The notes beneath the pieces were generated by a model. It saw only the letters and a program-made list of their open reading frames with translations. It had not been told where the DNA came from and ran no database searches. The translations under genes were made by a program, and so were the position numbers. This document shows, one piece after another, positions 1 to 64,000 of a stretch of 64,000 nt of DNA. The DNA is from Cladocopium goreaui (lineage: Eukaryota; Sar; Dinophyceae; Suessiales; Symbiodiniaceae): contig CAMXCT020002024.1 of NCBI GenBank assembly GCA_947184155.2, forward strand, positions 191,938 to 255,937. The letters are read 5' to 3'. The first letter of the stretch is position 1; the number at the start of each line of letters is the position of its first letter.

Positions 1-228
1 CAAGCATACATGCATATATGCATACATGCAAACATACATGCATGCATATATGCATACGTGCATACATGCATGCATACATGCATAAATGCATACATGCAAT
101 CATGCATACATGCATGCGTAACCAATCGTAACCATACATACATACATACATACATACATACATACATTACCATACATACATACATAACCATACATACATG
201 CATAACCATACATACATACATACATACA

Positions 229-264
<36 letters not shown>

Positions 265-516
265 CATACATACATACATACATACACACATAACCATACA
301 TACATACATAAACAAACATACATACATTACAATACATACATACATACATACATACATAACCACACACACATACATACATACATTACATACATACATTACA
401 TACATACATTACATACATTACATACATTACATACATTACATACATTACATACATTACATACATTACATGCATTACATACATTACATACATTACATACATT
501 ACATACATTACATACA

Positions 517-547
<31 letters not shown>

Positions 548-828
548 CATACATCCATACATGCATACATACATGCATACATGCATACATGCATACATGC
601 ATACATACATGCATACATGCATACATGCATACATACATACATATATACATTAATTACATTAATTACATACATTAATTACATATATTAATTACATTCATTA
701 ATTACATACATAAATACATTAATTACATACATACAAACATACCTACCATTACATTACATTACATTACATTGCATTACATTACATTACATTACACTACACT
801 ACATTACATTACATTACATACATACATA
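1..828. repeat. CATA-type tetranucleotide microsatellite array
   Basis: The stretch is built from CATA/CATG units, then a 9-bp CATTACATA block (about 360-530), a CATG-rich block, an ATTAATTACAT block (about 640-720) and an ACATT block. Open frames on both strands here are low-complexity translations of the repeat and are not genes. Confidence 0.97.
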
Positions 829-1389
829 CATGTCGCTACTAGAATCACAATGAACAGCCAAAAGTACTTCATCGCCTGCCATGCGCAAAAGCTGCTGTGC
901 CACAAGGCCCATGGCAAGTCCGGTGCGCCAGCGTGGCCAGCGTGGCATCGCACAGGGGTGCCTCTCTATGTCCAAACGAGGATTTCCAATCATGTACTAA
1001 CTATGATTGAAGAAATCCTCATTTGTACTAATGATATATGTAAAATTATGATTTTCCTTCTTGATTGGCTGTTAGTTCTAACATGCACTAACCATCTAAT
1101 CATTGGAAAAATAGATAGCCAATCATGGTTAGTACCAATACATGGTTAATAATGTATGGCACAATCATTGGATATCTATTGGCGTACCTCATTTTGACCC
1201 ATGCCGGTCTAGATGAGGACTTAACCAGCCGGAACGCAGATTATTCCAAAAAGCGGGGGTACTTTCAAGTAGCCCAGCAATAGCTGTACCTCAACTTTTA
1301 CCTAGATGCTGGGAAGACCCGCTTTGGTGGACTCAGCAATCCGATAGTCTGACGGAAAAAAAACGATTGGTTCTGTAAATATGTATGTG
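829..1389. other. Unique spacer, no gene seen
   Basis: Mixed-composition sequence between two microsatellites. No open frame of convincing composition, no RNA gene and no known motif was recognised. Confidence 0.6.
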
Positions 1390-1820
1390 AATATATATAT
1401 ATATTATTATTTTTATTACGATTATTATTACTCATATTGTTGTTATTTTTTATTGTTGTTATTATCATCATAATCATTGTTATCGCTATTAGTCTTATTA
1501 TTGTGATTATTATGATTGTTATCATTAGAATTAATATTATTGTTATTATTCTGATTGTTATCATTAGAATTGTTATTATTTTTTGATGATTACATTATTA
1601 TTATATGTAGATATATATACAAATAATATGTTATATATGATGTGTTATAAAACATATCATTGTATGTTATCTAAATATATATGATAAATTATATATATAT
1701 CATATCATATATGTTAATATACATATGTATATGAATATAATATATATATATATGTATATCAATATTTTTATGCGTGTATCTATATATATATATAGGTGAT
1801 ATATATATATATGTGTGTGT
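1390..1820. repeat. ATT trinucleotide and AT-rich dinucleotide repeats
   Basis: About 1400-1590 is an imperfect (ATT/GTT)n tract; about 1600-1820 is TA-rich with TATATA runs. No coding potential. Confidence 0.9.
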
Positions 1821-3176
1821 GAGCAATCTCGGAAACTCCAGGTTCATGGAAAGGACATCCGCAAATTTGGAAAGGTCCCATCGCTTGCGACACGTTTGCA
1901 CAAAAATGATGTATGGCAAACTTGGAGGCATCGCTTAAAGGAAAATTACGTACATGACACACCCTTCCAAGAAGGTATCGATATTTGGACAGGTCCCATC
2001 GCTTAGCTTGTGTCTCACAAATTCCAGAATCCAATGTCCGTCCTTTTCATGTTAAGTATGCATGACCCCCTGACAATCAACCAACTGCGGGTTGGTAAAC
2101 GTTGCTTCCATACCGACCAGTGGACCAATCGCGTGTTTCGGTATGGGTCAAAATCCTTGGTACATTGGTAAACACCAAAATAGCTGGTTAATGGATGGTA
2201 ATTCCCCCAACTATGGAAATATAGTGTTAATAGGTTTTGGCCCATCCCCACATGTCACCATCTTTCATCATATTCCCATCTCTTTCGTGTTTTGACCCAT
2301 CTCCAAAAACACCTTCCAATCAGCATGCTGACACTTTTTACGACCTCATTGCCTCCCGGCTGCACCACGGCATGGGTCAACTGGATCAACTAACTTCATC
2401 AACCATTTTTCTTGCAGATGCATGGGTTGTTGACCCAGGCAAAGAAAAAAGGCCGGGACACCTGCCCCAGTATCCCCACCAGGTCATGATTTTCACCGGG
2501 CGTTCCCCACAGTTATCAACCTGAGATGAAGAGAAAGGATGCACCACAGAATGCCAAGAAAACATCAGGTGGGATGGCGAGGTCTTGGTCGAATGGTTAT
2601 CATGTCAGGCCTACAGTGAAGATGCAACTTCCGGGGGAAGGCGCTTGCAACATTTCAACTCCCAGCTTTCTGCCACGCAACAAGCGCAACAAAGCAGCAC
2701 GTTCCGCATGGGAGGCACGATCATGACCAACCTTTGGAAACCACTGAAGGCAATAATCAAACCGACATCACGATCATCACAAGTCTCAAGAATTAACATA
2801 CCAAATCCAGCAAGAAACTGTTCCAGGCTACAAGTGTCCAGGTCTCACTGGAATGTCAATTGCGTCATGGCAAAAGGTGCTTTTAATGGCACTGTGGCAC
2901 TGTGGGCCCCGCGAAAGTTGGAACCAAGCATCTTCCTGGAAGCTTCGAAAATAACAGTTCAAACAATCTCAGGTTCCAGTTCAATGTGGTCAAACCTACA
3001 CCAAGGATGCATCAGAATATATCCCAACGATTCTTTGTTTCCACCCTCCCTCTGGCCAGATAGATGACCAAAAGATGCCAAAAGTTTAGTGTTGCTTCAA
3101 GTTGCTTCCCGCTGAGTGGAAACTGCATTAACTAGACGACGGATGGCCCGAGAGCATAGAGGAGCAGAGTCTTCTG
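1821..3176. other. Unique region, no gene recognised
   Basis: About 1.35 kb of non-repetitive sequence with several short open frames on both strands. None shows a recognisable domain, and the longest (plus, 2585-3067) has no family signature. I see no gene that can be supported; it could hold intronic or host non-coding DNA. Confidence 0.5.
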
Positions 3177-3189
3177 TTGTTAGTATGGA

Positions 3190-4075
3190 GACACGCTTTT
3201 TACACACAGGCTCTTTTACACACAGACGCTTTTACACACAGACGCTTTTACACACAGACGCTTTTTACACACAGGCTCTTTTACACACAGAGACTTTTAC
3301 ACACAGAGGCTTTTACCCGCAGAGACTTTTACACACAGACGCTTTTACACACAGAGACTTTTACACACACAGACGCTTTTACACACAGACAGACGCTTTT
3401 ACACAAACACTTTCACACGCAGAGACTGTTACAGACAGACGCTTTGACACACAGACGCTTTTACACACAGAGGCTTTTACACAGACGCTTTTACACACAG
3501 ACGCTTTTACACACAGACGCTTTTACACAAACACTTTTACACGCAGAGACTGTTACATACAGACGCTTTGACACACAGACGCTTTTACACACAGACGCTT
3601 TTACACACAGACGCTTTGACTTTTACACACAGACGACGCTTTTACACACAGACGCTTTTACACACAGAGACTTTTACACACACAGACGCTTTTACACACA
3701 GAAACTTTTACACACAGACTCTTTTACACACAGACGCTTTTACACACAGACGCTTTTACACACAGACGCTTTGAGACTTTTACACACACAGACGCTTTTA
3801 CACACAGAAGCTTTTACACACAGACGCTTTTACACACAGACACTTTTACACACAGACGCTTTGACACACAGACGCTTTTACACACAGATGCTTTGACACA
3901 CAGAGACTTTTTCACACAGAGACGCTTTTACACACAGAAGCTTTTACACACAGACGCTTTTACACACAGACACTTTTACACACAGACGCTTTTACACACA
4001 GACGCTTTTACACACAGACGCTTTTACACACAGACGCTTTTTACACACAGGCGCTTTTACACACAGACAAGTCCG
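3190..4075. repeat. 16-bp minisatellite (ACACAGACGCTTTTAC type)
   Basis: Dozens of imperfect 16-bp units. Because 16 is not a multiple of 3, all three frames stay open with a 16-residue period, which explains the long but meaningless open frames. The reverse complement of this unit type recurs at 11155-11655. Confidence 0.95.
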
Positions 4076-4080
4076 GCACA

Positions 4081-4656
4081 AGTAAAATCGCAATTTTACC
4101 TCAGTTTTTGACGATCGACCCTCATTTCGTGCGAAAGGGTTGCTCCAGCACAAGTAAAATCGCAATTTTTATTCAGTTTTTGGCGATCGACCCTCATTTC
4201 GTGCAAAAGGGTTGCTCCAGGACAAGTAAAATCGCAATTTTTCCTCAGTTTTTGACGATCGACCCTCATTTCGTGCGAAAGGGTTGCTCCGGGACAAGTA
4301 AAATCGCAATTTTTCTTCAGTTTTTGGCGATCGACCCTCATTTCGTGCGAAAGGGTTGCTCCGGGACAAGTAAAATCGCAACCCCACCTCAGTTTTTGAC
4401 GATGGACCCTCATTTCGTGCGAAAGGGTTGCTCCGGGACAAGTAAAATCGCAATTTTTATTCAGTTTTTGACGATCGACCCTCATTTCGTGCGAAAGGGT
4501 TGCTCCGGCGCAAGTAAAATCGCAATTTTTCCTCAGTTTTTGGCGATCGACCCTCATTTCGTGCGAAAGGGTTGCTCCAGGACAAGTAAAATCGCAATTT
4601 TTCCTCAGTTTTTGACGCTCGACCCTCATTTCGTGCGAAAGGGTTGCGTTTCGTGC
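4081..4656. repeat. 72-bp tandem repeat, eight copies
   Basis: Eight head-to-tail copies of exactly 72 bp beginning AGTAAAATCGCAATTTT and containing GACCCTCATTTCGTGCGAAA. The unit is 24 codons, so one frame on each strand stays open through the array. Copies differ by a few substitutions only. No promoter-like or domain-like signal supports translation. Confidence 0.93.
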
Positions 4657-4734
4657 CGTCTCGTTGGCACTGCCCCTGCTCCCGCCTTCAAAAGAGAAAT
4701 AGAAAAGAAGGAGAGGGCAAGAGGAGAAGATGTG

Positions 4735-5255
4735 AGATGAGAAGATGTGAAGATGAGAAGATGTGAGAAGATGTGAGAAGATGTGAGAAGATGTGAGAAG
4801 ATGTGAGAAGATGTGAGAAGATGTGAGAAGATGTGAGAAGAGGTGAGAAGAGGTGAGAAGATGTGAGAAGATGTGAGAAGATGTGAGAAGATGTGAGAAG
4901 ATGTGAGAAGATGTGAGAAGATGTGAGAAGATGTGAGTGGAGGTGAGAAGATGTGAGTGGAGGTGTGAGAAGATGTGAGAAGATGTGAGAAGATGTGAGA
5001 AGATGTGAGAAGATGTGAGAAGATGTGAGAAGATGTGAAGATGTGAGAAGATGAGGAGAGGAGAAGATGGGAGGATGAGAAGATGTGAAGATGAGAAGAT
5101 GTGAAGATGAGAAGATGTGAAGATGTGAAGATGAGAAGATGTGAAGATGAGAAGATGTGAAGATGAGAAGATGAGGGATGAGGAGAAGATGTGAGGATAA
5201 GAAGATGTGAAGATGAGAAGATGTGAAGATGAGAAGATGTGAAGATGAGAAGATG
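4735..5255. repeat. 10-bp minisatellite (ATGTGAGAAG)
   Basis: More than 40 units of ATGTGAGAAG, passing into AGATGTGAAGATGAG variants after about 5030. Purine-rich on the plus strand. Open frames here are repeat artefacts. Confidence 0.95.
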
Positions 5256-6000
5256 TTTTACAGACCCCCACTATTGGAAGAACCCTGCGCTCAGACGCTC
5301 TCGGGAATAAAAATCCATGTAAACATCCACTTTCTCGCTATATTGGCGTGTCTGGGTTTGTCCAAAAATATGGTACCTCAAAATCTAGTGGTTGGAAGTT
5401 GTACGCCTTATTTTCCCGGTAAGTCGGCATTTCCGGATATGTAAACCGATTACAGCACAGTATAATTCCCAACAGCGAATCTGTTGAGTTTCAATCTGTG
5501 GGGCCGGGGACTGGTGACACGAAAATGCACGCCCCGAAAAACCGCAGCAGTCTTGGAACCTTGCTGGAACCTTTCGCTGTTGGGTTGCAAAGCTGGCAAT
5601 ATATTGTTATTCTGTTTTCAGTCAAACCCCGGCCATTGGCTGGTGAAATATTGATTAAACTCCCCAATGTAACTAGCGAACCCTATTAATCCCTTCCTCT
5701 TAATCTTAAACACCACCAATATCAACAATAGTGATACCATGAATAACCCCTGGCCTGCACCCCTAAGTATAGCTTCCCATATGTTTCCATCCAAATCTGG
5801 GAAATTTCCAAGACATCTGAACCCCCGCATCCTCGCGTCTTGGGATCGCCGTACCCACCAACTCGACCGCGGGACAGCACCTGCCCCAGCCGATGAGAAA
5901 CCGAAAAATCATCATTGATAAAAGGGCACGATGTTACCATTCCCAAATGGTAGTTCTTTATGGCATTGAAGTTGCCCACATTCACCCTTATATATCCCAT
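5256..6000. other. Unique spacer, no gene seen
   Basis: Non-repetitive sequence with only short unrelated open frames. No recognisable domain, RNA gene or element end. Confidence 0.5.
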
Positions 6001-6165
6001 CATATATATATAATATATATATATATATATTATATATATCTATATATATTATAAATATCTATATATGCCATATATATATATCCCATAGACATATATATCC
6101 CATATATATATATATATCCCATATATATAACCCATATGTAAGCCATATATATATATTATAATCCT
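6001..6165. repeat. TA dinucleotide microsatellite
   Basis: TATATA runs interrupted by CCCATA. Confidence 0.95.
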
Positions 6166-6334
6166 ATATTTTATACTCGTATAAAACTATAGGCACAATA
6201 AGGTTGATACCATTCAGTACCTACTGATCATGTCTGAGATGTACCCGCAAGAAGTCACCCAAAAAAATCGTTCCACAAATTATCCCGGCAAGAGACCCCA
6301 AAAAGTGTGGGGGAGCGGGAGGAGAATGCATGAT

Positions 6335-6700
6335 TATGTTGATGATGAAAATGATGATGATGATGATGATGACGGTGATGATGACGATGATGATGATGGT
6401 GATGAAGATGATGATGATGATGATGATGGGGATGACGATGATGATGATGATGGTGATGATGATGGTGATGATGATGACGGTGATGATGATGATGATGATG
6501 ATGATTTTGATGATGTTTTTGATGATGATGGTGATGACGATGATGATGAGGAAGAAGATGATGATGGTGCTGATGGTGATGATGATAATGATGATAATGA
6601 TGATGGTGATGGTTTTGATGATGGTGATGACGATGGTGATGATGGTGATGATGATGGTGGTGGTGACGATGATGGTTCTGATGATGGTTTGATGATGGTG

Positions 6701-6732
<32 letters not shown>

Positions 6733-7135
6733 GATGATGATGAGGATGTTGCGGACGATGATGTTGAGGATGATGAGGTGCAGGATGATGAGGTGCAGGA
6801 TGATGATGTTGAGGACGATGAGGTGGAGTGATGATGTTGAGGAGGATGAGGATGAGGATGAGGATGACATTGTGGAAAATGAAGTGGAGGATGATAAGGT
6901 GGAGGATGATGATGGTGAGAAGGAGGAAGATGATGATGTTAAGGATGGAGAATATTGAGGAGGATGACGAAAAGAATGATAATGTTGCGGAAGATGAGGT
7001 GGAGGATGATGATGTTGGGGAAGCTGAGGTGGAGGATGATGATGTTGAGGATGATGATGTCAAGGGGGAGGAAGATGATGTTGATGACGAGGAAGAAAAT
7101 AATGTTAAGGAGGATGATAATGAGGAAAAAAAAGA
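6335..7135. repeat. GAT trinucleotide microsatellite
   Basis: About 800 bp of GATGAT with GAC, GGT, GAG and GTT interruptions. It translates as poly-Asp, poly-Met or poly-Ser/His depending on frame, so the long open frames are composition artefacts. Confidence 0.95.
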
Positions 7136-7143
7136 TCCTAAGA

Positions 7144-7812
7144 CCGGGACCCACACTTTGTGCGAGCCTGCGCAGTCGAAATGCACTCGCACATGTCACC
7201 AGAGCCATTTTTGTGCGAGAATTTACGGGTAAAATGCCGCGGAACAGCTGGATCCCAAGATTGCGACCCACTCTTTGTGCGAGTTTGTGCGGTCGAATTG
7301 CACTTGCACATGTCGCAAGAGCCATTTTGTGCAAGAATTTACGGGTAAAATGCCGCGGGCCAGCTGGATCCCAAGACCGCGACCCACACTTTGTGCGAGC
7401 CTGCGCAATCGAAATGCACTTGCACGTGTCACAAGAGACATGCTGCGCCAGAATTGACAGGTAAAATGCTGCGGGCCAGCTGGATCTCAAGACCGCGACC
7501 CACACTTTTGGCGAGTCTGCGCAATCGAAATGCACGTCAACATTGCACAAGAGCCATTTTGTGCGAGAAATTGCAGGTAAAATGCCGCAGACCAAAAGTG
7601 CGACCTACACTTTGCGCGAGCATGCACTTGGACACTTCACAAGCGCCACTCTATGCGTGAATTTACAGAAAAAAATGCCGCAGACCAGACCGCGACCCAC
7701 ACTTTGCGCGAGTCTGCGCAGTCGAAATGCACTTGGACATTTCACAAGAGCCACTTTTGCGCGAGAATTTACAGGTAAAATGCCTGCAGACCAGCTGGAG
7801 CACCCTGATCAA
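7144..7812. repeat. ~117-bp tandem repeat, six copies
   Basis: Copies start near 7148, 7265, 7381, 7497, 7602 and 7694 with GACCCACACTTTGTGCGAG. The first intervals are 116-117 bp; the last two copies are internally shortened (105 and 92 bp). No coding evidence. Confidence 0.92.
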
Positions 7813-8224
7813 GCACCGGCCTTTACACTCACCGTCAGAACCCCTCAGTGTGGACATACTGTTTGGAGAACAAAAACGATTGGTAGCATGGTTGCCCCGA
7901 GGAACCTTGCTTAATTTGCTTGACTGGTGGATGGTTTCGATCGGTGGTTTTCTTATTTTGGCTAATTATATCCTTATTTCCTCCTGGTAAACCGTTACAT
8001 TCTCACATTTTTTCCTTCCGCAGACGTCCTGGAACTATGCTAAGATCAACTGAACGAAGCTCCGCTGTGAATGGAAGCAGATTGGAAAAGCCTAACTAAT
8101 GGAATTAATTACTAATTATCAAAGGAAGTTGGGAAGCAATACTTCCGAGTTACGAATGACTTTTACCAGATGGAATTGACCTTGATGAAGGGTGGGGTAT
8201 AACAATACCTAACAAAAGAACAAG
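7813..8224. other. Unique spacer with a repeat-block end motif at 8119-8158
   Basis: No gene seen. Positions 8119-8158 match, in inverted orientation, 63900-63940 near the other end of the window (the match includes GGAAGTTGGGAAGCAAT). Both copies abut a minisatellite next to a 239-bp-family array, which suggests a conserved end of a composite repeat. Confidence 0.6.
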
Positions 8225-9312
8225 AAGCTATGACACAGGGTGGTGACGAAGAGAAGTGGTGAGGAAGGAAGTGGTGAGGAAGGGAAGTGGTGATTAAGAG
8301 AAGTGGTGACGAAGGGAATTGGTGACGAAGGGAAGTGGTGACAAAGGGAAGTGGTGACGATGGGAAGTGGTGAGGAAGGGAAGTAGGTAGGTGACGAAGG
8401 GAAGTGGTGATTAAGGGAAGTGGTGACAAAGGGAAGTGGTGACGAAGGGAAGTGGTGACGAAGGGAAGTGGTGACGATGGGGAGTGGTGACGAAGGGAAG
8501 TGGTGACGAAGGGAGTGTGGTGACTTTGGGAAGTGATGACGAAGGGAAGTGGTGGGGAAGGAAAGTGGTGACGAAGGGAAGTGGTGACGAAGGGAAGTGG
8601 TGACTAAGGGAGTGTGGTGACTTTGGGAAGTGGTGACGAAGGGAAGTGACGACGAAGGGAAGTGGTGAGGAAGGGGACTGGTGACGATGGGGAGTGGTGA
8701 CGAAGGGAAGTGGTGACGAAGGGAGGTGCTGACTAAGGGAGTGTGGTGACTTTGGGAAGTGGTGAGGAAGGGAAGCGGTGAGGAAGGGAAGTGGTGACGA
8801 AGGGAAGTGGTGATGAAGGGAAGTGGTGAGGAAGGGAAGTGGTGACGATGGGAAGTGGTGACTTTGAGAAGTGGTGATGAAGGGAAGTGGTGACGAAGGG
8901 AAGTGGTGAGGAAGGGAAGTGGTGACGATGGGGAGTGGTGACGAAGGGAAGTGGTGACGAAGGGAGTGTGGTGACTTTGGGAAGTGATGACGAAGGGAAG
9001 TGGTGAGGAAGGGAAGTGGTGACGATGGAAAGTGGTGACGAAGGGAAGTGGTGAGGGAGGGAAGTGGTGACAATGCGAAGTGGTGACTTTGGGAAGTGGT
9101 GACGAAGGGAAGTGGTGACCAAGGGAAGTGGTGAGGAAGGGAAGTGGTGACGATGGGAAGTGGTGACGAAGGGAAGTGGTGACGAAGGGAGTGTGGTGAC
9201 TTTGGGAAGTGGTGACGTTGGGAAGTGGTGAGGAAGGGGAGTGGTGACGATGGGAAGTGGTGAGGAAGGGAAGTGGTGATTAACGGAAGTGGTGACGAAG
9301 GGAAATGGTGAT
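8225..9312. repeat. 16-bp minisatellite (GAAGGGAAGTGGTGAC)
   Basis: About 65 units of GAAGGGAAGTGGTGAC with variants (GAGGAAGG, GACTTTGG). The 16-bp period keeps all frames open and gives 16-residue periodic translations on the minus strand, which are not genes. Confidence 0.95.
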
Positions 9313-9329
9313 GAAGGGAATGCTGCAAA

Positions 9330-10545
9330 ATGCATTGAAATGGCTGCAAGAATGTTGCATGGGCCATGTTTTAAGGAGGAAGCCGGAGCACGAAACCTTG
9401 TGTTTTTCCATGTCAAGTGGCTGCAGGCGGCGATGAAAGGTACCTCGTGTGTGCGGCGGGTGCGGCTGCGGTCGTTCCGGACGCGATTGGTTCCTTCTAT
9501 GTGTTTTGCAACGAGTGGTTGTTCCTGTGTGCGTAGTTCTATGCGTTTCTTGAAGCTGTGGTTGCAGATCGCATTGGAATGGCTGCATGAAAGTTGCATG
9601 GGCCATGTTTTAAGGAGGAAGCCGGAGCACGAAACCTTGCGTTTTTCCATGTAAAGTGGCTGCAGGCGGCGATGAAAGGTACCTCGTGTGTGCGGCGGGT
9701 GCGGCTGCGGTCGTTCCGGACGCGATTGGTTCCTTCTATGTGTTTTGCAACGAGTGGTTGTTCCTGTGTGCGTAGTTCTATTCGTTTCTTGAAGCTGTGG
9801 TTGCAGATCGCATTGGAATGGCTGCATGAATGTTGCATGGGCCATGTTTTGGGGAGGAAGCCGGAGCACGAAACCTTGTATTTTTCCGTGTAAAGTGGCT
9901 GCAGGCGATGAATGGTACCTCGTGTGTGCGGCGGGTGCGGCTGCGGTCGTTCCGGACGCGATTGGTTCCTTCTATGTGTTTTGCAACGAGTGGTTGTTCC
10001 TGTGTGCGTAGTTCTATTCGTTTCTTGAAGCTGTGGTTGCAGATCGCATTGGAATGGCTGCATGAATGTTGCATGGGCCATGTTGTAAGGAGGAAGCCGG
10101 AGCACGAAACCTTGCGTTTTTCCATGTAAAGTGGCTGCAGGCGGCGATGAAAGGTACCTCGTGTGTGCGGCGGGTGCGGCTGCGGTCGTTCCGGACGCGA
10201 TTGGTTCCTTCTATGTGTTTTGCAACGAGTGGTTGTTCCTGTGTGCGTAGTTCTATTCGTTTCTTGAAGCTGTGGTTGCAGATCGCATTGGAATGGCTGC
10301 ATGAATGTTGCATGGGCCATGTTTTGGGGAGGAAGCCGGAGCACGAAACCTTGTATTTTTCCGTGTAAAGTGGCTGCAGGCGGCGATGAATGGTACCTCG
10401 TGTGTGCGGCGGGTGCGGCTGCGGTCGTTCCGGACGCAATTGGTTCCTTCTATGTGTTTTTGAGTGGTTGTTCCTGTGTGCGTAGTTCTATTCGTTTCTT
10501 GGATCTGTGGTTGCAGATCGCATTGGAATGGCTGCATGATTGTCG
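9330..10545. repeat. 239-bp tandem repeat, five copies plus a partial copy
   Basis: The segment GGGCCATGTT recurs at 9361, 9600, 9839, 10075 and 10314 (intervals 239, 239, 236, 239). Diverged copies occur in the opposite orientation at 18126-18885 and 62655-63480, so this is a dispersed satellite family. Identical 100-residue open frames in each copy follow from the repeat. Coding use is not supported. Confidence 0.94.
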
Positions 10546-11154
10546 TCTTCTGATGTTGCCACGTGCGTAGATACGTGCAGGTTTGCGACGTGATGCTGCA
10601 AAACGCATTGTAATGGCTGCGTCAAGGTTGCGTGGCACCGCGGCTGCATGCGTCATACTACTCTCTTGTGCAGCTGGATCTCGTAAATCGCAAGGCTGCG
10701 AAAGTGATTTGTCAGCAGATTTCTTATGTTTTTTTCAAAATTGGCGTTTGTAATTTTCCTTTAAAAAAACCTTTTTAAAAGTGCTTCAAAATCGTCTTTT
10801 TTCGCTTTGGCGTCGAGATCCGGTTGTGGAGCTGCAATTTCCGACGCCGTTGCGCGTGTTCTATTGTGTTTTGCAACTCAGTCTCTGCAGATCACATTGT
10901 AGTGGCTGCGTCAAGGTTGCTTGGTGCTGCGGCTGCATGCGTAATACCATTGTCTTTTGCAGCTGGATCTCGTAAATAGTATTGGAGTGGCTGCATCAAG
11001 GCTGCGATATTGATTTGTCAGCAGATTTTCTCAATTTTGGCGCTAGTAGCTTTCCTTTTAAAAATCCTTTTAAAAAGTGCTTCAAAATCGTATTTTTTTC
11101 CCTTTGGCGTCGAGATCCGGTTTTGGAGCTGCAATTCCTGCTGTGATTATGTGT
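10546..11154. repeat. Duplicated ~290-bp spacer of the composite repeat
   Basis: Two diverged copies lie in tandem: AGCTGGATCTCGTAAAT near 10671 and 10961, CAGCAGATTT near 10713 and 11018, CGTCGAGATCCGGTT near 10813 and 11109. The reverse complement of the same spacer lies at about 17770-18125. Confidence 0.75.
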
Positions 11155-11655
11155 AAAAAAATGTTTCTGTAAAAGCTTGCTGTGCGGGAAAGATTTTGTG
11201 TGTAAAAGCTTGCTGTGTGTAAAAGCTTCTCTGTGTGTAAAAGCGTCTCTGTGTAAAAGTTTCTGTGTGTGTAAAGGCTTGCCAGTGCCATGTGTAAAAG
11301 CACTGTGTGTAAGTGTTCTGTGTGTAAACACTTGCTGTGTGTGAAAGCTTGCTGTGTGCAAAAGATTTTGTGTGTAAAAGCTTACTCTGTGTAAAAGCTT
11401 CTCTGTGTGTAAAAGCGTCTCTGTGTAAGAGTTTCTGTGTGTAAACGCTTGCCATGTGTAAAAGCACTGTGTGTAAGTGTTCTGTGTGTAAACGCTTGCT
11501 GTGTGTGAAAGCTTGCTGTGTGTAAAAGCTTCTCTGTGTAAAAGCTTGTTATGTGTAAAAGCTTCTGTGTGTAAAAGCTTCTCTGTTTAAAAAGCTTGCT
11601 GTGTGTAAAAGCTTCTCTGCGAAAGAACTTGCTGTATGTAAAAGCTTTCTTTGTG
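11155..11655. repeat. TGTGTGTAAAAGCTT minisatellite
   Basis: Imperfect 15-19-bp units of TGTGTGTAAAAGC(TTCTC). It is the reverse complement of the unit type in 3190-4075. Confidence 0.93.
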
Positions 11656-11659
11656 CAAG

Positions 11660-12510
11660 CTTTGTAAAACGGTAGTACTGGGACGTACTTTGTGCAAGGT
11701 TTAGTACTAAGTCGTACTGGGAAGTGCTTTGCGCAAGCTTCGTAGTACAAAGTAGTACTGGGAAGTACTTTTTGCAAGATTTCTAATACACAGTAGTACT
11801 GGGAAGTAGTTTGTGCAGACTTTGTAGTACCAAGTAGTACTGGAACGTGTTTTGTGCAAGTTTTGTAGTACAAAGTAATACTGGGAAGTACTTTTTGCAA
11901 GCTTTGTAGTACAAAGTAGTACTGGGAAGTACTTTTTGCAAGCTCTTGTAGTACAAAGTAGTACTGGGAAGTAGTTTGTGCAAGCTTTGTTGTACAAAGT
12001 AGTACTGGGAAATGCTTTGTGCAAGCTTTGTGGTACAAAGTAGTACTGGGAAGTAGTTTGTGCAAGCTTTGTAGTACAAAGTAGTACTGGGAAGTAGTTT
12101 GTGCAAGCTTTGTAGTACAAAGTAGTACAAAGTAGTACTGGGAAATAGTTTGTGCAAGCTTTGTAGTACAAAGTAGTACTGGGAAATGCTTTGTGCAAGC
12201 TTTGTAGTACAAAGTAGTACTGGGAAGTAGTTTGTACAAGCTGTGTAGTACAAAGTAGTACTGGCACGTGTTTTGCGCAAGCTTTGTAGTACAAAGTAGT
12301 ACTGGGAAGTGTTTTGTGCAAGCTTTGTGGTACAAAGTAGTACTGGAACGTGTTTTGTGCAAGCTTTGTAGTACAAAGTAGTACTGGGAAGTACTTTTTG
12401 CAAGCTTTGTAGTACAAAGTAATACTGGGAAGTAGTTTGCGCAAGCTTTGTAGTACAAAGTAGTACTGGGACGTGCTTTGTGCAAGCTTTGTAGTACAAA
12501 GTATTTTGTA
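11660..12510. repeat. 41-bp tandem repeat (GTAGTACAAAGTAGTACTGG)
   Basis: About 20 copies with a 41-bp period. Each contains the self-complementary motif AGTACAAAGTAGTACT. Two to three inverted copies sit at 17515-17620. Long minus-strand open frames are explained by the repeat. Confidence 0.94.
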
Positions 12511-12645
12511 AAGACTCTTCTGTGTAAATGCATCTGTGTCTCAAGCTTTCTGACGTGCAGAATGCAGAAGAGACGAGATGAGCTGAGACTAGCTTCGGTG
12601 AGATGAGAAAGGTTGAGCTGCGCTCAGATGACATGAAAATAGCCA
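12511..12645. repeat. Composite-repeat spacer, inverted match to 17380-17530
   Basis: Near-identical to the reverse complement of about 17380-17530, including GAGATGAGAAAGGTTGAGC and CTCAAGCTTTCTGACGTGC. It marks the same position within the two inverted composite blocks. Confidence 0.85.
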
Positions 12646-12985
12646 AGAAGTGTGGAGTGTGAAGGAAGCAGTGGGAAGTGAGAAGTGTGGACTGTGAAGT
12701 GTGAAGTGTGGAGTGTGAAGTGTGGAGTCTTAAGAGTGCAGTGTGAAGTGAAGTGTGGAGTGCGAAGAGCGCAGTGTGAGGTGTGAAGTGTGGAGTGTGA
12801 AGCGTGAAGTGTGGAGTGTGAAGTGTGCAGTGAGAAGTGCGAAGTGCGAAGTGTGAAGCGTGAAGTGCGGGGTGTGAAGAGTGCAGTGAGAAGTGTGAAG
12901 TGCGAAGTGTGAAGCGTGAAGTGTGGAGTGTGAAGAGCACAGTGAGAAGTGTGAAGTGCGAAGTGGAGCTTCAAATGTGACATGT
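12646..12985. repeat. GTGTGAAGTGTGGA minisatellite
   Basis: 7-bp-based units GTGTGAA, GTGCGAA and GTGTGGA. A short inverted counterpart lies at about 17215-17300. No coding evidence. Confidence 0.92.
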
Positions 12986-13103
12986 GAAGCAGGACACCAC
13001 TTTCGCAGAATGCACGGACGCACGGGCTTGGCTGGCGCACGGCGCATGCAAGTTCTATGGATGAGAAAAGGTCTTATACATATATATATCTCTCTCTCTC
13101 TCT

Positions 13104-14533
13104 AAGGCAACTTCCGCCCCGCCTCGTGCGGGTACTACTGGTATGTACAAGTTTTCCTCAAGCTTGTCAAGAGAGAGTGTTTGAATTGGCTCTGACCTAT
13201 TTCACTAGGCATTTCAAGTGCAACTAGCCAGAAGCTCTCGCAGGGCATGTGTCGCTTTCGGTAATTTCATTTTTTTTTGTTTTTTTTGTTGTTTTCTTCT
13301 CTTTTTGCCAGGTACAATTTTCATAGTTATGCCATATAGAACAGCTCTTGTCTTGTCGAGTAAGATGGCATCCTCGGCCAACACCGGCCCTTGGTATGAG
13401 CCAGCAAGGCAAAGGGGATATTTTAACTTCGGGGTCTGCTTGGGTCTTTATATGCTGGGACGTCAATATTCGTTGAGGATCTGAACAGTTTTTTGGTGGT
13501 TCGGCAATACCACGCGTCTACTTACCCATTGTTTCTGCAAGCTCGCTCGTAGTATTTTGGCAGCGGGGTTCGTGCAACTTTTTCAGCAGGGATCAAAGAA
13601 AAGCCAACATTGGATTCTACGTCGCAATTGCGCTAGTGAAAGCAGAAACTTCCTGACCAAGGGTTTTATATGGGGACAGCCAAGGGTAGATAGATGGCGA
13701 CTGCCAAACTTGTCGGTGGGACGCTAGTTTAACTGGTGTAGCTAAACCTGTGGTTATTCGAAATGATATGAGTAACTCAACCCACTGGGTGGTGGGATTC
13801 ACGTCTGTTAAAATTTCAGGAAAGAAAAAAGGACTGCAGAATATGTTGCCCCCCAAGCTGATCTACTTAAACTTCAGAACCGCAATCATCTGCCATCTGA
13901 AATGGGCATGGGAGCAACAATGCTATAGACCCTCATTATTGCGAGTGAAAAAGTGCTAGCCCGGAGGATATCCCAAAAAAAGTACGTTTCAGGTCCGAAC
14001 CATCATTGGTTTTATCACATCGTTATCGCTCTGCAACCAGCCCCAGTGGCGTGATAGGGGATCCCCACCTTGCCATGCTTCGTTGCAGTCACTGCGGTCC
14101 ACGAGACCAGATCCATTGAGACAGGATCCAACGGGTCGCGTCCCAGGCTGGCTGAACGAGCGGCATATCTCGCCTCACCAAAGGAATCCCATGCTGCCAA
14201 TGGAGGTGGTAACTGGTTACACACCAAAGGGGTTCAACGTGGCTTTCGCATCTTGAAATGTGGGGGATCTAAAGCCACTATGACTCACCAAAATTCCAAA
14301 ATTCCTCTAAGCAATGTATCATTGATACTACGATCAACCAACTGGGAATTATTTTGGGTATAACTAGCGATAATAAATGGGGACATAAGCCTCAATAATA
14401 AACGCAATACCATTCCCGCATTAAACACCCACCTCAAAGGACTCCAATGAACTTACCAAGCCAGGGTTTCGTTTGAGGGATGTTTCATACATTTCATACC
14501 AGTAGTACCGCACGAGGCAGTGGCAGAGGTTTC
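13104..14533. repeat. 1.4-kb segment bounded by imperfect inverted repeats
   Basis: The left end (13104-13145) holds CCTCGTGCGGGTACTACTGG followed by TATG. The right end (14496-14533) holds the inverse, CATACCAGTAGTACCGCAC then GAGG, one base shorter. A third copy of the motif lies at 17023-17062. The interior (13146-14495) is unique and shows no convincing gene. This could be a non-autonomous DNA transposon or simply dispersed copies of one repeat end; no target-site duplication was demonstrated. Confidence 0.45.
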
Positions 14534-14660
14534 AAAGATAGGAACCTATAGGAGAGGTTGGTTGCTGTGATGCATGGATGAGAGAGCGAACCCACTGGTG
14601 GACTGCAAGATGGTTGGACTTGTGCTTTTTGGAGTGATTGCAGTGGTCACCTCACCCACA
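14534..14660. other. Short spacer, nothing recognised
   Basis: Unique sequence between the inverted-repeat segment and the trinucleotide array. Confidence 0.5.
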
Positions 14661-15225
14661 ACTGCTGGATGTAGTGTAGTGTAGTGTCGTGTCGTGCAGT
14701 GTAGTGTAGTGTAGTATAATGTAGTGCAGTGTATTTGTCATTGTGTTGCGTGTCGTGTAGTACTGGTGTAATGAGGTTGTAGTTGTAGAAGTTGTAGTTG
14801 TGTTGTAGGGCAGTGATACTTGTAATTGTAGGTGTAGTGTAAGTAGTGTAGCGTGGTGTCGTGTAGTTGCAGTTGCAGCTGCAGTTGTCGTTGTAGTTGT
14901 CGTTGCTGTGAAGCGCAGTGGTAGTTGTAGTTTTTGTTTTTGTTGTTGTTGTTGTGGTGGTTGTTGTTGTTGTTGTTGTTCGTTGTTGTTGTTGTTGTTG
15001 TTCGTTGCTGTTGTTCGTTGCTGTTGTTCGTTGCTGTTGTTCGTTGCTGTTGTTCGTTGCTGTTGTTCGTTGTTGGTTGGTTGTTGGTTGTTGGTTGTTG
15101 GTTGTTGGTTGTTGGTGTTGTTGTTGTTGTTGTTGTTGTTCGTTGCTGTTGTTCGTTGTTGGTTGGTTGTTGGTTGTTGGTTGTTGGTTGTTGGTTGTTG
15201 GTTGTTGGTTGTTGGTTGTTGGTGT

Positions 15226-15278
<53 letters not shown>

Positions 15279-15905
15279 CTGCTGCTGTTGTTGTTGTCGC
15301 TGTCGCTGTTGCTGTTGTTGTTGTTGTTGCAGCTGCACTTGCAGTTGCCGTTGTCGATGTTGTTGTTGCTGTTGCTGTTGCTGCTGTTGTTGTTGTTGTC
15401 CTTGTTGTTGTCCTTGTTGTTGTCCTTGTTGTTGTCCTTGTTGTTGTCCTTGTTGTTGTCCTTGTTGTTGTCCTTGTTGTTGCCCTTGTTGTTGTCCTTG
15501 TTGTTGTCCTTATTGTTGTCCTTGTTGTTGTCCTTGTTGTTGTCCTTGTTGTTGTCCTTGTTGTTGTCCTTGTTGTGGTCCTTGTTGTTGTCCTTGTTGT
15601 TGTCCTTGTTGTTGTCCTTGTTGTTGTCCTTGTTGTCGTTGTTGTTGTCCTTGTTGCTGTCCTTGTTGCTGTCCTTGTTGTCCTTGTTGTTGTCGTTGTT
15701 GTCCTTGTTGTCCTTGTTGTCCTTGTTGTCTTTGTTGTCCTTGTTGTCCTTGTTGTCCTTGTTGTCCTTGTTGTCCTTGTTGTCGTTGTTGTCGTTGTTG
15801 TCGTTGTTGTGTAGTGTAGTGCAGTGGTAGTGGTAGTGGTAGCGGCAGCGGTAGCGGTAGTGGTAAGTGGTAAGTGGTAAGTGGTAACGGTAGCGGCAGC
15901 TGTAA
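14661..15905. repeat. TTG/GTAGT microsatellite complex with a GTTGTCCTT 9-mer block
   Basis: GTAGT-rich start (to about 14860), then (TTG)n, TTGCTGTTGTTCG units, TTGGTTG units and a long GTTGTTGTCCTT/GTTGTCCTT block (about 15400-15780). Poly-Gln/Thr/Asn and poly-Cys/Leu/Val open frames on both strands are repeat artefacts. Confidence 0.95.
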
Positions 15906-16084
15906 TAGTAGTGGTAATCGTAGCGGGTGCGCCAAAATGCAACCCCTCTCAAGAAATCTGCTCCCTGACCTCCATACACCCCTGCTATCGTTTTTGAAAC
16001 TGCTACAAAACCCACATGTTTAGCTCACTTTTGTAAAGGTGCAGAATCCACTGCGCCTGCCAAACAAAACGATCTGAACGTCCA

Positions 16085-16522
16085 AAAGTGGTCCGAGCAT
16101 GTGGTGCTTTGTACATTTTGACTTCCACATCTGCTTCACGCCACAGCCGCGTGCACTTTTTCAACATCTCAACTTCCAAAAATGCTCCTAACGTGAAGTG
16201 CTTTGCACATTTTGACTTCGAAATGTGCTTTGCACCACAACGGCGTGCACTTTTTCAACATCTGAACTTCCAAAAGTGGTCCGACAATGGTGTGCTTTTG
16301 CCATTTTGACTTCCACATGTGCTTAGCGCCACAACGACGTGCACTTTTTCAAGAGCTCAACTTCCAAAAGCGCTCCGACGCTGAGGTACTTTTAGCATTT
16401 TGATTTCGAATGTGCTTCCCGCCGCAGCGGCGTGCACTTTTTCAAGAGCTCAACGTCCAAAAGCGCTCCCATGCTGTTTGACTTCGAAATGTGCTCCGCG
16501 CCACAGCGGCGTGCACTTTTCC
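16085..16522. repeat. ~94-bp tandem repeat, five copies
   Basis: GTGCACTTTTTCAA recurs near 16151, 16245, 16339, 16432 and 16511 (intervals 94, 94, 93, 79). The units include TTTTGACTTC and ACTTCCAAAAG. Confidence 0.9.
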
Positions 16523-17022
16523 TCTCTCGTTTGCCCAGATGGCTCCGCACCCGCCGCTTTAGCCAGCCTCCTTCTCGACCCTCGGGGCGACAAGACATTG
16601 GAAAAACACTGTGTTTTGCGACTCTTCTACCTTTTTTACACATCCTGATCTTCTTTCTTCTGCCTTTCTCTTCCCTGACCTTCTCTTTTCTTCCGGTCTC
16701 TTCTCTGACTGCTCTCCCCACTGCTGCTGCAATTGTCCAGATTGTCGGAAGTTACACTTCTAAACTTCCTTCGGCTAAGAGAAAGGGATTAAAGTGGTAA
16801 AGCTAATGCCACAAAGCTCCAGTTTTGGATGGTTGAGACCAAAATTGGTTGAAAATGGTTAAAGCATAGCTGAAAGCATAAGCAGCGCTCAAAGCAACCT
16901 GGAAATCCTGAAATAAGGCCATTTCGGGATGATTCCCCTTAGCTTGGCCATCATTCCAGTGACGTCGCAGTGAGGTCGTGTATAAATGCGAGTTTTGTGT
17001 ATATATATATATAATAAAAATA
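16523..17022. other. Unique spacer, no gene seen
   Basis: Pyrimidine-rich stretch at about 16610-16740 followed by plain unique sequence. No supported open frame or RNA. Confidence 0.5.
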
Positions 17023-18885
17023 AACCAGTAGTACCCGCACGAGGCGGGGCGGAAGTTGCCTTAGGGTTATACTATAAGACCGTTCTCATCTACAGAACTT
17101 GCGTGCGCCGTGCGCCAGCCAGCCCCGCGCGTGCGCGTTTTTTTCGAAGCTGTTGCCGTGTTGTTGTCCAAGAACATGACCTGCGCGCGACCCCAGCGCA
17201 GTGCAATGCCAAGTGAACACTTTCTTCACACTTCGCACTGCACTCTTCACACCCCGCACTCCACACTTCACACTTGCACTTCACACTCCACACTTCATCT
17301 CACCTCATCTCATCTCATCTGAGCTCTTCTCATCTCATTTCATGCCTTCTCATATGTCAGCTAAGTTCTTCTTAACTGTCTTAACTATTTTCATTTCATC
17401 TGAGCACGGCTCAACCTTTCTCATCTCACCGAAGCTAGTCTCAACTCATCTCGGCTCTTCTGCACGTCAGAAAGCTTGAGACACAGATGCATTTACACAG
17501 AAGAGTCTTTACAAAATACTTTGTACTACAAAGCTTGCACAAAGCACTTCCCAGTACGACTTTGTACTACAAAGCTTGCAAAAAGTATTCCCCAGTAGTA
17601 CTTTGTACTACAAGACTTGAAGAAACACCTTTCACCTCACCTCACCTCTTCGTAACTGATCTCAGTTCTTCTGCATGCCAAAAAATTCTTGGTAACAGAC
17701 AGAATCTCTTGTGCACAAACTTTCTATACTGTGTACCTAGGTTAGGTGAAGCTTGTGGTATGTTGTACACCTAGACCTAAGCTGCAAAAGACAATAGCAT
17801 TACGCATGCAGCCGCGGCAACCACGGCAACCAGCAACTTTGACCCAGCCATCACAATGCTATCTTCAGATATTGAATTGCAAAACACAGTAAAACTACGC
17901 GCAACGTTGTGAGAAATTGCGGTACCCAAAACCGGATCTCGGCGCCAAAGCAAAAAAAAAAACGCGATTTTGAAGCACTTTTAAAATGAATTTTAAAAGA
18001 TAAATCACCAGCTCCAAACTAAGAAAATCTGCTGACAATACGATTTACGATATCCAGCTGCAAAAGCCACTAGTATTACGCATGCAGCCGCGGCACCAAG
18101 CAACCTTCACGTCTGGCAACATCACGTGGCTAACTCGCATGTAGCCACGCACATGGCAACAACAGAACATGACAACAATCATGCAGCCACTACAGTGCGA
18201 CCTGCAACCACAGATTCGAAAACACCCGCGAACCACGCATTGCAAAACACCATCAAGGAACCAATCACACACCAAAACGAATGGACCGCAACCGCCGCAC
18301 GCACGAGCTGCCCTCCGCCGCCGCCTGCAGCCACTTTACACGGAAAAACACATGGTTTCGTGCTCCGGCTTCCTCCCCAAAGCAACCCCATGCAACATTC
18401 GTACAGCCATTACAATGCATTTTGCAGCTGCAAGTATACATCCATGCAGCCATTACATTGCGATCTGCAACCACAGATTCGAAAACACCCTGCAACTACG
18501 CACACACGACGAACCACGCATTGCAAAACACCATCAAGGAACCAATCACACACCAAAACGAACGGACCGCAACCGCCGCACACACGAGCTGCCCTCCGTC
18601 GCCGCCTGCAGCCACTTTACACGGAAACACACATGGTTTCGTGCTCCGGCTTCCTCCCCAAAGCAAACCCCATGCAACATCCACGCAGCCATTACAATGC
18701 GTTTTGCAGCGCCAGGTGGCAAACCCGCATCTATCCACGCACATGGCAACAGAACGTGACAACAATCATGCAGCCATTCCACTGCGATCAGCAACCACAG
18801 ATTCCAAAACACCCTATAACTACGCACACACAAACGCATCCAAAGCAGCTTCAACCCACCGTTACAGCGTGGCAGCAAAAATTAA
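17023..18885. repeat. Inverted copy of the composite satellite block
   Basis: In reverse orientation it repeats the order of elements found at 9330-13145: conserved end (17023-17062), GTGTGAAG-type minisatellite (17215-17300), spacer matching 12511-12645 (17380-17530), two to three 41-bp units (17515-17620), duplicated spacer (17770-18125), then 239-bp-family repeats (18126-18885). The arrays have different copy numbers in the two blocks. Confidence 0.85.
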
Positions 18886-19079
18886 AGGACCGGATAACAG
18901 ACAGGAAAGAGAAAAGATATGGTGGAGGATCGGTGTGTGCAAGAAATGTATGTCGAAGGGAGGTGCGTGAAAAAGTTCCGTGTAAAAGTGTTGTTGGTGA
19001 AAGAAGTGTGTGTAAAGTAAAGGCGTGGTGTGTAGAAGTGGTGTCTGGGGAAGAGTCGTGTGTGAAAGTGCTGTGGGTG
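18886..19079. other. Short spacer
   Basis: GTGTGAAAGTG-like degenerate repeats with no gene. Joins the 239-bp family to the 41-bp GC-rich array. Confidence 0.5.
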
Positions 19080-20295
19080 AAAGGGCGGTATGGGTGGAGG
19101 TCGATGTCGCCAAGTGCCACGCCTGCCACGCAAAGTGACGGTCGATGTCGCCAAGTGCCAAAAGTGGAGGTCGATGTCGCCAAGCGCCACGCCTGCCACG
19201 CCAACAACCGCGGCGACAACGGCGTCAACTGGGAACCAAGCGCGCCGCCAGAGCCAGCCCAGTGCCATAAGTGCCACGCCTGCCACGCAAAGTGCAGGTC
19301 CATGTCGCCAAGCGCCACGCCTGCCACGCAAAGTGAAGGTCGATGTCACCAAGCGCCACGCCTGCCACGCAAACAGCCGCGGCGATGTCGCCAAGCGCCA
19401 CGCCTGCCACGCAAAGTGAAGGTCCATGTCGCCAAGTGCCACGCTTGCCACGCAAACAGCCGCGGCGACCACGGCGCCAAACGGGGCCCAAAGCCAGCCC
19501 AGTGCTATAAGTGCCATGCCATGTGGAGGTCGATGTCGCCAAGTGCCACGCCTACCACACAAAGTGACGGTCGATGTCGCCAAGTGCTACACCTGCACGC
19601 AAAGTGACGGCCGATGTCGCCAAGTGCCACGCCTGCCACGCAAAGTGAAGGTCGATGTCACCAAGTGCCACGCATGCCACGCAAAGTGCAAATCGATGCC
19701 CCCAAGTGCCACGCCTGCCACGCAAAGTGAAAGTCCATGTCGCCAAGCGCCACGCCTGCCACGCAAAGTGAAGGTCGATGTCACCAAGTGCCGCGCTTGC
19801 CACGCAAAGTGAAAGTCGATGTTGCCAAGTGCCACGCCTGCCACGCCAACAACCGCGGCGACAACGGCGTCAACTGGGAACCAAGCGCGCCGCCAGAGCC
19901 AGCCCAGTGCCATAAGTGCCACGCCTGCCACGCAAAGTGCAGGTCCATGTCGCCAAGTGCCACGCCTGCCACGCAAAGTGAAGGTCGATGTCGCCAAGTG
20001 CCGCGCCTGCCACGCAAACAGCCGCGGCGATGTCGCCAAGTGCCACGCCTGTCACGCAAAGTGCAGGTCGATGTCGCCAAGTGCCACGCATGCCACGCAA
20101 ACAGCCGCGGCGACCACGGCGCCCAAGCGCACCACCAGAGCCAGCCCAGTGCCATAAGCACCACGCCTGCCACACAAAGTGGAGGTCGATGTCGCCAAGT
20201 GCCATGCCTGCCACGCAAAGTGAAAGTCCATGTCGCCAAGCGCCGCGCCTGCCACGCAAAGTGAAGGTCGATGTCACCAAGTGCCGCGCCTGCCA
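19080..20295. repeat. 41-bp GC-rich tandem repeat with higher-order duplication
   Basis: Units such as CAAGTGCCACGCCTGCCACG followed by CAAAGTGAAGGTCGATGTCGC, 41 bp (for example 19621, 19662, 19703). An approximately 645-bp higher-order copy repeats the CAACAACCGCGGCGACAAC segment at 19203 and 19848. Both strands are open in several frames only because of the repeat. Confidence 0.93.
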
Positions 20296-20550
20296 CGGAC
20301 AAGTTGTGTGTGTGAGTAAGTCGTGTGTGAACAAGTCGTGTGTGGACAGGTTGTGTGTGGGCAAGTCGTGTGTGGACAAGTTGTGTGTGAGTAAGTTGTG
20401 TGTGAGTAAGTTGTGTGTGGGGAAGTTGTGTGTGAGTAAGTTGTGTGTGTGAGCAAGTGGTGTGTGAGTAGGTCGTGTGTGTGGGCAAGTTGTGTGTGAG
20501 GAAGTTGTGTGTTGACAAGTTGTATGTGAGCAAGTTGTGTGTGTGTGGAC
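20296..20550. repeat. GTGTGTGAGTAAGTT minisatellite; left part of a split array
   Basis: 15-bp units GTGTGTGAGCAAGTT/GTGTGTGGACAAGTT. The same family resumes at 59873-59960 and 62441-62600, so one array seems to have been split by the retroelements between. It abuts the 3' end of LINE A. Confidence 0.85.
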
Positions 20551-20672
20551 AAGCCGGCAGGGAAGCCGGGTGCAGGGGGTCTGACAACACGTCAAAACTG
20601 CAGATACTGTCCAAGCAATAACGAGAGCCATTGCCAAAGTCGCTGGATGTCAAGGCCATTGAACGTGGTAGC

Positions 20673-23600
20673 CTATGTATTGGCAGTCACCCCAGGGTGA
20701 GCATAGAGCACTGTGAGCAGATCCGGATCCGGTTGAGGTCTCGGTTGAGCCATGAGATGCATTTCAAGGCTGTCTGTGCGGCAGAGCCAAAATCCAGTAA
20801 CGCCCTGGCTGAAGTTGTCAGGAAAGACCCAGCAGCGCTCAGGAAGTCTGCAGTCGTCACAAAACATCCACATACTGGGAGCGGCCAAGTCAGACACCTC
20901 TGGATATGTGCGCAACATCGTTTGATAATGGCCGCCGTTGGTGTGACCTAGGTGGGCTGAGACAGCAACAACCGTATACGACATGGAGGTCAGTGTGGTA
21001 TCCGTGGCCAGTACCGGCACCTGAACTTCCCATGCAAAATTTATGACTGCCGCATGCTTGATCAAGCTGCCTGACGGTGTCATAACCATTCGATCCACAT
21101 GAATGACCAGCAGCTCTCTGGGGTCAGTGAGGCCCGCACACATTCCAAGCTCCTGGCTCCAGTGCCTAAGCAGGGCTGTGAGGGAGGTCTCATTGCCGCT
21201 GAGCAGTGATGGGTCCAGTTGCAACGTCAGTGGCATGAATCGGTCTCCATGATCATGCACTTCTGTAACATCAGAAGCAGTCACGCGTCTTTCCCAGCGG
21301 TTGGATAGGATATCCAAAGCAAGCCATCTGGCAAGCCTATTCCCAAACTCTGCACTGTCAGCTTGGCCCTGTTGATCATTCCAGCCATGAAGAAGTGAAT
21401 CAAACCAGTCTTGCGCATCCAAGGAAAAAGGGGAACCATCATTGTCACAAAGAATGGTCTGCAGGGTGGCTGAACGTGCGCCCCAATCATGAAATCGAAA
21501 ACGACATCTGGACAAACTGGCCCATACATAGGCAAGGAATGCACTGTTGGCATAGCACGTTGTCCCTGAATTGTTCAATTGAAGCCCCAGCAAGAGTTCT
21601 CTCAGGCGTTGCCGATCTTGAAACGTCATTGGCGTCGGGTGGATTTCTGATTGTCCTTCCCTTTCCCCCGCGCTTTCCCTTTCTGGGTTGGCAGGCCATT
21701 CAGAGCTTGTTGAAGCAAATGGGCTGGTTTCGAAAGGGCCATGTTGTGCTGTTTGACCGACATCCCTAACAGGGACCACACTGTGTTCTGACACAGGTCC
21801 TGGAGCAGGTACCAGGCATCGGAGTCTCTGTGAGACAGTTGAAGGAGCCAGGGAATCGTAGGTTGATCCGTCCTCAGACTGTGGAACTTCTGGATGTGGC
21901 TGTTCGACTGAAAGAGCTCTTCCAGCGTCTGGAGGTTCCTCAGCATCTGGGCCATGGCCAGGGCTGGACGTAGTGCCCGTTTCAGCTGCTTCAGGTCCGG
22001 GCACCACTTCTGATAGCCCCAGCTCCCGTCCGGAAGGAGAGTTCCCTTCTCCACTGCCAGGTCCCACAGTTGTTCTCCTTGTTTCGAGGCCGCCAGTTGT
22101 TGGACTCGTCGATGAAGCTCGGAGATCACGCCGGCCATCAGGTGGGTCCTCAGATTGGGCCATTTCAGATCGTCCTGATGCTGCGGCGCCTGTTGGCGCC
22201 AGGTCTGTGCCATCACCTTCAGGTGGGGTATGATGCCCTCTGGTCGATCTTGTGCAAACAAAACGAAGCAGTCCTGGCGGAGTTGCAACTGTATTGCCCT
22301 CTCGTGGCTCAGAATGAGCTGGGCCATCAGTCTCAGCATGTCGGTCATTGCGGCTGCCGACGCTGGATCTGCCAGTGCGCCGTCTTGTGAAGCCTTGTGG
22401 CGCTTGGGCTGATGATCGTCGTTTCCATCCAAGTGTTTTCTGGCTCCCAGGAGCAACGGGCCCAGTGCCTGAAGACCATCCATCAGTGCCTGGTCGTTGG
22501 GATCCATCAGGGCGTCCATGGATTGGATGGAGAAGGGCCGCAATCTGCAAAACAACTGGACAGTTCGTAGCAAAATGCTGATGCTGAAGGCGGCAACGGT
22601 CAGGGGTCATGGACTGATCATCAGCAGGCAAATTAAAAACCTGTTGGCATAAGCTGCAACAAAAATCCTGAGTCTGCATACTTTGTAAATAGTGATGCAA
22701 TTGGAAAGCAATCTGAGTGGCCCACACACATGTCTGCGGATGCTGCACCAGGAGATGGTGAAGTAGTACCGCCGTGGCATAATGGCCGCCACATGTCATG
22801 CATCGCGTCCTGAGACCTGCAAGGATATCAGGGTCTTGCCAAAGCTGTGCAAAGTCTCGGCTGAGCAGGGCATGTTTCACCTTGGTGTGCAAGGTTTCAT
22901 GTTGCAGACAGGTCAGAATCTCATCAAGAGCTGTGGGATGAAACTGGGTCGGCACAAACAGTCGCAGGCCTTGACTATGGATCATCATGGCCGTCTGTCG
23001 AAGCAAAGCACACACATGCGTGAGGCCCAGTTCATTGCTCTGGGGGTTGCAAAGGCATCCCTTCCGGGCCATGACAGCCTGCAGCAAAAACCGAAGCCAG
23101 GGTTGGGAACCATTCCACAAATCTCCATGAGATTGCAGTAGATGCGCAACTAAATCTCCAGTGCGGGAGTAGGTCAGGCCACAGAATTGACAAATTGTAG
23201 TCAACTGCAGGCGCATCTGGGCTGTGAGGGCCGGAGGATCAAAATTGCCAGTCTGCAGCCAAGCACCCCAAGCATCAGTGGTGTCAATCGGATGCGGCGT
23301 CGCAGCCGGGTTGAATGACCCACATCTACCTTCCGTGATGTGACGCCTCAAGCCTGAGCGGCTATCAAAAATTGTGCCGCAGTGACGGCATCCGTCACCC
23401 CCCTGATGGGAGTCCCTCGAAGGGCACCAATCATTGACAGTAAGGCCATGAGTGTTGGTCAAATGGCCATACAGTTGGCCTAGGTCCTGGAAGGGTAAGG
23501 CACAGATGTCGCAGGCACAGGCCTCTGTCACCCGATCACCATCAGGACGGGTCTGAATCTGCAGCAGGCCAAGTTGCCGCGTGACCGGACAGCTGTGGAC

Positions 23601-26600
23601 ACGGCTATAAGGCCTTTGGCACAATGTACACGGTGAGGTGCATTGCATGAGTACAGAGATTTGGGCTCCCTTAGCCACACACCCTTGCACATGGTCCGGA
23701 TGGCACTGTCGAAAATGTCCATGCAATTCTTGGAATCGGTTGCACCACAGGCCACAAATGACACAATGGTGAGACAAGTATTCCAACATGGCAGCATTGC
23801 GTGGAAAATTGATCCAGTCAGCATGAAGCAACAGTGTCTGCAATTCTGGCCAGAACACTTGGGTCATGACGTGAAAACTCAGGGAGGCAGCGGCAAATGC
23901 TGCCGTGGGTGTCACGACCGGTGCAGCCGGGTGCACAGTGTCAGCAGTCGGCATTGTCACTGTTGGGTCCATGTCCTGGCAGCAATTACGTTGAACATGA
24001 ATATAAAAGCTATTCCATGTAGTAAAAACCTGAAAACAATTCTTACATTGTGGTGCACCATGATGGGACATGGAAGCAGGTGGAACATGAGATGTACGAT
24101 ACTGTCGGAGGCCATGAGTCGTTGTCAAATGGCGTCTCATGTTTGGCAGTGATGTTGTGGCAAAATCACAATGCGGGCAAAGATGTCTGGCCTGGGTCAG
24201 CACAGGTGCAGCGGCGTCCAGATCAATGGGCACCTCCGTCACGGATGCACGGATGCAAGCAATGAGTTGCAAGGTTCCAGTGATGGATGTCCAATCCACT
24301 CTATGCAAAAAGTCGGTGGGCAAAAGATCAAGAGCACGCCTGCTGAGACGCTGCTGCTGTGATGAGGCCAGGGCCAAGAGCATGTCAAGCGGATGATCAA
24401 GGCCAAATGTTTGAAAAACCTGTTGGTGCGTGTGATGTGTGCAATAAGAATGGTCACCCACTATGATCCTGATCATGCGATATATGGTGGCCTGGAAATC
24501 ATGCAAAATTGGAATCGTGACTTGTGTGGCCAATATTGCATATGTAAGCACCGTGAACACACATTGTCTCCAGAGGGACAGGCGGTGTCGAACGCTGATT
24601 TGCCTATGGCTGAGCCAACTTCGGAGTCGATTGAATGCAATCCAGGCAGTGCGCCTGCGATGATGCCATGACTGGATTTCCTGTGCTGAATAGCTAATGA
24701 CTGCACCAAGGTAGCTTCCTTTGGTTCTCAGAGGCAATGCCGATGGTGATCCATTACGTCTGGGCACCAGCAAGCAGTGGTCAGTGCCTTGCCGACGGAT
24801 GCGTCCTTTCAAAGTTGGACGTGGGTTGGTACCAGCATATTTCAACAGCACAAAAGACTTTTGATAGGATAACTGGAGTTCAAGTTGTTCCAAAATATCC
24901 AAAACAAGTCCAAGATTATGCAGGTGAGTGATGAATTCCTGTGGTGAAGTAAAACTGCAACCCACATGCACATCGTCCGCGTAAATTGTTATGCAATCGT
25001 GAATCCACTGTTGTCCAGTGTGCGAAGCCAACAGCCGTAGAAACCGGTCCATATACACCACCCACAATTGAGGAGCAATTTTGCATCCTTGTCGCAAGCC
25101 CTTGCCAACTGTTACTGAAGAAGTGCCATGTTGAAAAGAGATGTTGTATCTTGTATTTTCATGCCAACTTGCAACCAACTGAACCAGATCAGGGGGGGTT
25201 CCTAGTTCCAAGAGATGATCCATTAAAAGACGACGATTAGCACAATCGAAGGCCCTGGACATGTCAAGAAAGAGGGAAAGTCCTCCACACATGATAAGCT
25301 TTGGCACCTGTGTCATCTGCTGGGTGACTGACCGACGCTGGGTTCCTACCAGAGCTCGGATGGCTCTGCTGTGGCCAGCTACACGCTGAATTGCATCGAT
25401 GGCACCACGCTTAGGCATGAACCCAAAATGTGGAAAACACGTGAGAATGGGCACTAGGGATTGTTGAACCAGGGATGCAATCAAACCTAACACCAGTTTG
25501 CCCATGGGCTCCATCAGGGATATTGGCCTCATCTGAGATGGGTGTGTGTTGGGCTTACCCGGTTTAGGGATGAAGTACAACCAAGAGTCTTTCCAGGATT
25601 GGGGTATCATTGGGGGACTTTGGCTCCACCAACTTTGAAGACTTTGATACAAGACAGTGGCCACGTCATATGGAGCACTTTTCCAAATGATTGCCGGTAA
25701 GAACGGTGGAGCAACCGACTTGTTGGCATGCAGCCGTGTGAGTGCCTTGAACAGCGCATCAAAGGAAAAAGGTACCCCCGGTGCACGATCAGAATATGTC
25801 GGCAGTTGGGATGGGCCTGCCCAGAACTGCTGGACAAAAGCAACTGTCATGGAATGGGCAAGGTACTGGTCAGCTATGCGTCCATCTGGACCTTTAAGTC
25901 TGGCTCTGGCTTGTGGTCGCTTCGGAGTGAATTTGTTGATGATGTGAAACATGGCATGGGAATCATGAAACCTGGCCGCACGGTCAACTTCTTGGCACAA
26001 GGATTGGAACCTAAGTAGACGTGCCTGTCTGGCCTGCTTCTGTTGACGACGTTGGAGATACCCATACCGACTGCAGTGATGCCAGGCCTGCATGACATTA
26101 CGTAAAAAATTACGTCCAAAAGGAAAAACAATAGCCTTAAGTGCTCTGCGATGAAACCATTTGTCCCGTGTTGTCAAGTGAAACTCCGAATAATCTGGCT
26201 GTTGAAAACGAATGGGATGATTGGGAAAAAGGGAGTGAAAAACAGGGGAAAGTTGGTTGTGGAGCCCAACAATGAATTCTTCAGGGGACGCCTCTGTGTG
26301 TGCGGATGTCACTGTCGCAATAACCTGTTGTCGTAGGCGATGCCACGCCTCCTTCTCCTCCAAACTGGCAATGCGGCATTGATTTCTCTGTGCATATGTG
26401 CAACCAGTTGGTCGATTGGCATGATGATACATCCTATGATGTTTGCGAATCGTACTGATCATGGGGATGTGATGGGACTGATTGCAAGGGACAAAATCCG
26501 CATCGTCCAAGTACTGAATGTGTTTTGCCGCCCCATCACAGGTAACAATACGGGTGAGGACATGATCAATTCTATTACCAAAAGTACCATGCACAAAAGT

Positions 26601-27674
26601 GGCTCCTGAGCGTCCCCATGTATTCACAGCTGTCAGGCCATGAGCACGGAGCAGGTCTTGGAACCTCTGTTGATCCTTGTGGGTGGATCCAGTGACACTC
26701 TGTGTCTTCCAGAAAAATTTCGTAGTTCCAACCCACGGCGGGTGGGCCTGGAGATCGCAGTTGAAATCCCCTGCACACAGAAGATTGTGCCGTACTGGTA
26801 TATTGCTAAGACATTGATCAAATGCCGTCCAGACTGACTCTCGTTGTCGATAGGAGCTATCAGTGCGATAGTCCGTGTACTGATACATGGCAATAAGATC
26901 AAGGGCCGTCTGATGTCCATGAACCCGTACGTGCAGTATCCTGCCAGGTACCACACAATCGTAACCAATCTGAGAAGAATGGGCAAAGCGTCGAGAGAGC
27001 ATCACCAAAAGGCCGCCACTGCGTTTCACTCCTGTGGCAGAGTGCAGATAGGTCCAGTCCTGATCTGTCCAGAAAGATTCGAAGCCCCAACGCGTCTCCG
27101 CAACCATCACTATGTCCACTGGATGAAGTCGTAGCCAGTGCTTCAGCTCGTGGAATGAAGCTTGAGACATACCACCAGAGTTCCATGAGAGACAGGTCAG
27201 TCTCTTGGAATTGGTACGTACTGGTATGGATCTGTGTGGCTGGACGCTCGGCTCATTGGATCTTAACTTACTAATCAGGGTTTCCGGAAAGTCTCTCAAA
27301 TGCAGTCGCTGTCCATGATAGTCAGCTGTCCCAAAACGAATGGCCCTACGGCATGCCCTTTTGAAACTGCGTTTATGCACATTGGTAGCTGGCGATGGGA
27401 AGCACTGAGTGTGACCACTCACTGGTGGCGGGTTTCCACTATTCGCAGTTGCATTATGAAAAATGGACTGCCATGTGTCTGCTTCAGTCGTGGTAGTGGT
27501 CCCACGACAACCCTCACCCTCACAGCTGTATGGATGGGATCCCAAAAATTGCCGCAAATCTGTTTGTCGCATCAAATAGTCCAGCAAGCAAGGATCAGCT
27601 GTGCCCGGATTTGGGACCGGGTTACACCCACTGTAATGGTAAATTATCAAGAGCCCCAAGAAGACAAAGATCAT
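20673..27674 (-). CDS. LINE A polyprotein: endonuclease-RT-zinc fingers-ubiquitin protease
   Basis: One uninterrupted frame (open from 27764; first ATG at 27674, so the start is uncertain). Domains in order: an EEP/APE endonuclease (about 27203-26455) with CLSWNSGG, the AETRW glutamate, AGDFN, FGNRIDHV and a terminal SHHIP; a reverse transcriptase with motif A LFLDMSRAFD (Asp at about 25265), GLRQGCKIAP and YADD (24983-24972); about eight C2H2-like fingers (for example CPHCDFATTSLPNMRRH); a low-complexity linker; then a ubiquitin-specific protease with NNSGTTCYANSAF (Cys at 21557), QADSAEF, NGGHY (His at 20930) and MFCDD. EEP and RT fit target-primed reverse transcription. The USP is predicted to cleave ubiquitin from substrates; which ones is unknown. 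No RNase H domain was seen. Confident as to family; the protease role is inferred. Confidence 0.88.
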   Translation of the reverse strand: MIFVFLGLLIIYHYSGCNPVPNPGTADPCLLDYLMRQTDLRQFLGSHPYSCEGEGCRGTTTTTEADTWQSIFHNATANSGNPPPVSGHTQCFPSPATNVHKRSFKRACRRAIRFGTADYHGQRLHLRDFPETLISKLRSNEPSVQPHRSIPVRTNSKRLTCLSWNSGGMSQASFHELKHWLRLHPVDIVMVAETRWGFESFWTDQDWTYLHSATGVKRSGGLLVMLSRRFAHSSQIGYDCVVPGRILHVRVHGHQTALDLIAMYQYTDYRTDSSYRQRESVWTAFDQCLSNIPVRHNLLCAGDFNCDLQAHPPWVGTTKFFWKTQSVTGSTHKDQQRFQDLLRAHGLTAVNTWGRSGATFVHGTFGNRIDHVLTRIVTCDGAAKHIQYLDDADFVPCNQSHHIPMISTIRKHHRMYHHANRPTGCTYAQRNQCRIASLEEKEAWHRLRQQVIATVTSAHTEASPEEFIVGLHNQLSPVFHSLFPNHPIRFQQPDYSEFHLTTRDKWFHRRALKAIVFPFGRNFLRNVMQAWHHCSRYGYLQRRQQKQARQARLLRFQSLCQEVDRAARFHDSHAMFHIINKFTPKRPQARARLKGPDGRIADQYLAHSMTVAFVQQFWAGPSQLPTYSDRAPGVPFSFDALFKALTRLHANKSVAPPFLPAIIWKSAPYDVATVLYQSLQSWWSQSPPMIPQSWKDSWLYFIPKPGKPNTHPSQMRPISLMEPMGKLVLGLIASLVQQSLVPILTCFPHFGFMPKRGAIDAIQRVAGHSRAIRALVGTQRRSVTQQMTQVPKLIMCGGLSLFLDMSRAFDCANRRLLMDHLLELGTPPDLVQLVASWHENTRYNISFQHGTSSVTVGKGLRQGCKIAPQLWVVYMDRFLRLLASHTGQQWIHDCITIYADDVHVGCSFTSPQEFITHLHNLGLVLDILEQLELQLSYQKSFVLLKYAGTNPRPTLKGRIRRQGTDHCLLVPRRNGSPSALPLRTKGSYLGAVISYSAQEIQSWHHRRRTAWIAFNRLRSWLSHRQISVRHRLSLWRQCVFTVLTYAILATQVTIPILHDFQATIYRMIRIIVGDHSYCTHHTHQQVFQTFGLDHPLDMLLALASSQQQRLSRRALDLLPTDFLHRVDWTSITGTLQLIACIRASVTEVPIDLDAAAPVLTQARHLCPHCDFATTSLPNMRRHLTTTHGLRQYRTSHVPPASMSHHGAPQCKNCFQVFTTWNSFYIHVQRNCCQDMDPTVTMPTADTVHPAAPVVTPTAAFAAASLSFHVMTQVFWPELQTLLLHADWINFPRNAAMLEYLSHHCVICGLWCNRFQELHGHFRQCHPDHVQGCVAKGAQISVLMQCTSPCTLCQRPYSRVHSCPVTRQLGLLQIQTRPDGDRVTEACACDICALPFQDLGQLYGHLTNTHGLTVNDWCPSRDSHQGGDGCRHCGTIFDSRSGLRRHITEGRCGSFNPAATPHPIDTTDAWGAWLQTGNFDPPALTAQMRLQLTTICQFCGLTYSRTGDLVAHLLQSHGDLWNGSQPWLRFLLQAVMARKGCLCNPQSNELGLTHVCALLRQTAMMIHSQGLRLFVPTQFHPTALDEILTCLQHETLHTKVKHALLSRDFAQLWQDPDILAGLRTRCMTCGGHYATAVLLHHLLVQHPQTCVWATQIAFQLHHYLQSMQTQDFCCSLCQQVFNLPADDQSMTPDRCRLQHQHFATNCPVVLQIAALLHPIHGRPDGSQRPGTDGWSSGTGPVAPGSQKTLGWKRRSSAQAPQGFTRRRTGRSSVGSRNDRHAETDGPAHSEPREGNTVATPPGLLRFVCTRSTRGHHTPPEGDGTDLAPTGAAASGRSEMAQSEDPPDGRRDLRASSTSPTTGGLETRRTTVGPGSGEGNSPSGRELGLSEVVPGPEAAETGTTSSPGHGPDAEEPPDAGRALSVEQPHPEVPQSEDGSTYDSLAPSTVSQRLRCLVPAPGPVSEHSVVPVRDVGQTAQHGPFETSPFASTSSEWPANPERESAGEREGQSEIHPTPMTFQDRQRLRELLLGLQLNNSGTTCYANSAFLAYVWASLSRCRFRFHDWGARSATLQTILCDNDGSPFSLDAQDWFDSLLHGWNDQQGQADSAEFGNRLARWLALDILSNRWERRVTASDVTEVHDHGDRFMPLTLQLDPSLLSGNETSLTALLRHWSQELGMCAGLTDPRELLVIHVDRMVMTPSGSLIKHAAVINFAWEVQVPVLATDTTLTSMSYTVVAVSAHLGHTNGGHYQTMLRTYPEVSDLAAPSMWMFCDDCRLPERCWVFPDNFSQGVTGFWLCRTDSLEMHLMAQPRPQPDPDLLTVLYAHPGVTANT
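21626..22519 (-). CDS. Overlapping +1-frame ORF, LINE A (conserved unknown protein)
   Basis: A 297-residue frame lies inside the linker region of the LINE A polyprotein, one nucleotide downstream of its frame. It starts at an ATG with good context (CCATGGAC). Homologues sit at the same place and in the same relative frame in LINE B (29594-30514) and LINE C (38683-39583). Shared features are a lysine/arginine patch near residue 40 (QPKRHK), a conserved block FVLFAQDRPEG, an LRTHL helix, a WGYQKW block, VWSLLGMS near the C-terminus and a lysine/glycine-rich tail (KGKARGKGK). The main frame here is low-complexity and poorly conserved, so selection seems to act on this frame. No family is recognised; the basic tail suggests nucleic-acid binding. 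It could be made by internal initiation or a frameshift. Confidence 0.7.
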   Translation of the reverse strand: MDALMDPNDQALMDGLQALGPLLLGARKHLDGNDDHQPKRHKASQDGALADPASAAAMTDMLRLMAQLILSHERAIQLQLRQDCFVLFAQDRPEGIIPHLKVMAQTWRQQAPQHQDDLKWPNLRTHLMAGVISELHRRVQQLAASKQGEQLWDLAVEKGTLLPDGSWGYQKWCPDLKQLKRALRPALAMAQMLRNLQTLEELFQSNSHIQKFHSLRTDQPTIPWLLQLSHRDSDAWYLLQDLCQNTVWSLLGMSVKQHNMALSKPAHLLQQALNGLPTQKGKARGKGKDNQKSTRRQ

Positions 27675-27850
27675 AATCTTGTATCCAAAATCGTCAATGC
27701 TGTTGTAAAGGGCACACTTTGTCCAGCAGTACAGAGCAGCAGGCAGGAAAATGGCAAGAGTCACCGGAGGATGTCACAGGCGAGGGGCTAAATGGCTGCC
27801 GAAAACCTGGAACTCCTCGTTCCTTGGGGCACCTCCTTGGGTGCAAAGGG

Positions 27851-28306
27851 CGTGCGTGCGTGTGTGCGTGTGTGCGTGTGTGCGCGTGTGCGCGTGTGCG
27901 CGTGTGCGCGTGTGCGCGTGTGCGCGTGTGCGCGTGTGCGCGTGTGCGCGCGTGTGCGCGTGTGCGCGTGTGCGCGTGTGCGCGTGTGCGCGTGCGCGCG
28001 TGTGCGCGTGTGCGCGTGTGCGCGTGTGCGCGTGCGCGTGCGCGTGCGCGCGGTGCGCGCGTGCCGCGTGTCGCGTTGCGCGCGTGCGCGCGTGCGCGTG
28101 TGCGCGCTGGCGCGCGTGCGCGTGTGCGCGCGTGCGCGCTGTGCGCGCGTGCGCGCGTGCGCGCCGCGTGTGCGCGTGTGCGCGTGTGCGCGTGTGCGCG
28201 TGTGCGCGCGGGCGCGTGTGCGCGGGCGCGTGTGTGGGCGTGTGTGTGGGCGTGTGTGTGGGCGTGTGTGTGGGCGTGTGTGTGGGCGTGTGTGTGTGTG
28301 TGTGTG
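27851..28306. repeat. TG/CG microsatellite between LINE A and LINE B
   Basis: About 450 bp of (TGTGCGCG)n, then (GTGTGTGGGC)n and a plain (TG)n run. It separates the 5' end of LINE A from the 3' end of LINE B. Open frames on both strands (Ala/Cys/Val or His/Thr/Arg) are artefacts. Confidence 0.95.
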
Positions 28307-28355
28307 TTTTCCACACACGCCTATTTTGCAACTGCATAGGTCTGTGCAAGACCAC

Positions 28356-28372
28356 GTTGTCCATTTGGCAAC
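28356..28372 (-). other. Conserved 3'-UTR hairpin, LINE B
   Basis: GTTG.CC-ATTT-GG.CAAC (one bulged base) immediately beside the conserved AACGGTTCC block. LINE C has a 7-bp version at the same place (37523-37539). It is probably the 3' RNA structure read by the reverse transcriptase. Confidence 0.55.
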
Positions 28373-28454
28373 GGTTCCGTTCAGGAAACTTTCGGCCTTA
28401 CCAATGAAACCAGGAGAAGTGAAAAGAGTTGGAAAATTGTTCTGGAGTCCTTCA

Positions 28455-31400
28455 TCACCTCTGGCGCTCAGCCATGGTGGTAGCCTGGAGCAGGGCCATG
28501 ATAGCCGCTGTCGTCGCGTCCGTCTCTGGTGCAATCGCTGTGCTTGGCTTCTCTGTTGATTCCGTGGTATCAGTGTCAACAGTGGTGCTTGGCATCCCAA
28601 TGTCTCGTTCTGGTACATTTGTGCTTGTATCTGCATCTGCGGCAATGGTCAGATCCGGTTCATCAGGTGCTGCAATGTCTGTCTGCGGCAATGGGCGATA
28701 CACATGCAACTGGACGCAGTCTGCCCTGGCCAACCAGAAAACAGTGGAATTGCGCCGAAACCAGTCTGGAACAAGCCATATCGGTTGGGCTGCTGTGGAG
28801 TCGTTTGTCAGCAACCAATGCATTGGCTGTCCATTCTGCTGGACTGCCGGTCTGGTTTTCAGCACTGCCTGATAATGACCTCCCTTCACATTGCCAAGGT
28901 GTGCAGTGGCAGAAAGCAATACATAGCTGACAAATTCCCTTCTTTGGGAGTGATCAGTGAATACCGGAACATCACACCCAGCTTCCATATCAATAAGGCA
29001 CTGGCTCTTCAAAATGGTGTCCTCGGCATCATAGAAGCGATCCAAGTGAAGGCATATGCATTGAGGCGCCTGCATCAAGGCAGCAATCATTCCATCAACT
29101 TGCATCCACAAGCGCATGAGATGTGTCAACGTGTAAAGTGTGTCAGGCAGGTGCACATGAGTGGCAGGAAATGAAAGTGTAATGGGCATGAAGGCATCAC
29201 CACGGTCATGTGCATGAATACATCCCATTTCTTCCACTCGGCGCTCCCAGGTCATGTTGATCGCTGGTGCACACAGCCACGACAACACAGCAGTCGCAAA
29301 TTCCGAAGCATCCTGCTGTCTACCCCGGTGATTACCATGAAAGGCACCCCAATTCTGCAGAAGCTGATTGAACCATCCAAGATCTTTCAACGCAACTGAT
29401 TGCAAATTGTGACAAGGCAAACATTGAATCACTTCTGCAAAATTTGACCCCAATGAGCTTGCTTCACATTGCATCGACATCATACACCAAAGCAGGCTGA
29501 AAATGGTGCTATTGGCAAAGCACCAGTTGCTGTCATTGTGAAAACGTAAATGGCTCAGAACATGTAGCAGCATAGCCAATGGAGGTCGCATGTCTACGTC
29601 TGTGGACTGGCTGGGGGTCGAAGTCTGCCTTTGCCCTTCCCATGCTTCGGCTGATGTCCCATGGTGTGTTGGATCGTGTCCGCCAGGCCGCATTGATTCA
29701 GAGCATGTGGTTTGAGCATTGTCCCCAGGAGGGTCCACACGCTGCTGCGGGAGAGCCTGTTCAGAAGCTCCCGCTCCTGATCCGCTCTGGGACAAAGCTG
29801 CAGCCTCCATGGGCAGATCGGAGCATCCTGACTGGTCTGCAAGGACCGAAAGCAGAGCACCAGGTCCGAGTTCTTGAACATCTCCACAAGCTGTTGTGCA
29901 TGTCTGGTCATCAGCGTCATGCTGATTGGAGTCTTGGAGCTGACCACCAATTGTTTGGCTTTGGGATCCCATTCCAGGAACGGCCAATTCCCTTCTCCGT
30001 CGATCAGTTGACTCTGCACTGAAGCAATGTGGAGTGGGTCCTCTGGTTTGGCTTCTGCGATCTTCATCACCTTCACCAAGAGATCTTGGAACAAGCACTG
30101 GGTCAGGTGTTGTCTCAGCGTCATCATCGGTATTGTTGATGACTTGCGCTGCTCCTGCCAGGTCTGCGTTGCCTGAATCAGCCCCTGCAAGCCGCTCTTT
30201 GGGTCTCGGTTGAAAAAAAGAACGAAGCTGTCTGCTCGACGGCTCTGGTTGAGTTCTCGATCGTGACGAAGAACCAGGAGCGCCAGTTGCTGAACCAGGG
30301 CGTTCAGCTGCTGTAGCTGAGGTGTCTGGGCCACCTGCATTGTCGGCTGGGCTGCATTGCCGGCTTTGTCGTGATGGCGTTTGCTGCGTTTTGGCTCTCT
30401 TGGGTTTGGGGGCAATTGCGCTGTGCCAAGCAGCGGTGCCAGTCCCTTGAAGGTTTCCAGGACTTGCTGCTGGGCCAGTAAGTCCGTATTGGTCATCAAG
30501 GAGTCGTCCGTCATGGAGCAAGCCCGTTAAAAACAATGCCACTTGCAGCAAATTGGGGCAGTTGTGCAGCAAGTGAGACTGAGCCAAATGCTTGCGTGCT
30601 GGATCTGGTGCGGCATCTGAATCAGCCGGCAAATTGAAAATCTGCAGGCATGCATAGCACTGATGATCAAGCAGCTGTTGCTCCATCATCAATGATGTCA
30701 GCAGTGTCATGTAGAAAGTCATGGCAAGTTGATTGCATGGATGCACCTCCCGCAAGTGCTGTGGCATTGCGCTGGGTGCACATTCACATCCGCAAAGCAA
30801 ACATTGGGTGCGCATGGTGGTCAAGCATTGCTGGTCCTGCCAGAGGCGCTCATACTGATGCTGAGTGGCGATCTGTTCAAACATCAATCTGGTGTGGCGG
30901 TCCAAGGCAGTGGACAAAATCAGGTTCAAGGCATATTCACTGGCCTGAAAGGGAGCAAATAACTTGTTGTCCATCTTGTGAAAAATCATTGCAAGCTGCC
31001 TGAGTGGCAAACATGTGTGATCAAGCCGATTCTGATGTTGAGATGGGTTGCATACACATTGGCCAGAGGCATAAAACAGCCGAACCAAAAGCAGTGTCAG
31101 TTGTTGAGAACAGCGCCAAAGTCTGGCGTGGCTTCCCTGGAGATGGCATGAAAGGTCGGTGGCACGTGCATAATGCACCCCACAGAGTTGGCAATGCAGC
31201 GTCAAGGCCATACGAGACTGAGCATTGCCTAACACAATCTTCATTTGGCCCTCAACACAGGCCTGCACCCAGTCTGGTCGGGTTGGCAAGGACTCGGCTG
31301 TTGCGTCCGGCCGGAATTGCAAACATCTGCCCTGGTTTATGTGTGAACGAAGACTGGACAAGTTGTCGTATAAAATGCCGCAATGGGCACACGCTGGGCT

Positions 31401-34400
31401 GCCTGCCACACTGTCCCTGGCCACATTGAACGCCATGCCCTGGAGTGCATGCTCACTTTGTAGGTGCTCAGTAAGACTGGCTAAGGTCTCAAAGCTTGCA
31501 AGGCAAACTTCACAACGCAATCCAGGGTTAGTGGCCTCAGGCTGCGATTCATCAGGGGGCGCAGCAACTCCAAAAAGGAGGAGGACCGTGACCTGAACCC
31601 ATACCGGGCAAAGATGAGACTTGAACAGCGCCCCACAAAAAGGACAGGGCCTTTCTGTGGCCCACGTGTTGGACATGTACACTGCACGTTGAGGAACACC
31701 TTCCCAATATTGGCCATGCATGGTACGATAGTGGGCATTCAGTTCTTGCACACGGTTGTAGTGCAGTCCACAAAGAATACATCTTTTGGCCATGTAATGA
31801 CATGCTTCTGGCAAGGTTTCCAGTCTGTTCCAATCCCTGGTCTCCAGGATCTGGCAGAGTGCAGGTCCAAAAGGGGCGCGTCTCAAATTTCCAAGTTCTG
31901 ATTCAGGCAACATGTTTGGGCTTCGGACAGCTAGTTCACCGGCAGCCAAGGCCGTTCCAGTCATGTAAGCTTTGGCTCCGAGGGCTGTGTAGGGCTCCAC
32001 TGCACAGGGTCCGGAGAACAAGACCTGACAGCCCCGCTCAATGTGTGTTTGAAAACTGCGCCATGTTGAAAAGGATTTTCCACAAAAAGTACATTCAGGC
32101 AACCCATTGGTGGTAAAATGTGATGCCGTGGCAAAATGTCTTTTGGGAACCCTTTGTCCATGGATCATCGTGCAGTGTCGTCGGAATGAGGCAACGTCAG
32201 TGGCAAGAAAGTCACAAAGGTAACATTGATATATCTCACCATCATTAGGCCCGGCACGCAACTCAGTAGGCTCAACAGGCGGTGGACTCAGTTCCTGAGT
32301 TTGTTCCAGCTTGGCAACCAGCTCAGACAAATGTCCCCAGGGTAGTTGCAAGGCGATATCATCATCCTGCAGTGTGGTCATGCGTTGAGTGGTGGACTGC
32401 AAAAGTTGCTTGGCAGCAGCTCGCAATTGCTGCAGTGGCGTGGGAATACCGTGCTGTGCTAAGGCAGAATGATTAGTTCGACCTGTACGAAAGGCATGGT
32501 CACACGTCACTTGGCGCAGCATTTTGTACATTTCTTTTTGCAAACACATGATACCATGGGTGGAAATGCCTGTGGAAAAAAGTTCATATGTTAAAACTGG
32601 CATGACTGTGGATTTCCAAAGCTGAAATCTGGAGCTGATTTTGAAGACATGCTTTCCCCTGAGCCATCTTCCAAGTCTGCGTTGTGCTATACGTGCAAGA
32701 CTCATGCGGTGCTTCAAGGTGGCAGCCTGACAATCCTTGTATGTCATGACAGTTCCAAGATATTTGACTTGGGTTTGAATTGGAATCAAGATCTCTTCAC
32801 CAGTGGGGAGGGGAATGCGCAGCTGTTCACAGTCACTTTTGGCAGTCACAAAGCGTGCTCTCTGGTGTCGATGAGAGGTGCCCGCTACTGCTAAGAGTGC
32901 AGCAGACTTCTTAGCATTCAGTTTGAGGGAAAACTCACGCAAGGTGTCCAGTAAAATGCCAAAAGCTTGTAACAGAAACTCCAAATCAGCATAGGAGTAA
33001 AACAATCCACCAACCTGGTAATCGTCGGCGTAAATGTTGAGATGATGTCGCAACCATGCAATGGGGAGATGATCAGACACTCGATGCAAATACAGGACTA
33101 TCAAAAAGTTCCATAGGCCTGGAGCGGCCTTACATCCTTGCCTCAGGCCGGCGCCTGTTGGAAGTGCAATCATGTCATGGCCATGCTGGAAGTGGTATTG
33201 GGTGTCGATATGCCAATGTGTCAGTAGCTGAATGACCGAGGGTCGGATATTCAGGTGATGTAGCTGGCTAAACAATTTGGCACGTGAGACCCCATCAAAA
33301 GCCCGTTCTAGGTCCAACATGATAGTCACTCCACCGCAAAAACGGTACATGGGAAGTGCAGCTGCCCTGGCATGTGGGGTAGGTTTTTGGGAGGCTACTA
33401 ATTTTTGGACCTGACTACAATGAAATGCAACCCTGCAAACTGCATCCAGCGTTGATCTCTTGGGGAGATAGGCCCAAATGGGCCAGGGCAGCAGCAGGGG
33501 TTGGGCATCTACATTGGCGGCATGAATTAGCAGACCCACAAGGGCCTTACCTACCGGATCTTGCAGCGCAATCGGCCGCAAATTATACGGCGAAGTGGCA
33601 GGCTTGTGCGGTTTCCCCAGCATGATCATCCATCCATCACGCCAGCACTGCGGTATGTATGGAGGGGTAACACTCCACCATTTACACAAAATGTGGTACA
33701 AGATGGGGGCAATGATATGGCTCTGAGGACGCCAGGCAATGCCAGGAGCAAATGGCATGCCTACCGCACGGTGCAATGGAATGCCTCTCAGAGCAGCTGC
33801 AAGGTCGGAGGCCGTAAACGGAACTCCAGGCGCCTGAGTGAAATCAACCGGGATATTGCTGGGTCCTCCCCAAATATCAGCAACAAAATCCTTAAGGATT
33901 AGCAGCTCTTCTTGGGGGCTGGCAATGGCACCAGCTTGATTCCTGATTTGGATCCTGCGGCGAACTGACTTGGGTGAGTAGCGATTGATCAGGCTAAACA
34001 TACGGTGCATGTCATGGCGACTAGCAGCAGCTTGGGCCTGTTGAACTATATCACAAAAATGAGAACGCCTGATCTGAGCAGCAAACCTGCGATGTTGCCT
34101 TCTGAGGCTGGCATAGCGGGCAAGGTGATGCCATGCTCTGAAAACTCCAGAACCTGTGCAAGACCTGATTTGTTGGAGTTTAGCACGATGTTGCCATTTG
34201 GTGAGAACTTGTGTAGTGGAATGTCTCCAGGGTTCATGTCTCTGGGGAGCACTCATGGGGGGAAAATGCTCATGGAAACAGGCATTCACGGCAGCATGAA
34301 ATGTGTCCAAGCTAGTGTCCTGGGGCAGATCTGAGGTCCATACCTGATGCAAGGCTTGCGTCATGACGGCCGAAGAGTGCTCGACATATGTGTCCCATTG

Positions 34401-35576
34401 AGACGTATTGGATTGGTATGCTGCATGTGCTTGAAGACTCTGTTGCTTACTGATATTTCCCTGTTTTAATGGGCGCGTGGGGGCCCAGAACAGCGCGATC
34501 TGATGGACAATGGGAACATGTCCTTGCTGGGTGGTTCCCATGAATGGTGCCTGCCACAGGTATCGCGGCTGTTTGGCAATGCCATCAACCTGGGATTTAC
34601 GAGCACAGCCAAAGTCTATTCTGCTTGAGTGTTGCCCATGCACATACGTCGGCCCATCTCTGGAGTTCCACGAGTTCAAAACCACCAAGCCATGAAATCT
34701 CAAAATGGAAATCAGACGACCAGCATCTTGATGTTGAGAACCTCGAACCAGCAAACCCCGCCACCAATACTGGTCACTGCCAGAGTGAGAGGGGCAAGGC
34801 GGCACATTGGTGTTGAAGTCAGCCATCAACATGAGCATATTACGATGAGGGAGACCCTGGAGTGTGCGATCCAAACAGCCCCACCAGTGCTCACGACGTT
34901 GCATACATTGGGGTCCTCTTTTGTCCACATGTTGATATCCGCAGACTATATCTATGGATCTGTTCTGCAATGGCACTCTCAGATGAAGGAGGCGTCCTAC
35001 AATGGCTTCAGTCCAACGCAAGGCATGGGGTTGGCAAAGCTTGCGTGAAATTAGAGTGAGAATACCCATTCCACGGTCTTCCAAACTACCTGAATGCACA
35101 TGTATCCATTGTGAATCAAGCCACTCTCCCGTATACTGCCACCTGGTCTCTAGCAGCGTCACTATGTGAACTTGGTGCTGAGAAAGCCAAATCTTGATCT
35201 CGTCCAATCGATGTGTGGATAATCCACCAACATTCCACTGCAAACATGTGAGACGGGATTTGGAGCCATGAATTTGATGGCACTGGTTCAAGGCTTTCGG
35301 TGGCAAATCTGGGGGAGGCTCTGGTGTTACATGAGAGTCAGAGAAGGAAGGCATAAAATGGAAGTCATCAGGTCTGTACAGTCGGCCGCGATACCATGCA
35401 ATGCCTTGCAGGCATGCTCTCTTGTACGCTCTTTTCAAACTTCTTTTCTTGACATCGGTAAGGTTGGTGCTCTTGGGTGCAGAGCATGCTGGTGGTCCAA
35501 TGTCATGTTGCTTCACGCCAAACATATGTTGAATATTCTGCAAAAAGGAGGTGTCTGGCGTTTCAGTGGATCCCAT
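28455..35576 (-). CDS. LINE B polyprotein: endonuclease-RT-zinc fingers-ubiquitin protease
   Basis: About 2,370 residues in one frame. The frame is open to 36071, but the ATG at 35576 (TCAGTCATGGGA) is shared with LINE C and is my preferred start. EEP endonuclease (about 35258-34499): CLQWNVGG, LLETRW, MADFN, HSSRIDF, with GHVP in place of the usual SDH-type end. RT: TIMLDLERAFDG, GLRQGCKAAPG, YADD (33032-33021). About eight C2H2-like fingers follow (for example CYLCDFLATDVASFRRH). The linker is Ser/Pro/Gln-rich and overlaps a second gene. USP at the C-terminus: DSNWCFANSTIF (Cys at 29522), QQDASEF, KGGHY (His at 28877) and LLTNDS. QQDASEF is an almost canonical USP block. After the USP, a tail ends in TTAAIMALLQ, similar to the LINE C tail. 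The upstream reading is hydrophobic and may be untranslated. Confidence 0.88.
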   Translation of the reverse strand: MGSTETPDTSFLQNIQHMFGVKQHDIGPPACSAPKSTNLTDVKKRSLKRAYKRACLQGIAWYRGRLYRPDDFHFMPSFSDSHVTPEPPPDLPPKALNQCHQIHGSKSRLTCLQWNVGGLSTHRLDEIKIWLSQHQVHIVTLLETRWQYTGEWLDSQWIHVHSGSLEDRGMGILTLISRKLCQPHALRWTEAIVGRLLHLRVPLQNRSIDIVCGYQHVDKRGPQCMQRREHWWGCLDRTLQGLPHRNMLMLMADFNTNVPPCPSHSGSDQYWWRGLLVRGSQHQDAGRLISILRFHGLVVLNSWNSRDGPTYVHGQHSSRIDFGCARKSQVDGIAKQPRYLWQAPFMGTTQQGHVPIVHQIALFWAPTRPLKQGNISKQQSLQAHAAYQSNTSQWDTYVEHSSAVMTQALHQVWTSDLPQDTSLDTFHAAVNACFHEHFPPMSAPQRHEPWRHSTTQVLTKWQHRAKLQQIRSCTGSGVFRAWHHLARYASLRRQHRRFAAQIRRSHFCDIVQQAQAAASRHDMHRMFSLINRYSPKSVRRRIQIRNQAGAIASPQEELLILKDFVADIWGGPSNIPVDFTQAPGVPFTASDLAAALRGIPLHRAVGMPFAPGIAWRPQSHIIAPILYHILCKWWSVTPPYIPQCWRDGWMIMLGKPHKPATSPYNLRPIALQDPVGKALVGLLIHAANVDAQPLLLPWPIWAYLPKRSTLDAVCRVAFHCSQVQKLVASQKPTPHARAAALPMYRFCGGVTIMLDLERAFDGVSRAKLFSQLHHLNIRPSVIQLLTHWHIDTQYHFQHGHDMIALPTGAGLRQGCKAAPGLWNFLIVLYLHRVSDHLPIAWLRHHLNIYADDYQVGGLFYSYADLEFLLQAFGILLDTLREFSLKLNAKKSAALLAVAGTSHRHQRARFVTAKSDCEQLRIPLPTGEEILIPIQTQVKYLGTVMTYKDCQAATLKHRMSLARIAQRRLGRWLRGKHVFKISSRFQLWKSTVMPVLTYELFSTGISTHGIMCLQKEMYKMLRQVTCDHAFRTGRTNHSALAQHGIPTPLQQLRAAAKQLLQSTTQRMTTLQDDDIALQLPWGHLSELVAKLEQTQELSPPPVEPTELRAGPNDGEIYQCYLCDFLATDVASFRRHCTMIHGQRVPKRHFATASHFTTNGLPECTFCGKSFSTWRSFQTHIERGCQVLFSGPCAVEPYTALGAKAYMTGTALAAGELAVRSPNMLPESELGNLRRAPFGPALCQILETRDWNRLETLPEACHYMAKRCILCGLHYNRVQELNAHYRTMHGQYWEGVPQRAVYMSNTWATERPCPFCGALFKSHLCPVWVQVTVLLLFGVAAPPDESQPEATNPGLRCEVCLASFETLASLTEHLQSEHALQGMAFNVARDSVAGSPACAHCGILYDNLSSLRSHINQGRCLQFRPDATAESLPTRPDWVQACVEGQMKIVLGNAQSRMALTLHCQLCGVHYARATDLSCHLQGSHARLWRCSQQLTLLLVRLFYASGQCVCNPSQHQNRLDHTCLPLRQLAMIFHKMDNKLFAPFQASEYALNLILSTALDRHTRLMFEQIATQHQYERLWQDQQCLTTMRTQCLLCGCECAPSAMPQHLREVHPCNQLAMTFYMTLLTSLMMEQQLLDHQCYACLQIFNLPADSDAAPDPARKHLAQSHLLHNCPNLLQVALFLTGLLHDGRLLDDQYGLTGPAASPGNLQGTGTAAWHSAIAPKPKRAKTQQTPSRQSRQCSPADNAGGPDTSATAAERPGSATGAPGSSSRSRTQPEPSSRQLRSFFQPRPKERLAGADSGNADLAGAAQVINNTDDDAETTPDPVLVPRSLGEGDEDRRSQTRGPTPHCFSAESTDRRRRELAVPGMGSQSQTIGGQLQDSNQHDADDQTCTTACGDVQELGPGALLSVLADQSGCSDLPMEAAALSQSGSGAGASEQALPQQRVDPPGDNAQTTCSESMRPGGHDPTHHGTSAEAWEGQRQTSTPSQSTDVDMRPPLAMLLHVLSHLRFHNDSNWCFANSTIFSLLWCMMSMQCEASSLGSNFAEVIQCLPCHNLQSVALKDLGWFNQLLQNWGAFHGNHRGRQQDASEFATAVLSWLCAPAINMTWERRVEEMGCIHAHDRGDAFMPITLSFPATHVHLPDTLYTLTHLMRLWMQVDGMIAALMQAPQCICLHLDRFYDAEDTILKSQCLIDMEAGCDVPVFTDHSQRREFVSYVLLSATAHLGNVKGGHYQAVLKTRPAVQQNGQPMHWLLTNDSTAAQPIWLVPDWFRRNSTVFWLARADCVQLHVYRPLPQTDIAAPDEPDLTIAADADTSTNVPERDIGMPSTTVDTDTTESTEKPSTAIAPETDATTAAIMALLQATTMAERQR
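29594..30514 (-). CDS. Overlapping +1-frame ORF, LINE B (conserved unknown protein)
   Basis: A 306-residue frame beginning at an ATG (30514) at the same place relative to the last zinc finger as in LINEs A and C, and in the same +1 register to the polyprotein. Conserved blocks: PKRSKRHHDK, FVLFFNRDPKS, TQTWQEQ, LRQHLTQCLFQDLL, WPFLEWD, PWRLQL, SVWTLLGTMLKPH, and a basic tail HGKGKGR. Conservation in this frame is clearly better than in the main frame over the same bases. No known family was recognised. It may be an accessory nucleic-acid-binding or coat-like protein of the LINE, comparable in role to an ORF1p, but that is inference. Confidence 0.7.
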   Translation of the reverse strand: MTDDSLMTNTDLLAQQQVLETFKGLAPLLGTAQLPPNPREPKRSKRHHDKAGNAAQPTMQVAQTPQLQQLNALVQQLALLVLRHDRELNQSRRADSFVLFFNRDPKSGLQGLIQATQTWQEQRKSSTIPMMTLRQHLTQCLFQDLLVKVMKIAEAKPEDPLHIASVQSQLIDGEGNWPFLEWDPKAKQLVVSSKTPISMTLMTRHAQQLVEMFKNSDLVLCFRSLQTSQDAPICPWRLQLCPRADQERELLNRLSRSSVWTLLGTMLKPHALNQCGLADTIQHTMGHQPKHGKGKGRLRPPASPQT

Positions 35577-35850
35577 GACTGATCCACTACCCTCACCCCC
35601 GTTCCCAGTGATCAAAACCATGCAGAGTAAGGTCAGGCTGAACCTAAGGTGAAAAGGCAGGTTTGAGCACCAAGAACGCCCGGACTTGGGACCGGGTTGG
35701 CAGTCTCGTTGTTGAAACAATTCAGGCACACAGGTGGAAATGTTCCTTTTTTCCGCAATGACGACTTTCCAAAGGCAATCAAAAATGTTTCCAAAATCCC
35801 AAAATGGCAGAATGAATGTCCAGAAAAAATGCCAAAATACGCGCTCAAAC

Positions 35851-37311
35851 TCAAGGGCAGCGTTGGCCAGCAGGAGTTGAAAATTGTAAAATGCACCACA
35901 AATCAAACACAATAGCAGTATCCAAATCCAATCCAGCACTGATTGACGCTTTGGCAACAATGGCAGGATAGTGAAATCGCCACTCAATCCTGAAAGAAGA
36001 GGGTACAAAGGCAGAATCAGCGTGGACAACACCAAGGTGATCTGACGCTGTCCAGTCTGCGTAGCAACCACAATGGCCTGTGCTATGTTGTACTACCTGT
36101 AATGGAGCCCCACCGCAGAAGGCCAGGAACAAATCGGTGTTACTTGTCCACAAGATCAGATTGTTGCCTGCTGTTGCACTGAAAATATCTGCACCAAATT
36201 GAAATTGCCCGCAATTGTTGCAGCAAGAAATGAAAACCCCACCGCAGAAGGCAGAAAAATCGGTGCATCCTGCTGCACACAAATGATTGAGATGTCTCGG
36301 CCAGGGAACCCCACCGCAGAAGGTCAGTGTCAAATCGGTGTTATCTGTATTATGCAAATCAAAAATGGTCTGAAAGGCCTGCAAAATCTGTACCCAGAAA
36401 ACCCCACCGCAGAAGGTCAGATGTGGTCCGGTGTATCCGAAACAGGGTGGGAGCTCGTCCAGGAAAACTTGATCTGCAAAATGATTGCACACTGTAAGTT
36501 GGGCCCCACCGCAGAAGGCAGCTAAATTCTCGGTGTGTTTCCTCAATTTGGATGTCAAGAGATGTGGGCCTGCAGCAAAATCAAATGAACCTGAAATGTA
36601 AGCCCCACCGCAGAAGGCAAAAGAAAATACGGTGTCTCCCTGAGGCCAAAATGTTGTGCTTTGCAAATGATTGTAATTGTGAACCCCACCGCAGAAGGTC
36701 AGATATGGTTCGGTGTCTCCAAAGCAGGGTGGTAGCTCGTCCAGAAAAATTTGATTAGCCAAATGGTCGTGCACCGTGTATTGGGCCCCACCGCAGAAGG
36801 CAGCTAAATGCTCGGTGTGCTTCCTCAATCGATATACCAAAGGTGGTGATCCTGGAGCAAGATCAAATGAGCCTGAGGTGCAAGCCCCACCGCAGAAGGC
36901 AAAGGAATGTACGGTGTCACCCTGAGACCAAAATGCTGAACTTTGCAAATAGTTTTGATTGTAAGCCCCACCGCAGAAGGTCAGAAAACAACCGGTGTGA
37001 TCACTGAGGAGTTGAGTGTCAAATGTATTGAAAATTGTCGCAATTGCCCCACCGCAGAAGGCTATGGTTTGGCCGGTGTCCAATGCAAGAATGGGAAAAA
37101 GGAAATAGTCTCTGTTGATTGCCTGTTGTCCAACCCAGAAGGGAGCCCCACCGCAGAAGGCCAGATGGTGAACGGTGTTGTCAGTCTGGAAATTATCAAA
37201 TTGCAAAATCAAAGGCAAGTCCTTGACAACCTGAACTCGATGTAGATGAAATGTGTCAGCGGGTTGGAGTTCTGTAAATGATGGTTCTCCACTGTATCCC
37301 AGGATGAGCAA
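35851..37311 (-). CDS. LINE B 5' ORF with 12 FCGG motifs
   Basis: A 486-residue frame upstream of the main polyprotein and in another frame, overlapping the region before its preferred start. It holds twelve copies of a motif [TA]FCGG[AV], encoded by CCCCACCGCAGAAGG on the plus strand at 36108, 36237, 36309, 36402, 36504, 36603, 36684, 36786, 36885, 36966, 37047 and 37146. All intervals (129, 72, 93, 102, 99, 81, 102, 99, 81, 81, 99) are multiples of three, which argues for translation in this strand and frame. LINE C has the related [ST]HC[GR][IV]GS array, fused in frame to its endonuclease. Function unknown; evenly spaced Cys-Gly motifs might bind metal or RNA. The frame difference from the polyprotein may reflect a frameshift in B. 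Confidence 0.55.
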   Translation of the reverse strand: MLILGYSGEPSFTELQPADTFHLHRVQVVKDLPLILQFDNFQTDNTVHHLAFCGGAPFWVGQQAINRDYFLFPILALDTGQTIAFCGGAIATIFNTFDTQLLSDHTGCFLTFCGGAYNQNYLQSSAFWSQGDTVHSFAFCGGACTSGSFDLAPGSPPLVYRLRKHTEHLAAFCGGAQYTVHDHLANQIFLDELPPCFGDTEPYLTFCGGVHNYNHLQSTTFWPQGDTVFSFAFCGGAYISGSFDFAAGPHLLTSKLRKHTENLAAFCGGAQLTVCNHFADQVFLDELPPCFGYTGPHLTFCGGVFWVQILQAFQTIFDLHNTDNTDLTLTFCGGVPWPRHLNHLCAAGCTDFSAFCGGVFISCCNNCGQFQFGADIFSATAGNNLILWTSNTDLFLAFCGGAPLQVVQHSTGHCGCYADWTASDHLGVVHADSAFVPSSFRIEWRFHYPAIVAKASISAGLDLDTAIVFDLWCILQFSTPAGQRCP

Positions 37312-37459
37312 AATGTGAAAAAATATTCTAGTCGTCGTTGCGCAGCAAGGATGGGGCGCCGCCGTCGTATGGCAGGTCGCGCCGGGCAGTCAGATCAATG
37401 GGCACGGGAGTCTGCTGTTGATCCACTTGAGTGCAGTGCTCGTGACTGCAAAGGGGCTT

Positions 37460-37477
37460 GTGTGTGTGTGTTTTTTT
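37460..37477. repeat. Short TG tract and T-run at the LINE C/LINE B junction
   Basis: TGTGTGTGTG followed by TTTTTTT on the plus strand. In the sense of the elements this is LINE C's 3' A-run and CA tail joined directly to the 5' end of LINE B. Confidence 0.8.
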
Positions 37478-37522
37478 GGCTGCACACCTTTTCCAAAGCT
37501 CTCAAGGTCTGTGCCGACCAGC

Positions 37523-37539
37523 GTTGCAAGATTTGCAAC
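37523..37539 (-). other. Conserved 3'-UTR hairpin, LINE C
   Basis: Perfect 7-bp stem GTTGCAA-GAT-TTGCAAC. Flanking bases match LINE B's 3' UTR. The stem is kept although loop and stem bases differ. Confidence 0.6.
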
Positions 37540-37687
37540 GGTTCCATTTCGGAAACGTTCTGGCCCCCTACGATCTCTCAGGTGCCGCTCTCATCTGGAG
37601 AAAAGTAAGCATCTTGGTACCATCTGTTGGATGATGGTGCTTGGTGGAGAAAATACAAAATGGTGGCTTGAAAAGCCGTTTGAAATC

Positions 37688-39583
37688 TCACTTGGGCATT
37701 GGCAGCATTGCAAGAATCGCTGCATTCACTGCTTCTGCATCTGTCTTTGTGTCCATGTTCCGATATTTCCAAAGCTTCACTTCATCCGACCGCGTCAGCC
37801 AATACACTGTAGCAGTGCGTTTCATCCAATTTGGTACATCCCACATGGGCTTTGGAGCAACCCAATCATCAGTGAGGAGCCATTCTGCAGGAGTCACTTG
37901 GTTGGCAATGGCTGGGGCAAGGCGCAGTGCACTACGGAAATGGCCTGCATTGTCAAGTCCCAAGTGTTCCGTGAGCGCCACCACTTGGTATTCGATCATC
38001 TCGCAAGTCAGGGTGTCATCTTTGAAAACTGGAACTAGGCATACCTGGTCTGTCTGGAGCATGCATTCACTTTTGTAAATTTGCTGCTGGTCATCCTGCG
38101 CATATCTGTCAACATGGATGCAAAGGCATGTGGGTGCCTGGCAAAGTGCTGTGCACATTCCATCTGCCTGGCGCCAGGCGTCAAACAATTGGGTCAAATC
38201 ACTGCATCTGAAATCTGCAAGAAACTGTGGAAATTTCAAGCAAATGGGCGTGCTCTTGCAACCGTGATCAAAAATCCTGATGTGTGTGTTCTCAAGGATC
38301 CTCTTTTCCCAGCGCATGTCAAAAGCGTCAGAGTCCATCTGCTCTAACCATGTTGTAACAAACTCTGTAGAGTCCTGTTGTGCAATGCGCTGTGGACAGG
38401 TCGCAGGATCGATCAAACCCCAACAGTGCAAGATCTGCTGAAACCATTCTTCCATACAAAGATTTTTGCAAGTATCAGGATTGGTGCAAATGAAATCATG
38501 CAACATCTGGCACTGTTTTCCCCAAGCTTTCAGGCTCCACTTCGTGTTGGACAAGGTGGTCCACAACAAAGCACTGGTTGTGGCGTTGGCAAAACATATG
38601 TTTCCAGGGTTTTCCATGGTCATGTGCGCAAGTTTCAGCAACAGAGAATCTGGTGCCGGGCTGGTAGGCAGCTCAGCAGGCATCACTCCTTCTTGGGTGT
38701 CACTGTGCCTGGTTTCTTGCCTTTGCCATTCCCCTTGCGGGATGTCGGGAGCTGCAAGGTCTTCTGGAGGTTCACTGCAAGAGGGCTTTGCTGCAGGCTG
38801 TGGGGACGGAGTGATGTGCCCATGAGCAGCCAAATGGCTGAGTGGCTCAGCTCCGTCAGCAGTTGCCATGGGTTGTCCAGGCGCAGGCTCACTTGCAGCT
38901 TCCATGGTGAGACCTCTTGTTTCTGTCCGGCTGGCAGTGCATGAAATTTCACCACAGTCTGCACCTCCGTCAGGGTTTCCAGCATGTCCTGACAGATCTG
39001 TTGGAGTCTGGTCAGGGTGAGAGGCCGTTTGTCCATGATCCCACTCCAGATAGGGGCAGGTGCGATCCTGCAACAAGACCTGGTTGTGCTGGGCGGCCAG
39101 CAGGATCTCTGATCCCTCCTTCGCAGAGCCCAGTTGCTGAATCCTGCTGAGGAGCGTGTTGAAGAGGACCTGGGCCAGATGCTGTCGAAGTGGCATGATC
39201 TTCCCCTTCGGGTGCACTGTCTGATTCTCCTGGAACTGTTTGGCCCATTGCTCGGTCGCCTGCAGCAGCGTCTGCAAGCTGCTTTCTTTCCCTTTGTTGG
39301 CGAAAAAGAGAATGAAGGTGTCCTCTCTCTTCATTGCCTGAAGGTCCCTGTCCATCTGCAGTGCCAATTTGGCCATGAGCGTCACCGCCTGTGCCAGCTG
39401 GATCTTGTCGAGTGCCCCTGGTTTTTGGTGGTCGTCTCGGTTGGAGTCGCCTTTTCTTTGGCGCTTGGGTGGGGCATTCTGGGACAGTTGCAGGGTCCGA
39501 TCCAGCATGGGTCCCATCGCCTGGAATGCCTGCCAGATCTGGGTCGTGGCCTCGTCTCCTTCCGGCATTGCCATGTCGGCCAT
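37688..39583 (-). pseudogene. LINE C, final segment: start of the overlapping ORF, then linker and USP
   Basis: A 631-codon frame that combines two things because of a frameshift near 39020. Its first third (39583 to about 39030, from a good ATG context CCCATGGCC) is the homologue of the +1-frame ORF of A and B: PPKRQRK, FILFFANKGKES, LRQHLAQVLFNTLL, CPYLEWD. Its last two thirds are the linker and USP of the polyprotein: PGNICFANATT (Cys at 38596), QQDSTEF, AGHF (His at 37942) and LLTDD. The rest of the overlapping ORF continues in another frame at 38683-39036. In A and B these two frames never join, so the fusion is secondary. Confidence 0.75.
38683..39036 (-). pseudogene. LINE C, C-terminal part of the overlapping ORF
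   Basis: A 117-codon frame matching the C-terminal third of the +1-frame proteins of A and B: TRLQQICQDMLETL, SPWKLQVSL, AIWLLMGTSLRPH and the basic tail RKGNGKGKK. Separated from its N-terminal part by the frameshift near 39020-39036, but still in the +1 register to the downstream USP frame. Confidence 0.7.
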
Positions 39584-41234
39584 GGGCAGCTCGGCTCAAG
39601 AGGACAGCAGCCTGAATAAGGCAAGGGCACTGTGCTTTGTAGTGGGCTTGGACCATAGCAGCACGGTGTTCATCTGGTATGGAAGGTGCATTGGCATCAT
39701 CTCGTGGCAAATTGATCACTTGGTGGCAGGCATAGCAATGTACATCTGTGTCACAATGGGTCAAAAACTTGGGCAGCAACTGTTGCACCAAAAATTTCAC
39801 CAAAGGAATGCCGCAATGATGGGCCTCGTACATGTGTAGGGCCAGCTCTGCCACATGAAGTTCAGCCGCGCACAGTAGACATGTGGACCTCGTGATTGCA
39901 AGAACATGGTCATCAAGCCAAAGTTGGTGCAACAATCTGTTCGTCAGCAGGCGTTCCAATCGAAATCGACTGTCTCGATTCAACTTTGCCGACACAAGCT
40001 GGGCAAGTTCAGTTTCAGTAGGGTCATGTGGATAAAACAGAGCATTGTCCAGTCGTAGGTGTTGCATGGCAAGCTGACGTAGGGGATTGCATATGTGATT
40101 TGCTCGATGTTGGATCGTGCAGGGGTTGCAGCAGCAACCAACCTGCTCATACAGCAGGGAGACAAGGATTGCCGTTAATCCCTGGGATGCCGACCACAAC
40201 AGCGGGTGAGCAGCCAGTAAATGGCCTGACAAGTCAGCCGGTCTTGCATACCGGCAATTGCAGTTTTGGCATTGCAAGGTCAGCTGTAATCGTACATGGC
40301 TGTCGCGCAATGTATCTGCAAGTTTGCCAGCACATGTTGCTAACTCCCAAGACTGTTTCACCTCCAAGACCTCGGTGGGGAGGTCTGGGTCGAAGTGACC
40401 ACATCTGCCCTGGTTTATGTGTGACCGCAGGGATTCAATGTGCTCGAAGACAGCCCCACAATGGTTGCATGCCGCTTGGCCATCTAGACAATCCCTGGCC
40501 GGGTTGAAACTAGTGCTGGCCAGTCGGTGATCCTGGGCAAGGTGAGCATGAAGCGCTTCTGGGGACGCATGCAGTGTCCCACAAATGTCACATGTCAGGA
40601 TGGTTTTGGCCGCCTCTTCAGTGTCTGTCACCTGGCCTCCTCCATGCACTAACAAGAGTGCTAACTGAGTCCAGACCGTGCATTGATGCGTGTTGCGAAG
40701 CAATGCATGGCAAAAAGGACATGGTGTGTCCTCTCCATATTGATTGGTCAGCTGCTTTCCCTTGGCAGAAGTGTGGGGCCAGAACTGTGGGTGCATGACC
40801 TTGATGTGCTGGTTCAGGTCTTGCATACGACCCAGGAATTGATCGCACAAACAGCACCTGTTGGCCAAGTACTCACAAGCTTGCTGTTCCCGTTTCATGT
40901 GGTGCCATGCCTTGTTGGCCACAATGGTCAGGATTCTGTTACCCCATTCTTGACTGCGAAGGTTGCAAAGATCATCATCTGAAAGCATTGTTTGGCCCCG
41001 CACAGGGCCTTCCATCTTGGGTGCAAACATCTCAGGAGCCCGTGGCGGGTCAACTTGGAGCGGGGCAACTTCGTTCTGCCAGCACTCAGGTGGTCCCGCT
41101 TGCAAGACCTGGCACCCGCGTTGGATGTGTGTTGTGAACGCTCTCCAAGTGGAAAAGGTCTTGTGACAATGCTTACATTGTGGGAGGCCATTTACCATGT
41201 GTTCAACATGTGGGGTAAAATGAACTCTGTTCAT
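39012..41234 (-). pseudogene. LINE C zinc-finger segment
   Basis: A 740-codon frame carrying the C2H2-like fingers of the polyprotein (CKHCHKTFSTWRAF, CCLCDQFLGRMQDLNQH, CDICGTLHASPEALHAH, CNHCGAVFEHIESLRSH, CQNCNCRYARPADLSGH and others), then the linker. The first finger (CRLCGFCTPNVAAFRHH) is present in this frame upstream of the first ATG, so the ATG at 41234, which overlaps the previous stop as ATGA, is probably accidental and not a real restart. Confidence 0.75.
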
Positions 41235-43330
41235 GCGGTGGCCATGAGAATGTGTGCAATGGTGTCGAAAGGCTGCAACATTGGGCGTGCAAAATCCACA
41301 CAGTCGGCATGTGAAAACAGGCTCAGGTTGCAGTTCACAGGCAGAGTCAGATCACGCAGGTGTGCAATCAAATCATGTAAGTGACTCCAGTCCAGTGTAT
41401 GCACTATGTCCTGTAAATCAACATGCCACAAGCGTTGAGTTGCAGACAGCAACTGACGTTCGGCAGTCTGTCCAAGCCGAGTGAGTGGCAAGTCAATCCC
41501 TTGGCGTGTGAGAGCAGTCTGATGGCTCTGTCCAGTGATATAGGCATGATTCCCAATGATCTGTCTGAGCATGCTGTACATGGTCTGTTGTAGTTTCTGT
41601 GTGCCTAGTGGAGTGATTCCCACAGTGCAAACGCTGTATGTCAAAACTGGATAAACGCATGTGTTCCACAGCTGAATTCTCTGGTCTTGGGACAAGCCTC
41701 TTCTGCCTTTAAGCCAACGGCTAAGGCGTTGGAAAGCAATTTTGGACAGCTGAATGCGGTGCATGATGGTCTGGTTTTCAAAGTCATGATATGACAGCAC
41801 GGTGCCCAGGTACTTGACTTTCCTGTCCACTGGAATCCAAATGGTGGGTTTGTCGGCAGTGGCAAGCTTCAACCATTCTTTTCCATCGCGAAATGCAGTG
41901 ATTGACTGGCGCAATTTGCGATGTGAGGTTCCCGTCATGGCAACCAGCGCAGTGCATTTGGACGAGTTGATGGTCATGCCAAATTCCTGCAACACTTCTA
42001 TGGTGGTGTACAGATTGGAAATGAGTTCTTGGAAAGCAAACTCTGAATGGAAAACATCTCCAATTTGGCCATCGTCTGCATAAAAGTTGATACAGCGTTG
42101 GATCCACTGTCTGTCAACTCTGTCACTCAAGGTTTGGAGAAACAGCAACAGGTAGCTGTTCCACAACAGGGGTGCCGCCTTACACCCCTGTCGGAGGCCG
42201 CGGCCAACAGAGATCCCCTCATCAACACCATGGGAAAAAAGATGATAACAGGTATCTTGGTGCCAGTGAGTGAGGAGGCAAGCCACAGGTTCTGGGATTC
42301 CTAGGGTGATGAGCTTGGAAAATAGTTGGGGGCGGCTGACCATGTCAAATGCCCGTTCAATGTCCAAAAAGATACCAATGCCTCCTGCTGTTTTGTATCT
42401 GACTGCTTTCTGTTCACGGGTGAACGGAGTCGATCTCTGTCCAGCTAGCAAGGTGCGTATGGCCCTGCAATGCATGGTCACTCGAAGCAATGCATCTTGT
42501 GTGGAACGGCAGGGAAGGTAGGACCAGATAGGCCAGGGGGTGATGATGGGCATCATCGCAACCTGTGCTTGTGAGGCCAAAAGGCCTACCACAGACTTAC
42601 CTAATGGTTCCTGCAGCGCCAAAGGGCGCAATGCCCTGGGGTGCACCGGAGGCTTATGGGGTTTTGGGATTAGGATCATCCAGCTATCTTTAAACCATTT
42701 AGGTATAAAGGGCTGTGCCCCAACCCACCATTTCGTCAAGACCTCATACATGGTTTGGGCAATCTGGGGGGCAATGGACTTCCACACAATTGCCGGAGCA
42801 CATGGTCGCGCTACTGCCTTGGTAGCAGGCATCTGGCTCAGTGCATGCAGTAGCTCGGCCTGAGAAAATGGCAGAGCTGGGATGGATGCATCTGGTGTTT
42901 CAAAACTCTTTGGCCCTTTCCAGGTTTCCTGTATGAAATGACGCAACATGGCTGTTTCCTCCGGGGGACTGGCGATCTGTCCCTGCTGATTTCGAAGTTG
43001 CATTCTGCGCATTGGCTGTTTGGGTGAAAATTTGTTGATGATTTGAAACAAAGAATGAGTATCATGTTTCAGTGCTGCAGCCGTCGCACTGGCAATGACT
43101 TCCTGGAATCTGAGTTGTCGGACGCTCCATGCATGTATCTTGGCACGTCGTTTCAGAATCTGGAACCTAGATACGTGATACCAGGCATGAAAAAGATTCT
43201 GAGTTGAAACGGTGGTAAATCGCAAGAAAGCTTTCCGATGACCCCATTTGTGAAGTATTTGTGTGTGGGCAGCTGTGTCACTGGGTTTGATGGTCACTTG
43301 TTTTGGAAAAAATGTTGAAATTTTTGACAT
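41231..43330 (-). pseudogene. LINE C reverse transcriptase segment
   Basis: A 699-codon frame with the whole RT: GIFLDIERAFDMVSR (motif A), GRGLRQGCKAAPLLW (motif B) and YADD (42082-42071). The RT core looks complete and catalytic residues are kept. Its 5' part (HKWGHRKAF, AWYHVSRFQILKRR) aligns with the same pre-RT region of A and B. Confidence 0.8.
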
Positions 43331-46300
43331 GCAATGCGGTGCAAATCTGAAATGGCAGTTTCATCTGGGCCCGTGACCTGTTGGAGTCGGTGAAGAATCG
43401 CTTGGCCAGCCTCTTCAGTGAAACGTGTCCAGGTGTCGGTCCCAAGCCTAAAGGCCTGATGGCCCTGCCTTCTCTGTGCAGGGCTGACAGTATGTGCAGC
43501 TGTCTCACCATCCTGGGGAATCCACATTTTACGAAGTAAACCAATCATGGGGGCATGTCCAGTGGTGCCACAAAAGGGCGCATCCCATGCATATTTAATT
43601 TGTTTGGCTACTCCGTCAGCAATAGTTTTTCGAGTGATGATGTAATCAATTCTGGAGCTGCAATCATGGTGAACGTATGTTGGTCCTAATGCACTGTGCC
43701 ATGTGTTCAGAGCAACAAGTCCATGGGTTCTGAGGGTGGACATGAATCTCCCTTGGTCCTCGTGTTGAGCGCCATAGGTTTGGACTCCACGCCACAGGTA
43801 GTGGGCAGGGCCGGCATGTGATGTATGTTGCATCAGGCTGGTGTTGAAATCACCAGCCAAACACAAAGTGTTCCTAATGGCAAGTCCATTAAGCAAAGCA
43901 TTCAAATCATTCCACCATTGTGCACGTTCGGATCTGCGGGTGGCATTATGGGCTTGGGTATGCTGGTAACAGCAGACCACGTCAATGGCACGGTGTTTGA
44001 GTTGCACTTGGACATGCATCAGCCGTCCAGGGGTAACAACCCTCCAACGCAGATTCTGTGTCGGGCAAAAACGTGTGGAAATGATGCACATGATACCAGC
44101 TCCTCTTTGATTGGTCTGGCCGGTATGGACATGGAGCCAACGGCCGTCACTCCATTCACTCTCAAAGGTCATTCTGGTTTCACTAATGACCGCAATGTCA
44201 ATGTGGTTGTGTTCCATCCAAATTTTTATCTCATCCAACTTGGGGGCAGCCAGGCCTCCTGCATTCCAGTTCAACAAGCGTAAACGTCGGGAGTCTTGGT
44301 TCCGGCGATTGCAAGCTTGCAGGGCCGATGCATGGGATGGCACTGCTGTGTGCTGAGGGTTCATTGGTTGGCTACTGAGGCACTTTGGGAAGTCTTGAGG
44401 GGTGTAACACTTACCTTTATACCAAGCTATTCCATGAGTGCATGCTCTGACGTAGGCTCTTCGGATGCTTCTTTTGGTGACCTGAGTCTGAGTAGGGTGC
44501 CAGGGGATAGCATGAAAGCTAGATGCTGGTCGCATGTCATGTCGCTTCGCGTCAGCCTTCTCAATCAGTCCTTGTTGCCAGCTGGTTGACGCTTCAACGT
44601 CTCCCATGACTGAGACGTAACCTTCACCCCTAGCAAACATGGCAAGGAAGACAATGACTAAGGCAGACACACAAAAGAAAGCACGGAAAGACCAGTGTCT
44701 GCTATTGTCTCCACTAGGTTGTTTGCTCCTGGACTTGGGACCAGGTTTGCCGCGTTGAGGCAGCAGTCTCGCGCTGTTCAGACTGTCAATCCCGCAAAAA
44801 CGAAAAAATGATCTGTGCCAAATATTGTGAAGGTGGGACTCAAGGGCGTCTTTAGCCAGCAGAAGTACCAATCCCTCAATCAGAAATAAAATTATTGCCT
44901 CGACTGCAGTGTCAATGAGAGCAATGCGCACAAGTGTCAGGCTCCAGCAAAAAAGAGTGAATTGAAGCACCTGTGAAAATTGAATATATGCAAAAGTCCA
45001 CTGTAGCAAGACCAGCCAGAGCAGAGGAATCCACGCCCAGATTAAAGGAAAATTGTTCTCTTCCAATGCCAGTGTCGGTGGTTGCAAGTGGCGCAATATG
45101 GTCTGTTGTTGCGTCCTCGACAGGCCAGTCAGTGAACAGGAGCCTACCCTGCAGTGTGTCGAGGACCGCTTTGCCCAAAAAAGGGGGTCAATCACCAAGC
45201 CTGTACCACCAGTCGTAGCTGAGCTGTGTTGGTCAGAGTCCAGTCTGTGTGAACACTCCTGTATGGGACAATCAGTAAGGGAGCCCACCCCTGTTTTGGC
45301 AACCAGGAACTCAGTCAGGCCAGTCAGTAAATGGCAGGAGCCTACCCTGCAGTGTGACTGAGAACCTATGGTCGGTCCTGTGGATCTTCCAAAATGTTTG
45401 GGTTCCGCTTGTTGAGTGCACACAGAGAAATCTGTTTGTTGGCAATAAAATGTATTGAATGAATTGCAAAAAATTGTATTGCAAACCTCTGACAGGCCAG
45501 CCAGCTGTACGGAGCCAATCCCGCAGTGTGTCAGAGGTTGCAGTAGCTGATACCCAAAGGCTTGTGCCAAGTGCCAAAAATACAAAAACGGGGTCCAGCT
45601 CCAAGGAAAAAGCCGCTCGCAGAGCTGAAGAGCAATGTGATCTGCCGTTTCTGTATGTGAGTCAGCAGTCAGGCCAGACAGCGGGGGCCAGGAGCCTACC
45701 CTGCAGTTTGACTGTGAACTCCACACTTGATGAATAAGGAGGTCAGGGGTCCAAAACCAATCTGTCTGTATAAGATCCCACTTGTCTGCAAAATAAATGT
45801 TTCGAGGGCAAAACCAATCCACCGACAGGCCAGACAGTAAATCGGAGCCAATCCCGCAGTGTGTCAGTGAATTGTAGCCCAAAAAAAGAAATAAATTATG
45901 ATTTCCCAGTCTGTTCCAGGTGTCCTCACTCCAGTCCGCTGTAAGCTTGCAAGACACCGGCTGGCCAGTCAGTTGATGGTCGGAGCCAATCCCGCAGTGT
46001 GCCGGCGCTTGCTGTTGCAGTTGCAGTCTACAGAAGCTATGTAGCTGTAATGGCAATGCAAAGTGGCCTTCAACAGCACTATCAGAGTGGAAATTCCAAC
46101 GGAACGTCCCAGTCAAAAAGCAATGCACTAGCCAAAACAGTCGCACCAGATACCAAGTTGGGAATGCAAATGGCGCCGTGATGCCCTGTTTCAGATCAGT
46201 GACAACCAGGTCACCAGCAAAACCAGGTTGAGAGAAATCACAAGCTGGAGCCAATGTGAAAGGCCTGAAGTCAAATGAATGCAGCAATGAATAGGAAATT

Positions 46301-46347
46301 GCAAAATCAAAAATGGCAAACGCAGCGAGGTCGCAGGTAAATGGCAC
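43294..46347 (-). pseudogene. LINE C 5' segment: Cys/Gly motif array plus EEP endonuclease
   Basis: A 1,017-codon frame opening with a non-ATG codon. The upstream part has six copies of [ST]HC[GR][IV]GS followed by a [ST]GL[ST]-type turn, at plus positions near 45151, 45349, 45523, 45703, 45856 and 45994, all spaced by multiples of three. A hydrophobic stretch follows, then an ATG at 44607 (TCAGTCATGGGA, shared with B), a basic block TKRSIRRAYVRAC common to all three LINEs, and the endonuclease (about 44290-43540): LLNWNAGG, ISETRM, LAGDFN, SSRIDY, GTTGHAP. It breaks before the RT. Confidence 0.75.
45110..46015 (-). repeat. Array of structured coding repeats, LINE C 5' region
   Basis: Six units share the transcript-sense core CACTGC[GA]GG...GGCTCC...CTGGCC. 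The core is bracketed by inverted arms whose sequence differs between units but stays complementary: GTCCTCGACA/TGTCGAGGAC, AACCTCTGACA/TGTCAGAGGTT, CTCAGTCA/TGACTGAG. Units near 45856 and 45994 keep pairing through G-U pairs that exist only in the minus-strand RNA. Confidence 0.65.
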
Positions 46348-46440
46348 AAATCGAAATGGAACGAAAATCAGCGCAGGATGTCAGCCTAATGTTCTCGTAA
46401 GAACGCTCGAGTGCCGCGCTCGTGGCGGCAAAAGGGGCTT

Positions 46441-46631
46441 GTGCGCGTGTGTGCGCGTGTGTGCGCGTGTGCGCGCGTGTGTGCGCGTGTGTGCGCGTGT
46501 GTGCGCGTGTGTGCGCGTGTGTGCGCGTGTGTGCGCGTGTGTGCGCGCGTGTGTGCGCGTGTGTGCGCGTGTGTGGGGGTGTGTGGGGGTGTGTGGGGGT
46601 GTGTGGGGGTGTGTGGGGGTGTGTGTGTGTG
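46441..46631. repeat. TG/CG microsatellite between two divergent elements
   Basis: (GTGTGTGCGC)n then (GTGTGTGGGG)n and (GT)n. It lies between the 5' end of LINE C (minus) and the 5' terminal repeat of the large plus-strand element. Long open frames here are artefacts. Confidence 0.93.
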
Positions 46632-47259
46632 TAACATCTGAACAGATGTAAAACTTCTTTGACTCTTACCGTTTGACATTTGCAGGGAACCTTTTTACAT
46701 TTGCAGGGGGCATGCGGCCATCATGCAAACGCATGCCAACGAAGCTATGCATGATGGTGGAAGCCGGGGCTGATCACCCTGGTGTACCTGCATTGTTGTG
46801 ATTACCTGTTGTTCAGGGTTTGCTTCCATTCAATTGTCAATGTCTGCTGATGGGAAGAGGCTCAACCCAAGAACCTCAATGTCAATTTATTTATTTATTT
46901 CTTCACGGTTGCCACAATCTGTATTTTCGCCGAAACCATGTCACGGTTTTGCTGCATCAGAACCTTCCTCAGAGCAAGGACGTAGAAAATATACTTGGAA
47001 CAATCTGTTTACATGATCGCCGACACCATCGTCGCCGACAGTTATTTATTTATTGGCTAAGCTTCGCCGAGACATCGCCGATGATATTGTTGCCGGTTTA
47101 TTTATTCTTTTTGATGTCGATTCTGAACCCGATGACCATTCTGAAGTACTTCCTTTATTCGTAGGATGCATCGTTAATTTCATTGTTTCGTATCTAATCT
47201 GCATGTTTCAGGATTCAGTTCCTGCCGGATCATATAATGATCCATTCTTGTCTAGTGTG
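46632..47259 (+). repeat. Left terminal repeat (LTR-like) of the large element
   Basis: 628 bp. It starts with a hairpin ACATCTG-AA-CAGATGT (46634-46649) and ends just after a hairpin GGATCAT-ATA-ATGATCC (47227-47243) followed by GTCTAGTGTG. It differs from the right copy by a few substitutions and one 4-bp TTAT unit. The interior has CGCCGA-rich imperfect repeats and no gene. Confidence 0.88.
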
Positions 47260-47778
47260 ATTTCCATGGTGGCTCCGACATGGTGCCATGGAGCCATTTG
47301 AGGCAACCCTTTTTAGGGTGAGTGATGACTGTTTCGACTGCCGAATTTACACATTTTAACTTAGTAATTCATCTAAGTAATTCGCAACAGTTGGCCTTTC
47401 TGTTCTGCCACTTTTTTGAGATGTCCTGCCGTTCCGGCTGTCCCTTGCGAGCTCCAGTGGAAGCAGCTCTTTGATTGTGAAGCGGTGCTGAACACTCAGA
47501 AACCTCCTTCTTCGCAGCAGCTTTTGAAGTCACATTGCAACAGTACATGGAAAAGGATCAGGCAGGCACACGACTTGCAGGTTTGGTTTTCTTTCCTTTT
47601 GGTTCTCTGGTGAGGTGAATCATGTTGTGCATCTAATTCGATGGAACTTGAACGCTGTTTTATGCCCTTGTGGCTGACTGGAACACGGGCCTGTTGTGGC
47701 ACAATTGCACGAACAGTAGGTCTAGGAACTGAGTCCTGTCGTTGCAATTTCATTAATTTTCATTATTCTTCGTGAGCG
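47260..47778 (+). other. 5' untranslated internal region of the large element
   Basis: No gene. It opens with a hairpin TGGCTCC...GGAGCCA about 15 bases after the terminal repeat. Similar to 60477-60960 in the small element (shared blocks include CCGAATTTACAC and TTAGTAATTC), so it is probably needed in cis for packaging, priming or expression. Confidence 0.65.
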
Positions 47779-50540
47779 ATGTATCCGTGGCCCACTCCTC
47801 CGACGTCATGGCCTGCTCCACCGCAGCCTGCGAACCCATCTTCGACGTGGCAGCAATCATCGCAGAACGCACATCTATTTGGACATCCTTCGGCATTGCA
47901 TCCTACATGGTCTTCATCAGCTTCGCTCATGCCGTCTACACCAGCCCCAACATCGTTGCCGTTCACCTCATTGACTCCGGCTCCTCATGCAGTACCAGGC
48001 CCACAGCTCGTACCCACCATGCCCTCGCCTTTGGCTCCTGAAACCTCTATGGTGCACACCGCTCCGTCGACCTTTCCATCTCCTACGGCACCCACCGCTC
48101 CACCCGCGTGGCCTTCTCCTCCGGCTCCATCCCCTACATCGACTACACCACCTACATCGACTACGCCACCGACACCTTTGCCCAGCTCTCCAACCACATT
48201 CAACCTCCATTACAGACGGACGCATCGATGGTTCCTCCAAATGCACCTTCACCACGGGCCCCAGCAGTTAAGGCGGCTCCAAGGCCTCGCTCTGACAAAA
48301 GAATGGATCGCCCGCGCAGGCCAGCTCCAAAAGCCTCTCCTCCTGCTACGCCACCAACACCTACGACAGCACCGACTTCATCCGTGTCACCTGAACTGGT
48401 AGCATTGGGCTCCACTGCACAACAACTTGCGGAATCCGTTCGACTTATTCAAGCTCAGCAACAATTGATCATGGATTCTCAACGAGCCCAAGAACAACGT
48501 CAGCTACTTCTCCAACAAGATGGACCTCCACCGAACCCTATTCCACAGACACCACCCACTCCAACTGCACCACCACCGATCGCCACGCCTCCACCTGCAC
48601 CGAAAGCCAGACCCACCGAACCTGACGCTCCGGACCTTCGCATTGTCCAAGCTCCAGCCATCGCTCCTCCTCACCAACTACATATTCCACCATCACCAAC
48701 ACGCCGACCACGATCCAGGACTCCAAGATCACGTTCCCATCGACCTTCTGTCCGTTCCCATCACCCTCGCTATTCTCCTCAACGTGCAGATCGACCTCGT
48801 TCTCCTCTTCCTCGTTATCGGTCATCCACGAAACATGCCAAGGACCGCAGAACTCCATCTCCATACAGACGACGATCACCACCAAGATGCCGCTCTCCCG
48901 TGGTTCCTCGACGTCACCGATCTCACCCACGACCACGTTCCGCGACACCACGCCACCGATCCAGAGGCCGGGAAGTCGTACTTCGACCTGCTGCAAACCC
49001 ATCCAATCCAAACTACATCCCCACTCCCGACGCTGATGACACCTGGGGTACATGGAATGACAGCCACTACACCGACAACTACCATCACCACAATGCTCGA
49101 CCCAATTCTCCTGCCGATCCACCACCACCGGAACCACCAACCAACCCACCAACCCACACTTCAGCACCACTCGGCGCTGTGTCCTTCCGAGTCCCTGACG
49201 GCGACAGTGAAAATTCTGAGGTTGCAGATACAATTTCGATCACCAAGTTCGACACGAATGACATCGACCTCAGTGAAATGGTTGAGGCGGCCAATGATCC
49301 CCTTAGGGTCCGCTGCCTGACTGAGCTTGGCCCCGACCATGTTGTCCCCCTACGCCAATCATTGACCCCGGCTATCTCGCAGCTCTTCAACCAATTCGTT
49401 GACGCGATGTTCGAACAGTTGGCTCAGCCATACCGCACCGTCAACAACCATCGTATTTATATCAAAGCAAGCCAAGCCACCGTCAGGAACATTGCCAGGG
49501 CCTTTGCACAATCCAACTTACTGGACATCGAGCTTGCGAGGCAAACACAAGCCTTCTACATCGAGCCAGAGAACCTGCTGACCATCACGGTTCCCACAGG
49601 ATTGAAAAAGAAACCAATCTACCGTGGCGAACACATGGGCACCTACCTGATCTACCACAAAACGAGTTGGGAATCAGTTGCCAAAATTCTCGCGGAAGAC
49701 TGCATTCGCCCGGCAACCTGGACAAAAAACGAAGCCGGCATGCCAACTCAATACCCATGTTACGGGTTCTTCGGAATGTCCTCTGAGATCGCAGACATCG
49801 ACAACCTACCCGGCTATGCTGTCAAGATCTGTACCTCTCAGCTCTACAAAATTGGCAAAGGACAAAACCCATCAGGCCTGCTGGCCATTTGCCGCTCACC
49901 CAAATGCATCCGTGCCCTAGCTGGAGGAAATGACCAAATCCAACGCTTGTGCAACCTTGCGGGCATCGCCAAGGGCAAAGACAATGCAACGGCTATGAAC
50001 TCAAGCGCCGCATCCATATGCTATGTTGCCTCCACTCACTCGGTTTTCCCGGGCTTGATCACACATCAGACGGCGGAGACCAATGCACCTTCGGAACCTC
50101 CTGACGATCATGGACGTCCAGCACGACCTGACCCTCCTGCCGACGCCCCAGAACCTTCGGAACCACCTCCAGACGACTCTCGAGACACACCTAGCCACCG
50201 CGAGACCGCTGCGTCTGGTTCTCGAGATCATGCTCGCCGATCTTGGCACGACAATGCTTCTTGGACAATTCAACCTACAGCCGCCGAGACCGTCGCTCCT
50301 CATATCATGAAGGCCACTCTCGAGACCAACATCATGAAGGCCGACCTCGTTCTCGACATTCGACATATCACTCCAGATCTCGTTGGTGAACTCTTTACCT
50401 CTGAGGAGCACCGGAACAAGTATCGACTATTCTACGCCAGCGATACAGTGAGCCTAGTGGCCCCGCCCGATCATTTTGGAGTAACAATGCTTCTCCCGAC
50501 ATTCGGTATTGATGCCACTTCTTCCTCAAAAGGTTTGTGA
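47779..50540 (+). CDS. ORF1: Pro-rich, RS-rich protein with an ART-like C-terminal region (frame break)
   Basis: ATG at 47779 begins a Pro/Ser/Thr-rich frame (PWPTPPTSWPAPPQP). Near 48180-48205 the Pro-rich coding signal moves to the next frame, which then runs to 50540. This is a one-base indel or an unrecognised intron (TTCAACCTCCATTACAG at the switch resembles a 3' splice site). Then come a Gln-rich helix, an arginine-serine region (about 48690-48990, RRPRSRTPRSRSHRPS) and a globular part. The latter has IYRGEHMGTYLIYHKTSWES, a following ILAEDCIRPATW and a CYGFFGMSS stretch; the H-x-T plus I..G/D..RP..YGFF pattern recalls ADP-ribosyltransferase/2'-phosphotransferase folds, but only weakly. 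RS regions usually bind RNA or splicing factors. I infer an RNA-binding partner of the RT; no close family was recognised. Confidence 0.6.
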
Positions 50541-50736
50541 ACTGCTGCATGCTCATGATATTCGATCCTTACGCCTGATTCGTTTTTCACTTTACGTTTC
50601 ACATACTGGGACCACGTATTATGTTTCACACCATTTCAATCGCACACTACTCTTGTCTCACCTCGACATTTCCCGCAGCTTTCAATCGGCAGTTCGAGCT
50701 TATTTTGACCTATTATCTCGTGGCCCTGTCTACATC

Positions 50737-52041
50737 ATGGCGTCCCAGGACCTGATCTCCCAATTCAACTCGGACGTGAATGGAATTCCTCCTTCTCAGC
50801 CGGATCGCTCTCGCACACCTCCCCGTCATCAACATGGATGGCACCAAGCAGTACCTGCGTTCCGTGGCCCGATGCACTATGCCATGACGACCCATCGACC
50901 TTTCTGGAACCCATCTGGAATACCGCCTCCGCCACCTACATCTCCATCGTTCCCAACACGCCCACCATGGACTCCACCTACGGCACCTTTTCCACCCACA
51001 CCGCCTCCGTGCTCACAGACACCGCCCAACAATGCCAACTTTGCACCTCAACGCCATCCTTTCACACCGAGATCACCGAGACCTATGTCATCCCCGGGAG
51101 CAAGTTCTACTGTCAACGAAGGATATACATGCAGACCAATTGAAATCCCACCAGTGGAGCAATGGAAACCTGATGTCGACTTCCACGACTCCAACAAGAT
51201 CAATGGTTTGGATTTCCCTTCCAGAATCCGACAGAGCAGATTTTCAAGCTACAAGGACATTGAAGGGATGGATCCTTTACAAGTCCCACTCTGGAAGTTC
51301 TTGTACCAGGGCTTGCACAATACCTGGCTCCGTCGGGTTGCATACGGAAGAGAAACCTTCGTCCTCCCTTTTGACAACATAGGCACTACAGTATTTGTGG
51401 CTGAATTGGTATCACAACTGCGCACCCGCAATGTGGATTTGGACAAACTTGCTACCTTTCGAGCTCGCTCAGCAGGCCAATGTCTCAACCAGAAGGAAGC
51501 AACTCAAAACATGGCCAAAGACGTTGCTCAACTTCTCCAATCTTGGCTCCCTGCTCAACCCTCCGCGGACGTGGCGAGCCAACAACGCATTCTTGAATTG
51601 GAGGCAGAATTGGCCAAGGTCAAATCGGCCGCCACTACTTCACCAGGTACGGCACCTCAGGGCTCTACTCCGGCTACGACACCGATTGGACGCGCACTTC
51701 AAGGACAACCTGCCGCCTCTACGACCTTTGACCCTTCGACTCTACTTATCTCCCCGGGATCCGTGAACACTTGGCTCGTTGACAATCAACCCACATCATT
51801 GTCGGACACCCAATACAAGAAATGGGTGAAAGGCCTGAAGTTACCACAGCCCAAGCAGGACATCCTGGAGAAGAACTTGGAGAAGGTCAACGAATGGTGG
51901 CGAAACCAACCCGATGATGCTTCAAAAACTATCCAACGCGCAAGCGTGGCTATGGGCATCGACCCATGCAAGCACAAAGGGGCCTCCACGGATGAAGTCG
52001 TCCTCAAGGTCATGACTGTGGCGTTATTGATGCACTCCTGA
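50737..52041 (+). CDS. ORF2: Pro-rich protein with coiled coil, unknown
   Basis: 434 residues from the ATG at 50737 (ATCATGGCG, strong context); the frame is open further upstream without a convincing start. The first 130 residues are Pro/Ser/Arg-rich (FWNPSGIPPPPPTSPSF). A globular middle follows (WKPDVDFHDSNKINGLDF, VPLWKFLYQGLHNTWLRR). Then there is a short heptad stretch (QQRILELEAELAKVKSA) and a conserved-looking C-terminal part (VNTWLVDNQPTSLSDTQYKK, then NLEKVNEWW). No catalytic motif. It lies between ORF1 and the RT gene, 45 bp before the RT's first ATG, so a structural or RNP role is plausible. Function unknown. Confidence 0.65.
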   Translation: MASQDLISQFNSDVNGIPPSQPDRSRTPPRHQHGWHQAVPAFRGPMHYAMTTHRPFWNPSGIPPPPPTSPSFPTRPPWTPPTAPFPPTPPPCSQTPPNNANFAPQRHPFTPRSPRPMSSPGASSTVNEGYTCRPIEIPPVEQWKPDVDFHDSNKINGLDFPSRIRQSRFSSYKDIEGMDPLQVPLWKFLYQGLHNTWLRRVAYGRETFVLPFDNIGTTVFVAELVSQLRTRNVDLDKLATFRARSAGQCLNQKEATQNMAKDVAQLLQSWLPAQPSADVASQQRILELEAELAKVKSAATTSPGTAPQGSTPATTPIGRALQGQPAASTTFDPSTLLISPGSVNTWLVDNQPTSLSDTQYKKWVKGLKLPQPKQDILEKNLEKVNEWWRNQPDDASKTIQRASVAMGIDPCKHKGASTDEVVLKVMTVALLMHS

Positions 52042-52086
52042 CTAGCAGCGTATTTGAAATCACCTGGCTCAAAAGCAGCCAACATT

Positions 52087-54804
52087 ATGCGAACTTTGGC
52101 CGTGGCTCATTCCTGTATTCTTGTTATTGCACTATTGACTCCCTTCACGTTGTCCCCTTCTGTTGATGTCTTTTTTGCTTTTCGGATGCTCCAAACGGTA
52201 CTGATGGGCCAATATGTGTTATTACGTCCACGTGCCAATCCGAAACTCCAAGCCTTGCTCAAAGGCACTCCGATGCAGAGTATTTTCTTTTGCAGATCAT
52301 GGGATGACTTGTCAGTCGCCCTCCAATGTTTCAAGCACCCTCAGGCGGTGTATATTCGCTTTTGCCACATTGCTAATTTTCAACCCAAGTTTTATGTTGG
52401 TTCTACGTCTTCGTTTGTTTTGGACCGCGAACACTCTCGCTATCGGAAATTTCTGCAAGTGCAACAACATAAATTCGTGCTGGCCGAAGTTGCCTTACGG
52501 TTTTGGTGCAGATTCGACAATTTCTGGATGTGGTCTGTTTTCCCGATCTACACCAATAAATCCAACTTTTGGGCCTTGGAACAAGCCTTAATTCAATTGT
52601 GGCAACCTCGATTGAACACTCCGTTCATTTACCAGTTTTTCAATTGCCGAAAGGGACTCATTGCACGTACCAAATTTTCCGCCTCCCGACAATTTGGAGC
52701 ATTTTCCTTGTGGCGGAAACTTCGCTGGCGATCTACACCCCATCATGTTCGACATGCTCTTCATAGTCCTCTTTTCCATCGACGAGTACAACTTTGGGAG
52801 ATTATTCAGGATTTGGGCAGTAACTCCGTTCGACGCTTCCACATGGAGAAGAAACTCCGATCCAACGAAATTGGAGTCCAAGGCTGCTATTTTATTCGAC
52901 GTCTTGCCAACAACCTAGGAGAACCCCAAAGGTCGTACGCCATCAATGCCATTGACCGAGCCTTGACCTTCTGGAAGGCCAAACGAGTCAGAAAACCGGT
53001 TCCTCTTCGTGCACCTTGGTTACTATGCCCCAACTGGACTCGGGATCTTCGACGGCTGCTCACCTCCCACGTTCATCAATCTCGACATTACAACACCACA
53101 TTGCAGACTCCTTCCACCGGGATTGTCTTCACAAAGTTCCCCTCGGTGATGGATAGCTTGTGCAATCACAAAGAAGCCGCTACAAAATGGGCTGATGGCG
53201 AAACCCCAAAGTGTGCCTGCGATGCCTTGCGACCTCATGCCCTTCATGTTCCCCAACCTGATCACCATGTGGTCCTGGACGGCGACAACCTACATTTCGA
53301 TGATGGCCCACACACGTCCATTGCGACGGGTTCGCTTCAAAACAAAATCTTCCCACCTTCCAAAGAATCTCTTCGCCTGGCTCTGCGGACGTGGACTACC
53401 CAGAACTCACTCCCTTCCTTACAAAAGTCCCATATTGATGAGCTTTGGCACCGCTCTATTCAATCCCACTACCACACCCTCAACAACCACATCACACACA
53501 AAGACATCGGCCGCTTCAAACGTCTCTTTCCAGAAGCCGTCTTCCACAACGAGGACAAGCGAGCTACATCCCTACGAATCTACTGCCCCGTACTCTACTT
53601 CCAGTGCCTCACTACCACTTTCGCCGACCCGTTGGTATTTCGCAAATTGGAGCAAAGCCCGAATGACATCATCGAGAAGACCATCGCCGAGATCAACCGT
53701 CAATTTGGCAAAGCATACCCATGGGCACTTGGGGCTGGACGAGACCTACCGAATGCTTACGTTCTCCCCAAACGGAAAAAACAGTTCAAGGCCGGGCGAC
53801 CCATTGTCAGCTTCTTCACGGCACCTTTCCGACCTATGTTGAACTGCACCGCCAAGCTGATCTACAACCTTCTACCCCAAGCGTTTCCCCACAACCTGGC
53901 AAAGGGTGATGTATTTGATCTCATCAAGCTCCTCAAGGACACCAACTTTGATTCGCTCCCTACTCCACGAATACACAACCAAGATCTTGCGGGTTTTTTC
54001 ACAAGTATCGACACTGACCGCTTCATCGCTAGCTGGCGACTGACCTTGCAGTTCCTCTCGACCCTCATGAACACCGACCCTGACGAGATCATCTCCGTGA
54101 AGGCAACTCCGGGCAACACCACAGGAGACGTAGTCAAAGGCCGCACATGCCGTACACTCAATGTGACCAGGAAGATCTTCATTCGGGACATTGAACGCAT
54201 CATCCTTATGTCTTTGAAGATGACTCAATTCTCCATTGGCACTACGGTTTTTGAACAAATGCGGGGATCCCCTATGGGCTCCCCACTGAGTCCAGCATTG
54301 TGTATGATGGTTGTCGCACTCTCTGAAGAAATCTGGTACCGAACCTACCGCACCACCCTCAGCACCATGGATCTTACAGCTCGCCTCCTTCGCTATGTGG
54401 ACAATAGACTGTGCTTGTCGGACCCCTGCTGGGACTACGAAATCTGCTTCGCCAATTTCCTTCACCCGGAGTTCTACGGCCATCCCATCATTCTGGAAAC
54501 GGAACCGGACCAGGAGTTCTTGGGCTTTTGCATCGAGTTCGAGCCTTTTGCCCTTCGCTACAGCCCTCCACGCGACTTCAACCAGGTCATGGCGCCATTC
54601 TCCGCATCACCTCTGGCCGTCCAACTTTCGGGTTTTGTTTCACGATTATTTCTGGTCGCCAAATGTGCGCACCCTGCACACGAACGAACACGAGGTTTTG
54701 CCGCATTGCACCGTTTGTACAGAGCTGCAGGTTTTACCGAGTCCGATCTTGCCGCTGCCGCCAAGCCGATCCGTCAATACTTGCACGTTTCCTCATTGTG
54801 GTAA
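52087..54804 (+). CDS. ORF3: GIY-YIG endonuclease-reverse transcriptase (Penelope-like)
   Basis: 905 residues from the first ATG (52087). GIY-YIG nuclease near the N-terminus: VYIRF, then KFYVGST about 12 residues on, DREHSR with its arginine, and ALEQALIQLWQPRLN with the catalytic glutamate and the terminal LN. A long basic linker of about 350 residues follows. RT: YVLPKRKKQF and GRPIVSFF (fingers), motif A HNQDLAGFFTSID (53984-54019), motif B RGSPMGSPLSPALCMM and motif C RYVDNRLCL (YVDN at 54394-54405), then EFLGF. The spacing and the MGSPLSP block are those of Penelope-like/TERT-related RTs, which nick with GIY-YIG and prime at the target. The nuclease sits N-terminal, unlike the C-terminal place in classical Penelope. 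The second aspartate of YVDD is Asn. No RNase H or integrase. Confident in both domains. Confidence 0.88.
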   Translation: MRTLAVAHSCILVIALLTPFTLSPSVDVFFAFRMLQTVLMGQYVLLRPRANPKLQALLKGTPMQSIFFCRSWDDLSVALQCFKHPQAVYIRFCHIANFQPKFYVGSTSSFVLDREHSRYRKFLQVQQHKFVLAEVALRFWCRFDNFWMWSVFPIYTNKSNFWALEQALIQLWQPRLNTPFIYQFFNCRKGLIARTKFSASRQFGAFSLWRKLRWRSTPHHVRHALHSPLFHRRVQLWEIIQDLGSNSVRRFHMEKKLRSNEIGVQGCYFIRRLANNLGEPQRSYAINAIDRALTFWKAKRVRKPVPLRAPWLLCPNWTRDLRRLLTSHVHQSRHYNTTLQTPSTGIVFTKFPSVMDSLCNHKEAATKWADGETPKCACDALRPHALHVPQPDHHVVLDGDNLHFDDGPHTSIATGSLQNKIFPPSKESLRLALRTWTTQNSLPSLQKSHIDELWHRSIQSHYHTLNNHITHKDIGRFKRLFPEAVFHNEDKRATSLRIYCPVLYFQCLTTTFADPLVFRKLEQSPNDIIEKTIAEINRQFGKAYPWALGAGRDLPNAYVLPKRKKQFKAGRPIVSFFTAPFRPMLNCTAKLIYNLLPQAFPHNLAKGDVFDLIKLLKDTNFDSLPTPRIHNQDLAGFFTSIDTDRFIASWRLTLQFLSTLMNTDPDEIISVKATPGNTTGDVVKGRTCRTLNVTRKIFIRDIERIILMSLKMTQFSIGTTVFEQMRGSPMGSPLSPALCMMVVALSEEIWYRTYRTTLSTMDLTARLLRYVDNRLCLSDPCWDYEICFANFLHPEFYGHPIILETEPDQEFLGFCIEFEPFALRYSPPRDFNQVMAPFSASPLAVQLSGFVSRLFLVAKCAHPAHERTRGFAALHRLYRAAGFTESDLAAAAKPIRQYLHVSSLW

Positions 54805-54978
54805 AACCCTGAACCGTCCTGCCGCTCGCGCTTATGTTTCATTATTCACATCTTGCCGAACGTTTCACCTATCTGAACCACACGTAAATTCATATGATCT
54901 TGGAGTAGTGCGGTTTTCAGCTGGCTTACCCTCAAACTCGGCTTCATTTACTTCTTGGCCCATATTCGACGCTTCGTC

Positions 54979-55611
54979 ATGGCTTCCTCGTCTCCTACTA
55001 CGTCAATTCCGATTCAAGAACCAGTGTTTCTTCAATTTCTTCATGATGTTCACCATGCTTACCTTCTACTACATCGAGCAATGGCACTACTACCACCCAC
55101 GCTCATTCCCAACATTGAACCTACTCCTCTTCCCAGTACAGACGTATGGAATCAACCTGATGGGCTACGACCACACTACTCGGACCAGACCAACGACTTC
55201 ATTGACAATGCCCCCATCCCATCGCCGGATATTGTGGAGGACGAGACACTTATGGACGAACTGGTGGAAACCCATCTCCCTGAGCCACACCACCATGTTG
55301 CCGCTCCGTCACCGGATGTCCTACCTGCACCCTCGAAGCTTTCTACCAGAACACCATCACCGCCGTCTCGCAAACAAAAAGCCAAATCCGCTCCCAAGGC
55401 GCCAGCCAAACGTCGTCGCCGACGTGACCAATCCCGATCCCGCTCCTCGAGCCCACTATCACTCTGGACTTCCGAAGACAAACAGAAACTACGCACTTTG
55501 AAGGCGGACGAGAAGTCTCGATTTTCATGGCGGGTGATCTCGACCAAGATGGGCAAGTCCGAGGAAGATGTTCGCTCTATGTGGAATAAGATCAAGGACA
55601 AACTTGGCTGA
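54979..55611 (+). CDS. ORF4: small protein with Myb/SANT-like C-terminal domain
   Basis: 210 residues from the ATG at 54979 (GTCATGGCT). A mixed N-terminal half (VFLQFLHDVHHAYLLLHRAM) and a Pro/Ser-rich middle lead into a basic arginine/serine patch (KRRRRRDQSRSRSSSPL). The C-terminal 50 residues, LWTSEDKQKLRTLKADEKS then FSWRVISTKMGKSEEDVRSM and W, have the spaced tryptophans and three-helix pattern of Myb/SANT domains. It probably binds DNA or chromatin and could guide insertion or regulate the element. The family call is moderate; the role is inferred. Confidence 0.62.
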   Translation: MASSSPTTSIPIQEPVFLQFLHDVHHAYLLLHRAMALLPPTLIPNIEPTPLPSTDVWNQPDGLRPHYSDQTNDFIDNAPIPSPDIVEDETLMDELVETHLPEPHHHVAAPSPDVLPAPSKLSTRTPSPPSRKQKAKSAPKAPAKRRRRRDQSRSRSSSPLSLWTSEDKQKLRTLKADEKSRFSWRVISTKMGKSEEDVRSMWNKIKDKLG

Positions 55612-55819
55612 CCAACGACATATGCGAACCAAAGAAAAAGTTAGTCTGCGGCACTGTATTACAGCTTCACCACCCAGTTTGTCTTGTCTTTTGAGATTTT
55701 TCGTTCTTTAAGTTGATCTTCACAAACTCGGGCGTTGTCGCCCCATTGAATTTTGACACGTCATATCATACAACCCGCCAGCCATTTATTATGTCTCTCC
55801 GCATTCACCTGGACCGCTA

Positions 55820-56461
55820 TTGCCAACTGCGAGCTATGTCCCACGAGAGGATCTCACCTACACGACGCTCACACTCTCCAACAAGGGCATCGTCTTCCGC
55901 TATGGGCTCTTCGTCACTTCAGCACCCACCCAACCGGACTCCGCCTACTACACCCCATCGACCGGTTATTTTCCAATTGGACCTGAAGCCGATGCAGCAA
56001 CTTGCCGTCCGCAACCCTTACTACAACATCTTGACCCCAAGGTCGCGGGCAACCTCTCTACGGCCACCTATGATAGCCTGTTCCAGACGTTCAAGGTGAT
56101 CTACCCGGACTATGCTCGCAGTCATTTCGTTTCAGACCTCAAAACCGTGGTCACCGACACGCTGTTACAACGATGGTCGATACACCTACCAGCGTCAGAT
56201 TTCTACATGATGATTGACACCGATCAAGGAGCTCAGATGCTTGACGACCTCCCTCATTCTCTCCTGGACGTTTTGAACTGGTTCTACCCGACATGGAAAA
56301 CTCATCAACATCTCGATGCCTTCACGACTCGTGAGTGTTCACCTTTGATGCTGACACCCCATCCAGATCTACAGGACACAGGCTTCGCTGTCCATGTTCA
56401 AGTGATTCCCCGTGGGCATCCATTCGTCACGGCCACCAGATACACTAAAGCGGCCGAGTGA
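55820..56461 (+). CDS. ORF5: unknown 213-residue protein, start unresolved
   Basis: Open frame from 55757 with no ATG before the conserved-looking part; the first usable codon is TTG at 55820. An ATG at 55791 lies in a different frame, so a one-base indel, trans-splicing or non-ATG start is needed. The protein has mixed composition with a globular look (GIVFRYGLFVTSAP, LPASDFYMMIDTDQGAQML, LLDVLNWFYPTW, GFAVHVQVIPRG). No signature was recognised. It follows ORF4 by about 200 bp in the same orientation. Confidence 0.5.
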   Translation: MPTASYVPREDLTYTTLTLSNKGIVFRYGLFVTSAPTQPDSAYYTPSTGYFPIGPEADAATCRPQPLLQHLDPKVAGNLSTATYDSLFQTFKVIYPDYARSHFVSDLKTVVTDTLLQRWSIHLPASDFYMMIDTDQGAQMLDDLPHSLLDVLNWFYPTWKTHQHLDAFTTRECSPLMLTPHPDLQDTGFAVHVQVIPRGHPFVTATRYTKAAE

Positions 56462-56666
56462 TTAGCCTTTGAGATAGATCTTGGCGACGCTCATGTCTAT
56501 GATGGAAAACATTCGTTATGATGTCCGCCACCTCGGTTTTTGGGTTTCCTTTGTTCTCTTCTTTCCATATTGTGATGTTCGTTATTCATTTCTTCACCAT
56601 TGACCTTCCCCACGGCTTTTTGGCTTTAGTTCAGTGTATCTCGATATCACATTATTGCTATTGTAC

Positions 56667-57356
56667 ATGATGACCTCCAATACGGATGATACTGCTCGAT
56701 TGGTCTCACACCGTTCCCCACCTACATCCGTACATGGCCTTGTCCCACATCTGCCACCTGATGATCCTACTTCGGCATCATATATTCCCCGCGCAGCGCG
56801 AACGATTCCGACCTCTACCACTGTCCATTCCGTCTTCATCAAGAAGCTGAGCTATCCCCTGTCTACCCGTCCGGATGAACTTTGGATCGTGGAAAGGACA
56901 CTTGATGGTATTGAAACGTGGAAACCAGTGGAAACATTTCTGGAGAACATGCACCTCACCAACGATCAGGCGACCCTACGTACCACGGCTAACCATTGGC
57001 GCCGACACTATGACGTACCAATTCAATCATCCTCCTCCTCCCCAACGGCAACTGCTGTTCCTGTTCTACCACACCCTGAACACTCCAACGTCTATGTCTC
57101 CCAACCGTACGAAGCGATACCGGACCAACTCCATATTTTGCAGTCATGCTGGGGACGCTCTGCCCAACACCACTCTCAAGGAACCACCACCTCCTTATAT
57201 TGGCCACCATGGCGGTCTACACCACCTTCTTCACCACCGGCAACATTACAACGTACGTTACATCTCACTCGCCCTACTGTCCCTCCTCAACAAGTACATG
57301 GTCCATTGGATGCGAACGATATGGGCCCGATGGATATGTCGGACTCCAGTGTGTAA
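56667..57356 (+). CDS. ORF6: unknown protein, distant paralogue of ORF8
   Basis: 229 residues from ATGATG at 56667. A central segment (TVHSVFIKKLSYPLS, RPDELWIVERTLDGIETW, TANHWRRHYDVPI) aligns in order with ORF8 (VVHQIHFKIITHSNN, RELFIEEIPLSGLSRC, TADYWRHHFEIPL). The C-terminal third is Pro/Ser/Thr-rich. No known domain. The paired tryptophan/histidine block before a [VI]P ending looks like a shared fold; nothing catalytic is evident. Confidence 0.6.
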   Translation: MMTSNTDDTARLVSHRSPPTSVHGLVPHLPPDDPTSASYIPRAARTIPTSTTVHSVFIKKLSYPLSTRPDELWIVERTLDGIETWKPVETFLENMHLTNDQATLRTTANHWRRHYDVPIQSSSSSPTATAVPVLPHPEHSNVYVSQPYEAIPDQLHILQSCWGRSAQHHSQGTTTSLYWPPWRSTPPSSPPATLQRTLHLTRPTVPPQQVHGPLDANDMGPMDMSDSSV

Positions 57357-57537
57357 TACACCACATCATTTGTCGGCATCGGAAAAGAACAGTGACTTAC
57401 CGTCGTTTTGTGACTACTTACTATGTACTCCGTTTCCGTCCAAATTTCAAAACTTTGTGCTTTATTCTTTGGTCATTATCAACCTATGTTGCAGCTTGGG
57501 CTTTCCGCTTTATCTTCGATACTCGACATTCGACGCC

Positions 57538-58131
57538 ATGGCTCATTCTTCTCGGCCCCATCCATATCGCGCTACATCCACGGTTGAGACACCAATGGGC
57601 ACCCGAAATGTTGGATGGCTTACTGGACCCCGAGGCCTACCTGGTCACGTGAACCCTCCTCCAAACCGACCTGTTCTTATCTTGATTGACTTCTCTCCCT
57701 TACAGGCATTGACTCATCGCAGCGAACCTGATCGTGAACACTACATGGCTATGGCTAGCTCAAATTTCAAAAATGTTAGTGGCTACGAACTTGAGGCTCT
57801 GTTTACCTGGTCGCGTCAGATGGAACCAGTTGAAGCCGGCCTCATTCCAACTGGCGAACTACGCTTCTGTATCTCAAAAAGATTGAGGTCCCAATGGGAC
57901 ATCCAAATTGACCCCTCGAATTTGGAGTTTCGCTTTTGCGACCTGGACGGTGATACATTTCAAGTCTCCAATGATATGACGATCTTGCAGCTTTTGGAGG
58001 AATACCGACCTGAATGGCGACTCCGGCAGTACAACTCCCGCGAATCCTCTTTGCTTATTCCGGGTACCTCACAGCCTTTCGTACTACGTCTGCAATGCTA
58101 CAAAATTAGCTCTGGTGCGATCCTGCCCTGA
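57538..58131 (+). CDS. ORF7: unknown 197-residue protein
   Basis: ATG at 57538 in a strong context (GCCATGGCT). Residues 1-70 are Pro/Arg-rich. The rest is globular with alternating hydrophobics (ELRFCISKRLRSQWDIQI, LEFRFCDLDGDTFQV, MTILQLLEEYRPEWRLRQY). The last block might be a small beta-rich fold, but no family is recognised. It lies between the two paralogues ORF6 and ORF8. Confidence 0.6.
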   Translation: MAHSSRPHPYRATSTVETPMGTRNVGWLTGPRGLPGHVNPPPNRPVLILIDFSPLQALTHRSEPDREHYMAMASSNFKNVSGYELEALFTWSRQMEPVEAGLIPTGELRFCISKRLRSQWDIQIDPSNLEFRFCDLDGDTFQVSNDMTILQLLEEYRPEWRLRQYNSRESSLLIPGTSQPFVLRLQCYKISSGAILP

Positions 58132-58396
58132 TACGCTAACTGGCCAAAAAGACCATGCTGCAGGGTTTTCGATTCTCCCTTGACACATCACCAACACAAC
58201 GGATTCTTTGATTTCCACCTTATTTGACTTTGAGCTTTGGCTTTTCCGTCGCAATTGAACCACTTGATTGAGGACTGGACTTCACTTCTATCATTATTAT
58301 TATCATTGTTATCATTTTCTGGCTTGGCCTATATTTGCAATTTTTGATGCCTCAGCCTTTGTTGCACCATTTCCCGCATTTCTGATCGTTTCACCC

Positions 58397-59122
58397 ATGG
58401 AGCACAAACGAGACGCGACCGTGGCGGGCTTGGCTTGGCCTTCGAATCCTACCCGTGGACTTGCTCCTACCAACCCAGTTCAAGTACCAGACGCTCAGGC
58501 TTCTGCACTATGTCATTCTGGCCTTCCTAACCCTACTACCAACACCACTTCGGCACCTTTGGCGACTGACAGTACAGCTCCTGACCTTGGAACTACGGTC
58601 TATTCTGATACATATTCAGGCCTCGCACCTCCTGATGTCCCGTTTCCGACGGAGCTAAGTTCTGCACACAACTACCTCCATCGTGCTCACTTCTCTTCCC
58701 GCGTGGTTCACCAGATCCATTTCAAGATCATTACCCACTCCAACAACACCAGGGAGCTATTCATTGAAGAGATCCCCTTGTCAGGGCTTTCAAGATGTCG
58801 TGATCCTGAACACTACTTTTATGGTCTTTCGGGCAACTGGGAGTGGTCCCTGCGCACAGCGGATTATTGGCGACATCATTTTGAAATTCCTCTAGTACAT
58901 GGACATCATCCTTTTCACAATGTTCCCATTGAGACCACGGCACCTACGGAGGCAACCCGCTTTACTCCGACGATCCAGGACCTGGCCCAACAACTTTCAA
59001 TCACTTTGAGGGCTACTATGGCATCTGGGGAAATCAACGACACGTGGAGGATGCTTGAGGACATGAGCTTCCGTGACGCGATCCAAACACTTCAAGCTGA
59101 GACGAGCCTCCCTTCTGAGTGA
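58397..59122 (+). CDS. ORF8: unknown protein kept in the small element
   Basis: 241 residues from the ATG at 58397 (TTTCACCCATGGAGC). A variable Pro/Thr-rich N-terminal part follows the conserved start MEHKRDAT.AGL.WP. The core is VVHQIHFKIITHSNNTRELF, IEEIPLSGLSRCRDPEHYF, YGLSGNWEWSLRTADYWRHH and FEIPL. A helical tail (DLAQQLSITLRATMASGEI, DTWRMLEDMSFRDAIQTLQ) ends the protein. The homologue in the 2.5-kb element (61106-61807) matches end to end, including the upstream TTTCACCCATGGA, and ORF6 is a distant paralogue. No known domain. Retention as the only gene of the small element implies a cis-acting or mobilisation role. Confidence 0.72.
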   Translation: MEHKRDATVAGLAWPSNPTRGLAPTNPVQVPDAQASALCHSGLPNPTTNTTSAPLATDSTAPDLGTTVYSDTYSGLAPPDVPFPTELSSAHNYLHRAHFSSRVVHQIHFKIITHSNNTRELFIEEIPLSGLSRCRDPEHYFYGLSGNWEWSLRTADYWRHHFEIPLVHGHHPFHNVPIETTAPTEATRFTPTIQDLAQQLSITLRATMASGEINDTWRMLEDMSFRDAIQTLQAETSLPSE

Positions 59123-59228
59123 CTGAACATAGCTCTGTACATTAGCACCGGAAAAGCTTTTTGTATTTGGATCTTGTCGACATTTGCTGCGATGGTCTTC
59201 CAAAAATTAAACCCCGCTACAAGCGGGG
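59123..59228 (+). terminator. 3' end of the large element's gene block, with GC hairpin
   Basis: TCTTCCAAAAATTAAA followed by the perfect hairpin CCCCGCT-ACA-AGCGGGG (59212-59228) and (TG)n. The small element has the same arrangement with a different stem (CCCTGC-TTTG-GCAGGG). It may be an RNA 3' end or an RT recognition hairpin, not a bacterial-type terminator. Confidence 0.5.
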
Positions 59229-59240
59229 TGTGTGTGTGTG

Positions 59241-59872
59241 TAACATCTGAACAGACGTAAAACTTCTTTGACTCTTACCGTTTGACATTTGCAGGGAACC
59301 TTTTTACATTTGCAGGGGGCATGCGGCCATCATGCAAACGCATGCCAACGAAGCTATGCATGATGGTGGAAGCCGGGGCTGATCACCCTGGTGTACCTGC
59401 ATTGTTGTGATTACCTGTTGTTCAGGGTTTGCTTCCATTCAATTGTCAATGTCTGCTGATGGGAAGAGGCTCAACCCAAGAACCTCAATGTCAATTTATT
59501 TATTTATTTATTTCTTCACGGTTGCCACAATCTGTACTTTCGCCGAAACCATGTCACGGTTTTGCTGCATCAGAACCTTCCTCAGAGCAAGGACGTAGAA
59601 AATATACTTGGAACAATCTGTTTACATGATCGCCGACACCATCGTCGCCGACAGTTATTTATTTATTGGCTAAGCTTCGCCGAGACATCGCCGATGATAT
59701 TGTTGCCGGTTTATTTATTCTTTTTGATGTCGATTCTGAACCCGATGACCATTCTGAAGTACTTCCTTTATTCGTAGGATGCATCGTTAATTTCATTGTT
59801 TCGTATCTAATCTGCATGTTTCAGGATTCAGTTCCTGCCGGATCATATAATGATCCATTCTTGTCTAGTGTG
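59241..59872 (+). repeat. Right terminal repeat of the large element
   Basis: 632 bp, near-identical to 46632-47259. The start hairpin has one change (CAGACGT). The TTTA run has one extra TTAT. It ends GTCTAGTGTG and then passes straight into the GTGTGTGAG minisatellite. Confidence 0.88.
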
Positions 59873-59960
59873 TGAGTAAGTTGTGTGTGTGAGAGGAAGT
59901 TGTGTGTGAGCAAGTTGTGTGTGAGTAAGTCGTGTGTGGACAAGTTGTGTGTGTGTGTGT
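59873..59960. repeat. GTGTGTGAGCAAGTT minisatellite fragment between the two elements
   Basis: Same unit family as 20296-20550 and 62441-62600. It ends in a (GT)n run directly before the small element. Confidence 0.85.
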
Positions 59961-60476
59961 GACTCATCTGTAGAGATGTAAAACTTCGACGTTTGTTCGT
60001 TTTTTGTTTATGCAGGGGGCATGCGGCCATCATGCAAACGCATGCCAACGAAGCTATGCATGATGGTGGAAGCCGGGGCTGATCACCCTGGTGTACCTGC
60101 ATTGTTGTGACTACCTGTTGTTCAGGGTTTGCTTCCATTCAATTGTCAATGTCTGGTGATGGGAAGAGGCTCAACCCAAGAACCTCCAAGTCAATTTTTT
60201 TCTTCACGGTTGCCACAATCTGTATTTTCGCCGAAACCATGTCGCCGATGTATTTTGCTCATTTCGCCGAAACCACATCGCCGATTGTATTTTGATTTTT
60301 TCGTCAATATCATGTCGCCAATGTATTTTGATGACGTTTTTGGACATGGAGACCATGCAGGAGAACTTCTATTATTTGAAGATGCATCGTTGATTTCTTT
60401 GTTTCCTATCTAATCTGCATGTTTCAGGATTCAGTTCCTGCCGGATCACTCAAATGATCCATTCTTGTCTAGTGTG
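59961..60476 (+). repeat. Left terminal repeat of the small element
   Basis: 516 bp. Start hairpin CATCT-GTAG-AGATG, middle with about three imperfect copies of a TTCGCCGAAACCATGTCGCC-type unit (60226-60340), end hairpin GGATCA-CTCAAA-TGATCC, then GTCTAGTGTG. Confidence 0.87.
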
Positions 60477-61105
60477 ATTCCTATGGTGACTCCGACATGG
60501 TGCCATAGGGCCAATTGAGGCAACCCCAGTTGGGGTCAATGTCGACTGAATTGACTTCCGAATTTACACTTTTGAATTAGTAATTCGTTTAAGTAATGTG
60601 CAACAGATGGCCTTACCGTTTTGTGCCTTTGACGAAGTCCCGCGGCTCCTGTGGTCCCAGGGATTCCTCGCCGACGCATTTCTTCATCTTTGAAGCTGCT
60701 CTGAACATTCAGAAACCTCCTTCTTTCGCAGCAACCTTTGCAGTTACATTACATGAGACAGAACGCAGGCAGGTACACGATCTTTAGGTGTGGTCTTCTT
60801 TCTTTTGATGGTTCTCTGGTGAGGTCAAACATATTGTGCACCTAATTCGCTGGAACTTGAAAGCCGTTTATGCCTATTGTGGCTGACCTGAACACGGGCC
60901 TGGAGTGGCACAACGCACGACTTCTAGGTTTTAGGAACTGAATCCTGTTTGTGACATTTTCAACCAAATTTCACTCATGAATGGCGGATGCAGCGTATCT
61001 ACCTTTGATGCTCCTTGTCATTCCACGTTGTTCCTGGTTGGTCACATTTTTCGTCCCCTCAGCTTTTGGTTTTCTCAAATTTTCATCTGAGTTATTGTTT
61101 CACCC
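60477..61105 (+). other. 5' untranslated internal region of the small element
   Basis: No gene. Starts like 47260 onward (CTCCGACATGGTGCCAT shared), then diverges. The last 80 bases before the gene are pyrimidine-rich with CCTCAGCTTTT, also seen before ORF8, possibly a trans-splice acceptor. Confidence 0.6.
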
Positions 61106-61807
61106 ATGGAGAACAAGCGCGACGCAACTTCAGCGGGCTTGGGATGGCCTTTGACCTCGAATCGCGGAACCCACTCTACACTCGTTCCCGATGCAAGTAC
61201 CATCGATGCCTCTACAAACCCGACCTCGACTCCTTCGGCATCTTTGGAACCAATGAGTACGTCTAGTGACCTAGCGGCAGCGGCACGTATGGACACATAC
61301 TCAGCCCCTCCTCAACCTGCAGTTCCTTTCCCGACACACGATCCTCCACATTTCAGTGCTCACCGCCATGCACACTTTACCGCACGAGTGGTTCATCAGA
61401 TTCACTTCAAGATCTTTACACACTCCAACAACGAACGTGAGCTATTTATTGAGGAGATACCAACTTCGGGAATTTCTAAATGTCGAGATCCTGAACACTT
61501 CTTCTATGGCCTCTCGGGAAATTGGGAATGGTCCTTGCAAACTGCAGATTATTGGCGCCATCATTTTGAAATTCCTCTACTACATGGGAACAATCCTTTT
61601 CGCAACGTAGCCATTGAGACGACTCCATCACCAGACGAAGCAGGACATGTCACTACTATCTCGGCTTTGGCCAGGCAGTTATCGGATTCACTGACGGCAG
61701 CTACGGCATCTGGGGAACTTAGCGACCCATGGAGAATGGTGGCACACATGAGCTTCCACGACGCGATCCAAGTTCTGCAGCAAGCTTCGAGCTCAACTTC
61801 TGAATAG
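61106..61807 (+). CDS. ORF8 homologue, sole gene of the small element
   Basis: 233 residues from the ATG at 61106 in the same context as ORF8 (TTTCACCCATGGA). Conserved start MENKRDAT.AGLGWP, variable Ser/Thr/Pro segment, then the strongly conserved core VVHQIHFKIFTHSNNERELF, IEEIPTSGISKCRDPEHFF, YGLSGNWEWSLQTADYWRHH and FEIPL, and the helical tail (ALARQLSDSLTAATASGEL, PWRMVAHMSFHDAIQVLQ). The frame is intact while the N-terminal segment has drifted, so the core is under purifying selection. Biochemical function unknown. Confidence 0.75.
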   Translation: MENKRDATSAGLGWPLTSNRGTHSTLVPDASTIDASTNPTSTPSASLEPMSTSSDLAAAARMDTYSAPPQPAVPFPTHDPPHFSAHRHAHFTARVVHQIHFKIFTHSNNERELFIEEIPTSGISKCRDPEHFFYGLSGNWEWSLQTADYWRHHFEIPLLHGNNPFRNVAIETTPSPDEAGHVTTISALARQLSDSLTAATASGELSDPWRMVAHMSFHDAIQVLQQASSSTSE

Positions 61808-61923
61808 ACTGACAGCAGCCTTGTAAGTCACAATTTCGAAGGTTCACAACAATTCGTGCATCGACACGTAAGACCGCTATATTCTTCCAAAAATGAAACC
61901 CTGCTTTGGCAGGGTGTGTGTGC
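61808..61923 (+). terminator. 3' end of the small element with GC hairpin
   Basis: TCTTCCAAAAATGAAA then the hairpin CCCTGC-TTTG-GCAGGG (61899-61914) and GTGTGTG. It is the counterpart of 59123-59228 with a changed but still paired stem. Confidence 0.5.
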
Positions 61924-62440
61924 GACTCATCTGTAGAGATGTAAAACTTCGACGTTTGTTCGTTTTTTGTTTATGCAGGGGGCATGCGGCCATCATGCAA
62001 ACGCATGCCAACGAAGCTATGCATGATGGTGGAAGCCGGGGCTGATCACCCTGGTGTACCTGCATTGTTGTGACTACCTGTTGTTCAGGGTTTGCTTCCA
62101 TTCAATTGTCAATGTCTGGTGATGGGAAGAGGCTCAACCCAAGAACCTCCAAGTCAATTTTATTTCTTCACGGTTGCCACAATCTGTATTTTCGCCGAAA
62201 CCATGTCGCCGATGTATTTTGCTCATTTCGCCGAAACCACATCGCCGATTGTATTTTGATTTTTTCGTCAATATCATGTCGCCAATGTATTTTGATGACG
62301 TTTTTGGACATGGAGACCATGCAGGAGAACTTCTATTATTTGAAGATGCATCGTTGATTTCTTTGTTTCCTATCTAATTTGCATGTTTCAGGATTCAGTT
62401 CCTGCCGGATCACTGAAATGATCCATTCTTGTCTAGTGTG
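61924..62440 (+). repeat. Right terminal repeat of the small element
   Basis: 517 bp, nearly identical to 59961-60476; end hairpin GGATCA-CTGAAA-TGATCC and GTCTAGTGTG, followed by the minisatellite. Confidence 0.87.
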
Positions 62441-62600
62441 TGGGCAAGTTGTGTGTGAGCAAGTTGTGTGTGAGCAAGTTGTGTGTGTGAGGAAGTTTTT
62501 GCGTGTGTGAATAAGTTGTGTGTGTGTGTGGACAAGCTGTGTGTGTGAGTAAGTTGTGTGTGCACAAGTTGTGTGTGGACAAGTTGTGCGCGAGCAGGCG
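62441..62600. repeat. GTGTGTGAGCAAGTT minisatellite, right part of the split array
   Basis: Same unit family as 20296-20550 and 59873-59960. Confidence 0.85.
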
Positions 62601-62654
62601 GGCGGAGGCGGAGGAGGAGGAAGCGCGGGAGTGCCCAACCAAAAACAAGAACCC

Positions 62655-63480
62655 CACACAAAGATGTGGGGAAAAACATCAAAACCAACGGACCGCGACC
62701 GCCGCACACACGAGATGCCCTCCGTCGCCGCCTGCAGCCACTTTACACCGAAACACACATGGTTTCGTGCTCCGGCTTCCTCCCCAAAGCAAACCCCATG
62801 CAACATCCATGCAGCCATTACAATGCGTTTTGCAGCGCCAGGTGGCAAACCCGCATCTATCCACGCACATGGCAACAGAACGTGACAACAATCATGCAGC
62901 CATTCCACTGCGATCAGCAACCACAGATTCCAAAACACCCTATAACTACGCACACACAAACGCATCCAAAGCAGCTTCAACCCACCGTTACAGCGTGGCA
63001 ACAAAAAAACACCAAAACGAACGGCCCACACCCACGTCACACACGAGCTGCCCTCCATCGCCGGCTGCAGCCACTTTACACGGAAAAACACAAGGTTTCG
63101 TGCTCCGGTTTCCTCCCCAACACAACCCCCATGTAACATCCATGCAGCCATTCCAATGCGTTTTGCAGCATCACGTGGCTAACTCGCATGTGTCTACTAC
63201 GCACATGGCAACGGACCATGGCAACAATCTACAGCCATTTTACTGTGATCTGCAGCAAGCGATTCAACAAGCGCATGGAACTACGCACGCATGAACAACC
63301 ACACGTTGCAGAACACGAAGGGAGAATCAAAAAACATCAAAACGATCGCAGCCACACCCGCCGCACACACAAGGTACCCTTCATGGCCCCCTGCAGCCAC
63401 TTTACACTTTACACGGAAAAACACACGGTTTCGTGCTCCGGCTTCCTCCACAACAAAAGCCCCGTGCAACATTCATGCAG
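62655..63480. repeat. 239-bp-family repeats, third block
   Basis: In the same orientation as 18126-18885; 62660-63005 is nearly identical to about 18545-18890 (for example CATCTATCCACGCACATGGC). Not coding. Confidence 0.88.
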
Positions 63481-63489
63481 CACCCTTCG

Positions 63490-63885
63490 TCAGATGTATT
63501 GTTGTGTGATGAGCTGTTATGTTATGTATTGTTGTGTGATGTATTGTTTTGTGATGTATTGCTATGTGATGTATTGTTGTGTGATGTATTGTTATGTGAT
63601 GTATTACTGTATTGTTGTGCGAGGTGTTGTTATGTGATGTGTTGTTATGTGATGTATTGTCACCACTTCACCACCCTTTGTCAGATGTATTGTTGTGTGA
63701 TGTGTTGTTTTGTGATGTATTGTTATGTGATGTATTGTTGTGTGATGTATTGTTATGTGATGTATTACTGTATTGTTGTGCGAGGTGTTGTTATGTGATG
63801 TGTTGTTATGTGATGTATTGTCACCACTTCACCACCCTTTGTCAGATGTATTGTTGTGTGATGTATTGTTATGTGATGTATAGTC
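63490..63885. repeat. TGTTGTGTGATGTAT minisatellite with ~175-bp duplication
   Basis: 15-bp units TGTTGTGTGATGTAT/TGTTATGTGATGTAT. A larger unit bounded by CACCACTTCACCACCC and GTCAGATGTATTG is repeated (about 63490, 63683, 63841). Confidence 0.92.
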
Positions 63886-64000
63886 TCACATTTCTATTTA
63901 TCCGTAACTCGGAAGATTGCTTCCCAACTTCCTTTGATAAATAGTTTTGTACATAAAAATAGATATAGTAATGCATATGTATAATATGCGCAAATCTAGA
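63886..64000. other. Unique end of window with inverted match to 8119-8158
   Basis: 63900-63940 carries GTAACTCGGAAG and TTGCTTCCCAACTTCC, the inverse of 8119-8158. AT-rich to the window end. No gene. Confidence 0.6.

Follow-up and report, generated by a model that had tools for sequence, protein, structure and literature searches.

The dinoflagellate element SymbioLINE-Dnmt of Symbiodinium is a LINE with a captured DNA methyltransferase under purifying selection, with a Ka/Ks under 0.2 (available text of PMC5890265), and ubiquitin-type words are absent from the main text of that paper. Among DNA transposons, Ginger1, Mutator and Helitron elements carry cysteine proteases of the ubiquitin or SUMO type, namely OTU and Ulp1 domains, and a Trichomonas protein that combines transposase_11 with a C19 peptidase is named in one sentence (available text of PMC2836005); the latter is the nearest printed case found, sharing its peptidase family with the elements described here, but like the others it is no LINE. 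A LINE with a ubiquitin-specific protease (USP) was not found among the open PMC papers listed by topic, in line with the preliminary description of this DNA, whose author knew of no such fusion; an earlier description is possible in Repbase reports, preprints and most subscription papers, which lay outside this scope. Ubiquitin-type words are also absent from the main text, as available, of a paper on accessory domains of retrotransposon polyproteins (PMC6338049) and of a review of dinoflagellate genomics (PMC11453091).

The window analysed here, the whole 64-kb stretch of Cladocopium goreaui DNA, contains three LINEs (LINE A, LINE B and LINE C) that are oriented head to tail and share both their layout and a C-terminal USP domain (Table 1), so that the feature is broader than the single LINE first noted. 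As in SymbioLINE-Dnmt, a dinoflagellate LINE has captured a host-type enzyme that is kept by purifying selection; the methyltransferase of SymbioLINE-Dnmt is encoded in an ORF upstream of the reverse transcriptase (RT), whereas the USP forms the C-terminus of the RT polyprotein. LINE A has a 5′ leader of about 110 nt ahead of the polyprotein ORF and no methyltransferase among the Pfam matches of its polyprotein, and because only this short leader precedes the ORF there is no room for an upstream ORF1. The ORF start as called is a GTG, and the first ATG lies at about 27674. PF03372 and PF00078 occur within one protein in LINE A and LINE B, and the corresponding motifs are also found in the ORFs of LINE C. 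LINE-1 ORF2p and R2 are the PDB matches of the LINE A RT; APE-type LINEs have the APE, the YADD RT and C2H2 patterns in common with LINE A, which adds the USP and an ORF (X) nested in the +1 frame and lacks the space for ORF1. A second genomic copy (L025) is 97.1% identical to LINE A over 7339 alignment columns, with match bounds at 20547 and 27882.

Table 1. Coordinates of the features of LINE A, LINE B and LINE C in the window.
Feature	Position	Strand	Evidence or remark
LINE A, full element	20547..27882	-	97.1% identical twin shares both ends; AC-rich repeats at both ends
LINE A polyprotein ORF (APE, RT, zinc fingers, linker, USP)	20673..27764	-	2363 codons; ORF list, Pfam, motifs
LINE A APE-type endonuclease (Exo_endo_phos)	26550..27191	-	PF03372, 39.2 bits; motifs ETR, GDFN, NRID
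LINE A reverse transcriptase (RVT_1)	24843..25571	-	PF00078, 68.8 bits; GLRQGC, YADD
LINE A zinc fingers, seven C2H2-type patterns between RT and USP	22740..24179	-	Pattern count; Pfam finger models under cut-offs
LINE A nested ORF X, 297 aa, +1 frame, basic GK-rich tail	21626..22519	-	TGA overlaps ATG 21629 of USP frame
LINE A USP (peptidase C19) domain	20751..21605	-	Pfam UCH 32.3 bits; AF2 pLDDT 87.8; Foldseek, VIA; bounds from family profile alignment
LINE A oxyanion Asn2065 codon	21570-21572	-	Asn in 48/51 domains
LINE A predicted nucleophile Cys2070 codon	21555..21557	-	Cys in 50/51 domains, the remaining one without the column
LINE A predicted catalytic His2279 codon	20928..20930	-	His in 51/51 domains
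LINE A predicted third catalytic residue Asp2303 codon	20856..20858	-	Asp in 46/51 domains
LINE B, full element	28307..37459	-	AC-rich repeats at both sides; 5′ end aligned with LINE C
LINE B polyprotein ORF, 2538 aa	28455..36071	-	ORF list, Pfam, motifs
LINE B nested ORF X, 306 aa, +1 frame	29594..30514	-	29.5% identical to LINE A X, E 4.5e-30
LINE B USP domain, third residue Asn (LTND)	28698..29570	-	Pfam UCH 47.2 bits; bounds from family profile alignment
LINE C, full element	37471..46440	-	AC-rich repeats at both sides; coding region 37688-46347 over four ORFs
LINE C USP domain, within ORF 37688-39583	37763..38644	-	Pfam UCH 33.6 bits; bounds from family profile alignment
AC-rich repeats at LINE ends	20307-20543, 27850-28309, 37456-37475, 46447-46634	n/a	Ends of all three LINEs

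A USP had been proposed at 20673-21620, which is indeed the end of the 2363-codon minus-strand ORF 20673-27764, and the landmarks quoted for it (Cys box, QADSAEF, GGHY and FCDD) are all there in USP order. Two of the checks suggested at the time, a C19 profile search and a structure prediction, bore the proposal out. Pfam UCH (PF00443) scored 25.7 bits on the whole LINE A polyprotein and 32.3 bits on its last 318 residues, and the isolated USP domains of all three LINEs also exceed the Pfam cut-off of 23.9 bits (Table 1); the AF2 model has a USP fold in Foldseek and VIA comparisons. Neither outcome named beforehand as refuting the proposal, a missing C19 match or a predicted fold devoid of a Cys-His-Asp/Asn site, came about. 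When a 29-sequence profile was compared with the PDB, 24 distinct sequences were retrieved at E <= 0.001, every one named ubiquitin carboxyl-terminal hydrolase. The solved structures nearest to the LINE A USP, among the matches listed, are USP30, USP35, USP12, USP46 and USP2 at 13-21% identity. Solved USPs have the fold, the Cys box, the Q-D-EF box, the His box, the Asp/Asn block and the oxyanion Asn in common with the LINE USP, which alone is fused to a LINE polyprotein. The 50 best structural matches include 6qw6_U, titled tri-snRNP, and entries titled SAGA, chains that we take to be the USP subunits USP39 and Ubp8. A search of NCBIfam, which is built for prokaryotes, gave no match for the three LINE USP domains. 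Domain identity and the predicted fold together show that the C-terminus of LINE A is a ubiquitin-specific protease (peptidase C19), and profile, model, relatives and genome copies agree that it is joined in frame to the RT of an APE-type LINE that also has zinc fingers, as originally described.

The roles of the Cys, QADSAEF, His and Asp boxes of USPs are general knowledge of the C19 family. In LINE A the predicted site runs in the order Asn2065, Cys2070, QADSAEF box, His2279 and Asp2303. Conservation was counted over 51 domains covering >80% of the model (48 database proteins plus A, B and C), which were left from 61 matches after 10 partial ones had been dropped; the third catalytic position is occupied by Asp in 46, Glu in 2, Asn in 1 (LINE B) and Pro in 1, the column being missing in 1. 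The USP domains of A, B and C are only 29-36% mutually identical, yet they retain the Cys, the His and the Asp or Asn, and the Cys, His and Asp of a USP gene from the same genome (L001) fall in identical columns when it is aligned to the LINE USPs. The predicted catalytic Cys, His and Asp/Asn and the oxyanion Asn are thus in order in the three LINEs and in nearly all 51 domains, from which we infer that the LINE USP is catalytically active and would deubiquitinate ubiquitin conjugates.

The 1.17 Gb genome (6202 contigs) was searched with the domains of LINE A. At least 125 matches to the USP were found, including A, B and C (125 of 337 candidates scored), of which 117 of the 125 listed are free of internal stops in the matched stretch, and the closest further copy shows 99% identity; at least 87 matches to the RT were found (87 of 798 candidates scored). 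Of the 87 listed RT matches, 79 are followed 1.2-4.5 kb downstream by a match to the USP, to X or to both; the other 8 have none among the listed matches, although one of them (C1001, locus L018) does carry a USP. Chosen without regard to frames, 69 RT-USP pairs comprised 51 in a single frame and 18 out of frame, as would be expected of decayed copies. LINE A, LINE B and every one of the 20 fetched loci (L005-L024), which were picked for long polyprotein frames, have RT and USP in a shared ORF (the RT of L006 being a fragment). With its many copies, defined ends and a 97% twin, the USP-bearing family is, as judged from these matches, both diverse and recently copied.

A preference for (AC)n insertion targets is suggested by the AC-rich repeats that the ends of all three LINEs meet, and by the 15 of 22 copies that have a run of at least (AC)4 no more than 330 nt from the stop; this is a tendency only, and strict target specificity was ruled out by the 7 copies in which no (AC)4 occurs within that distance. 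The reading frame of LINE C is shifted near 39038, within the overlap with X. Three further observations concern LINE B and LINE C: twelve exact copies of TTCTGCGGTGGGG, spaced 72-129 nt apart, occur in the 5′ region of LINE B (36108-37158, minus strand), against a chance expectation of 0.07 with one mismatch allowed; motifs like HCGIGS and HCRVGS, noted by eye, recur in the 5′ part of the first ORF of LINE C (43294-46347, minus strand), perhaps as a 5′ repeat array; and, by their coordinates, the RT and zinc-finger ORFs of LINE C share an ATGA at 41231-41234 (minus strand) as overlapping stop and start codons.

Database relatives numbered 26 with the USP domain as query, 53 with the polyprotein and 8, including itself, with the LINE C ORF. 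Precomputed Pfam matches place RVT_1 and UCH together in 14 of the 53 polyprotein relatives, and the family profile finds the USP in 32 of the 53. All 25 relatives that reach at least 1000 residues beyond the RT have the USP (partial in P0039), and the 21 without it stop at most 835 residues beyond the RT, short of where the USP of LINE A begins. In some distant relatives, however, the USP begins already 352-722 residues after the RT, and P0063, P0070, P0071 and P0074, whose sequences run on for 567-835 residues after their RT without a USP, may truly lack the domain; some related LINEs may therefore be without a USP, and the insect LINEs P0078 and P0079 among the polyprotein relatives have none. 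The named sources of USP-bearing relatives are Cladocopium goreaui (P0035, P0054, P0061 and P0062) and Symbiodinium sp. CCMP2592 (P0077), and EukProt records, one of them named Skav, also occur among the polyprotein relatives. A prokaryotic or viral origin was considered and set aside, no relative being confirmed in IMG/VR (77 pattern stretches) or GTDB genomes (71 pattern stretches).

Median pairwise identity among 14 long copies is 46.1% for the RT, 40.7% for the APE, 36.8% for the zinc fingers, 36.3% for the USP and 20.3% for the linker. Quick maximum-likelihood trees of RT and USP from the 28 rows with both domains, which carried long-branch warnings for the most distant rows, have 15 of 25 splits in common, many more than in 2000 label shuffles (mean 0.23, maximum 3); the association of the USP with the RT is therefore older than the separation of these lineages. 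Between LINE A and its twin the USP has a dN of 0.003 and a dS of 0.070 (2 versus 13 changes; ratio 0.04) and the RT a dN of 0.006 and a dS of 0.105, and between LINE B and L006 or L007 the dN/dS of the USP is 0.09; other USP pairs, near saturation (dS 1.7-1.9) with ratios of 0.09-0.54, were left out of the argument. Reading frames, trees and substitution ratios together show the in-frame fusion, the co-inheritance with the RT and, as judged by dN/dS, purifying selection on the USP.

The best PF00443 matches of the genome (L001-L004) lie in open frames that are 604-679 codons long, with several on each contig. Against the LINE profile L002-L004 scored 9.5 and 14.5 bits per piece, and L001 was unreported but reached 27.9 bits with filters off. 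L001, the only cellular USP gene read, has CxxC pairs whereas the LINE USPs have none; recent capture of a USP gene from the same genome was rejected on the distance of L001-L004 from the LINE USPs and on these missing pairs.

The linker ahead of the USP is encoded by a stretch that also contains X. Read in the polyprotein frame, the last 260 residues ahead of the USP contain few order-promoting residues (13-19% in all 16 rows). All 22 copies read (A, B and the 20 loci picked for long frames) have X in the +1 frame, with a length of 283-314 aa and a stop 41-101 nt before the Cys codon; the twin of LINE A also carries it. In the sample chosen without regard to frames, 90 of the 125 listed USP matches have an X match immediately upstream; 80 of these X matches are in the +1 frame, 6 share the USP frame and 4 use the third. 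The other 35 USP matches have no X match among those listed. Codon differences between the X of A and B are most frequent at the third positions of X (151, 138 and 190 of 291 at positions one to three), and dN exceeds dS for the linker in the polyprotein frame in 13 of 14 pairs and between LINE A and its twin; X is therefore the constrained frame of the overlap. When the residues of X were fixed and its synonymous codons shuffled, the polyprotein frame was free of stops in one of 5000 shuffles for A and in none of 5000 for B, which indicates that this frame is held open across the overlap, and the reverse shuffle, a weak test, left X open in 337 and 1010 of 5000 (average 15.9% over 22 copies). 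X has a net charge of +7 to +12 and a GK-rich C-terminal tail in 21 of 22 copies (the exception is L014); the X of LINE A and LINE B has no Pfam match above cut-off, and its predicted model is of low confidence (pLDDT 54.9). We infer that X could be an RNA-binding substitute for ORF1p, made from an internal or leader-spliced mRNA.

In A, B and C the stop of X is overlapped or shortly followed by an ATG of the USP frame, but this does not hold for all of the 22 copies, and stop-start coupling is not put forward as a general rule. A single X-USP enzyme, suggested by the LINE C ORF, P0081, P0083 and P0086, was rejected as the usual layout because LINE C has its frameshift near 39038, the fusions leave X at differing points and X stops before the USP in all 22 copies. 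The Cladocopium gene models in which X runs into the USP (P0035, P0054 and P0062) may be spliced predictions, and real splicing is also possible.

It had been suggested that a deubiquitinase could either protect the RNP from proteasomal control or remodel ubiquitinated chromatin at the target, and of these two roles protection of the RNP is, on our analysis, the better supported. We propose, with about equal readiness to be right or wrong, that the USP is a C-terminal C19 enzyme working in cis to shield the LINE protein and RNP from the proteasome. Tethered by a linker of about 300-380 residues, it would strip ubiquitin from the protein and RNP of the LINE itself, and perhaps also from nearby host factors, and host E3 ligases would thereby be unable to direct the RT into proteasomal degradation until target-primed reverse transcription is complete. 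The best precedent is human L1, in which TRIM41 ubiquitinates ORF2p and so brings about its degradation (available text of PMC10716122), a tagging that a tethered USP would undo; mouse L1 is restricted by TEX19.1 (available text of PMC5570191). Counted against protection in cis are the domains with Glu, Pro or no column at the third site, the out-of-frame RT-USP pairs and the four relatives without a USP, and separate release of the USP, from the ATG that overlaps the X stop in LINE A, would weaken a strictly cis mechanism. More tentatively, and with somewhat less than even confidence, we suggest that the whole LINE lineage made the USP a core, co-inherited counter-defence against ubiquitin-dependent destruction of the RT, paired with a dual-coded, basic, RNA-binding-like X that replaces ORF1p in the +1 frame of the USP linker.

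The USP might instead act on host proteins at the insertion site (PCNA, FANCD2, chromatin ubiquitin), delivered to the target DNA by the zinc fingers, so that integration can finish. We consider this unlikely: the USP does sit behind seven C2H2 patterns on a protein that must work at target DNA, and transposon OTU and Ulp1 domains have been proposed to act on DNA-repair pathways (available text of PMC2836005), but its structural neighbours are spread across many USPs with no repair-type subfamily standing out, and a role in chromatin fits less well where there are few histones (available text of PMC6723414).

Ubiquitin and ubiquitin-like modifiers are indistinguishable by sequence as the target of the LINE USP, and USP folds do accept other modifiers, the USP18-ISG15 and USP36-Fubi complexes being among the structural matches. 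Action on such a modifier, or in trans on cellular defence signalling, nevertheless seems to us rather improbable, since no modifier-specific feature was found in the LINE USPs and a domain permanently attached to the RT would be expected to act locally. That the domain is a captured but non-catalytic ubiquitin binder or passenger would fit the 3 of 51 domains with Glu or Pro at the third position and the 1 that lacks it; this we hold very unlikely in view of catalytic residues that are near-invariant despite deep divergence, the low dN/dS ratios of the USP and an identity like that of the zinc-finger part. Equally hard to credit, if not more so, is a role in maturation, in which the USP would cleave the LINE polyprotein in the manner of a viral protease. 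The USP has the position of a processing enzyme, at the end of a 2363-residue polyprotein after a long linker, but USPs cleave after the C-terminus of ubiquitin, and Pfam matched no ubiquitin-like family in the polyproteins of A and B. An artefact, through motifs arising by chance, an assembly error or a cellular USP gene that adjoins a LINE, found no support and can practically be dismissed given the shared ORFs of RT and USP, the twin with identical ends, the 51 of 69 pairs in one frame and the relatives in other data sets.

To our knowledge a ubiquitin brake on retrotransposition is so far known from human and mouse L1, and a LINE with its own deubiquitinase-type domain makes the generality of such a brake testable by a single active-site mutation. 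The LINE USP is also a compact USP without CxxC pairs, which is useful for enzymology, and X is an example of a nested gene that is conserved in a mobile element of a cellular genome.

Elsewhere in the window, an Rfam search of the 64 kb gave no match, and the ORFs 48108-50540 and 50509-52041 have no Pfam match at E <= 0.1. They precede a plus-strand ORF (52054-54804) with a weak RVT_1 match (14 bits, under the cut-off), in which GIY-YIG-like and Penelope-like motifs were recognised by eye only.
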